A DNA stretch of 64,000 nt from NCBI GenBank assembly GCA_001692895.1, contig KV748189.1, positions 2,798,432 through 2,862,431 on the forward strand, read 5' to 3'. Positions 1 through 64,000 of the stretch are shown here, one piece after another; the stretch's first letter is position 1; each line of letters opens with the position of its first letter. The DNA is from Cenococcum geophilum 1.58. Lineage: Eukaryota; Ascomycota; Dothideomycetes; Gloniales; Gloniaceae. The notes under the pieces were generated by a model. It was given only the letters and a program-made list of their open reading frames with translations, was not told the DNA's origin and ran no database searches. The position numbers and the translations under genes are program-made.

Positions 1-2388
1 ACAGGAAGTTTAAGTTAATCTATAATTATTTTTAGGATAGTTCCAATTGCAATTACTATATTAACTCCGCTAACTATTTTATATATTTCTAACGCTAGAA
101 TGCTTTAAGTGACGTATTTACTCTTAGTTAAGCTCTAATAGATAAGATTACTGTAGATTATAAAGTTATTTTCTCCGGTAGATTTATTTATAATAATAAT
201 CTTATATCCTAGCTAAGAACTAAAATCTTTATTATTTATAAACGATCTATTAATAAATACAAAAAGCTTAGCGGTAGGAAGATTAATAGGCACGTAAAGT
301 AGTCCCTAATTAAAATAATTTATTTACTAAAAAAGACGCTTATTTAGGGTAAGGGTATTATCCTTAGTTAGTTCTTAGTGTTAGGTAGTAACGGAGAGAT
401 TAAATAAAGCCTTTGGTTAATAGATAGAAGTAATATAAGCTCCGCAAGCGCGCTGCTTTACGTATCCTTGCTTTAAAGAATTAATGTTAATAACGTTAAT
501 CTTCTTACCTTAACCCTTTTAGCGTAAAGTAATAGAATCCCCATTTAGGGAGAGGATGCATTTATTAAAGAGTAATAGTATTATTAAATTAAGCTTTTCC
601 TTTAGCTTTACTATAAGATTTACCTTTACTAGCTTATCTTCTTTAAGAGCTAAGAATCGGTCGTCTTCTAAAATAATTATATTATTAGTTTATATGCCGA
701 TAATTCTAAATAGAGTTCCTATAGTTATAATAAGGAAGTATGGATCAAATATAGAAGTAGTTATTAAAAGCTTCTCTTTATAGTGCTTATTATAGGTAGC
801 CTACTAATAAGTTCCTACCTCTGCGATTTTATATAGTGGCTTAAGCACGACTATAATCGTATCTTTAGGATATTAGTGGCGAATTTACTCTAGAAGGTAT
901 GCTAATATTAAGCGCTAAAGGTGCGTCTTTAATTAGGTATAGGCCTAAGTAATATCTTATAAATAAACCGCTATTTTATTTTTTATTAAGGAGGGAGCTA
1001 GCGCAATAATAACTCGCTAACTAGCTCATTAAATTATAGGAGATTGTATAAAAATTACCTCCTTACTATTTTTATTATAGCCTTAAATAACAAGCCTTAA
1101 TTTTTTAAATGGGGTATTAGTAGCTTTGCCCTTAATCTTATTAACCATTCTTAACTTAAAGATGCGGACTCTATTAAATTTAGTAGGGTTATACTTCTTA
1201 AATTTAAAGACTCCTCTTATAATAAGACTATTAATCTTCTGCTTATTAGATGCTTAGAAAGGGGCTCCTAAAGTTATAATATAACCTTCCTTTTAAAGCT
1301 GTTTCGTAAGCTTAAAGTTAGCCCTCTCTTTGGCTATTATAAAAGCTATTAATAACTTAACTCTATTCTTAATGGCGGCAATAAATTGCTCTTTAAAATT
1401 AATAAGGTGTTAGTAATTTTATAATTCCTTTAGGCGACCTCTACCGCGTTATAGTTGCGGCATATCTACTATAATTATATTAGAATTATAGTCGCCTTCT
1501 AGAGTATATTAATTGTGGTTCTTTTTTAGGGTATCTTTTAGGGTATCCTGTAAAGGCTTAAAACTATTATCTTTATAGTAAGGCTTAATAACAGTTAAAT
1601 AGAATTAAGTAGGTCTGTAAGGCATCTAAATAGTATAAGTTTAACTATTAATTATAATAAGTTAATATAGGCCTAACTATCTTCCCTTTTTATGCTATAT
1701 GCGTACCTTAGACTAGAGTAGTAGATTAAGCGTAGTTAAGGTATTTAGGCCATTTCTTATTCCTAGTACATTATTAACCTAGCGTATAGCGTAGAGATAT
1801 TATACCTCCTTTATTACCTTATAAATAGCCTTAGCTTATTATATAATAGAGGGAGATGGTAGAGAATTATTAGTTATTTAAGGGTAGGCGCTAAAAACTA
1901 GTAATATAGGTACGAGTCTATCTAGGCCAGCGGAATTATTAACGGCTTTAATAGCTATTTATAAGGTAAGTTTTTTGCTAACATCCTTTAGTTCTAAAGA
2001 GATAATCTTATATATATGGCGTGATGGCGCGTAATATTGCTCTACTTTTCTAATACTATTATATGCCTTAATAGGGACTTCCTTAACCTTAATTGCCATT
2101 ACCTTTATCTATTATTAAAACTCTACTAATAAGAAGTTCTTTCCTGCGTTATAAATAATTTAGTTAGGGGGTCCTAGGTAAATATTAATCTAGTATAATT
2201 AAAGGGTATCCTATACGTTTTTAGCTAATATATCCTTTAAGAATCGTACGGCTTAGAAGGAGGTTAAGAAGTTAATAACTTGGAGTACTAACTTGCCGCT
2301 AAGATATATAACGTTAACGATAATATAGAAGTTAAAGTTATAGTTATCTTTAAGGGTAAACTTAAATTAGCTAGGGGACTTCTAGTTT
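1..2388 (-). pseudogene. copia polyprotein relic (integrase, RT, partial RNase H)
   Basis: Minus-strand translation across stops gives a copia-type Pol. The RNase H part (about 1-280) resembles the fungal copia motif around a conserved 'SEIY..V.GVN.AIA.STTLK' pattern and is cut by the window edge. The RVT_2 part lies roughly at 400-1500, and the integrase C-terminal half, with a degenerate GKVERY stretch, at about 1850-2150. Copy F at 22707-28704 shows the same order with somewhat fewer stops. No long open frame survives; the short plus-strand ORF at 556-783 is a shadow. The product would have been a cytoplasmic virus-like-particle polyprotein; this copy cannot make it. Confidence 0.75.
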
Positions 2389-2402
2389 ATTTAGTAGTAA
2401 TA

Positions 2403-3422
2403 TTAATTCATTTATTGCTTAACGTCTGATACGGATCCTATACGGCCTACGCAGACTACCCCGTACATAGGGGAAACTTATAAATTTACAGGAAGAAAAC
2501 CCCTAATATGTTAGGGGAGGAAAAACCCTATAAGCCACCTCAGTAGAATAAAAAACCCCAACTTGCCATGTCCGTCCGTAGCAGCGGCCTTGCGGGTCTA
2601 CGGCTACGTCCTATTCTCCTTAAATGTTCAAACTCCTTAGGAACCACTGCTTCCTTCCTTAGCTTATTTAAGGCTAAGGTTTACTATATCCTAGCTAGGC
2701 CTTGCTAATTAATTACTATGTTTTATTATTATCGTTATCTCCTATATCTTAACCACCCCCTATATACTATCTCTTGTTAACTATTACTATATACGCCTTG
2801 CCTCCCCCCCCCTAGAGCTATTAAAGGCGTAAGGGGGATTTATCTATTCTAACTACCGTAATACTAACCGCAGGATATATTATTGTGCTTTAGGTATCTT
2901 TTATACCTAGGCCCCAGCTAGGCCCTTTCTAAGGGTTACTACTTTATTAAAAGGAGATAAGGGAAACCGTGGGTCGCAATCTAGGCTGTTAGGTATTTAG
3001 TAGTAGACGGTAAGTAACCGTATACTCCGCGGGCGATCGCCCTAGGGGTTAGGAGGGGCCGTATATTTACTCGTTCGCTATTTATTCGCGTTTGTTTATT
3101 TGTTTATTAATATAAGGTTATTAATGCTTTTAATTATAAGTTAGGGGGATGTTATTAAATACTATATATCTATATTGGATCGTATAGGTGCCCTAGATAG
3201 GAGAATAGTGTAGTAGTCGTCGTATTATAGAGGGCTAACAGTAGTAGTTTTTAAGATCTCACCATCTGAAAAAAATTTCACTACCGCCCTTAACGCCTAC
3301 AACCACCACCAGGTCCTGTCCGTACGCTGTGTGACGTCTCTACGTTGGCTCTGGATCTGAACTTCGAAGACTAGGTTTGTAGCCGTCACCACGTATAGGT
3401 GCAGAGTCCGATTTCAACGGCC
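2403..3422 (-). mobile_element. LINE-like (non-LTR) insertion, 1.02 kb, 14-bp target duplication
   Basis: The insert interrupts the copia element: copy F reads straight through the site at about 25797. Fourteen bases, ATTTAGTAGTAATA, are repeated exactly at 2389-2402 and 3423-3436. The left edge, read on the minus strand, ends in an A/T-rich tail after a block also found next to the (TAA)n tail of the larger insert at 41479-43427, so the two share a 3' end. A long variable target duplication, a simple-repeat tail and differing 5' extents are LINE/SINE hallmarks. I see no reverse-transcriptase motif, so this is a 5'-truncated or non-autonomous copy. It contains a C-rich run near 2806 and GC-richer patches at 2440-2600 and 3280-3422. 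Confidence 0.65.
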
Positions 3423-3436
3423 ATTTAGTAGTAATA

Positions 3437-4705
3437 GTAGTACTTTATAAGATGCTTAATTGCCTTAACCTTAACTTTATAGCCTACTTACTAAAGAACC
3501 CTAAGTAATTAATAAACGGATAGGTGGCCGAAATAATAGTATAGTTGGCGTAACTTTAACTTAGTTAAGTAGCTTTAAGCAATACTCTTTTCTAGTTAGT
3601 AAAGGAGTAACTAGGGGTAACCTTATTTGCGTATAATAGGCACCTAATTATCTCTTTAAATAAGTATATTTTTAAGGTTATTAAGCTTAATACCTAATTT
3701 GTCTATATCTCTAATATAAAATAGAAATAGTGTGTTTGTAAAAATAACGTAAAATATAATATACCCTAAAGGGGTTTAAACCCTAATTGTGCTAAGAGAG
3801 ATTGTAGTACCCTTGCTAAAACGAATTATATATTGGCCTACTGTTAAATAGTTAATCTAAACAGAGCTATTAAGCTGCTAAAGGGCTTAAACTTAAGGTT
3901 CTCCTACTATAAATACTCCTGCGGCTTTAGTATCTGGTATAATACTATAAAAGACGTTTGCCGAGTATTTATTATTAAAAGAGAATATAGAACTCTCCCT
4001 TAGCTTATTAAAGATATCTAACTTTATAATAGAGTAGAGCGTAGATTAGTTATTAAGAATAGCAACGGTTTATATACTATTTACCTTACCATACTTAGTA
4101 AAGTATTGGTTAGGTAAGTAGTCCTTAATTTCTATATTTATAAGGAGCTATTCGGCCTTATTAACCTTACCCTTAAGATTTTCTACGCCTTTATATTAAA
4201 CTAAGAAGCTTTAAAAATAGGCTATAGTAACCTTATAATTTCTAACATTTCTTATACTTTGGCGAAACTTATTATATACCTCCTTTTGTTTATTAAGAAA
4301 ATGCCTAATTAACTAGCAATTTAGTTTCTTATAAACGTAGCACTTCTTCTAGCGATTACTTTAAAATGAACCTCTATAAGGACCTCCACCTTTACCTTAT
4401 AGTTGTTAATTATACTTTTTACCGTATTACTTACTACGGCCACTATATATTTAATTAGTCCAGTTATAATTATATTGGTTAGCCGGGTTAATTAAAGTAG
4501 GTTAAAGTTAGGCATTAAATTGCTATACTTCTTAAGAGCGTAGAGTAGTACTAATAGAAGATCTTAATTAAGTATATACTCCTTTATAAGTATTTATAGG
4601 ATTAAAGAGAGCAAGGATATACTTTTTAACGCCTTAATATACACTAATAACTTAATTACGTAGGCTAAAATCCTTTTAATATAATTTGGATAAATTACGC
4701 TAAAT
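3437..4705 (-). pseudogene. copia polyprotein relic, upstream (gag/protease-side) part
   Basis: This is the continuation of the interrupted copia on the far side of the LINE-like insertion, collinear with about 25798-27070 of copy F. It should encode the part between gag and the integrase catalytic core. I can align it to F by eye over its whole length but cannot assign a domain with confidence, because stops fall every few codons in every frame. It ends at TAAAT (4701-4705), the left target duplication of gypsy A. Confidence 0.6.
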
Positions 4706-5130
4706 TGTTACGGACGCTTTAAGTACAATGTTACGACTACTTAGAGAGGAGTTGGAAGAAGCTAGTTGGTTAATATAAGCACGGTCTAGGATGGAACCCG
4801 TAGAACCATATGACAAGGAATGGTAAGCAGAGTCACGTGATATAATCTGTATAATCTGTATAATCTATAAGATCTGTTATAAAGCGAACAGAGTAGACAG
4901 AGCAGATAGAGTAACAACTTTCTTAGGAGTACGGTTGTGTATTTAAGGACCCTTAGTCCCTACCTAGATAGTTTCTTCCTTGTAATAATTCTTAAAATAC
5001 AATTAGAGTTAATCTATTGGGCAACCACTCCACTAGTTATTATTACGTTATTAACTTTTATACTTATATTTCCTACACACCTAGCCTAATAACAAGTCTA
5101 CCGTAGTTCTTGCTATAAGGTTCCGTTATA
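4706..5130 (+). repeat. 5' LTR of gypsy A
   Basis: 425 bp, starting TGTTACGGACGC and ending TTCCGTTATA, the last dinucleotide being a RIP-altered CA. It is followed by TAATCACTACC and then the gag leader. I see no standard TGG-type tRNA primer-binding site after the LTR. Confidence 0.9.
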
Positions 5131-5174
5131 TAATCACTACCTAGTTATAGTATTAATATAAGAAGTTAAACAAT

Positions 5175-8100
5175 ATGCTACTAAAAGCAGCTACTATAAC
5201 GCCATTAACGGCAGCAACTACTTTAAGGACAGGAGGTAATACTAGTATAGCGGATACTAACTTATAGCAACCTATAACGGTTGGACAGCTATAGGAAATA
5301 GTTAACTAGCTAATAGCTAATAATATAGTGTTAAAAGAAAGACTTAACGGGATAGGAGTAGTAAAGATTAAGCTATTATTAATTAAGAGATTTATAGGAG
5401 AGAAGTTAAAGCTTAAAGGATTCCTTATATAGATGTACTTTAAGGTCTTATAGGAGGGAGTAAAGTTACTTATACCTGTGGATCGGATAGCCTATATAGG
5501 ACTATTCTTATTAGGAAAAGTACTTAAGTGGTTTAAACCTTACTTTATAGAGATATAGGCAAACGGAATAACGACCACTAATTAAAACGTGCAATTTATA
5601 TTCTTAAGTTAGGAAGGATTTGCGGAATAACTTACGCAGATATTTAGAGACCTGGAAGGAATAACTATAGTAGAAAGAAAACTCTAGAACCTTGTATAAT
5701 AAACTTTAGTAATTAAGTATATAATATAGTTCTAGATACTAGTAATATAAGTAGAGTGGAATAATAGGGCGCTTATAGCATAGTATAAATAGGGACTTAA
5801 GGCTAAAGTTTAGGACGTAATTATCCTAATGGAAGATGTGGACACCCTAAGGGAACTAATAAATTAGGCGATTAAGATTAATAATTAGATTTACTAAAGG
5901 GAACAGGCTAAGAGAGGCTAGGATAGAGTTCTATAGTTATATAAGGCGCAGAGTATATAATAATAAAAGTTAAGTTAGAAACTATGGTATGGCGTAGAGC
6001 TAATGGACCTAAGTGGTACTAAAGAAGCCTATAAGAGATAGAGCAAACTATAGAAACCCAGAGGATAAGGATTAAGTAATTAAAGGTCTAAGGAGTAGAG
6101 GCCGAATTAGGAATCTTAATAGTAGAAGATATTTAGGCGGACTCTATAATAAGAAAAATGGTTTAAAGAAGAAGCTTATATAAATTGCGGAAAATAGGGT
6201 TATTATGTTAGAGACTATAGAAGTGGGTAGAGTTACCATATAGTAAAGGGTATAAGACTAGTAGACGATATATACGTATAAAGGGATAATAATATACTAT
6301 AAGGAATAAAAGAGTGTTTAATTAGAAGTTTTGCGTTTTGTTATAATAACGTATGCTAAATTTATAAGGATACTAAGTACGGCGCAAGCTATTAGCTATA
6401 AAAGCTAGCACCTATAGGATATAGAGGAACCAACGAACTAGTTCGTAGATTGGATATTAAGGATAATAAATTCGACCTAGGTAAAACATTTTATAATAAT
6501 AAGGCAATAAGGGCCGCTTACTAGGAGTGAGTAGACCTTAGAGATATTATACTAGAGGTAGAGGATAATTCTACTACAGAATAGGAAACATTAGTAGGGA
6601 TTAAAACCCTACTAGATATAATGTCTATCGCTTCGCGAGACGTAAGAGAAGTAGGATAGTAAACTACTTTAGTACTTAATAAAGGCAAAAGGCTAAAGGC
6701 TTAAGATTCTTATAGCGAGATAAGAGATAACTAAGATTCTTAAAATGAGATAAGGTAAGCTTAAGGACCTATAATAGACGATAACCGATGGAGTAGAGTA
6801 GTAGCTTAGTTTAAAGATATATAAATGAGCTTAGGACAGAGGTTCCTATAGGTATAAGATTCTTAAGACGAGATAAGTGAGATTTAAGACTCTTAAGACG
6901 AGATAAGAATACTAAGTAAGCCTAGTTAGATTAAGGCTAGAGCTAAGCTTAAGTTAGAAGCGAGCTTGGGATTAAAGAATCTAAAGGGTTAAGAATTCGG
7001 GGTATAAATTAGGACACCTATAGATAAGAGGCAAGGAGCTTCTTTATAGATTAGAGAATCTACGGCATAAACAGCAATTAGACTAGGAGACGAATATATA
7101 GACCTAAAGGATTTATTAGTTAAACGAAGTGTTCGGACTAAAGATTAAAAAGTTAATACTAGGATTAAGAAGTAAGACGACTTTAAGGATTAGAGCGCAA
7201 GGCGCAAACCAAAAAAAACTATGGAAGAGTTTAGGTAAAGAATTATCGTATAGCAAGAATAGAAACTAGATAAGAGATCTAGCATATTAGGACGTATAAA
7301 GGACAGAGTACTAGTATAAAGAATTACTAATAGGCTAAGAGCAGGTACACTAAGAGCTAAGTGGCTTACTAAATTAGAAGATGAAGAGGATCTAGGGATT
7401 TTAACTAGGTTTAAGGAACGACATATAAAGGGCTATTACGATATAGTAATAAAAAGATACTTCTTTACGGACAGGCCGTATATACTCTAGTAGCTGTACC
7501 AAAAGTAGTATAGGCAATGACGTAATGATGAGTAGGAAGATTTCTACATATAGTTGGATGAAAAAGTTATTTAAAACCACCCGATTATAGAAAAGGCCAT
7601 AACGTATATTAAAGGAGCCTTAATTATAATGTTAAAGGATCTAGAGGAACGTTTAGAGGACTAGAGAAGTAAGAGGCGTATCTTAGTACCTGCGAATGAA
7701 GTTATAACGTTTAGATTAGTATAATAAAGGTTTAAACTTAGGGACGAAGATAAGCTAAGAGTTGATCTAAAGCACCTAGTATACCACACGTTATTATAGA
7801 TTACGTATATAGACGATATATGCGAAATATATAAGAATCTAAAAGAAAAGAATTGGAAATACCCTATAAGGATATACTGGATAACGGACGAGTAATAGTA
7901 TAGGAATACTAAATATATATATAGATGGCATCCAGCAGAGGTCTAAAAGGAAGGAAGTTTAGTACTTTAACTAGGAAGATTTCTTACGGAAGAATGCTTA
8001 GATGGATAATAGTGGTAGGAATACCTAGAAAACACGTGTCTATAGTATATTAAAGATAAAAAGCGAACTAGGCATTGGCTAAAGAGTGAGCTAAGTATAC

Positions 8101-11100
8101 TAGGATTAAGCAGCTAATAGTTAGGAAAAGTAGAGGCCTATAGGACTAAAGGGAGCTAGTAGTAGAGCCTTAGACCCTTAAAGGAATTTAAGGACAATAC
8201 CTAAATTTACGAGTTAATTGGCAAGATTAGCAGTTTAAAGCGCTAATAGATAGTAAAGCAATATAAAACCATATCTTATTAGCAGTAGTTAAGAAAATGG
8301 GGCTACCTTATAGATAAAAGGAGTAACCTTACCTATTAGTTACGATTTTAGGAGATCTAATAACCTATAGAGGAGGGATTATTAATCTTAAAATAGGACC
8401 TATTTAGATAACTATTAAAGGGAGATAAATTAAGATGTCTTTTAATATCCTACTATTAGGATGGGACGAGGCAGTGTTAAATATGCCTTAGTTATAGGAA
8501 TATAATCTAAGGATTAATTAGATTATAAGTTAGGTTAATATTAGAAATACTTAACGCTATAAGATGCGATAATAAGCTAAGATGGTATAGTACTAAGTAG
8601 GAGCAACCTATAAAGAAATAGAAAAAGGACTAAGTTATATACTAAAGAGATACTATAAGTATGGCAAGAAACTATGGTTACTAAAAAGTAAAAAGCTGTT
8701 AGAATATGTAGTATAGGACTATAAGATAGAGTTAGAACTAGAAATAAGTCTAAAGTTCTTTCTAATCTATAAGCTTACTAAAGAAGAAGGTAGAGCGTTA
8801 AAAGAGTTTATCTAGGAAAACCTATAAAAGGGATATATTAGACTATCGCAGTTATTAGCGGGTTATCTAGTACTATTTATACTAAAGAAGAATGGTAAAC
8901 TAAGGCTGTATATTAACTATAGACAGTTAAACAGCATTACTAGGAAGGATAGGTATTCTTTACCCTTAATTAGCGAAATCTAAGATAGGATAGGTAATGC
9001 GTAAATCTTTACGAAGATAGATCTAAGATAGGCGTACTATTAGATTAGGATTAAGGAAGGCGATAAATAAAAGGCAGCCTTTAGGTTAAAGGAAGGACTA
9101 TATAAACTATTAGTTATATAATTCGGGCTTATAAACGCACTAGCAATGTTTTAGAAGCGTATTAATAATATATTAGGAGAACACTTAAATGAATTTGTTA
9201 TAGTATATTTTAACGATATTATTATTTACTTAATAACTAAGGAAGAACACGGAGAATACGTTAAATGGGTCTTAAAAAGACTATAAGAAGAACAGATACT
9301 AGTAGCAATTAAGAAATGCGAGTTCTTTACTAGGAAGACCGATTTCGTTAAATTTATTATTAAACTAGGCCAACTTAGTATAGATCTAAAGAAGATTAAG
9401 GCTATAGTGAATTAGTAGGAACTAGAGAACGTTATACAGTTAAGATTATTCCTAGGGTTTTGCAATTACTGTAGAAGGTTTATAGCGCAATAGTTAAAGG
9501 ACATTAAGCTATTTATAAGGTTAATAAAGAAAGAAGAACTATAGGTATAGGGAGAGGAGTAAAGAGAACTCTTTAAGAAAGTTAAAGAGTTGTTTACCTA
9601 GGAGCTAGTTCTTAAGATCTATTAACTAGGACTAGAGACGGTTGTAGAAATAGATGTATTAGACTATATACTAGGGGCGTGCTTTATATAAAGGTATTAA
9701 GATGGATAGCACCTAGTAGTATACTATAGTTGGAAGATAATACTACCGGAGTTAAACTATAACATCTATAATAAGGAGTTGTTAGGTATAGTTACAGTAT
9801 TAAAGGAATAGAGAGCATTTTTATAAGGTATAGAGAAACTATTTATAGTTAAGACGGATTATAAAAACCTAATAAGATTCCTAATAATAAAGGAACTTAA
9901 CTAAAGATAGGTTAGATGGGCAGAGATACTTATAGAATACTATTTTAAGATTTAGTATACTAAAGGTATAGATAATACGCGGGCAGACGCTTTAAGCTAT
10001 AAAGCTAAACTATAAAATAAGGAAAAGCCATTAGGGGCTTTATTACAAAAAGATATAAACGGATTAATTAGGTATAATTATCCGAAAATTGTAGCAACTT
10101 AAGAAGATAATAAACTAGAGNAAGTCTATGAGATACTAGAAAGCTTTTGGGTATAAAGAATTCTAAAAGTATAGCTAAAAGATCTATAGATGGATATATA
10201 TAAGAATTAAGAAGTAAAGTATATCCTAAGAAGTATAGTAGAGTAGTTTATAGAGGACTTCTATAAGGGATTAACTTAAGGATATAATAGAGCTATGGGC
10301 TTAGTGTTAAGACTCTAAGAAGAGTATATTATTAACGGAATCTAAAGGATAGCTAGAAAGGTTATAAAGGAATATTTAGATTACTAAAGGAATAAACCGA
10401 CGAGGTATAAGCTATATAGAGGGCTATAACCTATTAAGATACTAGAGAGACTATAGGAGGTTATATTATAGGACTTTATTATTAAGTTGCTAAAATTAAA
10501 AGACCCTATTACCGGATAAGATTATAACGCGATTTTAGTAATAGTAGATAAGCTTATAAAGTAGGGATACTTTATAGCATGTATAGAAGAAATCTTAGCG
10601 GAAGATATCGCTAGAATCTATATTAAAGAAGTGTTTATAAGATATAGAGCANTAAGNAAGATTATATCGGATAGAGATTTAAGATTTGTAGCAGTATTCT
10701 AGGAAGTGTTCTTAGCGGAGCAAGGAGTTTAAGTAGTAACTTCTACTATATATTATCCGCAGATAGACGGTTAAACGGAAAGGTTAAATTAGACGCTAGA
10801 GCAGTACCTAAGGCATTATATTAATTATGTATAAAATAATTAGGTATCGCTATTATTAGTTATATAGTTTACATATAATATAACACCTTAAGAAGAAATA
10901 GATATATTACTATTTAAGGCAAATTATAGATACGAGCTAAGAATATCGTTATTACTATAGTAAGTAAAGAAAACGAGTAGTATAGCTAAAGAGAGAATAA
11001 AGACGTTAATAAATCTTTATATAGACCTTATAGAATTAGNAAAGAAAGTATAAGAGAGAATAAAAAAGTACTATAATGCTAAGAGATCTAAGGGACTAGA

Positions 11101-11520
11101 TCTTAAGGAGGGAAATAAAGTATAGCTACTATATAAAAATTTTAAGAGTTAATAACTAAGTAAGAAATTGGACTACGTTAGACTAGGACCTTTTAAAATT
11201 ATATAAAGGATTTCACCGGTTACGTTTAAGTTAAACCTATTAGCTAAAATAAAGATCTACCCTATATAGCATATCGCAATACTAGAGCTAGTATATAGGA
11301 ATATTAAGCCACTAGTTTATAAAGCAAACACGTATAGAGGACAAGAAGAAGACAAATGGTAAGTATTAAAGATTATTAATTATAAGAATATTAATGACGA
11401 GATATGGTATAAGGTTAAGTGGATAGGCTATACTAAGACTACCTAGGAGCTATTAGAGAATTTAAAGAACGCTATAGGAAAGGTATAGGAGTATTAAAAG
11501 AGATTAGGTTAGGTAGTATT
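5175..11520 (+). pseudogene. gypsy A gag-pol relic with chromodomain
   Basis: The frame starts at an ATG at 5175 and is interrupted by very many TAA/TAG. Gag runs to about 6250 and ends in a degenerate CCHC knuckle at about 6183-6216, where a His and Cys positions have become Tyr and a Gln a stop. The aspartic protease DSG triad at 8249-8257 reads DSK. Reverse transcriptase lies at about 8850-9600; its catalytic FDD near 9208-9220 reads FND. RNase H lies at about 9620-10020. Integrase lies at about 10270-11000, with recognisable 'VDK', 'DRDLRF' and 'YYPQTDG' blocks of the DDE core. The chromodomain is at about 11355-11510 around 'WYKVKWIGYTKTTWE'-like residues; it would normally target integration to methylated heterochromatin. 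Every enzyme is dead in this copy. Confidence 0.88.
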
Positions 11521-12231
11521 AATAAAAAAGGATTGCCAAAGAATAAGTTACCTAAGGGGGACCTAAGAAGAGCAGTTGCCGAACTACTTAAATCTGTTTT
11601 CTTCTCTATTAGAAGAGAATCCGTTTTTTTATTACCTAGTTCCTATAGACCTTATTCTATAAGTTTCTACTCCTTAAAGTAAACCTTCTTACGAACGCGT
11701 TAAAGACGCTAAACTTTTATAAAGGTAGACTACTAAGCCTTAAGGGTATAAGCAGATTCTTTGGATCGATAATAGGCTTCCGCTAGCGCTACGGTAAGAT
11801 TACCCTTAAGTTTTTCTGCCTTAGATTAAATATAAGACCCTAAAATAAATTAATTAGGGAACTAGACAACTATTAAGAGTAATAGGTCGTGTATATTTAA
11901 TATTAGAGATAGAGCGAACGTTATAGGATAACCGAATATTTGCTTTAGTATACTCTAAACAAGAGGAAGGTTGCTAGGACGAAGGACTTGCCAACGCAAT
12001 ATAAACTAGCCCCTCTTTTACATAATAAGAATACGGAGATGGTATTATCTCACTAAGAGATAATATTATAGCAACGGTACGAGACTAACGGGCTATAGAG
12101 GAAGAAGAAGGTACTTTAGGTATTATAAGTAATAATATTAACTAAATTAATTAGATAGATATTATACCTCTAGTAAACAACCTAAAGATACTAAATATCT
12201 TTAAGGACGAAGATAAAGAGGAGGGAGATGG

Positions 12232-12656
12232 TATTATGGACGCTTTAAGTACAATATTATAACTACTTAGAGAGGAGTTGGAAGAAGCTAGTTAGTTAAT
12301 ATAAGTACGGTCTAGGATAGAACCCATAAAACTATATAACAAGGAATAGTAAGCAGAGTCACGTAATGTAATCTGTATAATTTATATAATCTGTAAGATC
12401 TATTATAGAGCGAATAGAGTAGATAGAGCAGATAGAGCAACAACTTTCTTAGGAGTATGGTTGTGTATTTAAGGACCCTTAATCCCTACCTAGATAGTTC
12501 CTTCCTTATAGTAATTCTTAAAATATAATTAGAGTTAATCTGTTAGGCAACTACTCCACCAGTTGTTATTACGTTGTTGACTTTTATACTTGCATTTCCT
12601 ACACACCTAGCCCAATAACGAGCCCACCATAGTTCTTGCTATAAGGTTCCGTTACA
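12232..12656 (+). repeat. 3' LTR of gypsy A
   Basis: 425 bp, the same length as the 5' LTR. Its start reads TATTATGGACGC, where the 5' LTR has TGTTACGGACGC, so the differences seen are transitions. It is preceded by the polypurine tract at about 12217-12231 and followed by TAAAT, the right target duplication. Confidence 0.9.
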
Positions 12657-12663
12657 TAAATCG

Positions 12664-13089
12664 TGTTACGGACGCTTTAAGTACGATGTTATAACTACTT
12701 GGAGAAGAGATGGAAGAAGCTAGTTGGTTAATATAAGCACGGTCTAGGATAGAGCCGATAGAACTATGTAACGAGGAATAGTAACTAAGGTTATATAATA
12801 TGCTACGTATTAAACGAGAGGAACGAGAGGAACTCACGTACCTTATATATAAGACGTATATTACGTATAAGAAGGATTTTATAGGAGTACGGTTGTGTAT
12901 TTAAGGACCCTTAGTCCCTACCTAGATAGTTCCTTTCTTATAGTAATTCTTAGAATATAATTAGAGTTAATCTGTTAGGCAACTACTCCACTAGTTGTTA
13001 TTATTGTGTCGACTTTTGTACTTATATTTCCTATACACCTAGCCTAATAATAGGACCTACCGTAGTTCCTACTATAAGGTTCCGTTACA
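12664..13089 (+). repeat. 5' LTR of gypsy B
   Basis: 426 bp, from TGTTACGGACGC to TTCCGTTACA, with intact terminal dinucleotides. It differs from A's LTR in the stretch around 12790-12880, which A replaces with a different short-repeat tract (ATAATCTGT-like units at about 4841-4870). Confidence 0.9.
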
Positions 13090-13133
13090 CAATCACTACC
13101 TAGTTATAGTATTAATATAATAAGTTGGATAAT

Positions 13134-16100
13134 ATGCCACCAAAAGCAGCCACTATAACGCTATTAATGGTAGCAACTATATCGAGGTTAGGTAACGACA
13201 CTAGTATAGTAGACACTGACTTATAGTAACCTATAACGGTCGGACAGCTATAAGAGATAGTTGACTAGCTAATAGAAAATAATGTAACGTTAGAAAATAG
13301 GATTAACGGGATAGGCGCAGCAAAGGTTAAGTTACTATTAATTAAAAGGTACTTAGGAGAGAGATTAAAGCTTAAAGGATTCCTTATGTAAATGCACTTT
13401 AAAGTAGCGTAAGAGGGAGCTAAGCTGGTAATACCTATGGATTAAATAGTATACGCAGGATTGTTCTTAATAGGAAGAGCACTTAAATGGTTTAAGCCTT
13501 ACCTTATAGAAATCTAGGTAAACGGAATAATAATAACGAACTAAGAAGTACGGTTTATGTTCTTAAGCTGGAATAGATTTATAGAGCGACTTATATAAAT
13601 GTTTAGAGACCTAAAGGCAGTAACTATAGCGGAAAGAAAACTTTAAGATATTACGTAATAAACCTTAGCAATTAAGTATATAATATAGTTCCAGACGTTA
13701 GTAATATAAGTTAAGTAGAATAATAGGGCACTTATAGCATAGTATAAACAGGGACTTAAGGCTAAAGTTTAGGACGTGATTATTCTAATAGAAGATGCGG
13801 ATACCCTAAGGGAACTAATAGATTAGGCGATTAAGATTAATAATTAGATCTACTAAAGGGAATAGGCCAAGAGAGGTTAGGATAGAGTTCTATAGTTATA
13901 TAAGGCGTAGAGTATATAACGACTAAAGCTAAGTTAAAAACTATAGTATAGCGTAGAGTTAATAGACCTAAGTAGTACTAAAGAAGCCTATAAGAGATAA
14001 AGTAAGAAACCGTGAAAACCTAGGGGATAAGGATTAAGTAATTAAAGGTCTAAGAAGCAGAGGCTAAACCAAGGATCTTAGTAGCAGAAGATGTTTAGGC
14101 AGACTCTATAGTAAAAGTAATAGTTTAGAGAGGGAGCTTATATAAATTATAGGAAATAAGGTTACTTTGTAAGGGATTATAAAGATAGTTAGAGATACTA
14201 TGCAATAAAGAGAACTAGATTAATAGTAGACAATATATACGTATAGAGGGATAATAATATACTACAAGGAATAAAAGAGTGTTTAATTAAAAGTTTTACG
14301 TTTTATTATAATAACGCATGCTAAATTTATAAGGACGCTAAGTATGGCGTAAGCTACTAGCTATAGGAGCTAGCACCTATAGGATATAAAGGTACTAATA
14401 AACTAGTTCGCAGATCGGATATTAAAGATAATAAATTTAATAAAGGCGAAATATTCCGTAATAATAAGGTAATAAGAGCGGTTTACTGGGAACACGCAGC
14501 CATTAGAGATATTATACTAAAGATAGAGAATAATTCCACTACAGAACAGGGAATATTAGTAGGGATTGAGACCCTACTAGATATAATGTCTATCGCTTCG
14601 CGAGACGTAAGAGAAGTAGGATAGCGAACTATTTCGGCACTTAATAAAGGCAAAAGGCTAAAGGCTTAAGATTCTTAAGATAAGATAAGAGACGACTAAG
14701 ATTCTTAAGACGAGATAAGGTAAGCTTAAGGACCTATAACGGACGAAAACTAATAGAGTAGAGTAGTAGCTTAGTTTAAAGATATACGAATAAGCTTGGG
14801 ATAGAGGTTCCCATAGGTATAAGATTCTTAAGACGAGATAAGGTAAGCTTAAGGACCTATAACGGACGAAAACTAATAGAGTAGAGTAGTAGCTTAGTTT
14901 AAAGATATACGAATAAGCTTGGGATAGAGGTTCCCATAGGTATAAGATTCTTAAGACGAGATAAGTGAGATTTAAGACTCTTAAGACGAGATAAGAACAC
15001 TAAGTAAGCCTAGTTGGACTAAGGCTAGAGCTAAGCTTAAGTTAGAAGCGAGCTTAGGATTAAAGAATTTAAGGGACTAAGAATTTGGGGTATAAATTAG
15101 GGCACCCATAGGTAAGAGGTAAGGAGCTTTATTATAGATTAGAGAATCTATAATATAAATAGCAACTAGACTAGGAGATAGATATATAGACCTAGAGGAC
15201 TTACTAGTAGAATATAGTGTTTGGATTAAAGATTAAAGAGTTAATACTAAGATTAAAAAGTAAGAAGACTTTAAGGATCTATTAGTAAGATATAGACTAA
15301 AAGAAACTATAGAAGAGTTTAGATAAAGAATTATTATATAGCAAGAACAAAAACTAGATAAGAAATCTAGTATATTAGGACATATAAAGGATAGAGCGCT
15401 AGTATAAAGAATTACTAATAGACCTAGGGTAGGCATACTAAGAGCTAAGTGGCTTACTAAACTAGAAAACGAAGAGGATTTAGGGATTTTAACTAGGTTC
15501 GAGGAACGACATACTAAAGGTTATTATAACGCAGTAATAAGAAGATACTTCCTTATGGATAAGCCGTATATACTCTAGCAGCTATACTAAAAGTGGTATA
15601 GGTAGCGATATAATAATAAATAGGAAGATTTCTATATATAGTTAAACAAAAAAGTTATTTAAGACCACCTAATTATAGAAAAGGCTATAAATTACATTAA
15701 AGGAGCCTTAATTATAATGTTAAAGGATCTAGAGGAGTGTTTAGAGGACTAGAGAAGTAAAAGATATATCTTAGTACCTGCGAATAAAGTCGTAACGTTT
15801 AGATTAGCACGATAGAGGTTTAAACTTAAGGATAAAGACGAGCTAAGAGTTAATCTAAAGCACCTAGCACACTATATATTATCATGGATTGTATACGTGG
15901 ATAATATATATAAAATACATAAGAATCCAAAAAAAAAAGAATCGGAAATACCCTATAAGGATATACTAGATAACGGATAAGTAATAGTATAGGAATATTA
16001 AATATATATATAGATGGCATCTAGCAGAAGTCTAAGAGGAAGGAAATTTAATACTTTAATCAGGAAGATTCCTTATAGAAAAATGCCTAGAAGGATAATA

Positions 16101-19100
16101 GTAGTGGGAATACCTAGAGAATACGTGTTTATAGTATATTAAAGATAAAAAGCGAACTAGATATTAGCTAAAGAGCGAGCTAAGTATAATAGGATTAAGT
16201 AGCTAATAGTTAGGAAAAGTAGAGGCCTATAGAACTAGAGGGAGCTAGTAATAGAGCCTTAGACCCTTAAAGGAATTTAAGGATAACACCTAAATTTATA
16301 AATTAAATAGTAAGATTAATAGTTTAAAGCGCTAATAGATAGTGGAGTAATAAGAAACCATATTTTACTAGTAGTAGTTAAGAGAATAGGGCTACCTTAT
16401 AGATAGAAGGAACAATTTTACCTATTAGTTACAATTTTAGGAGATCTAATAGCCTATAGAGGAGGGATTATTAATCTTAAAACAGGACCTATTTAGTTAA
16501 CTATTAAAGGAAGACAAATTAAGATGTCTTTTAATATCCTACTATTAGGACGGGATGAGGCAGTATTAGAAATACCTTAGTTATAGAAATACAATCTAAA
16601 GATCGATTGGATTATAGGTTAGGTTAATATTAAAAATACTTAACGCCGTAAAATATAATAACAAGCTAAGTTGGTATAGTACTAAGTCGGAGTAATATAT
16701 AAGGAGACTAAGCGAGGCTTAAGTTATATACTAAAGAAATACTATAAGTACGGCAAGAAACTATAGTTACTAGAAAGTAAGAAGCTGTTAGAGTATATAG
16801 CATAGGACTATAAGATAGAATTAGAACTAGAAATAAGTCTAAGGTTCTTTTTAATCTATAAGCTTACCGAAGAAGAAGGTAGAGCATTAAAAAAGTTTAT
16901 TTAGAAAAACCTATAAAAGAAATATATTAGACTATTATAGTTATTAGCGGGATATCCAGTACTATTTATACTAAAGAAAAATAGCAAACTAAGGCTGTGT
17001 ATTAACTATAGATAGTTAAACAGCATTACTAAAAAGGATAGGTATCTTTTACCCTTAATTAGCGAAATCTAAGACAGAATAGGTAATGCGTAAATCTTTA
17101 TAAAGATAGATCTAAGATAGGCGTACTATTAGATTAGGATTAAGGAAGGCAATAAATAGAAAGTAGCCTTTAGGTTAAAGGAAGGACTATATAAACTATT
17201 AGTTATGCAATTTAGGCTTATAAACGCACTAATAACGTTTTAAAAGCGTATTAATAACGTATTAGGAAAACACTTAGATGAATTTATTATAGTATACCTT
17301 AATAATATTATTATCTACTTAATAACTAAGGAAAAACACGGGGAATACGTTAAATGGGTTTTAAAGAGACTATAAGAAGAATAGATACTAGTAGTAATTA
17401 AGAAATATAAGTTTTTTACCAGGAAGACCGATTTTGTTAGATTTATTATTAAACTAGGCTAACTTAGTATAGATCTAAAAAAGATTAAGGCTATAGTAAA
17501 TTGGCAAGAACTAGAGAATATTACGCAGTTAAAATCGTTTTTAGGGTTTTATAATTACTATAGAAGGTTTATAGCGTAATAGTTAAAGGATATTAAACTA
17601 TTTACACAATTAATAAAGAAAGAAGAACTATAGGTATGGGGAGAGGAATAATAAGAACTTTTTAAGAAAGTTAAAGAGTTGTTTACCTAGGAGCTAGTTT
17701 TTAAAATCTATTAACTAGGACTAGAGACGGTTATAGAAACAGATATATTAAACTATATACTAGGGGCATACTTTATATAAAAATATTAAGATAAATAGCA
17801 CCTAGTAGTATACTATAGTTAAAAGATAACACTACTAGAGTTAAACTATAATATCTATAATAAGGAGTTATTAGGTATAGTTACAGTATTAAAGAAATAG
17901 AGAGTATTTTTATAAGGTATAAAGAAACTATTTATAGTTAAGACGGATTATAAGAACCTAATAAGATTCCTAATAACGAAGGAACTTAACTAAAGATAGG
18001 TTAAATGGGCAGAGATGCTTATAGAATACTATTTCAAGATTTAGTATACTAAGGGTATAGACAACACGCGGGTAGATACTCTAAGCCGTAAAGCTAAACT
18101 ATAAAAAGACATAGACGGATTAATTAGGTATAATTATCCGAAAATTGCAGCAACTTAAGAGAAATTAGATAGAGTTTATAAGTTACTAAAAAGCTTTTAG
18201 GCGTAAAGAATTCTAAAAGTATAGCTAGAAGATCTATAGATAGATATATATAAGAATTAAGAAGTAAAGTATATCCTAAGAAGTATAGCAGAGTAATTTA
18301 TAAAAGAATTCTATAAGGGATTAACTTAAGGATATAATGGAGCCGCGGGCTTAGTGTTAAGACTTTAAGAGGAGTATATTGTTAACGGAATCTAGAAAAT
18401 AGCTAGGAAGGTTATAAAGGAGTGTCTAAATTACTAAAGGAATAAATTAATAAGGTATAAGCTATATAGAGGGCTATAACCTATTAAAACACCAGAGAGA
18501 CTATAGGAGGTTATATTATAAAACTTTATTATTAAGTTATTAAAGTTAAGAGATCCTATTACTGGATAAGATTATAATATGATTTTAGTAATAGTGGACA
18601 AGCTTATAAAGTGGGGATACTTTATAGCATATATAGAAGAAATATTAGTAGAAGATATCGCTAAAATTTATATTAAAGAAGTGTTTATAAGATATAGAGC
18701 ACTAAGTAAGATTATATTAGATAGAGATCTAAGATTTATAGCAGTATTTTGGGAAGTATTTTTAGTAGAGTAAGGAGTTTAAGCAGTAACTTTTACCGCA
18801 TATTATCCGCAGATAGACGGTTAAACGGAAAGATTAAATTAGATACTAGAGCAGTATCTAAAATACTATATTAATTATACATAGAATAATTGGGTATTAT
18901 TATTACTAATTATATAGTTTATATACAATATAATACCTTAAGAAGAAATAGGTATATTACTATTTAAGGCAAATTATAGATATAAGCTAAGAATATTGTT
19001 ATTACTACGGCAAGTAAGGAAAACAAGTAGTATAGCTAAAAAAAAGAATAAAGACGTTAATAAATCTTTATATAGACCTTATAGAATTAGTAAAGAAAGC

Positions 19101-19560
19101 ATAAAAAAGAATAAAAAGGTACTATAATGCTAAGAGATTTAAGGGACTAGATCTTAAGGAGGGAGATAAAGTATAGCTACTATACAAAAATTTTAAGAGT
19201 TAACGACTAAGTAAGAAGTTGGACTATGTTAGACTAGGACCTTTTAAAATTATATAAAGAATTTTACTAGTTATATTTAAGTTAAACCTATTAGCTAAAA
19301 TAAAGATCTACCCTATATAGTATATTATAATGCTAAAGCCAATATACGGGAATATTAAGCCACTAGTTTATAAAGTAGATATATATAGAGGATAGAAAGA
19401 AAATAAATAGCAAGTTTTAAAGATCGTTAGTTATAAGAACATTAACGATAAAATATGGTATAAGGTTAAGTAGATAGGCTACACTAAGACTACCTAGGAG
19501 CTACTAGAGAATTTAAAGAACGTTATAGGAAAGGTATAGGAGTATCGGAAGAAATTAGGT
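13134..19560 (+). pseudogene. gypsy B gag-pol relic with chromodomain
   Basis: The frame opens at an ATG at 13134 and is destroyed by many TAA/TAG. Gag covers about 13134-14250. It has a recognisable retrotransposon-gag core ('GRALKWFKPYLIEI') and a mutated zinc knuckle near 14140-14190. The protease DSG is intact at 16338-16346. Reverse transcriptase is at about 16880-17600; the catalytic FDD reads LNN near 17297-17305. RNase H is at about 17640-18110. Integrase is at about 18290-19000, with an uninterrupted piece at 18579-18773 that includes the 'LDRDLRF' block. The chromodomain is at about 19400-19560. An acidic linker rich in DSQDEIR-like heptads precedes the protease and is locally duplicated. 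Confidence 0.88.
14701..14946 (+). repeat. 123-bp in-frame tandem duplication in gypsy B linker
   Basis: Two near-identical 123-bp units (41 codons each) lie head to tail. The first starts ATTCTTAAGA at 14701 and the second starts with the same bases at 14824. A (about 6700-6850) and C (about 56250-56430) each have a single unit. The encoded linker carries repeated DSQDEIR-like heptads, which may have promoted slippage. The length is a multiple of three. Confidence 0.85.
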
Positions 19561-20282
19561 TAGGTAGTATTAATAAAGAAAGATTACTAAAGAACGAGTT
19601 ACCTAAGGGGGACCTAAAAAGAGCAGTTACCGAGCTACTCGGATCTATTTCCTTCTCTATTAAAGGAAAATCCGTTCTTTTATTACCAAGTTCCTATAAA
19701 CCTTATTTTATAAGTTTCCACTCCTTAGAATAAACCTTCTTATAGACCTTCTTAAGACGGAGTAAATAAGTAGACGCCGCGATCTAAGCATTTAGGGCCT
19801 TTTGTTTAGCATTATAAGAACATTCTAACTTAGTAAGGGCTTAAGACAGTTTACTATCTAGCTGTGTAGTAGTAGATTAAATATAAGACCCTAAGATAAA
19901 TTAATTAAGAAACTAGACGACTATTAAGAGTAATAGGTTATATATATTTAGCATTAGAGGTAGAGTAAACGTTATAGGACAAATAAATATTCGCTTTAGT
20001 GCACTTTAAGTAAGAGGACGGTTATTATAAAGATGGGTTCGCCAATATAATATAAACTAGCCCCTTTTTTAAACAATAAGAACATAAAGACGGTATAATC
20101 TTACTAAGAGATAATATTGCAGTAATAGTGCGAGCACGACGTTGGGCGTATAAAGAAGAAATTGCTTTAGGTATAATGAGCAATAATATTAATTAAATTA
20201 ATTAAACGGATATTACACCTCTAGTAAATAACTTAGAGATATTAGGAATCTTTAAGGACAAAGATAAAGAGGAGGGAGATGG

Positions 20283-20708
20283 TATTATAGACGCTTTAAG
20301 TATAATATTATAACTACTTAGAGAAGAGACGAAAGAAGCTAGTTAGTTAATATAAGTATAGTCTAGGATAGAGCCGATAGAACTATATAATAAGGAATAG
20401 TAACTAAGGTTATATAATATGCTATATATTAAATAAGAGGAATAAAAAGAATTTATATACCTTATATATAAGACGTATATTACGTATAAGAAGGATTTTA
20501 TAGGAGTATGGTTATGTATTTAAGGACCCTTAATCCCTACCTAGATAGTTCCTTCCTTATAGTAATTCTTAGAATATAATTAGAGTTAATCTATTAGGCA
20601 ACCACTCCACCAGTTGTTATTATTGTGTCGACTTTTATACTTGCATTTCCTACACACCTAGCCCAATAACAGGACCCACCGTAGTTCCTACTACAAGGTT
20701 CCGTTACA
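20283..20708 (+). repeat. 3' LTR of gypsy B
   Basis: 426 bp. The start reads TATTATAGACGC, a RIP-altered TGTTACGGACGC. It is preceded by a polypurine tract (about 20268-20282) and ends TTCCGTTACA at 20708, followed by the AATCG target duplication. Confidence 0.9.
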
Positions 20709-20713
20709 AATCG

Positions 20714-22273
20714 TCTAAAGTTAATTAAAGAGCTTTTAAAGATAATTAAGCTAAGGGATACCTAGGTTTATAGCAATAATCCTTAAAAAGGTANTCTCTC
20801 TCNATTCNAATATATACTNNTANTTATTCTCTTNTATTTTAAAGTAGNATCTTAACTTATATATTATACGGTTAAAATTATATCCTTTTCCTGCTAAATA
20901 ATTATAATAGAAGGTACTAGCTTAGCCCTTAAGTATAACGGAATAGGCGTTATGGTATTAATTAGACTCTATTCCTACCTTTTAGCAATAGTTATAGAAG
21001 ATATATAGTTTTAAATTAAGAATATTATATAATTCCCTGCTAAACTTCTTCTCCTAATCTAAGTAGAGCTTTATAAGCTCTATAAGCAATTTTAAACTAC
21101 CTTTAATTTAAGATTAAGATAGAGGAGGTAGGAGTTGTATTATAGGCTGTAGTAGGGATATAGGTCTGGTTAGTAGAGTCTAAGGGTTATTAGATTATAA
21201 AGCAATAGGATCTTATACCTGCTCTTATTAGGGTATAGTATCTAACGTTAAAGTTATAGGTTAAATTAGATATAGAGGAGTTAAAGCCAGAGGTAGGTTC
21301 GTCTCTAGAGGTATATTACTTAGGTTTTATTATAAGTTAAGCTTCCTTATAGTGCGTAGTTGGTGCTTAATCTCTTATAGAGTCTATTTATGCTCTTCTT
21401 TTACGTTAATAACTTACTCCTAAATATTATCTCTAATAGTACCCCCGTCTATAGGTATAAATACTTTATACTCCCATAAAAAGTTACGGAAGTCTTATAT
21501 AATATCCTTCTTTATAGGAGTCTATATTTCCTTTATCCATCTAATAAAGTCCTCCCTTACACAGTACTATAGCATAGTATTATTATATTTGCTGTCTTTA
21601 TAGTATACTATACGGTATAATAAGAATCCGTTTAGGTCCTGTTACTTAGCGTTTACAAAGTTAATTATATTAGTATTCTATATTTCTAGGTTAATGTCCT
21701 TTTTGTACTTCTTTAGATAAGTTAACGCTATAATAGCGGACGTGCGTAGGTGGATTTAGGTATTAATTATAATCATCCTAAGATCTACGAAGGTATACGG
21801 AGGATATTAAGGTAGTTATTTAATGCGTTTTAGTTATTAACTTAGGACCTTAGGTTTAGTAACACTTCTAACCTAAAGTACTTAACTAAATCTTTATAAA
21901 CGCGGTTGTTCTGCGTAATAAACGCAACTTGGTATCTCCTAGTACTTAATAACACTTCTATTACTAGTTTTCCATAAGTCTAAGGTAGTATAGTATTACT
22001 GGGATCCATTCCATATAAGCGCATATAGCACCCCTATATAAGACTGTCTCTTCTATTTAAAAACCTAGCTGCTCTGTGGTTACCTATATATTTAACTACT
22101 AATTAGTGTTGGTTATATAGGGTAACTTACTAATAATAACTACTTAAGTAGGGCTATAGTAATGTTAGTTAATAAAGCTTATTTATTGGAATAAGGAAGG
22201 GCGAGGAGCCTAAGACTCCTCGCCACGCTAGTGCCGCGGTGTTACGTAATAACCGCTTGCCTTATTCCCGACA
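20714..22273 (-). mobile_element. Ty1/copia-type retrotransposon, second segment with 5' LTR
   Basis: This resumes the copia interrupted at 4705 and is collinear with about 27075-28704 of copy F. It carries the gag region, whose probable start codon is at 22009 on the minus strand (an ATG GAT CCC context shared with F at 28414), and the 5' LTR at 22107-22273. Several ambiguous bases (N) at about 20794-20848 suggest poor consensus over this repeat. It is followed by ATTAG (22274-22278), which should be its target duplication; the partner would lie left of the window. Confidence 0.85.
22107..22273 (-). repeat. 5' LTR of the interrupted copia (167 bp)
   Basis: Read on the plus strand it starts TGTTGGTTATATAGGG and ends TTCCCGACA. 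It is homologous to the 194-bp LTRs of copy F but shorter: it lacks part of the short GACGGCA/TGCCGT inverted-repeat cluster present in F's LTRs (about 22816-22880 and 28630-28690). Confidence 0.8.
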
Positions 22274-22706
22274 ATTAGTAAAAGCTATAAAAAAAATTAG
22301 GTAATTAAGGTCGTTCTTAAGGTTTTATAAATATTATAGACGATTTATTATATAATAGTTAAAGAATATTAAATACTTTATGCAACTTATTAAGAAGAAT
22401 AAGCCTTAAAAGTAAGGGGAAGAATAGAGATAGTTATTTAAAAGTTAAAGTAACTATTTATAGAATATCTAATTTCAAAGATCTATTAGCTAAGATTACT
22501 AATAGTAAGATTTTCAATAAGCGAAATTCTAGCCAATAAAATATTAAATATTAGCAATAATTTAAATAAAATTATTATAATAGAAATATACTTATTTAAA
22601 AAGAAATATTATATAAATTATTGGCATAGATTAGCAGTTTTATAATATATTCTTGTGTATAGAAGTATTTACACACTATAAAATATCTTGGCACGTGCTT
22701 CCTTAC
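22274..22706 (+). pseudogene. gypsy reverse transcriptase/RNase H relic
   Basis: Plus-strand translation through stops gives the connection region of a Ty3/gypsy Pol, recognisable by 'LRSFLRFYKYYRRF' followed by an 'LIKKNKP' stretch (about 22306-22420). It is a different family from A, B and C, whose equivalent residues read 'FLGFCNYCRRF'. Beyond about 22480 I cannot follow the frame. The first copia abuts its left side and copia F is inserted at its right side, so this is a fragment of an older host element. Confidence 0.7.
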
Positions 22707-22900
22707 TGTTAGAAATATAGGGCAAATTACCAATACTACTTAAGTAGATACAGTGATGGAATAGGTTCTTATTCTAGATAGGGGAGGGTAAGGAATTTAA
22801 GGTTCCTTACTACGCTAGTGCCGCGACGGCACATAACGGCAAGTTGCCTTACGTGACGGCAATATGCCGCATATAAGGGCAAATTGCCTTATTCCCGACA
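22707..22900 (-). repeat. 3' LTR of copia F
   Basis: 194 bp with TG...CA ends as read on the plus strand. On the minus strand it is preceded by an A-rich purine run (AAAAAGAAGAG, from about 22908 to 22918) that could serve as the polypurine tract. Its right half carries GACGGCA and TGCCGT motifs that can pair. Confidence 0.85.
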
Positions 22901-23149
22901 CTAGCAACTCTTCTTTTTATGGTTACTATCTATATATAAACAAACAGTATATAATAATACGACCGTAGGCAGACTATAGCAGAATTTGGTAGGTAATACG
23001 CCTTATTCTGCCGACCCGGACTTCTACTAACTAATTACGATTTTCTATCCCCAGGATGGAAAATCGCTATTGGCTTACTTACCACTAGCGCCTTAGCGGC
23101 CCTTACCGCATCTTCTACTCCCTCTTAACCTAACCTTTAACTCGTATAT

Positions 23150-26100
23150 ATAGAGTATTTGTGTTAATAAACGTCTCTAATGCCTTATTTAGGTTTACCT
23201 TTATTATTGCATCTACTGGGTTATCTTAACCATTAATCCATTAAATCTTAAAGAGTTCTTAACGCTTGTAAGATTGCTATAGTACTATAATATTAATTAT
23301 AAGGCGCTTCTTCTTTATAGTACTAAGCTTGACTAAATACTTATAGAGGGAATATAAGTCGGTGTATATAATTGTAGGGATAATAGGGAGTTTAAGTCGA
23401 TCTATAATTATCTTTAAGGTAGTTCCAATTGTAATTACTATGTTAACTCCGCTACTATTCTATATATCTCTAACATTAGAATGCTTTAAGTAATATATTT
23501 ACTCTTAGTTAAGCTCTAATAGATAAGATTACCGTAGATTATAAAGTTACTCTCTCTAGTAGATTTGTTCGCGATAATAATCTTATATTCTAGTTAGGAG
23601 CTAAAATCTTTATTATTTATAAACGATCTATTAATAAATATAAAAAGCTTAGTAGTAGGAAGGTTAATAGGTATATAGAGCAGTCCTTAATTAAGATAGC
23701 TCCTTTGCCAGAAAAAACGCTTATTTAGGGCAAGGATGTCCTCCTTAGTTAGTTCTTAGTATTAAGCGGCAACAAAGAAATTAAAGGAAGCTTTAGGTTA
23801 ACAGATAGAAGCTATATAAGCTCTATAAGTGCGTTGCTCCATATATCCTTACTTTAAAGAATTAATATTAATAACATTAATCTTCTTGCTTTAACCTTTC
23901 TGGCGTAGGGCAATAGAATCCTTATTTAGGGAAATGATATATCTATTAAAGAGTAATAGTGTTATTAAATTAAGTCTTTCCTTTGGCTTTGCTATAAGAT
24001 TTACCTTTACTAGCTTATCTTCTTTAAGAGCTAAGAATTAGTTATCTCCTAAGATGATTATATTATCTATTTATATGCCAACAATTCTAAATAGAGTTCC
24101 TATAGCTATAATAAGGAAGTAGGGATTAAATATAGAAGTAGTTATTAAAAGCTTCTCTTTATAGTGCTTACTATAAGTAGCCTACTAATAAGTTCCTGCC
24201 TCTGCAATTCTATATAGTGGCTTAAGCATAACTATAATCGTATCTTTGGGATATTAGTGGCGAATTTACTCTAGAAGGTATGCTAGTATTAAGCGCTAAA
24301 GGCGTGTCTCTAATTAGGTATAGGCCTAGGTGATATCTTATAAATAAACCACCATTCTATTCTTTATTAAGGAGGGAGCTAGTGCAATAATAACTTACTA
24401 ACTAGCTTGTTAAATTATAGGGGATTGCGTAAGAATTACTTCCTTACTATTATTATTATAACCTTAAATAACTAGCCTTAACTTCTTAAATGGGGTATTA
24501 GTAGCTTTACCTTTAATCTTATTAACTATTTTTAACCTAAATATACGAACCCTATTAAACTTAGTAGGGTTATACTTCTTAAACTTAAAGACTCCTCTTA
24601 TAATAAGACCGTTAATCTCCTACTTATTAGATGCTTAGAAAGGAGCTCCTAGAGTTATAATATGGCCTTCCTTTTAGAGCTGTTTTGCGAGCTTAAAGTT
24701 AGCCTTCTCTTTAGCTATTATAAAGGCCATTAACAGCTTAACTCTATTCTTGATGGCGGTAAAGAGTTACTCTTTAAAATTAATAAGGTATTAGCGGTTT
24801 CGTAATCCTTTTGGGCGACCTTTACCGCGTTATAGTTACGGCGTATCTACTACAGTTATATTAGGGTCGTAGTCGCCTTCTAAGGCACGTTAATTGTAGT
24901 TCTCCTCTAGGGCATCTCCTAGGGTATCTTCTAGGGTATCCTATAAAGGCTCGGAACTATCATCTTTATAGTAAGGCTTAATAACAGTTAAATGGAATTA
25001 AGTAGGTCTATGGGGCATCTAAAGAGTATAAGTCTAACCATTAATTATAATAAGTTTATATAGGCCTAACTATTTTCCCTTTTTACGCTATACGCGTACC
25101 TTAGATTGGAGTGGCAGATTAAGCATAGTTAAGGTATTTGGGCCATTTCTTATTCCTAGTGCGTTGTTAACCTAGCGCGTAGCGTAGAGACGTTATACCT
25201 CCTTTATTGCCTTATAAATCGCCTTAGCTTATTATATAATAGAGGGAGATAATAAAGAATCATTAGTTATTTAAGGGTAGGCGCTAAAGACTAGTAATAT
25301 AGGTACGAGCCTATCTAGGCTAGCGGTATTATTAATAGCCTTAATAGCTATCTATAGGATAAGCTCTTCGCTAGTACCCTTTAGTTTTAAAGAAATAATC
25401 TTATATACGCGGCGTAATAGCGTATAGTATCGTTCTACCTTTCCAATACTATTATATGCCTTAATAGGGACTTCCTTAACCTTAATTATTATTACCTTTG
25501 CCTATTATTAAAACTCTATAGATAAGAAGTTCTTTCCTACATTATAAATGATTTAATTAGGGGGTCCTAGGTAGATATTAATCTAGCATAATTAAAGAGT
25601 ATCCTATACGTTCCTAGCTAATATATCTTTTTAAAAAGCGTGCGGCTTAGGAGGAGGTTAAGAAGTTAATAACTTGGAGTACTAGCTTGCCGCTAAGATA
25701 TATAACATCTATAATAATATAAAAGTTAAAGTTGTAGTTGTCTTTAAGGGTAAACTTAAATCGGCTAGGGGACTTCTAGTTTATTTAGTAGTAATAGCAG
25801 TACTTTATAAGATGTTTAATCGCCTTAACCTTAACTTCATAACCTGCTCGTTAAAGAACCCTAAGTAGTTAGTAAACGGATAGGTGGCCAAAACAATAAT
25901 GTAGTTAACGTAGCTCTAACTTAGTTAAGTAACTCTAAGTAACGCTCCTTTCTAGCTATTAAAGGAGTAACTAAGGGTGACCCTACTTGCGTATAACGGG
26001 CACCCGATTATCTCTCTAAATAAGTATATTCTTAAGGTTGTTAAGCTTAATGCCTAATTTATCTATATCTTAGATGCAGAATAGGAACGGGGTATTTGTG

Positions 26101-28414
26101 GGAATAATATAGAAAGTAATATATCCTAATAGGGTTTGGACCTTAATTATGCTAAGAGAGATTATAGTACCCTTACTAAAGCGAATTATATATTGGCCTG
26201 CCGTTAATTAGTTAATCTAAATAGAACTATTAAGCTGCTAAAGAGCTTAGACTTAAGGTTCTCCTACTATAGATACTCCTACGGCTCTAGTATCTGGTAT
26301 AATACCATAAAAGACGTTCGCCGAGTATTTATTATTAAAGGAGAACGCGGAACTTTCCTTTAGCTTATTAAAGATATTTAACCTTATAATAGAATGGAGC
26401 GTAGATTAGTCATTAAAGACAGTAACGGTTTGTGTGCTATTTACCTTACTATACTTAGTAAAGTATTAGTTAGAAGAGTAGTTTTTAATTTCTATATCTA
26501 TAAGGAGCTGTTCAGCCTTATTAATCTTACCCTTAAGATCTTCTTCGCCTTTATATTAAACCAGGAAGCTTTGGAAGTAGGCTATAGTAACTTCTTAATT
26601 TTTAACGTTTCGTGCGCTCTAGCGAAACTTATTATATACCTCCTTTTATTTATTAAGGGGGTGTCTAGTTAACTAGTAATTTGGCTTCTTATAAACGTAG
26701 CATTTCTTTTGCCAATTATTATAAAATAAACCTCTACAAGGACCTCTATAATTACTTTATAGTTAATATTAATTATACCCTCTACTATATCCCCTACCAC
26801 AACCACTATATATTTAATTAGTCTAGTTATAATCGTGTTAGTTAGCCGGGTTAATTAAAGTAGGTTAGAGTTAGGCGTTAAATTGCTATACTTTTTAAGA
26901 GCGTAGGGCGGTGCTAATAGAGGATCTTAATTAAGTATATACTCCTTTATAAGTACTTATAGGGTTAAAGAGAGTAAGGTTATATTCTTTAACACCTTAG
27001 TATATACTAATAACTTAATCGCATAGGCTAAAGTCCTCTTAATATGATTCGGATAAACCACGCTAAATTATCTAGAGTTAATTAAAGAGCTTTTAAAGAC
27101 AATTGAGTTAAGAGGTACCTAGGTTTATAGCAATAATTCTTAGGAAGGTAGTCTCTCTTTACTCCGACATATACTACTGCTTATTCTCCTCTATTTTAAA
27201 GTGGCATCTTGTTTTATATATTATTTGGTTAAAATTATATCCTTTTTCTGCTAAACGATTATAGTAGAAGGTACTAGCTTGGCCCTTAAGTATAACTAAA
27301 TAAGTAATATAGTATTAATTGGGTTCTAGTTTAACCTTCTGGTAACAGTTATAGAAGATACGTAACTTTAAATTAAGGATATTATATAGTTCTCTACTAA
27401 ACTTCTTCTCCTGTTTTAAATAGAGCTTTATAAGCTTTATAAGTATTTTTAAGGTACCTCTAATTAGTGTTTAGCTATATTGCATTGTAGGCTATAATAG
27501 TGACGTAGATCTAGTCGGCGGAGTTTAAAGGTTATTAGACCGCGAAGTAAGGGGATCTTACGCTTATTAGGGGTTGTTAATTAAGGCTATAGGTTAAGCT
27601 GGTTAATATAGGGGAGTTAAAGATAGAGGTAGAGGCGATAGATGTGGAATGTTAGAACTTGTGCCTAAAGCAATAGAGTTAGAACGCGTCTCTAGTGGTA
27701 TATTACTTAGGTTCCATTATAATTTAAGCTTCTTTATAGTACGTAGTTAGTGCTTAATCTCTTATAGAGTCCATTTATGCTCTTCCTTTATATTAATAAC
27801 GTGTTCCTAAATATTATCCCTAATACTACCCCTATCTATAGGGACAAATACTCTATACTCCCAAAGGAAGTTACGGAAGTCCCGTATAATATCTTTATTT
27901 ATAGGAACCTATATTTCCTTTATCTATCTAATAAAGTCCTCCTTTATATAATACCATAGCGCGGTATTATCGTATTTGCTATCTTTATAGTATTCTATAT
28001 AGTGTACTAAGAATCTATTTAAGTCCTATTGCTTAGCGGTTATAAAGTTAGTTATGGCTCTGTCCTATGTCTTTGGGTTAATATCTTTCTTATACTTCTT
28101 TGGATAGGTTAACGCCATGGTAGGTAAAATCGACGAGGTGTTATACGTCAAAGGTAGGTAGGATTTTCGGTTTTATAGGATCTTGTAGGTTTGCTGTCTA
28201 AAGGTAGGCAATTTAAGATATTGTTTAACGCGTTTTAGACGTTAACTTAGGACCTTAGGTTTAGTGATACTTCTAACCTAAAGTACTTAACTAAATCTTT
28301 GTAAACGTGATTGTTCTGCGTAATAGACGCAACTTGGTATCTCCTAGTACTTAGTAACACTTTTATTACTAGTTTTCCGTAAGTCTAAGGTAGTATAGTA
28401 TTGCCGGGATCCAT
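23150..28414 (-). pseudogene. copia F polyprotein relic
   Basis: The probable start is the ATG at 28414 (MDPGN). The frame is broken by many stops. Domains seen on the minus strand are gag-side sequence to about 27000, then integrase with 'GKNFL' and 'SIGKVERYY' near 25400-25530, then a basic 'RGRGRPKGL' stretch near 24815. RVT_2 spans about 23900-24600; its double-Asp active site reads 'TDNIIILGD' near 24040-24080. RNase H lies at 23180-23480, with 'DLYSLYKYLVKL' and 'WINGQDNP.DA'-like motifs in which Gln is now a stop. Several residues match what is known of fungal copia Pol. The plus-strand ORFs at 26394 and 27777 are antisense shadows. Confidence 0.82.
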
Positions 28415-28510
28415 TCCATATAAGTGTATATAGCACCCCTATATAAGACTATCTCTTCTATTAATAACCTAGCTGCTCTATAGTTAACTGTGTATTTAAC
28501 CACTAATTAG

Positions 28511-28704
28511 TGTTAGAAATATAGGGTAAATTACTAATACTACTTGAGTAGATATAGTAATGGAATAGGTTCTTGTTCTAGATAGGGGAGGGTAAGGAAT
28601 TTAAGGTTCCTCACCACGCTAGTGCCGCGACGGCACGTGACGGCAAGTTGCCTCATGTGACGGTAATATGCCGTACGTAAGGGCAAATTGCCTCATTCCC
28701 GATA
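28511..28704 (-). repeat. 5' LTR of copia F
   Basis: 194 bp, identical in length to the 3' LTR. On the plus strand the last bases are GATA in place of GACA, a transition. CTTAC follows immediately as target duplication. Confidence 0.85.
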
Positions 28705-28709
28705 CTTAC

Positions 28710-28869
28710 TATAATTAATTAATTTAAATATTAACTACCCCTAACTATACCACAACTATACGCAATTAAAGCTCTATATCTCTAATATAGCCTATCTATA
28801 AGTAGTTATATAATAGCTTTATAGTGGCGCAGTAGAAGGGTAGTTAGATTTTTTATAACCATACGCGTC
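28710..28869. other. AT-rich stretch, nothing assigned
   Basis: Low-complexity AT-rich DNA between the copia F target duplication and the minisatellite. I see no coding signal. It may belong to the same relic as 22274-22706, since copia F inserted between them. Confidence 0.5.
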
Positions 28870-29260
28870 CTACTAAAGCTTTGTAAAAGCCCTGCACGAA
28901 GCTCTACTTAAAGCTCTACTTAGAGCTCTACTTAAAGCTCTACTTAAAGCTTTACTTAAAGCCCTATATAGAGCTCTAATGCTCTACTAACACGCAGCAC
29001 TAATATACTAGGAAGTTCTACAATCGGCCGTACGAACGCCTATACGACTAGTCGCTATATAATCGTCTCTACGAACGGCTCTATAAATGTTATACAATTA
29101 CCCGTACAAACGCCTATATAATCGATTAATTAAACGTCTATATAATTAATTTATTAAACGTTTATATAATTGCCTATATAATCGTCTATATAAACGTCTC
29201 TATAAATGTCTCTATAAATGTCTACACGAACGCCCACACGAACGCCTGCACGAATGCCTA
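28870..29260 (+). repeat. minisatellite-like tract: AGCTCTACTTAA units, then AACGYCTATATAATCGTC-like units
   Basis: The left part (28870-28995) is a tandem array of about 12-bp AGCTCTACTTAA/AAGCTCTACTTA units. After a linker (CACGCAGCACTAATATACTA), the right part (29010-29260) consists of degenerate 10- to 12-bp units of the CGAACGCCTATA/TAATCGTCTATA type. The same two arrays with the same linker occur inverted at 48876-49580, so this is a dispersed family. Confidence 0.8.
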
Positions 29261-29611
29261 TATCCCTTCGACCGTTGAGTTATATCCAACGTTATCGATA
29301 AGATTTTAGCCAATGAAGAACCCTAAATTGACGAACTTTTGGTATTATATATACGGACCCATTATCTTATAGAATCCTACTATCTAAACATATTTAAAAA
29401 CTACAAATTTTTCTTATTAATATATATTTTAGTTATCTAGTAATAGTATCTAATTAAGTAAAGCCTCTCTATTGCGAAAAACCTTAGTACTAATTATAAA
29501 TAAACCTATCTAATCCTTAGGAGTTAGATAGAACTAAAGGTCTATAAGCCTTTTTTAACTAGGAGTATATAGTAGGATTTATCTTTATAGTGCTAAGGTA
29601 GTTATAAGCAT
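29261..29611. other. unassigned AT-rich DNA
   Basis: About 350 bp with no open frame and no repeat I can match elsewhere in the window. A plus-strand translation at about 29480-29610 has a weakly protein-like run between stops, but I cannot name it. Confidence 0.4.
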
Positions 29612-30043
29612 TGTTACAGACCTTATATCGGCAGTAGTAGCACTACTGAGGAGAGATATAAACGGGTTGGTTAAGACAGTATGGGAGGCGCTGGGACCGA
29701 TCGAGCCATAGGACGAGGGATAGCCAAGTCACGTGGTTAGTTACGTTACAAGTTCGGAACGTAGGTTATCTCATAAATCAGACCCCCGGGGAGAAATTGC
29801 GCTACGACGTGAAAGGACTAGCGCTACGCTTGTAGACCTTACCCTAGTCCTATGGACTCCTAGGCCAATCAGATCGCATCGAGAGGAATTTCTCCCTAAG
29901 GGTCTGAGAGCTTATGGGCGCCCTTTGTATAAGAACCTAATGTTTTTTGTTAGGCGATAACTCTTCCACTATAACACGTATCTTAACCCTTTTAATATGC
30001 GGAACGTTGGTCCCCTAACGCAAATTTTGACCCGAGTGTAATA
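29612..30043 (+). repeat. probable solo LTR, gypsy-related, 432 bp
   Basis: It starts TGTTACAGACC and ends TGTAATA, consistent with TGTAACA after one transition. Length and start resemble the 425-bp LTRs of gypsy A-C, and an internal stretch (about 29650-29750, including GTTGGTTAA and AGTCACGTG) aligns loosely with them. The rest is diverged and much GC-richer, so it is a separate family and less mutated. The flanks AGCAT and AGCCA match at only the first three bases, so the target duplication is not secure. The short ORF inside (29733-29960) is not credible as a gene. Confidence 0.55.
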
Positions 30044-30573
30044 AGCCAATTAGTTAACCTAAAGCTTTAATTTAGAGCTTTATTATATAAACTTTAATTA
30101 ATATATATAGAGATGAGGTTTTCTAGGGGGAGACCCCCTGGGACCCCCCTATATAGAGCTTTTACTTAATTTAGAAGTAGTAGTAAGATTAAGGCGCCTT
30201 AGTTACTGCTAGGTAAGGATCTATTATAGTAACTAAGGCGCCCTACTTAAGCCGGGCCTAAAGAATATATTGGTTATGAATATAGCATATATTTAGACTG
30301 CAGAGCTTTAATATAGAGCCCTCTACGTAGGATATAATATAGTAGATTATAATTTTAATTTAAAGCTTTATATACTAAATATTTTTAATACCTAATAACT
30401 ATTAACTATGTTATTGCCTACCTAGTTCGGACGTACGATAATATAATGGCTTAGTAATAATATAATAGCTTAGCGCCAAGTAATAGGAGGGAAGAGAGAG
30501 AGGGGAGGAGATTGGGGGTGGCTTGGCCACTGCAAGAAGGTTATAATATTAGTATGGTATTAAACTTTAAAAA
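30044..30573. other. unassigned region with a GC-rich patch and a 15-bp inverted repeat
   Basis: Mostly AT-rich. It contains AGGGGGAGACCCCCTGGGAC near 30127 and a purine-rich run near 30488-30525. GGCGCCTTAGTTACT at 30193-30207 is exactly complementary to AGTAACTAAGGCGCC at 30228-30242, giving a 15-bp stem with a 20-base loop. No coding signal. Confidence 0.5.
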
Positions 30574-30781
30574 TTATATCCTAGGAGCTTAATTAATAAC
30601 CCCTATATAAAACGTTAATAATATTTAATTATAGAGCTTTAAACCGGCAGATCTTTTAAAAATGCCTATTATAAGTAGCTCCAAGTATAAAATCTAGAAT
30701 ATTTAGTAGTAGTGTGAGTATGGGATAGGGTATATATTTATATTCCTAAATATTGTCACGTAACGCAATTTTTAGGTGACA
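30574..30781 (-). repeat. LTR-like sequence 2 (diverged partner of 32164-32383)
   Basis: On the minus strand it starts TGTCACC at 30781 and carries GTTACGTGAC. It then shares with 32164-32383 the blocks GATTTTATA, CTTATAATA, GATCTGCC and AGGGGTTATTAAT in the same order, ending near CTCCTAGGATATAA. The two copies have the same orientation 1.6 kb apart. The right copy of the duplicated region runs off the window before this feature would appear. Confidence 0.5.
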
Positions 30782-30787
30782 AAAACC

Positions 30788-31533
30788 AGCTATTAATATT
30801 ACTCGACTAATACCTACTAGAGGTTCCTCCGTCCTTCCTATCTTCTCTCTCGCCCGTCTCCTTATCCAATGCTATTTATATTGCTATATTAACTAATAGA
30901 TCCCTTAATAGGGACTAAGGAGTATTAGAGCACCTCTAGCTCTTATAAGGAAGAAGAAAAAAAAAGAGAAAGGTATAAAGGAGGGAGTATTTATAGACGG
31001 GAGGAGGCCTATAAGTATAGGAGATTAGGCAGCTATAATATAGCCATTAATGTTGCTTAACTGATACCTACTAGAGGCTCCTCTGTCCTTTCTATTTTCT
31101 TTCTTACCTATCTCCTTGTCTAATGCTATTTATATCGCCACGTTAACTAATAGGTCCCTTAGTAGGGACTAAGGAGGAGTATTAGAGCACTTCTAGCTCT
31201 TATAAGGAAGAAGAAAAGAAGAGAGGAAGGTATAAAGGAGGGAGTATTTATAAATAGGAGGAGGCCTATAAGTATAGGAGGTTAGGCAGCTATAATATAG
31301 CTATTAACGTTGCTTAACTAACACCTACTAGAGGCTCCTCCGTCCTTCCTATCTTTTCTTTTGCCTATCTCCTTGTCCGATACTATCTATATCGCTACGT
31401 TAACTAATAGGTCCCTTAGTAGGGACTAAGGAGGAGTATTAGAGCACCGCTAGCTTTTATAAGGAAGAAGAAAGGAAGAAAGGAAGGTGTAGAAGGAGTA
31501 TTTATAGACGGGAGGAGGCCCTACAAGTATGTG
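30788..31533 (+). repeat. three tandem repeats of about 255 bp
   Basis: Three head-to-tail units. The landmark ACCTACTAGAGG recurs near 30812, 31066 and 31323, giving periods of about 254 and 257 bp. Each unit holds a small hairpin built on CCTTAGTAGGGACTAAGG, then TATAAGGAAGAAGAAA and GGAGGAGGCC blocks. Units differ by transitions and by the length of an A/G run. The last unit is collinear with the reverse complement of 63798-64000. Confidence 0.88.
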
Positions 31534-31595
31534 ATTTGGTAAGTACTAATAGTATAAGATTTTCGTATAAGATGGGCTTAATTGCTTACTAAAAT
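31534..31595. repeat. 62-bp palindromic element (TIR ATTTGGTAAGTA)
   Basis: ATTTGGTAAGTA at the left end faces TTACTAAAAT at the right; in the other copy (63736-63797) both arms are better preserved as ATTTTGGTAAGTA and TACTTACCAAAT. Both copies are exactly 62 bp. It could be a tiny MITE or a structural hairpin of the surrounding element. Confidence 0.6.
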
Positions 31596-31599
31596 ATAG

Positions 31600-31643
31600 G
31601 GTGTCTTTATTACTGTAGTGGCTACTATAGTGGTAGAGACGCC
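31600..31643. repeat. 44-bp imperfect hairpin
   Basis: An imperfect palindrome centred near GTAGTGGCTACTATAG. Its inverted counterpart, with better pairing, is at 63688-63732. It lies just downstream of the gag relic in transcriptional sense. Confidence 0.55.
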
Positions 31644-31649
31644 TTAAAT

Positions 31650-32150
31650 ATTTAATGTAACTGACTACTGAGGCTATTGATAAGTGGAAGGTAGGCTACC
31701 GATGTAGTGCGAATAATGTAGTTATTAATATTGTTTATAGCCTGTTTTTGCTTCTAGTATACGCGTAGATTGTCCTTATATTTGGCGTAGAGCTAGTTAT
31801 AGGTAGTGAGCTAGTTTAGGTCTAGCTTTGCTATTAATGTAGCTGTGGGTAGTATATCCCTTAGTATAGGCCGACTTAGTAGTTCTAGCTTTAGAAGATT
31901 TAGAAGATCGTCTTTTTTCTTAAATAGGTCAATATACTACTATACCTTGTTAGTTTTAGCTGTGTCTTAGATAATAAAGAACCATTAAATCTAATTGGAT
32001 GGCTTATTAAGGATAAGGTTAATTTTTAATTCGGTAAAGGTCGTTATTTTTAGAATTTAATAGGTTAGGAAGGGTCTAGGTTAGGGTTTAGCTAGCGTCT
32101 TAGCAGAACCTTATTTAGACATTAATTTAATTCATTAGTTTAGATTACTA
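31650..32150 (-). pseudogene. copia-type gag relic (left copy)
   Basis: Translating the minus strand through stops gives the gag-like stretch seen more clearly in the right copy at 63250-63690: 'LGRPILRDILPT..'-type residues, then a 'YQKQKQAINDINNYI'-type block and 'YLPLI'. This pattern is known from the N-terminal gag of fungal copia elements (UBN2-like). It follows LTR1 on the minus strand as a gag should, but no pol follows; the sequence passes into the hairpins and 255-bp repeats. Confidence 0.6.
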
Positions 32151-32163
32151 AAATCCAAAATTT

Positions 32164-32383
32164 TGTTATAAGGAGCGCGATTAATAACCCCTATTAATAG
32201 CTCTAACTACGTCTAATTTTTAATTTATAAATTGGCAGATCTATAGGTAATAGTTATTATAAGCAGCTCTAGGTGCGGTATATATAAAATCTTAACTATA
32301 GGGTAGAGAAGTCGTGGCTGCTAATATGCGGTCCTAAGTAGTATATATTCTCAGAGGTTACGTAACTCCTTATATAAGCGACA
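32164..32383 (-). repeat. LTR-like sequence 1 (220 bp)
   Basis: On the minus strand it runs from TGTCGCTTATATAAGG (start at 32383) to TAACA (32164), 220 bp. The right-arm copy at 62948-63167 is also 220 bp. Directly before its start lies AAAGGGCGGAAA, which looks like a polypurine tract, and directly after its end begins the gag relic. It therefore has the neighbours of both a 3' and a 5' LTR. Confidence 0.6.
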
Positions 32384-35300
32384 TTTCCGCCCTTTAAAAA
32401 AAACTTAAAAAAATTCTAAAAATCGATTAACGCTATAGATAGTAGCAATATTAATCTAGTAAGACTGCTAATTCTCCCTATATACTATTATATGTATATC
32501 TAATAGCTTTAGAAGTAGTAAGAAGGTAGGACGGATAGGGGGGTTAAAATTTAGAAAATTGGATTTCGTGGTTAAGCTATTTAAAAATTAGGAAACTAAG
32601 ATAAATGCTATATTCTCTACTTACCTCCGAGCCAGTATATGATTTTCTATTTAGGAAAAGTCGTTTATAAGTAGTTGCTGCTACCTCCGTATAAAATCTT
32701 CTTATTATACCTCTTTGGTTTTACTTATAGATGACTAAAATTGTTTTATATTAAACCTACGTTCAAATATAAGCCCTAAAAGCTTCTTAACTCGTGAGAT
32801 TGCTATATAGGTTAGCCCGGCTATCTTATTTTTTTCCTTAATATCTAGAACCACCCGGTTAAGTATTAGGCCCTAGCTTTTATATACGGTAAGAGCAAAA
32901 GCTAGAGTAATTAGAAATTAACGCCGTAAGTAAGAGCCTCTTATACCCTCCTACTTATAAAGCATAGAAAATATAGGGATAACTTTCTTACTATCCTACC
33001 AAGTAAATAGGGCAGGTCCATTGTACCTATCTACTATAATTAGTAGTAACTAAGGCTGATCCTTTTTAATATCCACGTGTCCCTTTTATACGACATCTTT
33101 AACTATATTAGTAGTACCGTTTACTAAGCCTAGTTTAACCCAGATATTTTATATTAGTATTACTTTCGCGCTAATACATAGGGCTAGATTCTCTATAGTA
33201 TTGCACTAATTAGGAGTAACTTTCTGCGCACCTACACTAGTGTTAACTAACTTAATAACCACTACTGGCTGTAAAAGGTCGCGAAGCCGAATAGTGTTAT
33301 ACTTACTTATAGCAGCGCGCGTGCTATATAGCCGAATTACGTTATTAAAGCTCGCAACCTTATTAGTAAATAGGCCCTGCTTATACCTAGTTAAAAGAAG
33401 CTTCTAAGTTAAATCACTTATAGAATTACTACGTAGCTCTGTAAGGGCTGTCCTAAATATAGAGCTCTTAGCGTTATTACCGCCCTGCCGCATAACTTAA
33501 TCTAGGATAGCTATTCGGTTAATCGCCTTATAGGCTCCCTTTCTATAGCTAGCGAGCTCTAACGGCCTAGTAGGTAGATTGCTATATAAGGCCGCCTGAC
33601 CTATAGGGGGAAGCTGATGGAAATTGCCTACTAGTAAGATGTTTAAGCCTCTAAAGTAGTTGTTGTTATATATAGAGTAGATCTAACGGAGGCGGCGATT
33701 AATCTAGGCTAGATATACTTACCCGATTATAGATTTCTCGTTAAGGACGAGATAGTAAATATCCTTAAAAGCTTGCTATAGAGGCATAAGACTAGTAGTA
33801 GGCAATTTCTTAAACGGGCGATTTATTAGTAACTTTAATAGATCGTATATAGTTCTGCCGTTAATATTAAAGGCAGCTACCCTAGTAGGGGCCGCTTAAG
33901 CCAATGGCATTGGCTTGCTATTAGCCCTTACTATATTATAGAGCGTAGTAGAGAGGACAGTAATAAGATATAATTTACCGGTTCCTGCCTCTCTATTAAT
34001 ATTAATCCGCAGTAGGGGGGAGCCAAGGCCCGCTTAGATCTGCCTATAGTAATTAACTACGATATTATAGATATAACGCTGACCTAGTTATAAGGAGGAT
34101 AGAGTTACTGTTTGGGATAGGCGGCTCTATAGTAGAGGCTATAGCCATACTTCCTACTAATAAGTCCTCTTATTAAGCTGCGGGTACGTACCCTAATATA
34201 TACTCTAGTTGTAGTTATAATTAAGCTCCCTATTACTAAGCCTATTAAAATCCTTAATTTTAACTCTATTAGTATTTTAAATGTGGGTATATAGGGCCTT
34301 AAAGGACTAGTATAGCTCTAAGTCGTCTGCAAAACTGCTATTAAACTTATTAATATTATTAGTAGTTTCGCGGCCTTCCTCTAGTTTCCGATTGCAGAAG
34401 TAGTTAGGTGGGTATTAATAAGAGTTAATATAAGCCTAATAGGAAGCCATATAATTAGGGGCCCCGAATCTATTAGTATAAGTAGCTACTTCCTTATACT
34501 CCCTCTACGGGTAATAAAGAATAAGCTTTATATAGTAGAACTTAGGATACTACGGATGGGAACAATTGCTGTTATATTACAGAAAGTATAATATAACTTA
34601 AGGCCTTACTTTTAGCCGACGCTTATAAGTAGAGTAATTAAAATAGAGTAGAAAATTAAGGAAAGTAACGTCCTTTACCCTATCTAGGCGGCGCTTATAT
34701 TTCTTATAGTTAGATAGTCCGCACCCTCTTAGTTGCCTATTATTAAGCTTATACGTAGCGCTTTAATCGTCCTTTTAGTGGTAGTTTAAAGTTACTATAT
34801 TCCTAGAGCCTTCGCAAAGGGGAATGTTAAGAAGTAAATAGTATACCTCCTACGCTAACTAATTGCGTTTAGTAATAAGCTTATTTATAAACCTAGCTAC
34901 AACTAAACTAAAGGTATAAAGGCTATTAGCGTGTAGCTATACTAATTAGAGTAACTCCTAGTAGGAAGTTAACTTCTTCTCTTTCTTGCTGCAATATTTG
35001 CCTATATAGTTAACTATTACTAATATGCTTATAGCAGGTGATATATTAATATTCGCCATCTACGCTAATATTATAGCTGCATTGTAACTATTAAGAAGCT
35101 TATTATTACGCTACGGACAGAACGTCTAGTGATATGGATTTTAATCCTTTAATATAGCAGCCTTATTGCGGAGAGAGCGTAGAAAATAAAAGCGGCACTT
35201 CTTTGCTCTAGTGGAGCCTTTCTTTAATCTTAAGCAGTAAGATTTAGTGTAATTGCGGTGCCGTTGAAATCGATTAAGGTAGGTAGTAAGAAGCTTACTA

Positions 35301-37799
35301 GTATTAAGCTATTCTTTATAGCTAAGAGTAGAAGGATATTGGAGATTGGGAGGCCTAGATTAATTAGGATTAATTACGGATATAAAAGTAGCTTAGTACT
35401 TAGCAAAAGCCGCCCTTAAGTCACTAGCTAACGGATCTGGCCTTAGGGCTGTTAAACTCTATAAGAAGCTATATATATAGCCACTACCTTATACCTACCA
35501 CTTATATTAAGACTAAAAGTCAGTACCATTAAATAGGCCTATAAGTACGTGCTTCCTAAACAGATTAAAGCGGCGATGTAGCCAGTAAGCAGCAATATGC
35601 GGATTATTATTAAGATTTTAAGAAGTAATCCGGTAGCGCTAAGCCTTATTAGTAGCCTTATATTTATTAAATAGAGGTATATAAGAGTGTAGATTATGCT
35701 AATGTAGATTAGTAGCGCTAAGTGTAAAGAATAGAGACCTGCTCTTAATATTCTTAGTATAAGCCGTAAGCTTATTTCTCTTCTGCCTCTAGTAAGGTCT
35801 AGTGCCCTTAAGGTTCCGTATATACCGTATAATCTTATTTAGTAACTAGCTACCCCTATTGCCATTTATAAGATTACTAAGCTTATTTAAAGATAGACTA
35901 TTTTTATTTAATTAGCCGTAAAGGAAGCGGGTGGCGTTAAGGGCTTGCTCTCTTATAATTTAATTAAACACATAGTAGCGAAATAAGGGGTAGCGGCTAA
36001 ACTAACCGTCCTAATACTTAAGCATATGCTTAGTATACGCAGCTAGGGTAACTATACGGCTTTGTGGTATGTTAAAATCGGCTTTACCATAAGGAAACAG
36101 AGTAGGAAAGGCGCTGCGCATAATAAAGCTAGCTGATCGCTTAGAGAGAGGTGTTTGTTATATAGTAGGAACCTCTAAGCCCGCTTATAGGTCTTATTAG
36201 TGTTAAACCTTACAACCTAAAAGCTCTAATTTATTAAGGTTAGGTATTAAATCAGGAACTAAAGTATCTAGTACGTCGTTATTAAATTCACCGTCTAGTA
36301 TATTACTACCAAGCTTAGTAGGTAGAGGATTAATAGTAGGAGGACGTTATATAAGAGCAGTAGGGTAAGCTATTAGGCTACTAGAATTAGACTCTAACTT
36401 ATTAATATAAGGTAGCTAATCTAATATAGAGCCATTTTTAGGTAAGCTAGTAAGCCAAGTGCTATATATTTTAACGTCGCGATAATTAAAATAATTGGCC
36501 TTTAGAAAGTAAAGCCACTATACTATAGCAGAGCGCCTTATAGTATACCGCTTAGTAAACTACCGACCTAGGTATTCGCCACCCTCTACTGCCGTAGGCC
36601 TCACGACCAGTATATCGAGTTTAGTAGGTAGCCGTGGTAGCTGCCTCTAAGTCTTTAGTATGTTCTGGCCAAAGTAGTAAACATAGCTAGTATAGTGATA
36701 TTACTGGCCGCGTATACGCACGACTTGCAGATAAACGTATACGCGCGTAATTAGAAGCTCCTCTACCGCGGTAAGTATAGGTAGAAAGCCAGGAATAGGC
36801 CCCAGATTAAGCCCGTTGCTTTTACTAAATAGGGGAAAAAGGGTTAGATATTTAAGGCTATCGGCGTCCTTAATATAGGCTTTATATATACCTATATTGT
36901 TACCCTCTATAGCTAGGCCTATTTAGAACTACTACTCCTTACAATAACTGCACGTCTCTATATATTTAGCCTATAGTATACTCCTAAACTTTTTAATTTG
37001 CTCCTAATTAATAGCCGAAACGGGTAATAATGTAGCTGTAGTCGGAGCTTGCCGCAAGAAAGGTGGTATTAGTAGTAGGGTAGGTATTAGTAGTAGAGCA
37101 GGCATAGGAGCTAGTTCCGGTAAGGACGTATTTAGGCCATCTAGGGTACCTCTTCTGCTATATGGAGCTTTATCTATAGTATATAGCGGAGAAGTAAGCA
37201 AGTAAGCTTTACCCCGCCGATTAAGAATACGGTGCTCCCGTTATATTGCCCTAATTGTCTTCCGCCGTTAAGCTATTTTAGGGGTATTTTAACTGTTCTG
37301 GCCACAAGGTAAGAAGACGTCCTTAGTATCGGTTTTAGGTAAAGTATTTTGCTAGCGCTTTATAGGACGAGCCTTAGTAAAACCAAGCTCTGCTTTCTAC
37401 CTATTTAAATTATATTTAGAGCCCTAGGAAAGTAAGTAAAAGTAAAAAATATATATAGGGAAAACGCGCCTTTAACCGACACGATTAATATTACTTTAAA
37501 AGCTTAGTAGATAGGCCGTTTTTAATAAAATTAATATAGGGTTATATTAAACAGTACTTGCTACACTTAATTAGAGCAGGTTCTACTATAGTTAAGACGC
37601 GTATAGTAGTATTAATAGAGATATTAATAAAAAGGTTAATTTATTAATAGTGAGATCTTAAATATTTTAATGTTCGTCACGTGTATTCTGCAGGTAGATA
37701 CCGCCCGCGGTTTTTTTTTAGACCAATTAAAAGCCGGCTTGGCAAGGGTTTAAAATCTAGGACCTGAAAATATAGACCACTCGTACCTTAGGTCAATAA
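32384..37799 (-). mobile_element. Helitron, left copy, RIP-degraded
   Basis: Rolling-circle transposon recognised from its Rep/Pif1-helicase protein. The 5' end by homology with the other copy is at 37799, reading TTATTGACC on the minus strand. Just inside it an imperfect stem (GACCTGA / TTAGGTC) spans about 37771-37797. The 3' end is uncertain. Homology with the right copy continues past the helicase into the LTR, gag and 255-bp repeats, so either the Helitron carries these or they were duplicated with it. Unlike the right copy, it contains no insertion. Confidence 0.8.
32640..37400 (-). pseudogene. Helitron Rep-helicase relic (left copy)
   Basis: Minus-strand frame through stops. The N-terminal part (about 36300-37400) shows 'TCSYCK', 'VPGFLP', 'VEELL' and 'RGQQYHY'-type blocks known from fungal Helitrons; 37004-37201 is an uninterrupted piece of the true frame. 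The Rep HUH site near 35459-35488 reads 'GSGYIYS': both His codons have become Tyr. The Rep Tyr/Lys motif (YxxKYCSK type) lies at about 35000-35040. The helicase has Walker A 'EAGTGKLYLI' near 33975-34005, Walker B 'DEKSIIG' near 33735-33765, 'GNFHQLPP' near 33605-33640, and motifs V-VI at about 32790-32910. It would have nicked and unwound DNA for rolling-circle transposition; this copy is dead. Confidence 0.85.
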
Positions 37800-38352
37800 C
37801 GTCTAGTTATTATAAAAATACTATAAGGTAGGAGCTCTTTAATTTCTCTATCTATTGCATTAAATAATAACGTCGTAGCTATATTATAGTTGGTTGCGTT
37901 AGTTGCATTTTGTTGGTTGCATTTTCTTGTCGGTCGCATTTTCTCGTCGCATTTTCTTGTCGGTCGCATTTTCTTGTCGCAATTTTGCCTTACTGCTATA
38001 CCTTACATACTTCTCTATGTCTAATTATCTCTAAAATAATACGAGCTAAAAGCTCCTTTTCTTCTCTATCGCCTCTATATTATGGCAATATTATAGCTCT
38101 ATTCTACAAGAAGTTAGATATAGGTAGTTGGTCAGTTTTAGTCTAGTTTTGTTANAATTTTGCCTNACTNCCAAAACTTATATACTTCTNTAGGTCTAAT
38201 TATCTCTAAAATACTACGAGGTAAAAGCTCTTTATCTTCTCTATCGTCTCTATATTATAGCAATATCGTAGCTCTATTTTACAAGAAGTTAGACATAGGT
38301 AGTTGGTTGGTTTTAGTTAAAATCTACAAAACATTCAAATTTAAAGTCTAAC
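37800..38352 (+). repeat. short direct repeats: 17-bp GCATTTTCTTGTCGGTC array and a duplicated segment of about 160 bp
   Basis: At about 37905-37985 a degenerate array of GCATTTTCTTGTCGGTC/GCATTTTCTCGTC units occurs. Then about 37985-38145 is repeated at 38158-38325, with blocks such as CTAATTATCTCTAAAATA and TACAAGAAGTTAGA in both. The copies differ mostly by transitions. Several Ns near 38155-38190 mark poor consensus. The ORFs here are low-complexity and not credible. Confidence 0.75.
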
Positions 38353-38556
38353 TTACATTCTGCGACGATGTATCTCGCCCCCTATTATTCTTAGTAGGGG
38401 GTTATAATTTATAAATATATAGATATAATTACCTAAAGAATCTATTGCATCAATAAAATATATAATAACTCTTATAGTAAGGACGTCGCTCATAGAAATA
38501 CGCAAGATTTGATTTTCAAAACATTCAAATCTCACCAAAGCGACGCCCATAAGCTC
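38353..38556. other. unassigned; hairpin and a short open frame
   Basis: CCCCCTA and TAGGGGG form a 7-bp stem with a short loop near 38380-38403. A 65-codon minus-strand frame (38353-38550) is open, with no stops and no low complexity, but I recognise no family and see no further support. AAAACATTCAAAT occurs at both edges (38329 and 38518). Confidence 0.35.
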
Positions 38557-38694
38557 TCAGACGCTCCGCAGAGGATTTTGTTAGGTGACAGGGGTGCGCA
38601 GGGGGCTGGAATTAGTGCGCTGTTCTAATTGGTCCAGAAGTAGGGTCTATGCGCTATCCCTTGTCACGGAACAAATCTTTTGCGGAGCGTCTGA
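38557..38694. mobile_element. MITE-like 138-bp inverted-repeat element
   Basis: The ends TCAGACGCTCCGCA (38557-38570) and TGCGGAGCGTCTGA (38681-38694) are exact complements. Complementarity continues less perfectly through GGATTTTGTT / AACAAATC and GTGACA / TGTCAC to about 35 bases per arm. It is GC-rich and little mutated. I see no clear target duplication (flanks AGCTC and TTCAT). Its right arm overlaps the possible start of the gypsy solo LTR (TGTCACGGA at 38662), so the boundary between the two is unresolved. Confidence 0.6.
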
Positions 38695-38910
38695 TTCATG
38701 AGATAAAACGTAGGAACGTGGGAACGTGGGAACGCGACGTACTGACGTACTGACGTACTCAGTATATTTCTTAGGCGCAGTATTGTATATTTAAAGGACT
38801 ACAGTCCCTACCTAGATAGTTCTCTTCTTTGTAGTAAATCTCAGAATATAATTGGAGTTAATCTATTGGCAACCTACTCCACCAGTTATGTTTACTCGTT
38901 TGACTATTCC
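38662..38910 (+). repeat. gypsy solo LTR, 5' part (split by copia D)
   Basis: The section 38778-38905 aligns with the LTRs of gypsy A-C: ATATTTAAAGGACTACAGTC, CCCTACCTAGATAGTTC, AGAATATAATTGGAGTTAAT and CTACTCCACCAGTT occur in the same order. The start is uncertain; TGTCACGGA at 38662 mimics the family start. Two short tandem motifs, GGAACGTG (38711-38733) and ACGTACTG (38737-38757), lie inside. The 3' part resumes at 46272 after copia D. Confidence 0.7.
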
Positions 38911-39200
38911 TATTAGACGGACAAGTCACTTATAAGAACTCTGTCGATTGAAGCTGGCTCTAGAAGCTCTCTATATACATGACGTTAGGGCAAAAGACTG
39001 ACGACGACACTGACGACGACACTGACGACGACACTGATAACGATTTAGAACTATTACTCAATCGCCACCAGGTCGACATTACCACTTAGTCGGTAATAGG
39101 TAATAAATAGGTAATAGAAAATAGATAGTAAGACATATAATGGCAAGAAACAGGGTGTGAGTCATAAGGTGGTACTTGACAGTGACCTCAATGTTCGACA
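38911..39200 (-). repeat. 3' LTR of copia D
   Basis: 290 bp. The plus-strand start TATTAGACGG is a RIP-altered TGTTGGACGG. It contains three GACGACGACACT units at about 38998-39036, the last followed by GATAACGA. It is followed by CACCCCCCCAGC, the complement of the polypurine tract. Confidence 0.88.
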
Positions 39201-39339
39201 CACCCCCCCAGCTGCTCAGTCTTAACTAAGCAGCTAAATAGAAAATAGAAAAAGTCACGATATTAATTTGGTATTAAGTTAAAGAAATCCTCTATAGAGT
39301 TACCTTGTCCAAATATCATCTAAATTTAATTAAATTTAA

Positions 39340-42300
39340 TCCTTAATGTTAATGAGATTTAATTATTAAACGAATCCTTTATGCTTCTAACGTGGTAGGG
39401 CCTTTATTAAGCCGTCTGCGACTATAGCCACGGTAGGTGTCTATTTAATTCTAATTCGATTATTACGTACCTCTTAGCGTAGCTAGTGGTGGTATATATT
39501 AACGTGTTAAAGCTTTATAGAGAGCTCTTATCCGTCCTTTATAAGTAGTCTAATTGTCTATAAATTATTGCAGCTAATTATTTGTTCCTTATCTAAGGAT
39601 AATTTAATTTCCTTAAAGAAGCGATTCTACTAAATTAACTTAGTTTCTGCATGGAACAGAGCCGTAAGCTCTGCCTCTATGCTTAACTTTATTACTAGCG
39701 TTTACTTTATAGAGCGCTAATTAATTGCTTCTCCGAATAAGGTGAATAAATATTCTTCTATACTACGTCTGCTTATTAAATTATTTCTAAACGCCGCGTT
39801 GCTTGCCCCTATAAAGGCTTAACTTCCTATATTTTATTTTAAGTATTTAATCGCTAGAGTCCTATTCTAATATAGGTATATAATCGCTTGTTAAGCTATA
39901 GTGTTATAAAAAGGTAAGGGGTTTTGTAGGAACTCTAATAGCTTACTTAAAGCTCTAGCTATATTAGATCTTATAATATAGGTCGCGTAAAGTAGTAATC
40001 TGACTATTCTTTAGTAGACATAGATCTCCTACTTTAAAGCTTCCTCTAGGTTAAGTAGGAGCTTATTAGTGTTTATAGGTATACTAACTAAGCGTATATT
40101 AGTTAGGTGAAATTCATTAGCAATCTTCTTAATATAGGAGTCTTAACAGAGATATAGCTTTCTTTAACTTTTATCTCTTAAGACTTAAATTTCTAGGAAC
40201 TAGGATAGTTTACCTAGGTCCTTTATCTTATACTTTTTTATAAGTGCTTTCTTAAAGCTTTAGAGCTCTAATTAATTTTCTCTGGTAGAGGTAATGTAGA
40301 TATCGTCTACGTAGAAGAATACAATTAGTAAGTTATTGTGGTAGAGATACGGCTCTCTACTAACGGGTTTTAACCCTAATTTGATAAGTTAATTGCTAAA
40401 GTTATTATACTAAAGACGTGGTAATTGTCGAAGTCTATAGAGAGCTTTACGTAGTAGTAGATATTTGCCCTTAATAGCAAATCTATTTAGACACTTAATA
40501 TAGACTGTCTTATTAATTAGGCTATTTATAAACGCGTTAATAGTATTACCTTACCAAACGTCTAAATTAAATACTGCGATAATTACTATAAGAGCTCTAA
40601 AGACTCTAGCTACTAGAGTTACTATATAGGTGTCCTTATAGATTAACTCTTATAGGTTACCTCTAACATAAAGTTGGGCTTTAAATTTTATTAGGTATCT
40701 ATTTATATCTATTTTATAGGTAAATACCTAGGTAATAGGTACTGTTTTAATTAATAGTGTCTTATCTATAACCTTAAACGTTCTATAATTATCTAGGTCT
40801 ATATACTCCTTTATAGCGGCTACTAAGAACTCTACCTTATACTAGTAAGTTAGCAGCTCCTTTTAATTCTTAGGTAGAGGTAGAAGCTTATTACGATATA
40901 TTTTCCTTTAATATTTAAGCCCTATATAAAAGGCTGCTTAAAATGGTTAAAAGGTATCTACCTCCTTAAGATAAGTTAAATAAGCTTTATTTCGCTTTAT
41001 TGGCTTCTTTAATTTTCTTCCTTATATAATATTGTCCTTAAAAACCTTAGCTAAGTCCTTCTTTCTTAACTCCTCTGGGTTAATTTTAACGTATTTAAAA
41101 CTGGGGCGTTAATAGGTTAATAGAGTAGAGGATCTAGAGGTGCTTGAGGATTCTATATTAATAGGAATTGATTAAGGCTTTGGCGTTAATTCTGGTGTAG
41201 GAAGGCTAGGTAAAGGATTAGTCTTAGAGGTGTTTACTATAATTACGTTATCGCCTTAAGTATCTAGCTCCTTACGGTCCTGATTTCTACGAGAATCCAC
41301 GTATTAATTTCTATTATTTTTAACTTAAATTTTATCTAGAATTTTATTGTCCTTACTTATATTATCTACTAGGTCTTCCTAAAGCGTCCTATTAGGGTTA
41401 ATTACGTTAATTACTTCTAGCATTTAATTAGCTTTCTCCTAAAGTAAATTTACTAGATTTAGTTAGCTATTATTATAATAATAATAATAATAATAATTCA
41501 TTGCTTAACGTCCGATTTAGATCCCTATTAGGCCCACGCGGACTACTCCTTATGTACATATAGGGAGAAAACTCTATTTAAGAAAACCCCGTAATTTATC
41601 TTCCCGCCTTTTGGGACTCGCCTACAAGGCGCCTGCGAGGCGCCTGCGAGTCGCCTGTGGTGCTCCTACTACCTTACTTTTTGACCTCCTTGGGAACCAC
41701 TGCTGCCGTAACAAGCCTATGGACGCGCTAGTATCGCAAACTTTACTCTACTACTGTAGAGTCATTAGGGGGCGCCCGTTGCTTGCCCTTCTACCCTCTA
41801 TTACCATTTCCCTTATAACCCGGAACTAGTTTAGTACATTTTAGCTAATAAGCTACTAGGTAACCGCCTTAAGGCCTTTTTATATTGAGACAGGTAGTTA
41901 TATATTAGCTATAATATAGTAGAGTTTAACATGCCTGCTTATCTAGGCCTCTACCCCAGTTTTCAGTGGCTTATTCCCACCTTTGGGCGTTACCACCTCT
42001 ACGGTTAAGGCTAGGCCAAAACCTCTCCCGCCTGAGTAACTCCTGTTTGCTCCTTAAGCGTACCTCACTAGCGTACTACCCTAGTGAGCAGCCGTACTGC
42101 CCTGGTAAGCAGCCGTACTGCCCTAGCGAGCAGTCCTATCTATTGGTACACTGATACGCGCATCCGTTCTCTTAAGCCACGTAGTAGTCTCTCTAGCTAG
42201 GACGTAATCCTGCCTACTTATTAGGTGCACTAGGGGTTAGAGCCTAACTAAGGGGTAAGGTCCCTAGAGCTAGTAGTGGCTACTACGCACTACGCCTTGT

Positions 42301-45300
42301 GGGGGCTAGTAGTAATATAGGGGCGCAATACCCTATATATACTACTAGCTCCCATTTCGCGTTGCCTATAAGAGTCTCCTTATAATAGGCTAACCGTGTC
42401 TTGTAGGAGGGGGTTATAGACTAGGTCCCGTGCCAGGCGACCTACTTTCCCCTCTCCTACTAACTAAGCTTGTGTCCCCCCTTTTTATAAGCTGGCCTAT
42501 GTCTCTAACTGTTAAGACCTCGTCTAACTGGCCTGTGTTTCCCCTACAGCCTCCCCTATATATATGCATTAGGTTGCGTGTACTACGCCTATTAAGACCC
42601 TCTTGTGAGTCGCCTTATATATATACATTAGGTTACGTGCACCACGCCTATTAAGACCCTCCTATGAGTTACCTTTTGACGCTATGGGGCCGTCGAAGCT
42701 GGCCTGTGTTTCCGCTGCCTAGAGCTTTGCCCGTGTTTTTACCTTGTTGAGCCGTCTGGTCGCCGTCGCGTCGCCGTCGCGTCGCTGTCGCGTTGCTGTC
42801 GCGTCGCTGTCGACCAGGTCGCGCGCACTACGCCTATTAAGACCCTCTTTTGAGTCACCTGGGTGTACTGGATACTAGATAGGCCCTTATAGAGGGGCCT
42901 TAACGAGTTCTCTAGGTAGGGCCTTAATAAGTTCTTTGTGGTGGCCTTGGGGCCTTAATAAGTTTTATACGAAGTATCTGCGACGCGTTAACCTTAATAA
43001 GTTCTTATAAAAAGAGGATTCTTATGCCTTTGTTGCGTTCCCTTTGCGATTTTAGAGCTAGTGCAAGCCTAAGGGTGTCCTGTCGTACGCCTAGGCGCGT
43101 TTATGTTGACTGGCTGGATAAGGCCAGTTTCGGGCCTGGCTGTGAGCCAGGTAGTCGTACGTCGGGCGGTTTTCGTATCCCAGTTTCCCTTGATGGCCCC
43201 CCTGGATGGTATAGCAGGAGCCCTAAGCGGGGGCAGTAGGTCTCCTGGTGTTGTTGAGGGCGATGCTTCGTACGATGCGTCGTACACCACAGAGTCGCCA
43301 CGACAGCGCTGCGCGCGCTGCGACGGCTCTCTACCATCGCCTCTGCACTTGGCCATCAAGAGGAACGAATTCCAGATGATGTTTCCACCCGCGGCGACGT
43401 GGACGCGTGCAGTAGGGCTTCGCGGGCAGCTATTATTATAAATAAGTCGTTTATTAAATATAATATCTCTTATATAAATTACCTTCCCTTTACTTAGTAT
43501 ATATATTTAAAAGATATTTGTTAAATTATACCCTACTAGATACCTAATATAGGCTTTAGGAGTAAGCTTTTAGGTATAAGGAATGTTATATTTAAGTAGG
43601 TATACTCTATAGCCGTAGGCACGTAAGTAAGCTATATTTAGCTTAGTTAGTAAGAGACCTATTACTAACTAAAGCTTTTTAAAGGGCGTCTTTTAGTTAA
43701 GCCGTCGGCTTAGTGTCCTATTTGTTATATACGCTACTACTTTAAAGACTTTAGGCTAGAGTTCTTCTAGTAGTTATGCTTTAATTTATATATATTAAAA
43801 CTTTATTATAATTACCCCCCTAAAACGTTCTGTAGGACCGTTCTGTTCTAATATACTTAGAGCTAAGTACTCTACTATAATACCCTTTTTGGCTATCTAA
43901 TTATCGAATTTATTTCTAAGCGATGACTTATTGTTAATATAAATTATAGTAACTTTAAAGCCGTAGCGTTACTTAACTACATTATAATACTTAATAATTG
44001 CTTAGGTGGTTAATAACTTCTACACGAATATCTTAACCTTATTTATTTATATTAGATCGTTAAGAAAATATATTATTTATTTATTTCCGTTATAGGCTTT
44101 AATTTCCTAAATTAAATCCATGTATATATAGTAGAAGGGCCTTATTACCTTATTTATAGGTATCCTTCTTAATATAATTTTATAAGCTTTACTAACTATA
44201 TAGGTCTTATATTTAATTGTTATAGGGCCTTATAGAATTGCCCCAGTTACTTCCTTAGGCAATTACTTAATAGTAGCACTTCCTATATGTCCGAGTTGAC
44301 TATGCTAAAGTTATCCGTTTACCTTTTAATTAGGTAAAAGTTCTATTAATTTAGCCGTAAAGGACGCGTCCTCCATCCTTAGCTTTAATTTATTATATTT
44401 AAGGGTTATCTAATTATAGTTATATCCGTAATATACAAACTTCTTACTACCGTGACGGTAGAGGTAGTTGCCCTTATTATACCAAAAGACACCTTTTTTA
44501 TTAAGTCTTTAATTATAGACTAGATTTGTATAAAATCCTAGTATATATATAGCCTTATTTAGATAAATCTTCTTCTTTCCTAATAGGGTAATAACTGTAA
44601 CTTTAGCTGTTCCGAAGCCTTTAATAGTTTTTATACTAAATCCTATATATAACTAATTACTGGCCGGTTAGATATCACCTATAAACCTTATTTAGTCGTT
44701 AATAACATATAGGGTTGTTATAGGGTTAAGAATTATACTATTATAGAGAGTGTAATTAGATGCGATATAAGCTCTAGCTTAATTAACTTTAAAGCTTCCA
44801 TATAGTTTACTAGGTAAGCTTTTTTACTCTATATTCTCTGCATTCTCTAGCTTCTTATTAGATAAGGCTTAGCTCCTTAATTAGTTAATTAAGGCCTTAA
44901 ATTTAGGTAAAGCCTTAGCAAGCTTTTACTCTACTAACTATATTTTTAAGTTATTTGGTTTCCAACCTAATGGTTAAATTAACTTAATAAGGTAGAAGCA
45001 TTTCCTCTATAGGTATAGCAATCCGCATAGGTATAGCTTTGTCTATTCCTTATCTAACCTTCTTAAAGATTTAGCTTTTGGTTTAGTTTCTAATTTAGGC
45101 TTATTAATTAGTTCTCCTTTAAAGCTTACTATATAGGAGCCCTGCTAGCTCCTTACCTTCTAAGCTAAGTCTAATTAATAATAATTTTAATAGACCTCGA
45201 TAATAACTTAAAGGGTAAGTAGTTTTTCCTTCTTCCTTTTAAGGTTCTATAATTTGTTTTTCTAGTATTCTAACTATCCTAATAAGATAGATTTAATGGT

Positions 45301-45900
45301 ATATACGAAGTCCTTAACTGGTTAATCGCCATCTACCTTAGGTAGTTTAACCTTTTTGTAGTTATTATATACCTTCTCCTACTTATAGAGCTACTTCTTA
45401 ATATTCTAACTCTTTAGGGCTTTCTTTATTTTTAAATATTAGGTAGCTAGATTAACCTTCTAAGCGTTATTAGTTAGAGTAACTGCCTACTTAAGTAATA
45501 TAAGGACATTATAGATGGTATTTCCTTTAAAGGTATAGTTAATATAGTTATGGGAAATAGTGCTAATAATATAGGTGCGTAGAGACTTAAGGGCTGCTTC
45601 CTCTTTCTTATACCACTTATAAGCACAGTTGTACTATTTTTATAAAGCTTAAAGCTCTTCCTTCTCGCCTTTATTAAGGGCTAAGAACGTAGTCTTCTAA
45701 GGATTAATAACTAATGGTAATAGCTCTAACGGTGCTCTGTGTCTAGGTAAATCATTTTTCTTAATATCTGGATCAATGTACTCCCATACACTCTTACTAT
45801 TAGCTCTATACTTAATAATACCAATCTATTAGTCCCAATTATTTGGGCCTACTAGGATTACAGTGTGCGTTATAATAAGGGTTTCGGATTATTAAGAGGA
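39340..45900 (-). pseudogene. copia D polyprotein relic (split by LINE-like insert)
   Basis: Read on the minus strand through stops. The integrase core is at about 43790-44140, with 'DLIQEIK'-like, 'YINNKSSLRNKFDN' (TDNE region) and 'EQNGPTER' blocks in the DDE order. Upstream gag and protease lie in about 44200-45900 and are poorly readable. RVT_2 is at about 40000-41200, with the intact 'FYVDD' active site near 40295-40325. RNase H is at about 39340-39760, ending in the typical 'VADGLIKALPR' tail near 39395-39425. The LINE-like insert (41479-43427) falls between integrase and RT. YVDD survives, but many stops inactivate the element. Confidence 0.82.
41479..43427 (-). mobile_element. LINE-like (non-LTR) insertion, 1.95 kb, (TAA)n tail, 14-bp target duplication
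   Basis: The target duplication AGCTATTATTATAA is exact at 41465-41478 and 43428-43441. The left edge is (TAA)n, the simple-repeat tail of a minus-strand insert, then ATTCATTGCTTAACGTC, shared with the insert at 2403-3422. The body is GC-richer than the host copia. It contains two consecutive copies of a unit with ATTAGGTTRCGTG and CGCCTATTAAGACCCTC (42565-42665), a third partial one at about 42825-42860, a CGTCGC array (42765-42812), and repeated CCTTAATAAGTTCT at 42900-43010. Overlapping ORFs at 43069-43441 lie at the 5' end, but none resembles RT or a known ORF1. It is either non-autonomous or truncated. Confidence 0.65.
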
Positions 45901-45988
45901 CATTTTAAGGCTTTTACTATTTAGTTAATAATAGGGTAATTAGGGTTTTAAATTAAAGATAATGCAGTAGATAGCCCGGGCTTATAAC

Positions 45989-46266
45989 TGTTGGACGGAC
46001 AAGTCACTTATAAGAACTCTGTCGATTAAAGCTGGCTCTAGAAGCTCTCTATATACATGACATTAGGGCAAAAGACTGACGACGACACTAACGACGACAC
46101 TGACGACGATTTGGAACTATTACTCAATCGCCACTAGGTCGACATTGCCACTCAGTCGGTGATAGGTAATGAATAGGTAATAGAAAATAGATAGTAAGAC
46201 ATACGATGGCAAGAAACAGGGTGTGAGTCATAAGGTGGTACTTGACAGTGACCTCAATGTTCGACA
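45989..46266 (-). repeat. 5' LTR of copia D
   Basis: 278 bp, from TGTTGGACGG to GTTCGACA on the plus strand, with two GACGACGACACT units (one carries a G-to-A change). Apart from the missing unit it matches the 3' LTR closely. Confidence 0.88.
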
Positions 46267-46271
46267 ATTCC

Positions 46272-46334
46272 TCAGCCTACATACCCAGCCCATTGACAAG
46301 TCCATTGTGGTATTTCCCACAAGGCTTCGTTACA
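46272..46334 (+). repeat. gypsy solo LTR, 3' part
   Basis: Continues the LTR interrupted at 38910: TCAGCCTACATACCCAGCCC, then CAAGGCTTCGTTACA, matching the 3' ends of the A-C LTRs (TACACACCTAGCCC, then AAGGTTCCGTTACA). It ends at 46334 followed by AGCAT. Confidence 0.75.
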
Positions 46335-47176
46335 AGCATGATATTTTAACGAAGTCTATAATATAGTGTGGCATAGTTTAGACCTTTTATCGCTAAACCT
46401 ATACGTCCTTCTATAGCCTGTGTATATATTTAGTAGACCTTATATATTACCGGATTAGAACTAGCCGCCCTATTCTGCAAGACGGGGCCGCATTGGCAGG
46501 AGCACGTAAATCGACTCAACACCAAAGAATGAAGCTCTATATATAATATATATACAAAATTTAACACGTTTATAACCTCATCTACGAGGCCTTGATTATC
46601 TGGCGGAACGATCGACCGCCTGCGTATGCAGCTTCCTGATTGGTGCGCACAGAGTACAGCTCTAAGGACGCGTTTATCGATGCAAGGGATATCCGTTGTA
46701 TTATACTACGTACAATACTGCACATGCAGCCTCTAGGCTATGGCGCTATAGTTCTATATACATGAATCCTTTTAGGCAGCTCAATATATACTAGTAGCTA
46801 TTCCATCCTATCTAATACTGAGGCATTTCAGACATTCCTCCGAAACCACCTAGTAGAGCAAGGATCTGCCGAATAGTCGATCACGGGCATGTTTTTTAAC
46901 CTACGGTATATTGGATACCTGTGAGGGTTCCGTTAAGTGTTTCGTTCCCTTGGCCTATCGACCCTTGGCCTTTTCTTAAGTCAGTATCGCCACAACCAAA
47001 GCCGATATTCAACATAGAACATAAGTAAAGGGAGGAGTAATATTGACTAAGTATACATTACAATATTCTTCAATCCTACCCAAATAAAGCCCCTCCTTCA
47101 TCTCCTACATTTTCGTCACTTCTCCCACCATCAAGTTCTCCTGTACTACCTTTTTTCCCCTTGCCATTCCTCCTTT
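46335..47176. other. start of the less mutated island; nothing assigned
   Basis: About 840 bp of balanced composition without the TAA/TAG density of the elements on either side. I find no open frame, no splice-compatible coding pattern and no homology to other parts of the window. It lies 3' of the tautomerase-like gene and includes its 3' flank. Confidence 0.5.
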
Positions 47177-47759
47177 CTACTCCTTCCAAGGCACTGCCTT
47201 GTTCACTCTAAACCACATCTTCTCTTCCTCGCTCCCAAACGGCGGCGCATATAGCCCCGCTACCTTCCACAGCCGTCTTTCTGTCTCATCAATATGATAC
47301 TCCCAATCGTAACCCTTGTCTTGAACATGCGGTTTTAGCGCCTACCACCACCACATTAGCACTATCCACCAAAACCTACTCTTCCCCATCTCATTCCCCG
47401 CCCACCAGCCCTGGCAACCAGGGCTCTCTGAAAGGAGGATAAACAGTCAAACTCACCACATCAACCTTATCCAACCACTGCGCATAGACCTCGTCGGAGT
47501 CCTCCATCCTCACCGCAATCTGCTCACCGACAAACCGCACGAACGGGCGCGCGAGCGGCTCGACCCCGGGCTCGGTCGACTCCTGGGGCTGCCCGCCGAT
47601 GTAGATATCCGTGGCGGGGATCTGGTGGAAGTAGACATTGACGTAGAAGGGCGGCAGGCCGATGTCGGTGTAGAGCTTTGTGAAGGCGGCCGCGAGCGCG
47701 GTCTTAGACGCCGCGGTCGTGAAGGTGGTCGGGGGGTGGTAGACGTGCCAGAGAGGCAT
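47177..47759 (-). CDS. tautomerase-superfamily protein (cis-CaaD-like, Tautomerase_3), two exons
   Basis: Predicted 155-aa protein. Exon 1 is 47457-47759 (101 codons) and exon 2 is 47177-47341 (54 codons plus TAG). The 115-bp intron has a GTGAGT donor at 47456, a TAG acceptor at 47342, and GCTAAT about 10 bases before it as a branch-point candidate. Splicing is in phase 0. The start is the ATG giving MPLWHVYHPP, because the family uses the N-terminal Pro left after Met removal as catalytic base; an upstream in-frame ATG would bury it. Family features seen are 'FYVNVYF', 'IGGQP', 'RPFVRFV' (candidate substrate-binding Arg) and, in exon 2, 'GYDWEYHIDET', 'LWKV' and 'PPFGSEEEK'. Glu in YDWEYH is position 114 counted from Pro1, as in cis-3-chloroacrylate dehalogenase. 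Substrate is unknown. Without splicing the frame runs on to a stop at 47391 and loses the conserved C-terminus. Confidence 0.88.
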
Positions 47760-47860
47760 TTTGGTGGTTGGGTTGGTGGTGAGATGGGAGTTGGAGTGTG
47801 AACTGTGAAGACGATGAGTGAAGTGTGGTGAGAATGCTGCAACAGAAGCGTCTGTAAAGC

Positions 47861-47870
47861 TCTTTATATA
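47861..47870 (-). promoter_or_regulatory. TATA-box candidate upstream of the tautomerase-like gene
   Basis: TATATAAAGA on the minus strand, about 105 bp upstream of the chosen ATG, in otherwise GC-richer DNA. The position suits a core promoter with a short leader; the transcription start is not visible. Confidence 0.5.
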
Positions 47871-47879
47871 GAGTCTTTC

Positions 47880-48560
47880 TTTTGCCGCTCTCACTGCCTG
47901 TCTCAATACTCAATAGCTATTGTTCTAAACGGTCTCTGATTGCCTCGCATTTCTCCTTCAGCTAGGGTATACAATTCTAATCCGTGAGACAATTCCTTAA
48001 TGCAGTAAAGGCACGCTTTGTCAGGCACTAGATATAGCTTTTGCAAGGTTTAGATATTACATCATTCTTCAAACACGAACAATTAGGTCTGTCCGACTTA
48101 TTGGCCATGTTCACTAATCAAGACAGTGGAGCCGAGGACAATGTCAATGACAATGTAAGATGATGGTATGAGACTGTATAGTAATACTGTGTAAACTTAT
48201 AGCGCAGGTGAATATACTCTTTGCGGACGTTGCTACTTTGCATGGTCGAGGATGGNCATGTGGGTACGAGTAAATGCGTATATGCGGGGATGTGGGGTTG
48301 CGTTGGCTGCGTGAGTGGTTCTACGCTGCAGCTGCCGGGTTTGCGCCGGTAGATGCAGTTTTGGGTCAAGGCGGCTAATGGGGGGGAGAGCTGGTTTGTG
48401 CCCGGTGGATAGTCTTGTTAGAGTGCTTGAGGTCTAAATACCAGCGTGGTTTTCAATATAAATATTGCCAATCAGATTGGTCAATATTGTTACTAATCAA
48501 TATTGGCGAGTATTGGCGAGATTTGTAATATTTGCAGATTTTCTTGGCACCCCTTCAAAT
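47880..48560. other. 5' side of the island; no gene supported
   Basis: Balanced composition. An 83-codon minus-strand frame (48118-48369) is composed of Thr/Pro/Ser-rich and Tyr-rich low-information sequence and includes an N; I do not support it. Near 48462 CCAATCAGATTGG is a 13-bp palindrome within a cluster of CAATATTG words (48448-48510). The upstream regulatory region of the tautomerase-like gene would lie in the first few hundred bases. Confidence 0.45.
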
Positions 48561-48690
48561 TTTTAACTTTAATATCGTATGGATAAATTATTAAATATTA
48601 TGGCTTCTAAAACAGACTTATTACTTTTTAATATAGAGGAGTTATTTAACTGCTAGTAAAAAAAATACTTTTAACCTATAGATACTAGTT
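48561..48690. other. AT-rich stretch, nothing assigned
   Basis: Here composition returns from the island to the AT-rich type. No coding or repeat signal is seen. Confidence 0.45.
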
Positions 48691-48691
48691 A

Positions 48692-48858
48692 GTAGGATTT
48701 GCGAAGCAAATCCTATCCCTCCATCGTACCGCGCAGCCCCCCGCCCCGCTACGCTCCCTCTATAGAAGATATAAAGTCGGCTGCTGCGCAGCCTCCTTTA
48801 TATCCTCGCAGAGGGAAGCGTAGTGGGGTGGGGAACTGCGCTATAGGGGCTGCTTCGC
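48692..48858. repeat. GC-rich foldback (MITE-like hairpins)
   Basis: A perfect 21-base palindrome, AGGATTTGCGAAGCAAATCCT, lies at about 48695-48715. It is followed by a long imperfect palindrome, about 48733-48842, centred on GCTGCTGCGCAGC. Its left arm CGCTACGCTCCCTCT faces AGAGGGAAGCGTAG on the right, and GATATAAAG faces CTTTATATC nearer the centre. Arms are about 50 bases each. The two short ORFs here (48699 plus, 48749 minus) are by-products of the palindrome. Confidence 0.75.
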
Positions 48859-48875
48859 AGCGGGGGATAAGCTTT

Positions 48876-49580
48876 AAGCAGAGCCTCGTGTAGAGCTTTA
48901 GTAGAGCTTCGTGCAGAGGTTCGCGCAGAGCCTTATGCGGGACCACGCGCGTGCGGCGTGTAGGCGTGTAGACGTATAGATGTCTAGACGTGCAGACGTT
49001 CGTACGGGCGTTTATATAGACGTTCGTATAGGCGTTCGTGTAGGCAATTAATTGATAAATCAATTAATTGTAGAGCCGTTCGTATAGACGGTTATAGGAG
49101 TCTTCCTAGTATATCAGTGCTGCGTATTAGTAGAGCTTCGAGCAGAGCTCGCGTAGAGCTTTTGAGCAGAGCTTGAGTAGAGCTCCGTGCAAAGCCTTGA
49201 TAGAGCTTCGAGCAGAGCTTCGAGCAGAGCTTCAAGTGGAGCTTTGATAGGGCTTTAAGTAGAGCTCGTGCAGAGCTTTGAGCAGAGCTCCGATAGAGCT
49301 TCGAGCAGAGCCCCGAGCAGAGCTTCGAGCAGAGCTTGGTTTAGGGCTTCTTCTATATAGACCTTTGTATTTAGGCCTGTTTTTAAAGGCCTTGTAAAGG
49401 GCTTTATATAGAGCTTTAAGCAGAGCTTTGTATAGGCGTTCGTGCAGGCGTTCGTGTAGACATTTATAGAGACGTTTGTAGAGACGTTCGTATAGACGAT
49501 TATATGGGCGTTCGTACGGGGCGTTTATATAGGTAATTAATTAATCGATCGATTAATTGTATAGGCGTTCGTACGGGCAA
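48876..49580 (-). repeat. minisatellite-like tract, inverted relative to 28870-29260
   Basis: Several arrays of 10- to 12-bp units: GTAGAGCTTYR/GCAGAGCTTCGA (48880-48950 and 49130-49430) and GGCGTTCGTATAGAC/GGCGTTCGTGTAG (48955-49060 and 49430-49580). TACTAATACGCAGCACTG-type linker sequence (minus strand, near 49110-49130) matches the linker at 28990-29010. TTAATTGATAAATCAATTAA (49049-49068) is a perfect AT palindrome. The array runs up to the Helitron's 5' end at 49592. Confidence 0.8.
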
Positions 49581-49989
49581 TCGTGCGACATTTATTGACC
49601 CGAGGTACGAGTGGTCTATATTTTCGGGTCCTGGATTTCAAACCCTTGCCAAGCCGGCTTTTAATTGGTCCAAAAAAAAACCGCGGGCGGTATCTACCTG
49701 CAGAATACACGTGACGAACATTAAAATATTTAAGATCTCACTATTAATAAATTAACCTTTTTGTTGACATCTCTATTAATACTACTATACGCGTCTTAAC
49801 TATGGTAGAACCTGCTCTAATTAAGTGCAGTAAGTGCTGTTTAATATAACCCCGTATTAATTTTATTAAAAACGGCCTATCTACTAAGCTTTTAAAGTAA
49901 TGTTAATTGTGTTAGTTAAAGGCGCGTTTTCCCTATATATTTTTTCTACTTTTACTTACTTTCCTAGGGCTCTAAATATAATTTAAATA

Positions 49990-50486
49990 GGCGGAAAGCA
50001 GAGCTTAGTTCTACTAAGACTCGTTCTATAAAGCGCTAGCGAAATGCTTTACCTAAAACCAATACTAAGGACGTCTTCTTACCTTGCGGCTAGAACAGTT
50101 AAGATACCCCTAAAATAGCTTAATAGCGGAAGATAATTAGGGTAATATAATAGGAGTACCGTATTCTTAATTAGTGGGGTAAAGCTTACTTACCTACTCC
50201 TCCGCTATATACTATAGATAAAGCTTTATATAGTAGAAGAGGCACCCTAAATGGCCTAAATACGTCCTTGCTAGAACTAGCTCCTATGCCTACTCTACTA
50301 CTAATACCTACCCTACCACTAATACTACCTTTCTTGCGGCAAGCTCCGACTACGGCTACATTACTACCCGTTTTAGCTGTTAATTAGGAGCGAATTAAGA
50401 AGTTTAGGAGTATACTATAGGCTAAATATATAGAGACGTGTAGTTATTGTAAGGAGTAGTAGTTCTAAATAGGCCTAGCTATAGAG
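49990..50486 (+). pseudogene. Helitron Rep-helicase relic, N-terminal piece (right copy)
   Basis: The N-terminal part of the Helitron frame before the gypsy C insertion. It is collinear with about 36905-37400 of the left copy, including 'LYTIDKALYSRRGTL' and the 'ETCSYCKE' putative zinc-binding stretch near 50430-50460. The frame is broken by stops. It continues at 58438. Confidence 0.75.
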
Positions 50487-50911
50487 TATAACGGAACCTT
50501 ATAGCAAGAACTACGATAGGCTCGTTAATGGGCTAGGTGTGTAGGAAATGCAAGTACAAAAGTTAATAACGTAATAATAACTAGTGGAGTGGTTGCCCAA
50601 TAGATTAACTCTAATTGTATTCTAAGAATTACTATAAGGAAGGAACTATCTAGGTAGGGACTAAGGGTCCTTAAATATATAACCGTACTCTTATAAAATT
50701 CTTCTTATATATAATATACGTCTTATACGTAAGGTACGTAAGTTCCTTTTATTCCTCTTGTTTAATACGTAGCATATTATATAACCTTAGTTACTATTCC
50801 TTATTATATAGTTCTATCGGCTCCATCCTAGACTATGCCTAAATTAACTAACTAGCTTCTTTCGTCTCTTCTCTAAGTAGTTATAATATTGTACTTAAAG
50901 CGTCCGTAACA
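50487..50911 (-). repeat. 3' LTR of gypsy C
   Basis: 425 bp, from TATAACGGAACC to GCGTCCGTAACA on the plus strand. On the minus strand it is preceded by a purine-rich AAAGAGAAGAGAAATAG tract (about 50912-50930). Confidence 0.9.
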
Positions 50912-51639
50912 CTATTTCTCTTCTCTTTATCTTTATTTTTAAAGATTTAAAATATCTCTAAGTCGTTTATTAGAGGTGTAATATCCGTTTAATTAATTTG
51001 GTTAATATTATTGCTTATTATACCTAAAGTAATTTCTTCTTTATACGCCCAACGTCGTGCTCGCACTATTGCTGCGATATTATCTTTTAGTAAGATTATA
51101 CCGTCTCCGTGTTCTCGTTGTTTAAAAAAAGGGTTAGTTTATATTGCGTTGGCAAACCTATCTTCGCGATAACCGTTCTCTTGCTTAAAGTATACTAAAG
51201 CGAATATTTATTCGTCCTATAACGTTTACTTTACTTCTAATACTAAATATACGCGACCTATTACTCTTAATAGTCGTCTAGTTCCCTAATTAATTTGTCT
51301 TAGGGTCTTATATTTAATCTACTGCTGCTTAGCTAGATGGTAAACTGTTATAAGCCCTTACTAAGTTAGAACGTTCCTGTAATGCAGAACAGAAGGCCCT
51401 AAATACTTAAATTGCGGCGTCTACTTATCTGCTTTATCTTAAGAAGGTTTATAAAAAGGTTTATTTTAAGGAGTAGAAACTTATAGAATAAGGTCTATAG
51501 GAACTAGGTAATAAAAGAACGGATTCCCTTTTAATAGAGAAGGAAATAAATCTAAGTAGCTCGGCAATTGCTCTTCTTAGGTCCCCTTTAGGTAACTTAT
51601 TCTTTAGCAATTTTTTTTTATTAATGCTGCCTAACCTAA

Positions 51640-54600
51640 TCTCTTTTAATACTCCTATACCTTTCCTATAGCGTTCTTTAAATTCTCTAGTGGCTCCTAG
51701 GTAGTCTTAGTATAGCCTATCTACTTAACCTTATACTATATTTTATTGTCAATATCTTTATAATTAACGATCTTTAATACTTACTATTTGTCTTCTTCTT
51801 ATCCTCTATATATGTCTACTTTATAAACCGGTGGCTTAATATTCCTATATACTGGCTCTAGTATTATAATATACTATATAGGGTAAATCTTTATTTTGGC
51901 TGGTAGGTTTAACTTAAATATAACTAGTAAAATCCTTTATATAATTTTAAAAGGTCTTAGTTTAACGTGGTCTAATTTCTTACTTAGTTGTTAACTCTTA
52001 AAATTTTTATATAGTAGCTACACTCTATCTCCCTCCTTAAGATCTGGTCCCTTAGATCTCTTAGCATTATAGTACTTTTTTATTCTCTTTTATACTTTCT
52101 TTATTAATTCTATAAGGTCTATATAAAGATTCATTAATGTCTTTATTCTCTCTTTAGCTATACTACTTATTTTCTTTACTTATTGTGGTAATAACGATGT
52201 TCTTGGCTTATATCTATAATTTGCCTTAAATAGTAATATGCCTATCCCTTCTTAAGGTATTGTATTATATACGAACTATATAACTAGTAATAGCAATACC
52301 TAATTGTTCTATATATGGTTAATATAATGCCTTAGGTACTGCTCTAGCGTCTAATTTAACCTTTCTATTTAACCGTCTGTCTACGGATAATATGCGGTAG
52401 AAGTTACTGCTTAAACTCCTTGCTCCGCTAAGAACACTTCCTAGAATACTACTATAAATCTTAGATCTCTATCTAATATAATTTTACTTAATGCTCTATA
52501 TCTTATAAACACTTCTTTAACGTAGATTCTAGCGACATCTTCCGCTGAGATTTCTTCTGTGCATGCTATAAAGTATCCCCACTTTATAAGCTTATCTACT
52601 ATTACTAAGATCGCGTTATAATCTTATCCAGTAATAGGATCTTTTAATTTTAGTAACTTAATAACAAAGTCCTATAATATAACCTCCTATAGTCTCTTTG
52701 GTATCTTAATAGGTTGTAGCCCTCTATATAGCTTATACCTTGTTGGTTTATTCCTTTAGTAATTTAAACATTTCTTTATAACTTTTTTAGCTATTCTCTA
52801 AATTCCGTTAATAATGTACTCCTTCTAAAGTCTTAATACTAAGCCCGTAGCTCTATTATGTCCTTAAGTTAGTCCCTTATGGAAGTCTTCTATAAACTGC
52901 TCTGCTATGCTTCTTAGGATATACTTTACTTCTTAATTTTTGTATATATTTATCTATAGATCTTCTAGCTATGCTTCTAGAATTCTTTATACCTAAAAGC
53001 TTTTTAATATCTTATAGACTTTCTCTGGTTTATTATCTTCTTAAGTTACTGTAATTTTTAGATAATTATACCTAATTAATCCGTCTATATCCTTTCGCAA
53101 TAAAGCCCCTAATGGCTTTTCCTTATTTTGTAGTTTAGCCTTACGGCTTAGAGTATCTGCCCGCGTATTATCTGTACCTTTAATATACTAAATCTTAAAA
53201 TAGTATTCTATAAGCATCTCTGCCCATCTAACCTGTCTTTAGTTAAGTTCCTTTATTATTAGGAATCCTATTAGGTTCTTATAATCCGTCTTAACTATAA
53301 ATAGTTTCTTTATGCCTTATAAGAATGCTTTCTATTTCTTTAATACTGTAACTATACCTAATAACTCCTTATTATAGATGTTATAGTTTAACTCCGGTGG
53401 TGTTATCTTCCGACTATAGTATGCTACTGGGTGCTATCTATCTTAATGCCTTTATATAAAGCACACCCCTAGTATATAGTCTGATATATCTATTTCTATA
53501 ACCGTCTCTAGTCCTAGTTAATAGATCTTAAAAACTGGCTCCTAGGTGAATAACTTTTTAACTTTTTTAAAGAGTTCTCTTTGCTTCTCCCCTTATGCCT
53601 ATAGTTCTTCTTTCTTTATTAACTGCGTAAATAGCTTAATATCTTTTAACTATTGCGCTATAAACCTTCTGCAGTAATTGTAAAACCCTAGGAATAATCT
53701 TAACTGTGTAACGTTTTCTAGTTTCTGCTAATTTACTATAGCCTTAATCTTCTTTAGATCTATGCTAAGTTGGCCTAGTTTAATAATAAATCTAATAAAA
53801 TTTGTCTTCCTGGTAAAGAACTTGTATTTTTTAATTATTACTAGTATCTATTCTTTTTGTAGTCTCTTTAAAACCTATTTAACGTATTCCCTGTATTCTT
53901 TCTTAGTTATTAAGTAGATAATAATATTATTAAAATATACCATAATAAATTCATCTAAGTATTCTCCTAATATATTGTTAATACGCTTTTGGAATATTGC
54001 TAGTATGTTTATAAGCCTAAATTGCATAACTAATGGTTTATATAGTCCTTCCTTTGACCTAAAGGCTGCCTTTTATTTATTGCCTTTCTTAATTCTGATT
54101 TAATAGTACGCCTATCTTAAATCTATCTTTATAAAGATTTGCGTATTGCCTATCCTATTTTAGATTTTGCTAATTAAGGGTAAAGGATACCTATCCTTCC
54201 TAGTAATGCTGTTTAACTATTTGTAGTTAATATACAGCCTTAGTTTACTATTCTTCTTTAGTACGAATAGTACTGGATAACCCGCTGATGACTGCGATGG
54301 TCTAATGTATCCCTTTTATAAATTTTCCTAGATAAACTCTTTTAACGCTCTACCTTTTTCTTTAGTAAGCTTATAGATTAAAAAAAACTTTAGACTTGTT
54401 TCTAGTTTTAACTCTATTTTATAGTCCTATATTATATATTCTAATAGCTTCTTACTTTTTAGTAACTATAGTTTCTTGCCATACTTATGGTATCTCTTTA
54501 GTATATAACCTAGTCCTTTTTCTGTTTCTTTATAGGTTGCTCCTACTTAGTACTATACTAACTTAGCTTATTATTATATTTTGCGGCGTTAAGTATCTTT

Positions 54601-57600
54601 AATATTGACCTGACTTATAATCTAATTAATTCTTGGATTGTATTTCTATAACTAAGGTATACCTAATACTGCCTCGTCCCGTCCTAATAGTAGGATATTA
54701 AAAGATATCTCGATTTATCTTCCTTTAATAGTTATCTAAATAGGTCCTGTTTTAAGACTAATAATCCCTCCTCTATAGGTTATTAGATCTCCTAAAATTA
54801 TAACTAATAGGTAAAGTTGCTCCTTTTGTCTATAAAGTAGTCCTATTCTCTTAACTACTGTTAGTAAGATATGGTTTCGCGTTACTCTACTATCTATTAG
54901 CGCTTTAAACTGCTAATTTTACCAATTAACTTATAAATTTAGGTATTGTCCTTAAATTCCTTTAAGGGTCTAAGGCTCTACTACTAGCTCCCTCTAGTTC
55001 TATAGGCCTCTACTTTTTTTAACTATTGGCTACTTAATCCTGGTACACTTAGCTTACTCTTTAGCTAATGCCTAGTTTGCTTTTTATCTTTAATATACTA
55101 TAGATATATGTTTTCTAGGCATTCCTATTACTATTATCTATTTAAGTATTCTTCCGTAAGGAATTTTTCTGGCTAAAGTACTAAACTTTCTTCCTCTTAG
55201 ACCTCTGCTGGATGCTATCTATATATATATTTAGCATTCCTATACTATTACTTATCTGTTATCTAGTATATCCTTATAGGGTATTTCTGATTCTTTTCTT
55301 TTAGATTCTTATATATTTTGTATATATTGTCTATATACACAATCCATAATAATGTGTAGTGTGCTAGGTACTTTAGGTTAACTCTTAACTTATCTTTATT
55401 TCTAAGTTTAAACCTTTATTATACTAATCTAAATGTTATAACTTTATTTATAGGTATTAAGATGCGTCTTTTGCTTCTCTAGTCCTCTAAACGTTCCTCT
55501 AGATCCTTTAATGTTATAATTAAGGCTCCTTTGATATGTGTTATAGCCTTCTCTATAATTAGGTGGTCCTAAATAACTTTTTTATCTAACTATATATAGA
55601 AATCTTCCCACTTATTATTATGCCTTTGCCTATACTACTTTTAATATAGCTGCTAAAGTATATACGGTCTGTCCGTAAGGAAGTATCTTCTTATTACTAT
55701 ATTATAACAGCCCTTTATATATTGTTCCTTAAACCTAGTTAGAATCCCTAAATCCTCTTCATCTTCTAGTTTAGTAAGCCACTTGGCTCTTAGTATGCCT
55801 ACTCTTAGCCTATTAGTGATTCTTTATACTAATACTCTGTCCTTTATACGTCCTAATGTGCTAGATCTTTTGTCTAGTTTCTGTTCTTGCTATAAGGTAA
55901 TTCTTACCCTAAACTCCTCTATGGTTTCTTTTACGTTACGTCTTATAAGTAGATCCTTAAAGTCTTCCTACTTCTTAATCTTAATATTAACTTTTTAATT
56001 TTTAGGCTAAATACTATATTCCCCTAATAAGTCTTCTGGGTCTATATATCTGTCTCCTAGTCTAATTACTATTTATGCCGCAGATTCTCTAATCTATAAA
56101 GAAGCTCCTTACCTCTTACCTATAGGTGCCCTTATTTATACTCCAAAATCTTAATTCCTTAGATTCTTTAATCCTAAGCTTGCTTTTAACTTAAGCTTAG
56201 CCCCTACCTTAGTCTAACTAGGCTTAACTAGTGTCCTCGTCTCGTCTTAAGAGTCCTAGATCTCACTTATCTTATCTTAAAAATCTTATACCGTTAGGAA
56301 TTCTTATCCTAAGCTTATTTATATATCTTTAAACTAAGCTGCTGCTCTACTCTATTGGTTTCTATCCGTTATAGGTCCTTAAGCTTACCTTATCTCGTCT
56401 TAAGAATCTTAGTTATCTCTTATCTTATCTTAAGAATCTTAAGCCTTTAGCTTTTTGCCTTTATTAAGTACCGAAGTGGTTTACTATCCTACTTCTCTTA
56501 CGTCTTATAAAGCGATAGATATTATATCTAGTAGGGTTTTAATCCCTACTAATGTTCCTTATTCTGTAGTAGAATTATCCTTTACCTTTAGTATAACATC
56601 TCTAAGGTCTACTCGCTCCTAGTAAGCGGCCCTTATTACCTTATTATTACGGAATATTTCGCCTATATTAAATTTATCGTCTTTAATATCCAATCTGCGA
56701 ACTAGTTTATTAGTTCCTCTATATCCTATAGGTGCTAGCTCTTATAGCTAATAGCTTACACTATACTTAGCGTCCTTATAAATTTGGTATGCGTTATTAT
56801 AACAAAACGCAAAACTTTTGATTGAATATTCTTTTATCCCTTATAGCATATTATCGTCCCTTTATACGTATATATCGTCTGCTAGTCTTATACCTTTTAC
56901 TATATAGTGACTCTGCCCACTTCTATAGTCTCTAACGTAATAACCCTGTTTTCCGCAATTTATATAAGCTCCTTCTTTAAACCATTTCTCTTATTATAGA
57001 GTCCGCCTAAATATCTTCTACTATTAAGATCCCTAATTCGGCCTTTACTCCTTAGACCTTTAATTACTTAATCCTTATCCTCTAGGTTTCTATAGTTTGC
57101 TCTATCTCTTATAGGCTTCTTTAGTACCACTTAGGTCTATTAGCTCTGCGCTATACCATAGTTTCTAATTTAGCTTTTATTATTGCGTACTTTGCGCCTT
57201 ATATAACTATAGAACTCTATCCTAGCCTCTCTTAGCCTATTCCCTTTAGTAGATCCAATTATTAATCTTAATCGCCTAATCTATTAGTTCCCTTAGGGTA
57301 TCCGCATCTTCTATTAGGATAATTACGTCCTAGACTTTAGCCTTAAGTCCTTATTTATATTGTGCCATAAGCGCCCTATTATTCTACTTTACTTATATTG
57401 CTAGTATCTGGAACTATATTATATACTTAATTACTAAAGTTTATTACATAAGGTTTTGGAGTTTTCTTTCTACTATAGTTATTCCTTCTAGGTCTCTAAA
57501 CATCTGCGTAAGTTATTCTATAAATCCTTCCCAACTTAAGAACATAAATTGCACGTTTTAGTTAGTGGTCGTTATTCTATTTACCTATATCTCCATAAAG

Positions 57601-57968
57601 TAAGGTTTAAACCACTTAAGTGCTTTTCCTAATAAGAATAGTCCTATATAGGCTATTTAATCCACAGGTATAAGTAACTTTACTCCCTCCTATAAGACCT
57701 TAAAGTATATCTGCGTAAGGAATCCTTTAAGCTTTAACTTCTCTCCTATAAATCTCTTAATTAATAGTAGCTTGATCTTTACTGCTCCTATCCTATTAAG
57801 TCTTTCTTTTAATACTATATTATTAGCTATTAGCTAGTTAACTATTTCCTATAGCTATCCAACCGTTATAGGTTGCTGTAAGTCAATATCTGCTATACTA
57901 GTGTTACCTCCTGTCCTTGAAGTAGTTGCTACCGTTAATAGCGTTATAGTGGCTGCTTTTGGTGGCAT
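51640..57968 (-). pseudogene. gypsy C gag-pol relic with chromodomain
   Basis: The frame starts at the ATG at 57968 (MPPKAAT) and is destroyed by stops. Gag covers about 56900-57968 with a mutated CCHC knuckle near 56940-56975. The protease DSG near 54885-54900 reads DSR. RT lies at about 53680-54350; its FDD near 53925-53940 reads FNN. RNase H lies at about 53150-53640, integrase at about 52150-52850 and the chromodomain at about 51640-51800. The changes are of the same transition type as in A and B but at partly different positions. The plus-strand ORF at 55783 is antisense. Confidence 0.85.
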
Positions 57969-58012
57969 ATTGTTCGACTTCTTATATTAATACTATAACT
58001 AGGTAGTAATTA

Positions 58013-58437
58013 TATAACGGAACCTTATAGCAAGAACTACAATAGGCTTATTAATAGGCTAGGTGTATAGGAAATGTAAGTATAAAAGTTAACAACGTAA
58101 TAATAACTAGTGGAGTAGTTGCCTAACAGATTAACTCTAATTATATTCTAAGAATTACTATAAGGAAGGAACTATCTAGGTAGGGACTAAGGGTCCTTAA
58201 ATACACAACTATACTCCTATAAAATCCTTCTTATACGTGATACACGTTTTATACGTAAGGTACGTAAGTTCCTCTTATTCCTCTCGTTTAATACGTAGCA
58301 CATTATGTAACCTTAGTTACCATTCCTCGTCATATAGTTCTATTGGCTCTATCCTGGACTATGCCTAAATTAACTAACTAGCTTCTTCCGTCTCTTCTCT
58401 AAGTAGTCATAACATTGTACTTAAAGCGTCCGTAATA
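58013..58437 (-). repeat. 5' LTR of gypsy C
   Basis: 425 bp, from TATAACGGAACC to GCGTCCGTAATA on the plus strand. It is collinear with the 3' LTR without visible indels; differences are transitions. Confidence 0.9.
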
Positions 58438-61400
58438 TGGAGGGTAATAATATAGGTATATGTAAAGCCTATATTAAGGACGCCGATAGCCTTAAATATC
58501 TAACCCTTTTTCCCCTATTTAGTAAAAGCAACGGGCTTAATCTAGGGCCTGTTCCTGGCTTTCTACCTATATTTACCGCGGTAGAGGAGCTTCTAATTAC
58601 GCGTATATACGTTTATCTACAAGTCGTGCGTATACGCGGCTAGTAATATTGCTATACTAGCTACGTCTATTACTTTAGCCAGAACACACCAAAGACTTAA
58701 AGGTAACTACTATAGCTACCTACTAAACTCGATATACTGGTCGTAAGGCCTATAGTAGTAGAGGGTGGCGAATACCTAGGTCGGTGGTTTACTAAGCGGT
58801 ATACTATAAGGCGCTCTGCTATAGTATAGTAGCTTTACTTTCTAAAGGCCAATTATTCTAATTATTGCGACGTTAAAATATATAGCACTTGGCTTACTAG
58901 CTTACCTAAAAATGGCTCTATATTAAATTAGCTACCTTATATTAATAAGTTAGAGTCTAATTTTAGTGGCCTAATGGCTTACCCTACTACTCCTATATAA
59001 CGTCCTCTTGCTATTAATCCTCTGCCTACCGAGCTTAACAGTAATATACTAGACGGTAAATTTAATAACAATATACTAGATACTTTAGTTCCTGATTTAG
59101 TACCTAACCTTAATAAATTAGAGCTTTTAGGTCGTAAGGTTTAATACTAATAAGACCTATAAGCGGGCCTAAAGGTTCCCACTATGCGATAGATACCTCT
59201 CTCTAAGCAATTAGCTAGCTTTATTATGCGCGGCGCCTTTTCTACTCTATTTCCTTATAGTAAAGCCGATTTTAATATACTATAAAGCCGTATAGTTACC
59301 CTGGCTGCGTACGCCAAGTATATGCTTAAGTATTAGGACGGTCGGTTTAGCCGCTACCCCTTATTTCGCTATTATGTGTTTAATTAGATTATAAGAGAGC
59401 AAGCCCTTAACGCTACCCGCTTCCTTTACGGCTGATTAAATAAGAATAATCTATCTTTAAATAAGCTTAGTAATCTTATAAATAGCAATAGGGGTAGCTA
59501 GTTACTAAATAAGATTGTACGGTATATACGGAACCTTAAGGGCACTAGATTTTACTAGAGGCAGAAGAGAAATAAGCTTACGGCTTATACTAAGAATATT
59601 AAGAGCGGGTCTCTATTCTTTATACTTAGCGCTGCTAATCTATATTAGCATAATCTACACTCTTATATGCCTCTATTTAATAAATATAAGGCTGCTAATA
59701 AGGCTTAGCGCTACCAGATTGCTTCTTAAAATCTTAACAATAATCCGTATATTGCTGCTTACTAGCTATATTGCTGCTTTAATCTATTTAGGAAGCACGT
59801 ACTTATAGGCCTATTTAATAGTACTGACTTTTGGTCTTAATATAAGTGGTAGGTATAAGGTAGCGGCTATATACATAGCTTCTTATAGAGTTTAACAGCC
59901 CTAAGGCTAGATCCGTTAGCTAGTAACTTAAGGGCGGCTTTTACTAAGTACTAGGTTACTTTTATATCCGTAATTAATCCTAATTAATCTAGGTCTCCCA
60001 ATTTCTAATATCCTTTTACTCTTAGCTATAAAGAACAGCTTAATACTAGTAAGCTTCTTACTGCCTACCTTAATTAATTTTAACGGCACTATAATTACAC
60101 CAAATCTTACTGCTTAAGATTAAAGAAAGGCTCCACTAGAGTAAAGGAGTGCCGCTTCTATTTTCTACACTCTCTCCGTAATAAGGCTGCTGTATTAAAG
60201 GATTAAAATCTATATTATTGGACGTTTTATCTATAGCGTAATAATAAGCTTCTTAATAGTTATAATGCAGCTATAATATTAGCGTAGATGGTAAATATTA
60301 ATACGTTACCTGCTACGAGTATATTAGTAATAGTTAACTATATAGGCAAATATTGCAGTAAGAAAGAGAAGAAGTTAACTTCCTACTAGGAGTTACTCTA
60401 ATTAGTATAACCGCACGCCAATAGCCTTTATGCCTTTAGTTTGGTTGTGGCTAGGTTTATAAATAAGCTTATTACTAAACGCGATTAGTTAGCGCAGGAG
60501 GTATACTATTTACTTCTTAATATTCCCCTTTACGAAGGCTCTAGGAATATAGTAACTTTAGACTACTACTAGGAGGATAATTAAAGCGCTATATATAAGC
60601 TTAATAATAGGTAACTAAGAGGGTGCGGACTGTCTAACTATAAGAAATATAAGCGCCGCCTAGATGGGGTAGAGGATATTACTTTCCTTAATTTTCTACT
60701 CTATTTTAATTACTTTACTTATAAGCGTTAGCTAAGAGTAAGGCCTTAAGTTATATTGTACTTTCCGCGATATAACGGCGATTGTTCCTATCCGTAGTAT
60801 TCTAAGTTCTACCGTATAAAGCTTATTCTTTATTACCCGTAAAGGGAGTATAAGGAAGTAGCTACTTATACTAATGGATTTAGGGCCCCTAATTATATAG
60901 CTTCCTATTAGGCTTGCGTTAACTCTTATTAATACCTACCTAACTACTTCTGCAATTGGAAACTAGAGGAAGGTTGTAAAACTGCTAATAATATTAATAA
61001 GTTTGATGGCGGTTTTATAGACAACTTAGAGCTATACTAGTCCTTTAAGGCCTTATATGCCCGCGTTTAAAATACTAATAAAGTTAAAATTAAAGATTCT
61101 AACAGGCTTAGTAATAGGGAGCTTAATTATAACTACGACTAGAGTACGCATTAGGGTACGTACCCGCAGCTTAATAAGAGAACTTATTAGTAAAAAGTAT
61201 AGCTACAGCCTTTACTATAGAGCCGCCTATCCTAAACAGTAACTCCGTCCTCCTTATAACTAGGTCAGCGTTATATCTATAATGTTATAGTTAATTACTA
61301 TAGGCAGATCTAAGCGGGCCTTGGCCCCCCCCTACTGCGGATTAACGTTAATAGAGAGGTAGGAACCGGCAAATTATATCTTATTGCTGTCCTCTTTACT

Positions 61401-62760
61401 ACGCTCTGTAATATAGCAAGGGCTAATAATAAGCCGATGCTATTAGCTTGAGCGGCCCCTACTAGGGTAGCTACCTTTAATATTAACGGCAGAACTATAT
61501 ACGATCTATTAAGGTTTCCAGTAAATCGCCCGTTTAAGGAATTGCCTACTGCCAGTTTTACGCCTCTATAGTAAGCTTTTAAGGATATTTACTATCTCGT
61601 CCTTGACGAGAAATCTATAATTAGGTAAGTACATCTAGCCTAGATTAATCGCCGCCTCTATTAGATCTACCCTATATATAATAATAACTACTTCAGAGGC
61701 TTAAATATCTTACTAGTAGGCAATTTCCATTAGCTTCCCCCTGTAGGTTAGGCGGCCTTATATAGCAATCTACCCGCTAGGCCGTTAGAGCTCGCTAGCT
61801 ATAGAAAGGGAGCCTATAAGGCGATTAACCAAACAGCTGTCCTAGATTAAGTTATACGGTAGGGCGGTGATAACGCTAAGAGCTTTGTATTTAGGACAGC
61901 CCTTATAGAGCTACGTAGTGATTCTATAAGTAATTTGACCTAGAAGCTTCTTTTAACTAGGTATAAGCAGGGCCTATCTACCGATGAGGTTATAAGCTTT
62001 ATATATGGTACGCGCGCTACTATAGGTAAGTATAACACTATTCGGCTTCGCGACCTTTTACAGCTAGTGGTGGTTATTAAGTCAGTTAACACTAGTGTAG
62101 GTGCGCGGAAAGTTACTCCTAATTAGTGCAATACTATAGAGAATCTAGCCCTATGTATTGGCGCGAAAGTAATGCTAATATAGAATATCTGGGTTAAACT
62201 AGGCTTAGTAAACGGTACTACTAGTATAGTTAAAGATGTCGTATAGAAGGGACACGCGGATATTAAAAAGGATCAGCCTTAGTTACTACTAATTACGGTA
62301 GATGGGTACAACGGACCTACCCTATTCACTCGGCAGAATGGTAAGAAAGTCGTCCCTATATTTTCCGTACTTTATAAGTGGGAGGGTATAAGAGGCTCTT
62401 GCTTACAGCGTTAATTTCTAATTACTCTAGCTTTTGCTCTTACTGTATATAAAAGCTAGGGCCTAACACTTAACCGAGTAGTTTTAGATGTTAAGGAAAA
62501 GGATAAGATAGCCGGGCTAACCTATATAGCAATCTTATAAGTTAAGAAGCTTTTAGGGCTTATATTTGAACGTAGGTTCAATATAAAATGATTTTAGTTA
62601 TCTATAAGTAAGACTAAAGAGGTATAACAAGAAGATTTTGTATGGAGGTAGCAGTAACTACTTATAAACAACTTTTCCTAAATAGGAAATCATATACTGG
62701 CTTAGAGGTAAGCGAAGAATGCGGTATTCGTCTTAGTTTCCTAATTTTTAAATAGCTTAA
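58438..62760 (+). pseudogene. Helitron Rep-helicase relic, main piece (right copy)
   Basis: Plus-strand frame continuing from 50486. 58437-58643 is open and gives 'EGNNIGICKAYIKD', 'VPGFLP' and 'VEELLITR'. Then come the Helitron_like_N region (about 59200-60300), the HUH site near 59855-59885 with both His codons now Tyr ('GSGYIHS'/'GYIHS'-like, one His possibly retained), and the Tyr motif 'NYIGKYCSKKEKK' near 60335-60375, well preserved. The Pif1-type helicase has Walker A 'VGTGKLYLI' near 61360-61385, 'LDEKSIIR' near 61600-61622, 'VGNFH.LPP' near 61718-61745, and motifs V-VI ('GLTYIAIL') near 62430-62540. It was inactivated both by the gypsy C insertion and by stops. Confidence 0.85.
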
Positions 62761-62947
62761 CCGCAAAATCTAATTTTCTAAATTTTAATTCCCCTATCTA
62801 TCCTACCTTCTTACCGCTTCTAGAGCTGTTAGATATATATATAATGGTATATAAAGAGAATTAGTAGTTTTACCGGATTAATATTACTACTATTTATAGC
62901 GTTAATCAATTTTTAGAATTTTTTAAGTTTTTTTTAAAGGGCGGAAA

Positions 62948-63167
62948 TATTGCTTATATAAGGAGTTACGTAACCTCTAAGAATACATACTACTTAGGAC
63001 CGCATATTAGCAGCCACGACTTCTCTACCCTATAGTTAAGATTTTATATATACCGCACCTAGAGCTGCTTATAATAACTATTACCTATAAATCTACTAAT
63101 TTATAAATTAAAAATTAGACATAGTTAGAGCTATTAGTAGGGGTTATTAATCGCGCTCCCCGTAACA
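62948..63167 (+). repeat. LTR-like sequence 1, right copy (220 bp)
   Basis: The inverted counterpart of 32164-32383, same length. It starts TATTGCTTATATAAGG, a transition-altered TGTCGC start, after AAAGGGCGGAAA, and ends CTCCCCGTAACA. It is followed by AAATTTTAGATTTTAG and the gag relic. Confidence 0.6.
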
Positions 63168-63239
63168 AAATTTTAGATTTTAGTAATCTAAACTAATAAA
63201 TTAAATTAACGTCTAAATAAGGTTCTACTAAGACGCTAG

Positions 63240-63690
63240 CTAAACCCTAACCTAGACCCTTCCTAACCTATTAAATTTTAAAAATAATAACCCCTACTAA
63301 ATTAAAAATCAACCTTATCCTTAATAAGCCATCTAATTAGATTTAATAGTTCTTTATTATCTAAGACATAGCTAAAACTAATAAGGTATAGTAGTATATC
63401 GACCTATTTAAGAAGAAAGATAATCTTCTAAATCTTCTAAAGCTAGAACTACTAAGTCGGCCTATACTAAGGGACATACTACCTACGGCTATATTAATAG
63501 CAAAGCTAGACCTAAACTAGCTTACTACCTATAACTAGCTCTATGCCGAATATAAGGATAATCTACACGTATACTAGAAGCAAAAACAGGCTATAAACGA
63601 TATTAATAACTATATTATTTGTACTATATTAGTAGCCTACCTTCTACTTATCAACAGCCTTAGTAGTTAGTTATATTAAATATTTAAGGC
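63240..63690 (+). pseudogene. copia-type gag relic (right copy)
   Basis: Plus-strand translation gives an almost continuous stretch from about 63390: 'YIDLFKKKDNLLNLLKLELL', 'RPILRDILPTAILIAKLDL', then 'YQKQKQAINDINNYI' and 'ICTILVAYLLLI'. The pattern of a short hydrophobic block, then a K/Q-rich block leading to DINNYI, is typical of fungal copia gag N-termini. It is better preserved than the left copy. No protease or pol follows. Confidence 0.65.
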
Positions 63691-63797
63691 GTCTCTACTA
63701 CTATAGTAGCCACTACAGTGACAGAGACACCCTATATTTTGGTAAGTAATTAAGCCCATCTTATACGAGAATTTTATGCTATTAGTACTTACCAAAT
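63688..63797. repeat. 45-bp hairpin and 62-bp palindromic element, right copies
   Basis: The inverted counterparts of 31600-31643 and 31534-31595. GGCGTCTCTACTACTATAG at 63688 pairs imperfectly with the stretch ending 63732. ATTTTGGTAAGTA at 63736 and TACTTACCAAAT ending 63797 are the arms of the 62-bp element. Confidence 0.6.
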
Positions 63798-64000
63798 CAC
63801 GTGCTTATAGGGCCTCCTCCCGTTTATAAATACTTCTTCTATACCTTCCTCTCTTCCTTTCTTCTTCCTTATAAGAGCTGGCGGTGCTCTAATACTCCTC
63901 CTTAGTCCCTACTAAGGGACCTATTGGTTGACGTAGTAATATAGACAGTATTAGACGAGGAGACGGGCGAGAGAGAAGATAGAAAGGACGGAGGAGCCTC
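63798..64000 (-). repeat. 255-bp tandem-repeat unit, truncated by window end
   Basis: The reverse complement matches the third unit of the array at 30788-31533, including the CCTTAGTCCCTACTAAGG hairpin and the GGAGGAGCCTC end. Whether more units follow cannot be seen. Confidence 0.8.

Follow-up and report, generated by a model that had tools for sequence, protein, structure and literature searches.

Two neighbouring Ty3/gypsy-type insertions with overlapping target duplications in Cenococcum geophilum, very probably a product of chance and high copy number

Fungal chromoviruses such as MAGGY possess LTRs, are flanked by 5-bp target duplications, and carry a reverse transcriptase upstream, followed by an integrase-like stretch and then by a chromodomain, an organization that the two elements described here appear to share. 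The chromodomain of MAGGY is reported to bind histone H3 methylated at K9 and, when fused to the Tf1 integrase, to direct Tf1 to heterochromatin (PMC2832683). Targeting of the chromodomain type appears to work on regions and not on single bases. Nested plant LTR retrotransposons resemble the present case in their insertion into older elements with mostly 5-bp duplications, and they display a weak palindromic target preference as our family does (PMC6911290). When we searched the literature for overlapping or adjacent target duplications, none of the matches listed was about such an arrangement by its title, from which we do not claim that it is unpublished.

In the 64,000-nucleotide stretch of the C. 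geophilum 1.58 genome that we analysed (hereafter the window), two full-length elements, A and B, stand side by side (Table 1). A first-pass annotation had described perfect target duplications of TAAAT around A and of AATCG around B, and rereading the sequence bore this out; the two duplications share 3 bases inside the ancestral TAAATCG. It had also placed the insertions two bases apart, which is correct for the insertion points (2 bp) and incorrect for the elements, as 7 bp of host sequence stand between these. LTR length is 425 bp for A and 426 bp for B, and the LTRs of both elements begin with TRTTAYRG and finish with GTTAYA. This pair was chosen after the fact.

Table 1. Positions of the A/B locus and of related features in the window
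Feature	Position	Strand	Basis or remark
Element A, Ty3/gypsy-type, full length, mutated	4706..12656	+	LTR comparison; RVT_1 match
LTRs of A (A5; A3)	4706-5130; 12232-12656	+	
Element B, Ty3/gypsy-type, full length, mutated	12664..20708	+	LTR variant differs from that of A
LTRs of B (B5; B3)	12664-13089; 20283-20708	+	
Target duplication TAAAT, 5' side of A	4701..4705	+	
TAAATCG between A and B	12657..12663	+	
TAAAT, 3' side of A	12657-12661	+	
AATCG, 5' side of B	12659-12663	+	
Target duplication AATCG, 3' side of B	20709..20713	+	
Reverse transcriptase region of A, stop-broken	8828..9400	+	PF00078 (RVT_1), E 1.8e-21, stops entered as X
Degraded chromodomain of A	11345..11473	+	best phmmer match among PDB chains E 0.0085, with X in place of stops
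Counterpart in B of the chromodomain stretch of A	19411..19524	+	putative, by likeness to the A stretch
Copy F, unoccupied equivalent of the host site (near 27065)	27004..27137	+	gap-free 134-bp alignment
Copy C, third copy of the family	50487-58437	-	flanks CTCCA and CTCTA

Once A and B are taken out, the host site reads ACGCTAAATCGTCTAAAG. Its 134-bp alignment with copy F is free of gaps and contains 18 differences, every one of them a transition. The proposal that the ancestral site was TAAATCG is thereby upheld. The same annotation had labelled the host element, represented by copies D and F, as copia; when six of its pieces were run against Pfam, three gave matches, all of them under the curated cut-offs, and the label is consequently not confirmed.

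A and B belong to a very abundant chromodomain-bearing Ty3/gypsy family of a known kind. Downstream of the reverse transcriptase follows an integrase-like stretch (at 10565 in A and 18570 in B), whose match in the PDB is weak and whose putative place in the order was read partly from sequence motifs; the piece of B at 18570-18770 (+) has Ty3 Gag-Pol as its sole and weak PDB match (E 0.29), falling in what we take to be the integrase part, and found nothing in Pfam. A degraded chromodomain at the C-terminus of the integrase is seen in A at 11345-11473 (phmmer E 0.0085), and 16 of the 20 listed phmmer chains are MPP8, SUV39H1, HP1, CBX, Rhino or LHP1, all of them known chromodomain proteins; the Pfam scan of this stretch in A and in C gave no match, and neither did any of ten short unbroken pieces (0/10). 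Reading frames from stop to stop that touch the interiors on either strand reach at most 93 residues in A, 113 in B and 96 in C, so that no copy in the window retains an open coding region. That A and B are of one family, as had been stated, holds for their interiors; their LTRs represent two variants, with 31 transversions and 3 indels over the 424 compared columns of the 5' LTRs, as against 4 transversions and 1 indel between the LTRs of B and C. Near 36905, another copy preserves the empty site of C.

The two LTRs of A differ by 44 transitions, those of B by 43, with neither transversions nor indels in either element, and those of C by 38 transitions and no other kind of change. When the window is divided into 32 bins of 2 kb, TA/AT lies at 1.4-2.1 and (CA+TG)/(AC+GT) at 0.3-0.7 in 30 of them, the bins at 46001 and 48001 being the two without these RIP-like ratios. 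We take transition-only decay combined with such dinucleotide ratios to be the signature of repeat-induced point mutation, a process that probably caused the decay of A, B and C. With GC contents of 0.317 and 0.302, the total decay of A and B is no clock. Since repeat-induced decay sets the divergence of the LTRs, this divergence gauges mutation and not time, and the idea that it would order the two insertions did not survive our check, with 44 and 43 transitions leaving the order unreadable. The duplications are equally silent on this point, as the annotation had rightly noted, because either order yields the same final sequence. Hence, wherever repeat-induced transitions prevail, LTR divergence should be used neither to date insertions nor to place them in sequence.

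We are confident that A and B inserted separately into one older element and became neighbours by chance, with no local targeting required. The cDNA of each element would have been integrated by the integrase of the family itself, which would have made two ordinary 5-bp staggered cuts, by chance 2 bp apart, in events that were presumably independent in time; a weak palindromic target preference may have helped a little. Copy number is what matters here: 4277 LTR starts in a genome of 177 Mb should by themselves produce one or a few neighbours of this kind, even if nothing is targeted locally.

For the genome of 177,193,698 bases, the pattern for LTR starts yielded these 4277 occurrences (backward control, 0), a longer version with the polypurine tract ahead 1469, and the pattern for LTR ends 3951 (backward control, 19). 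Under uniform placement, terminus pairs at 0-30 nt are expected 1.48 times head-to-tail, 0.80 times head-to-head and 0.68 times tail-to-tail, summing to 2.96. The genome-wide searches, whose patterns tolerate listed transitions only so that heavily mutated pairs escape the count, returned one genuine head-to-tail pair (A/B), no head-to-head pair and one tail-to-tail pair, that is two against about 3.0 expected. The relaxed head-to-tail pattern and the patterns for the other two orientations use shorter stretches than those underlying the expectation and could therefore only find more. The tail-to-tail search reported one locus, matched on each strand, with two LTR ends 7 nt apart (contig 1, 6.22 Mb). 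Its 7 spacer bases agree with the first bases downstream of a 5' LTR, which suggests that one element inserted into another copy at its primer-binding region.

Several candidates fell away on inspection. The strict head-to-tail pattern matched twice in the genome, at the A/B pair and on contig 22 near 1125600; the latter consists of an LTR, a repeated copy of the stretch with the polypurine tract and a further LTR, and is excluded from the pair count as it represents a tandem duplication and not two insertions. The relaxed pattern matched seven times (backward control, 1), comprising the two strict matches and five others that were dropped, as they possess no LTR on one side. The neighbouring band of 31-61 nt, which we counted as well, contained a single match, and this was rejected since an LTR is missing on one side; another same-strand LTR end lies about 525 nt from its LTR start.

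Narrower windows of distance can be considered in the same way. Termini at 0-7 nt are expected 0.76 times in total and were seen twice (chance about 0.18), and for head-to-tail pairs alone 0.38 are expected and one was seen. For insertion points within 2 bp of each other, whatever their orientation, the expectation is roughly 0.07-0.17 in the full genome, or 0.10-0.31 if targets of 130 and 100 Mb are assumed, in each case for 2310-3500 insertions, where the totals of 2310, 2900 and 3500 are rough scalings from the first 100 of the 4277 listed starts. By itself, the A/B pair is thus mildly unusual, uncommon yet no signal.

These same 100 starts, located on contig 1, served as our sample for spacing and target motif and resolved into 32 elements paired by spacing and 36 singles. 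All 32 spaced pairs were inspected and none was chosen by its flanks; 25 of them have a perfect 5-bp duplication, five a duplication with one transition, and two none. Termini of the TG...CA type, or transition forms thereof, together with a 5-bp duplication carrying at most one transition consequently occur in 30 of the 32. One of the two elements without a duplication probably reflects a wrong pairing of LTRs, because its 3' flank is the stretch that normally follows a 5' LTR. From the singles we inspected 16 of 36, picked from those not listed with a polypurine tract, and six of these 16 still carry a tract-like stretch upstream. The motif was built on the 30 sites with duplications, leaving out the two without, and it shows a weak palindrome in which duplicated bases 1 and 5 tend to be C and G, with A favoured at position -3 and T at +3. 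A set of 20 long loci was left out of the motif, as they had been obtained as best matches to a query that contained the bases before B, and they favour a preceding G.

The annotation had raised the possibility of strong local targeting. Under such targeting, the integrase or chromodomain, or the shape of the DNA, would steer new copies towards one small group of bases or towards the termini of copies already in place. This explanation can draw on the degraded chromodomain of A, on the site of A, which ranks within the best 4% by the weak motif among positions within 1 kb, and on the tail-to-tail pair with its 7 nt between LTR ends, and the ranks of the two sites (18% for B) leave room for a modest local preference. 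Base-scale targeting has its yardstick in Ty3 and Tf1, and measured against it no excess of insertions within tens of bases is apparent: the genome-wide count that we ran gave two genuine pairs where 2.96 are expected, head-to-head pairs among them being nil. The 68 inferred insertions on 3.82 Mb of contig 1 are spaced in a near-Poisson manner, with squared-density ratios of 1.01-1.10 at 25-200 kb. The motif is weak as well: in the 1 kb around the joined site, about 27% of positions outscore the median real site, and the coincidence factor that it provides drops from 2.7-4.2 at lag 0 to 1.11-1.15 at lag 2; two insertions drawn to a common hot spot would more likely share one site than differ by two bases. 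As to the suggestion that a chromodomain lies behind the targeting, a degraded one is present in A, but our results give no indication of its acting at the scale of base pairs. Collectively, we regard strong local targeting as improbable.

A milder form, in which the integrase slightly prefers a neighbourhood of about 7 bp from the LTR ends of its own family, takes its motivation from the spacing of the two genuine close pairs, which is exactly 7 nt from terminus to terminus in the head-to-tail as well as in the tail-to-tail case; the odds that we give it are slimmer still. A similarly slight chance attaches to an assembly join of two loci at the junction 12650-12670. Its surroundings are highly repetitive and the window holds 17 N, but such a join would need both 5-bp duplications to match and the site to be rebuilt gap-free relative to copy F, and 12640-12680 is free of N.

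As proposed in the first-pass annotation, A and B go back to two insertions in the same orientation, and they constitute neither a dimer nor a shared-LTR tandem; that the two events were independent in time is the part of that proposal for which we infer rather than observe. The evidence consists in the unequal outer flanks, the four LTRs, the 7 bp of host sequence in between and the different LTR variants. A single event, be it the integration of a dimeric cDNA, of two cDNAs from one particle together, or of an LTR-sharing tandem, could appeal to the head-to-tail position of A and B on one strand and to plant tandem LTR retrotransposons, which are reported to stem from single insertions (PMC11899658), but it is exceedingly improbable, as it predicts that the two outer flanks carry one and the same duplication, where TAAAT and AATCG are seen: the simple dimer is refuted by these unequal flanks, and the shared-LTR tandem is rejected on the flanks and on the four LTRs, none of which is a common internal one.

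Two chance insertions remain our reading of the A/B pair, which as a mechanism carries little weight; it provides a clean worked case of a striking coincidence that is only to be expected when the copy number is taken into account. Set beside MAGGY, the copies in the window are dead, full of transitions and stops. The nested plant elements lie one within another, whereas here two copies of the same family sit 7 bp apart in one host copy. Tandem LTR retrotransposons likewise consist of same-strand head-to-tail copies; they have shared internal LTRs and one outer duplication (PMC11899658), whereas A and B possess four LTRs and two different duplications.

Element C, the third copy of the gypsy family in the window, is a mosaic when its alignment columns are compared with those of the full-length elements A and B. 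Columns 400-1600 are A-like, with 0-1 transversions per 400 columns against A and 8-17 against B, whereas columns 6800-8000 and most of the 3' LTR are B-like (2-3 transversions against B, 16-37 against A); columns 2000-2800 resemble neither A nor B closely. The presence of A-like and B-like stretches within one element suggests that C arose by recombination between subfamilies, for instance through template switching. The site into which C inserted is also present in the window as an uninterrupted counterpart.

Features and their coordinates (window positions unless a contig is named)
Feature	Position	Strand	Description
Element C	50487-58437	minus	mosaic
Counterpart of C's insertion site	36880-36930		uninterrupted
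Host element D	3-22265		split by A and B
Copy F	23385-28656		adjoins D, direct orientation
Tandem repeat in B	14697-14942		duplicated 123-bp unit
L119	contig 1, 6221830-6221860		two family LTR ends, tail-to-tail, 7 nt apart
L011, L035	contig 22, near 1125600		two LTRs in tandem, with the polypurine-tract stretch repeated between them

The two copies of the tandem unit in B are 100% identical, which is odd amid such heavy decay, and the duplication may therefore be recent; the unit is single in A.

Elsewhere in the genome, the seven bases between the LTR ends on contig 1 match the stretch that follows a 5' LTR, as if the primer-binding region of one copy had served as the target for the insertion of another. 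The tandem locus on contig 22 was rejected as a case of two insertions, its arrangement being that of a duplicated tract plus LTR.
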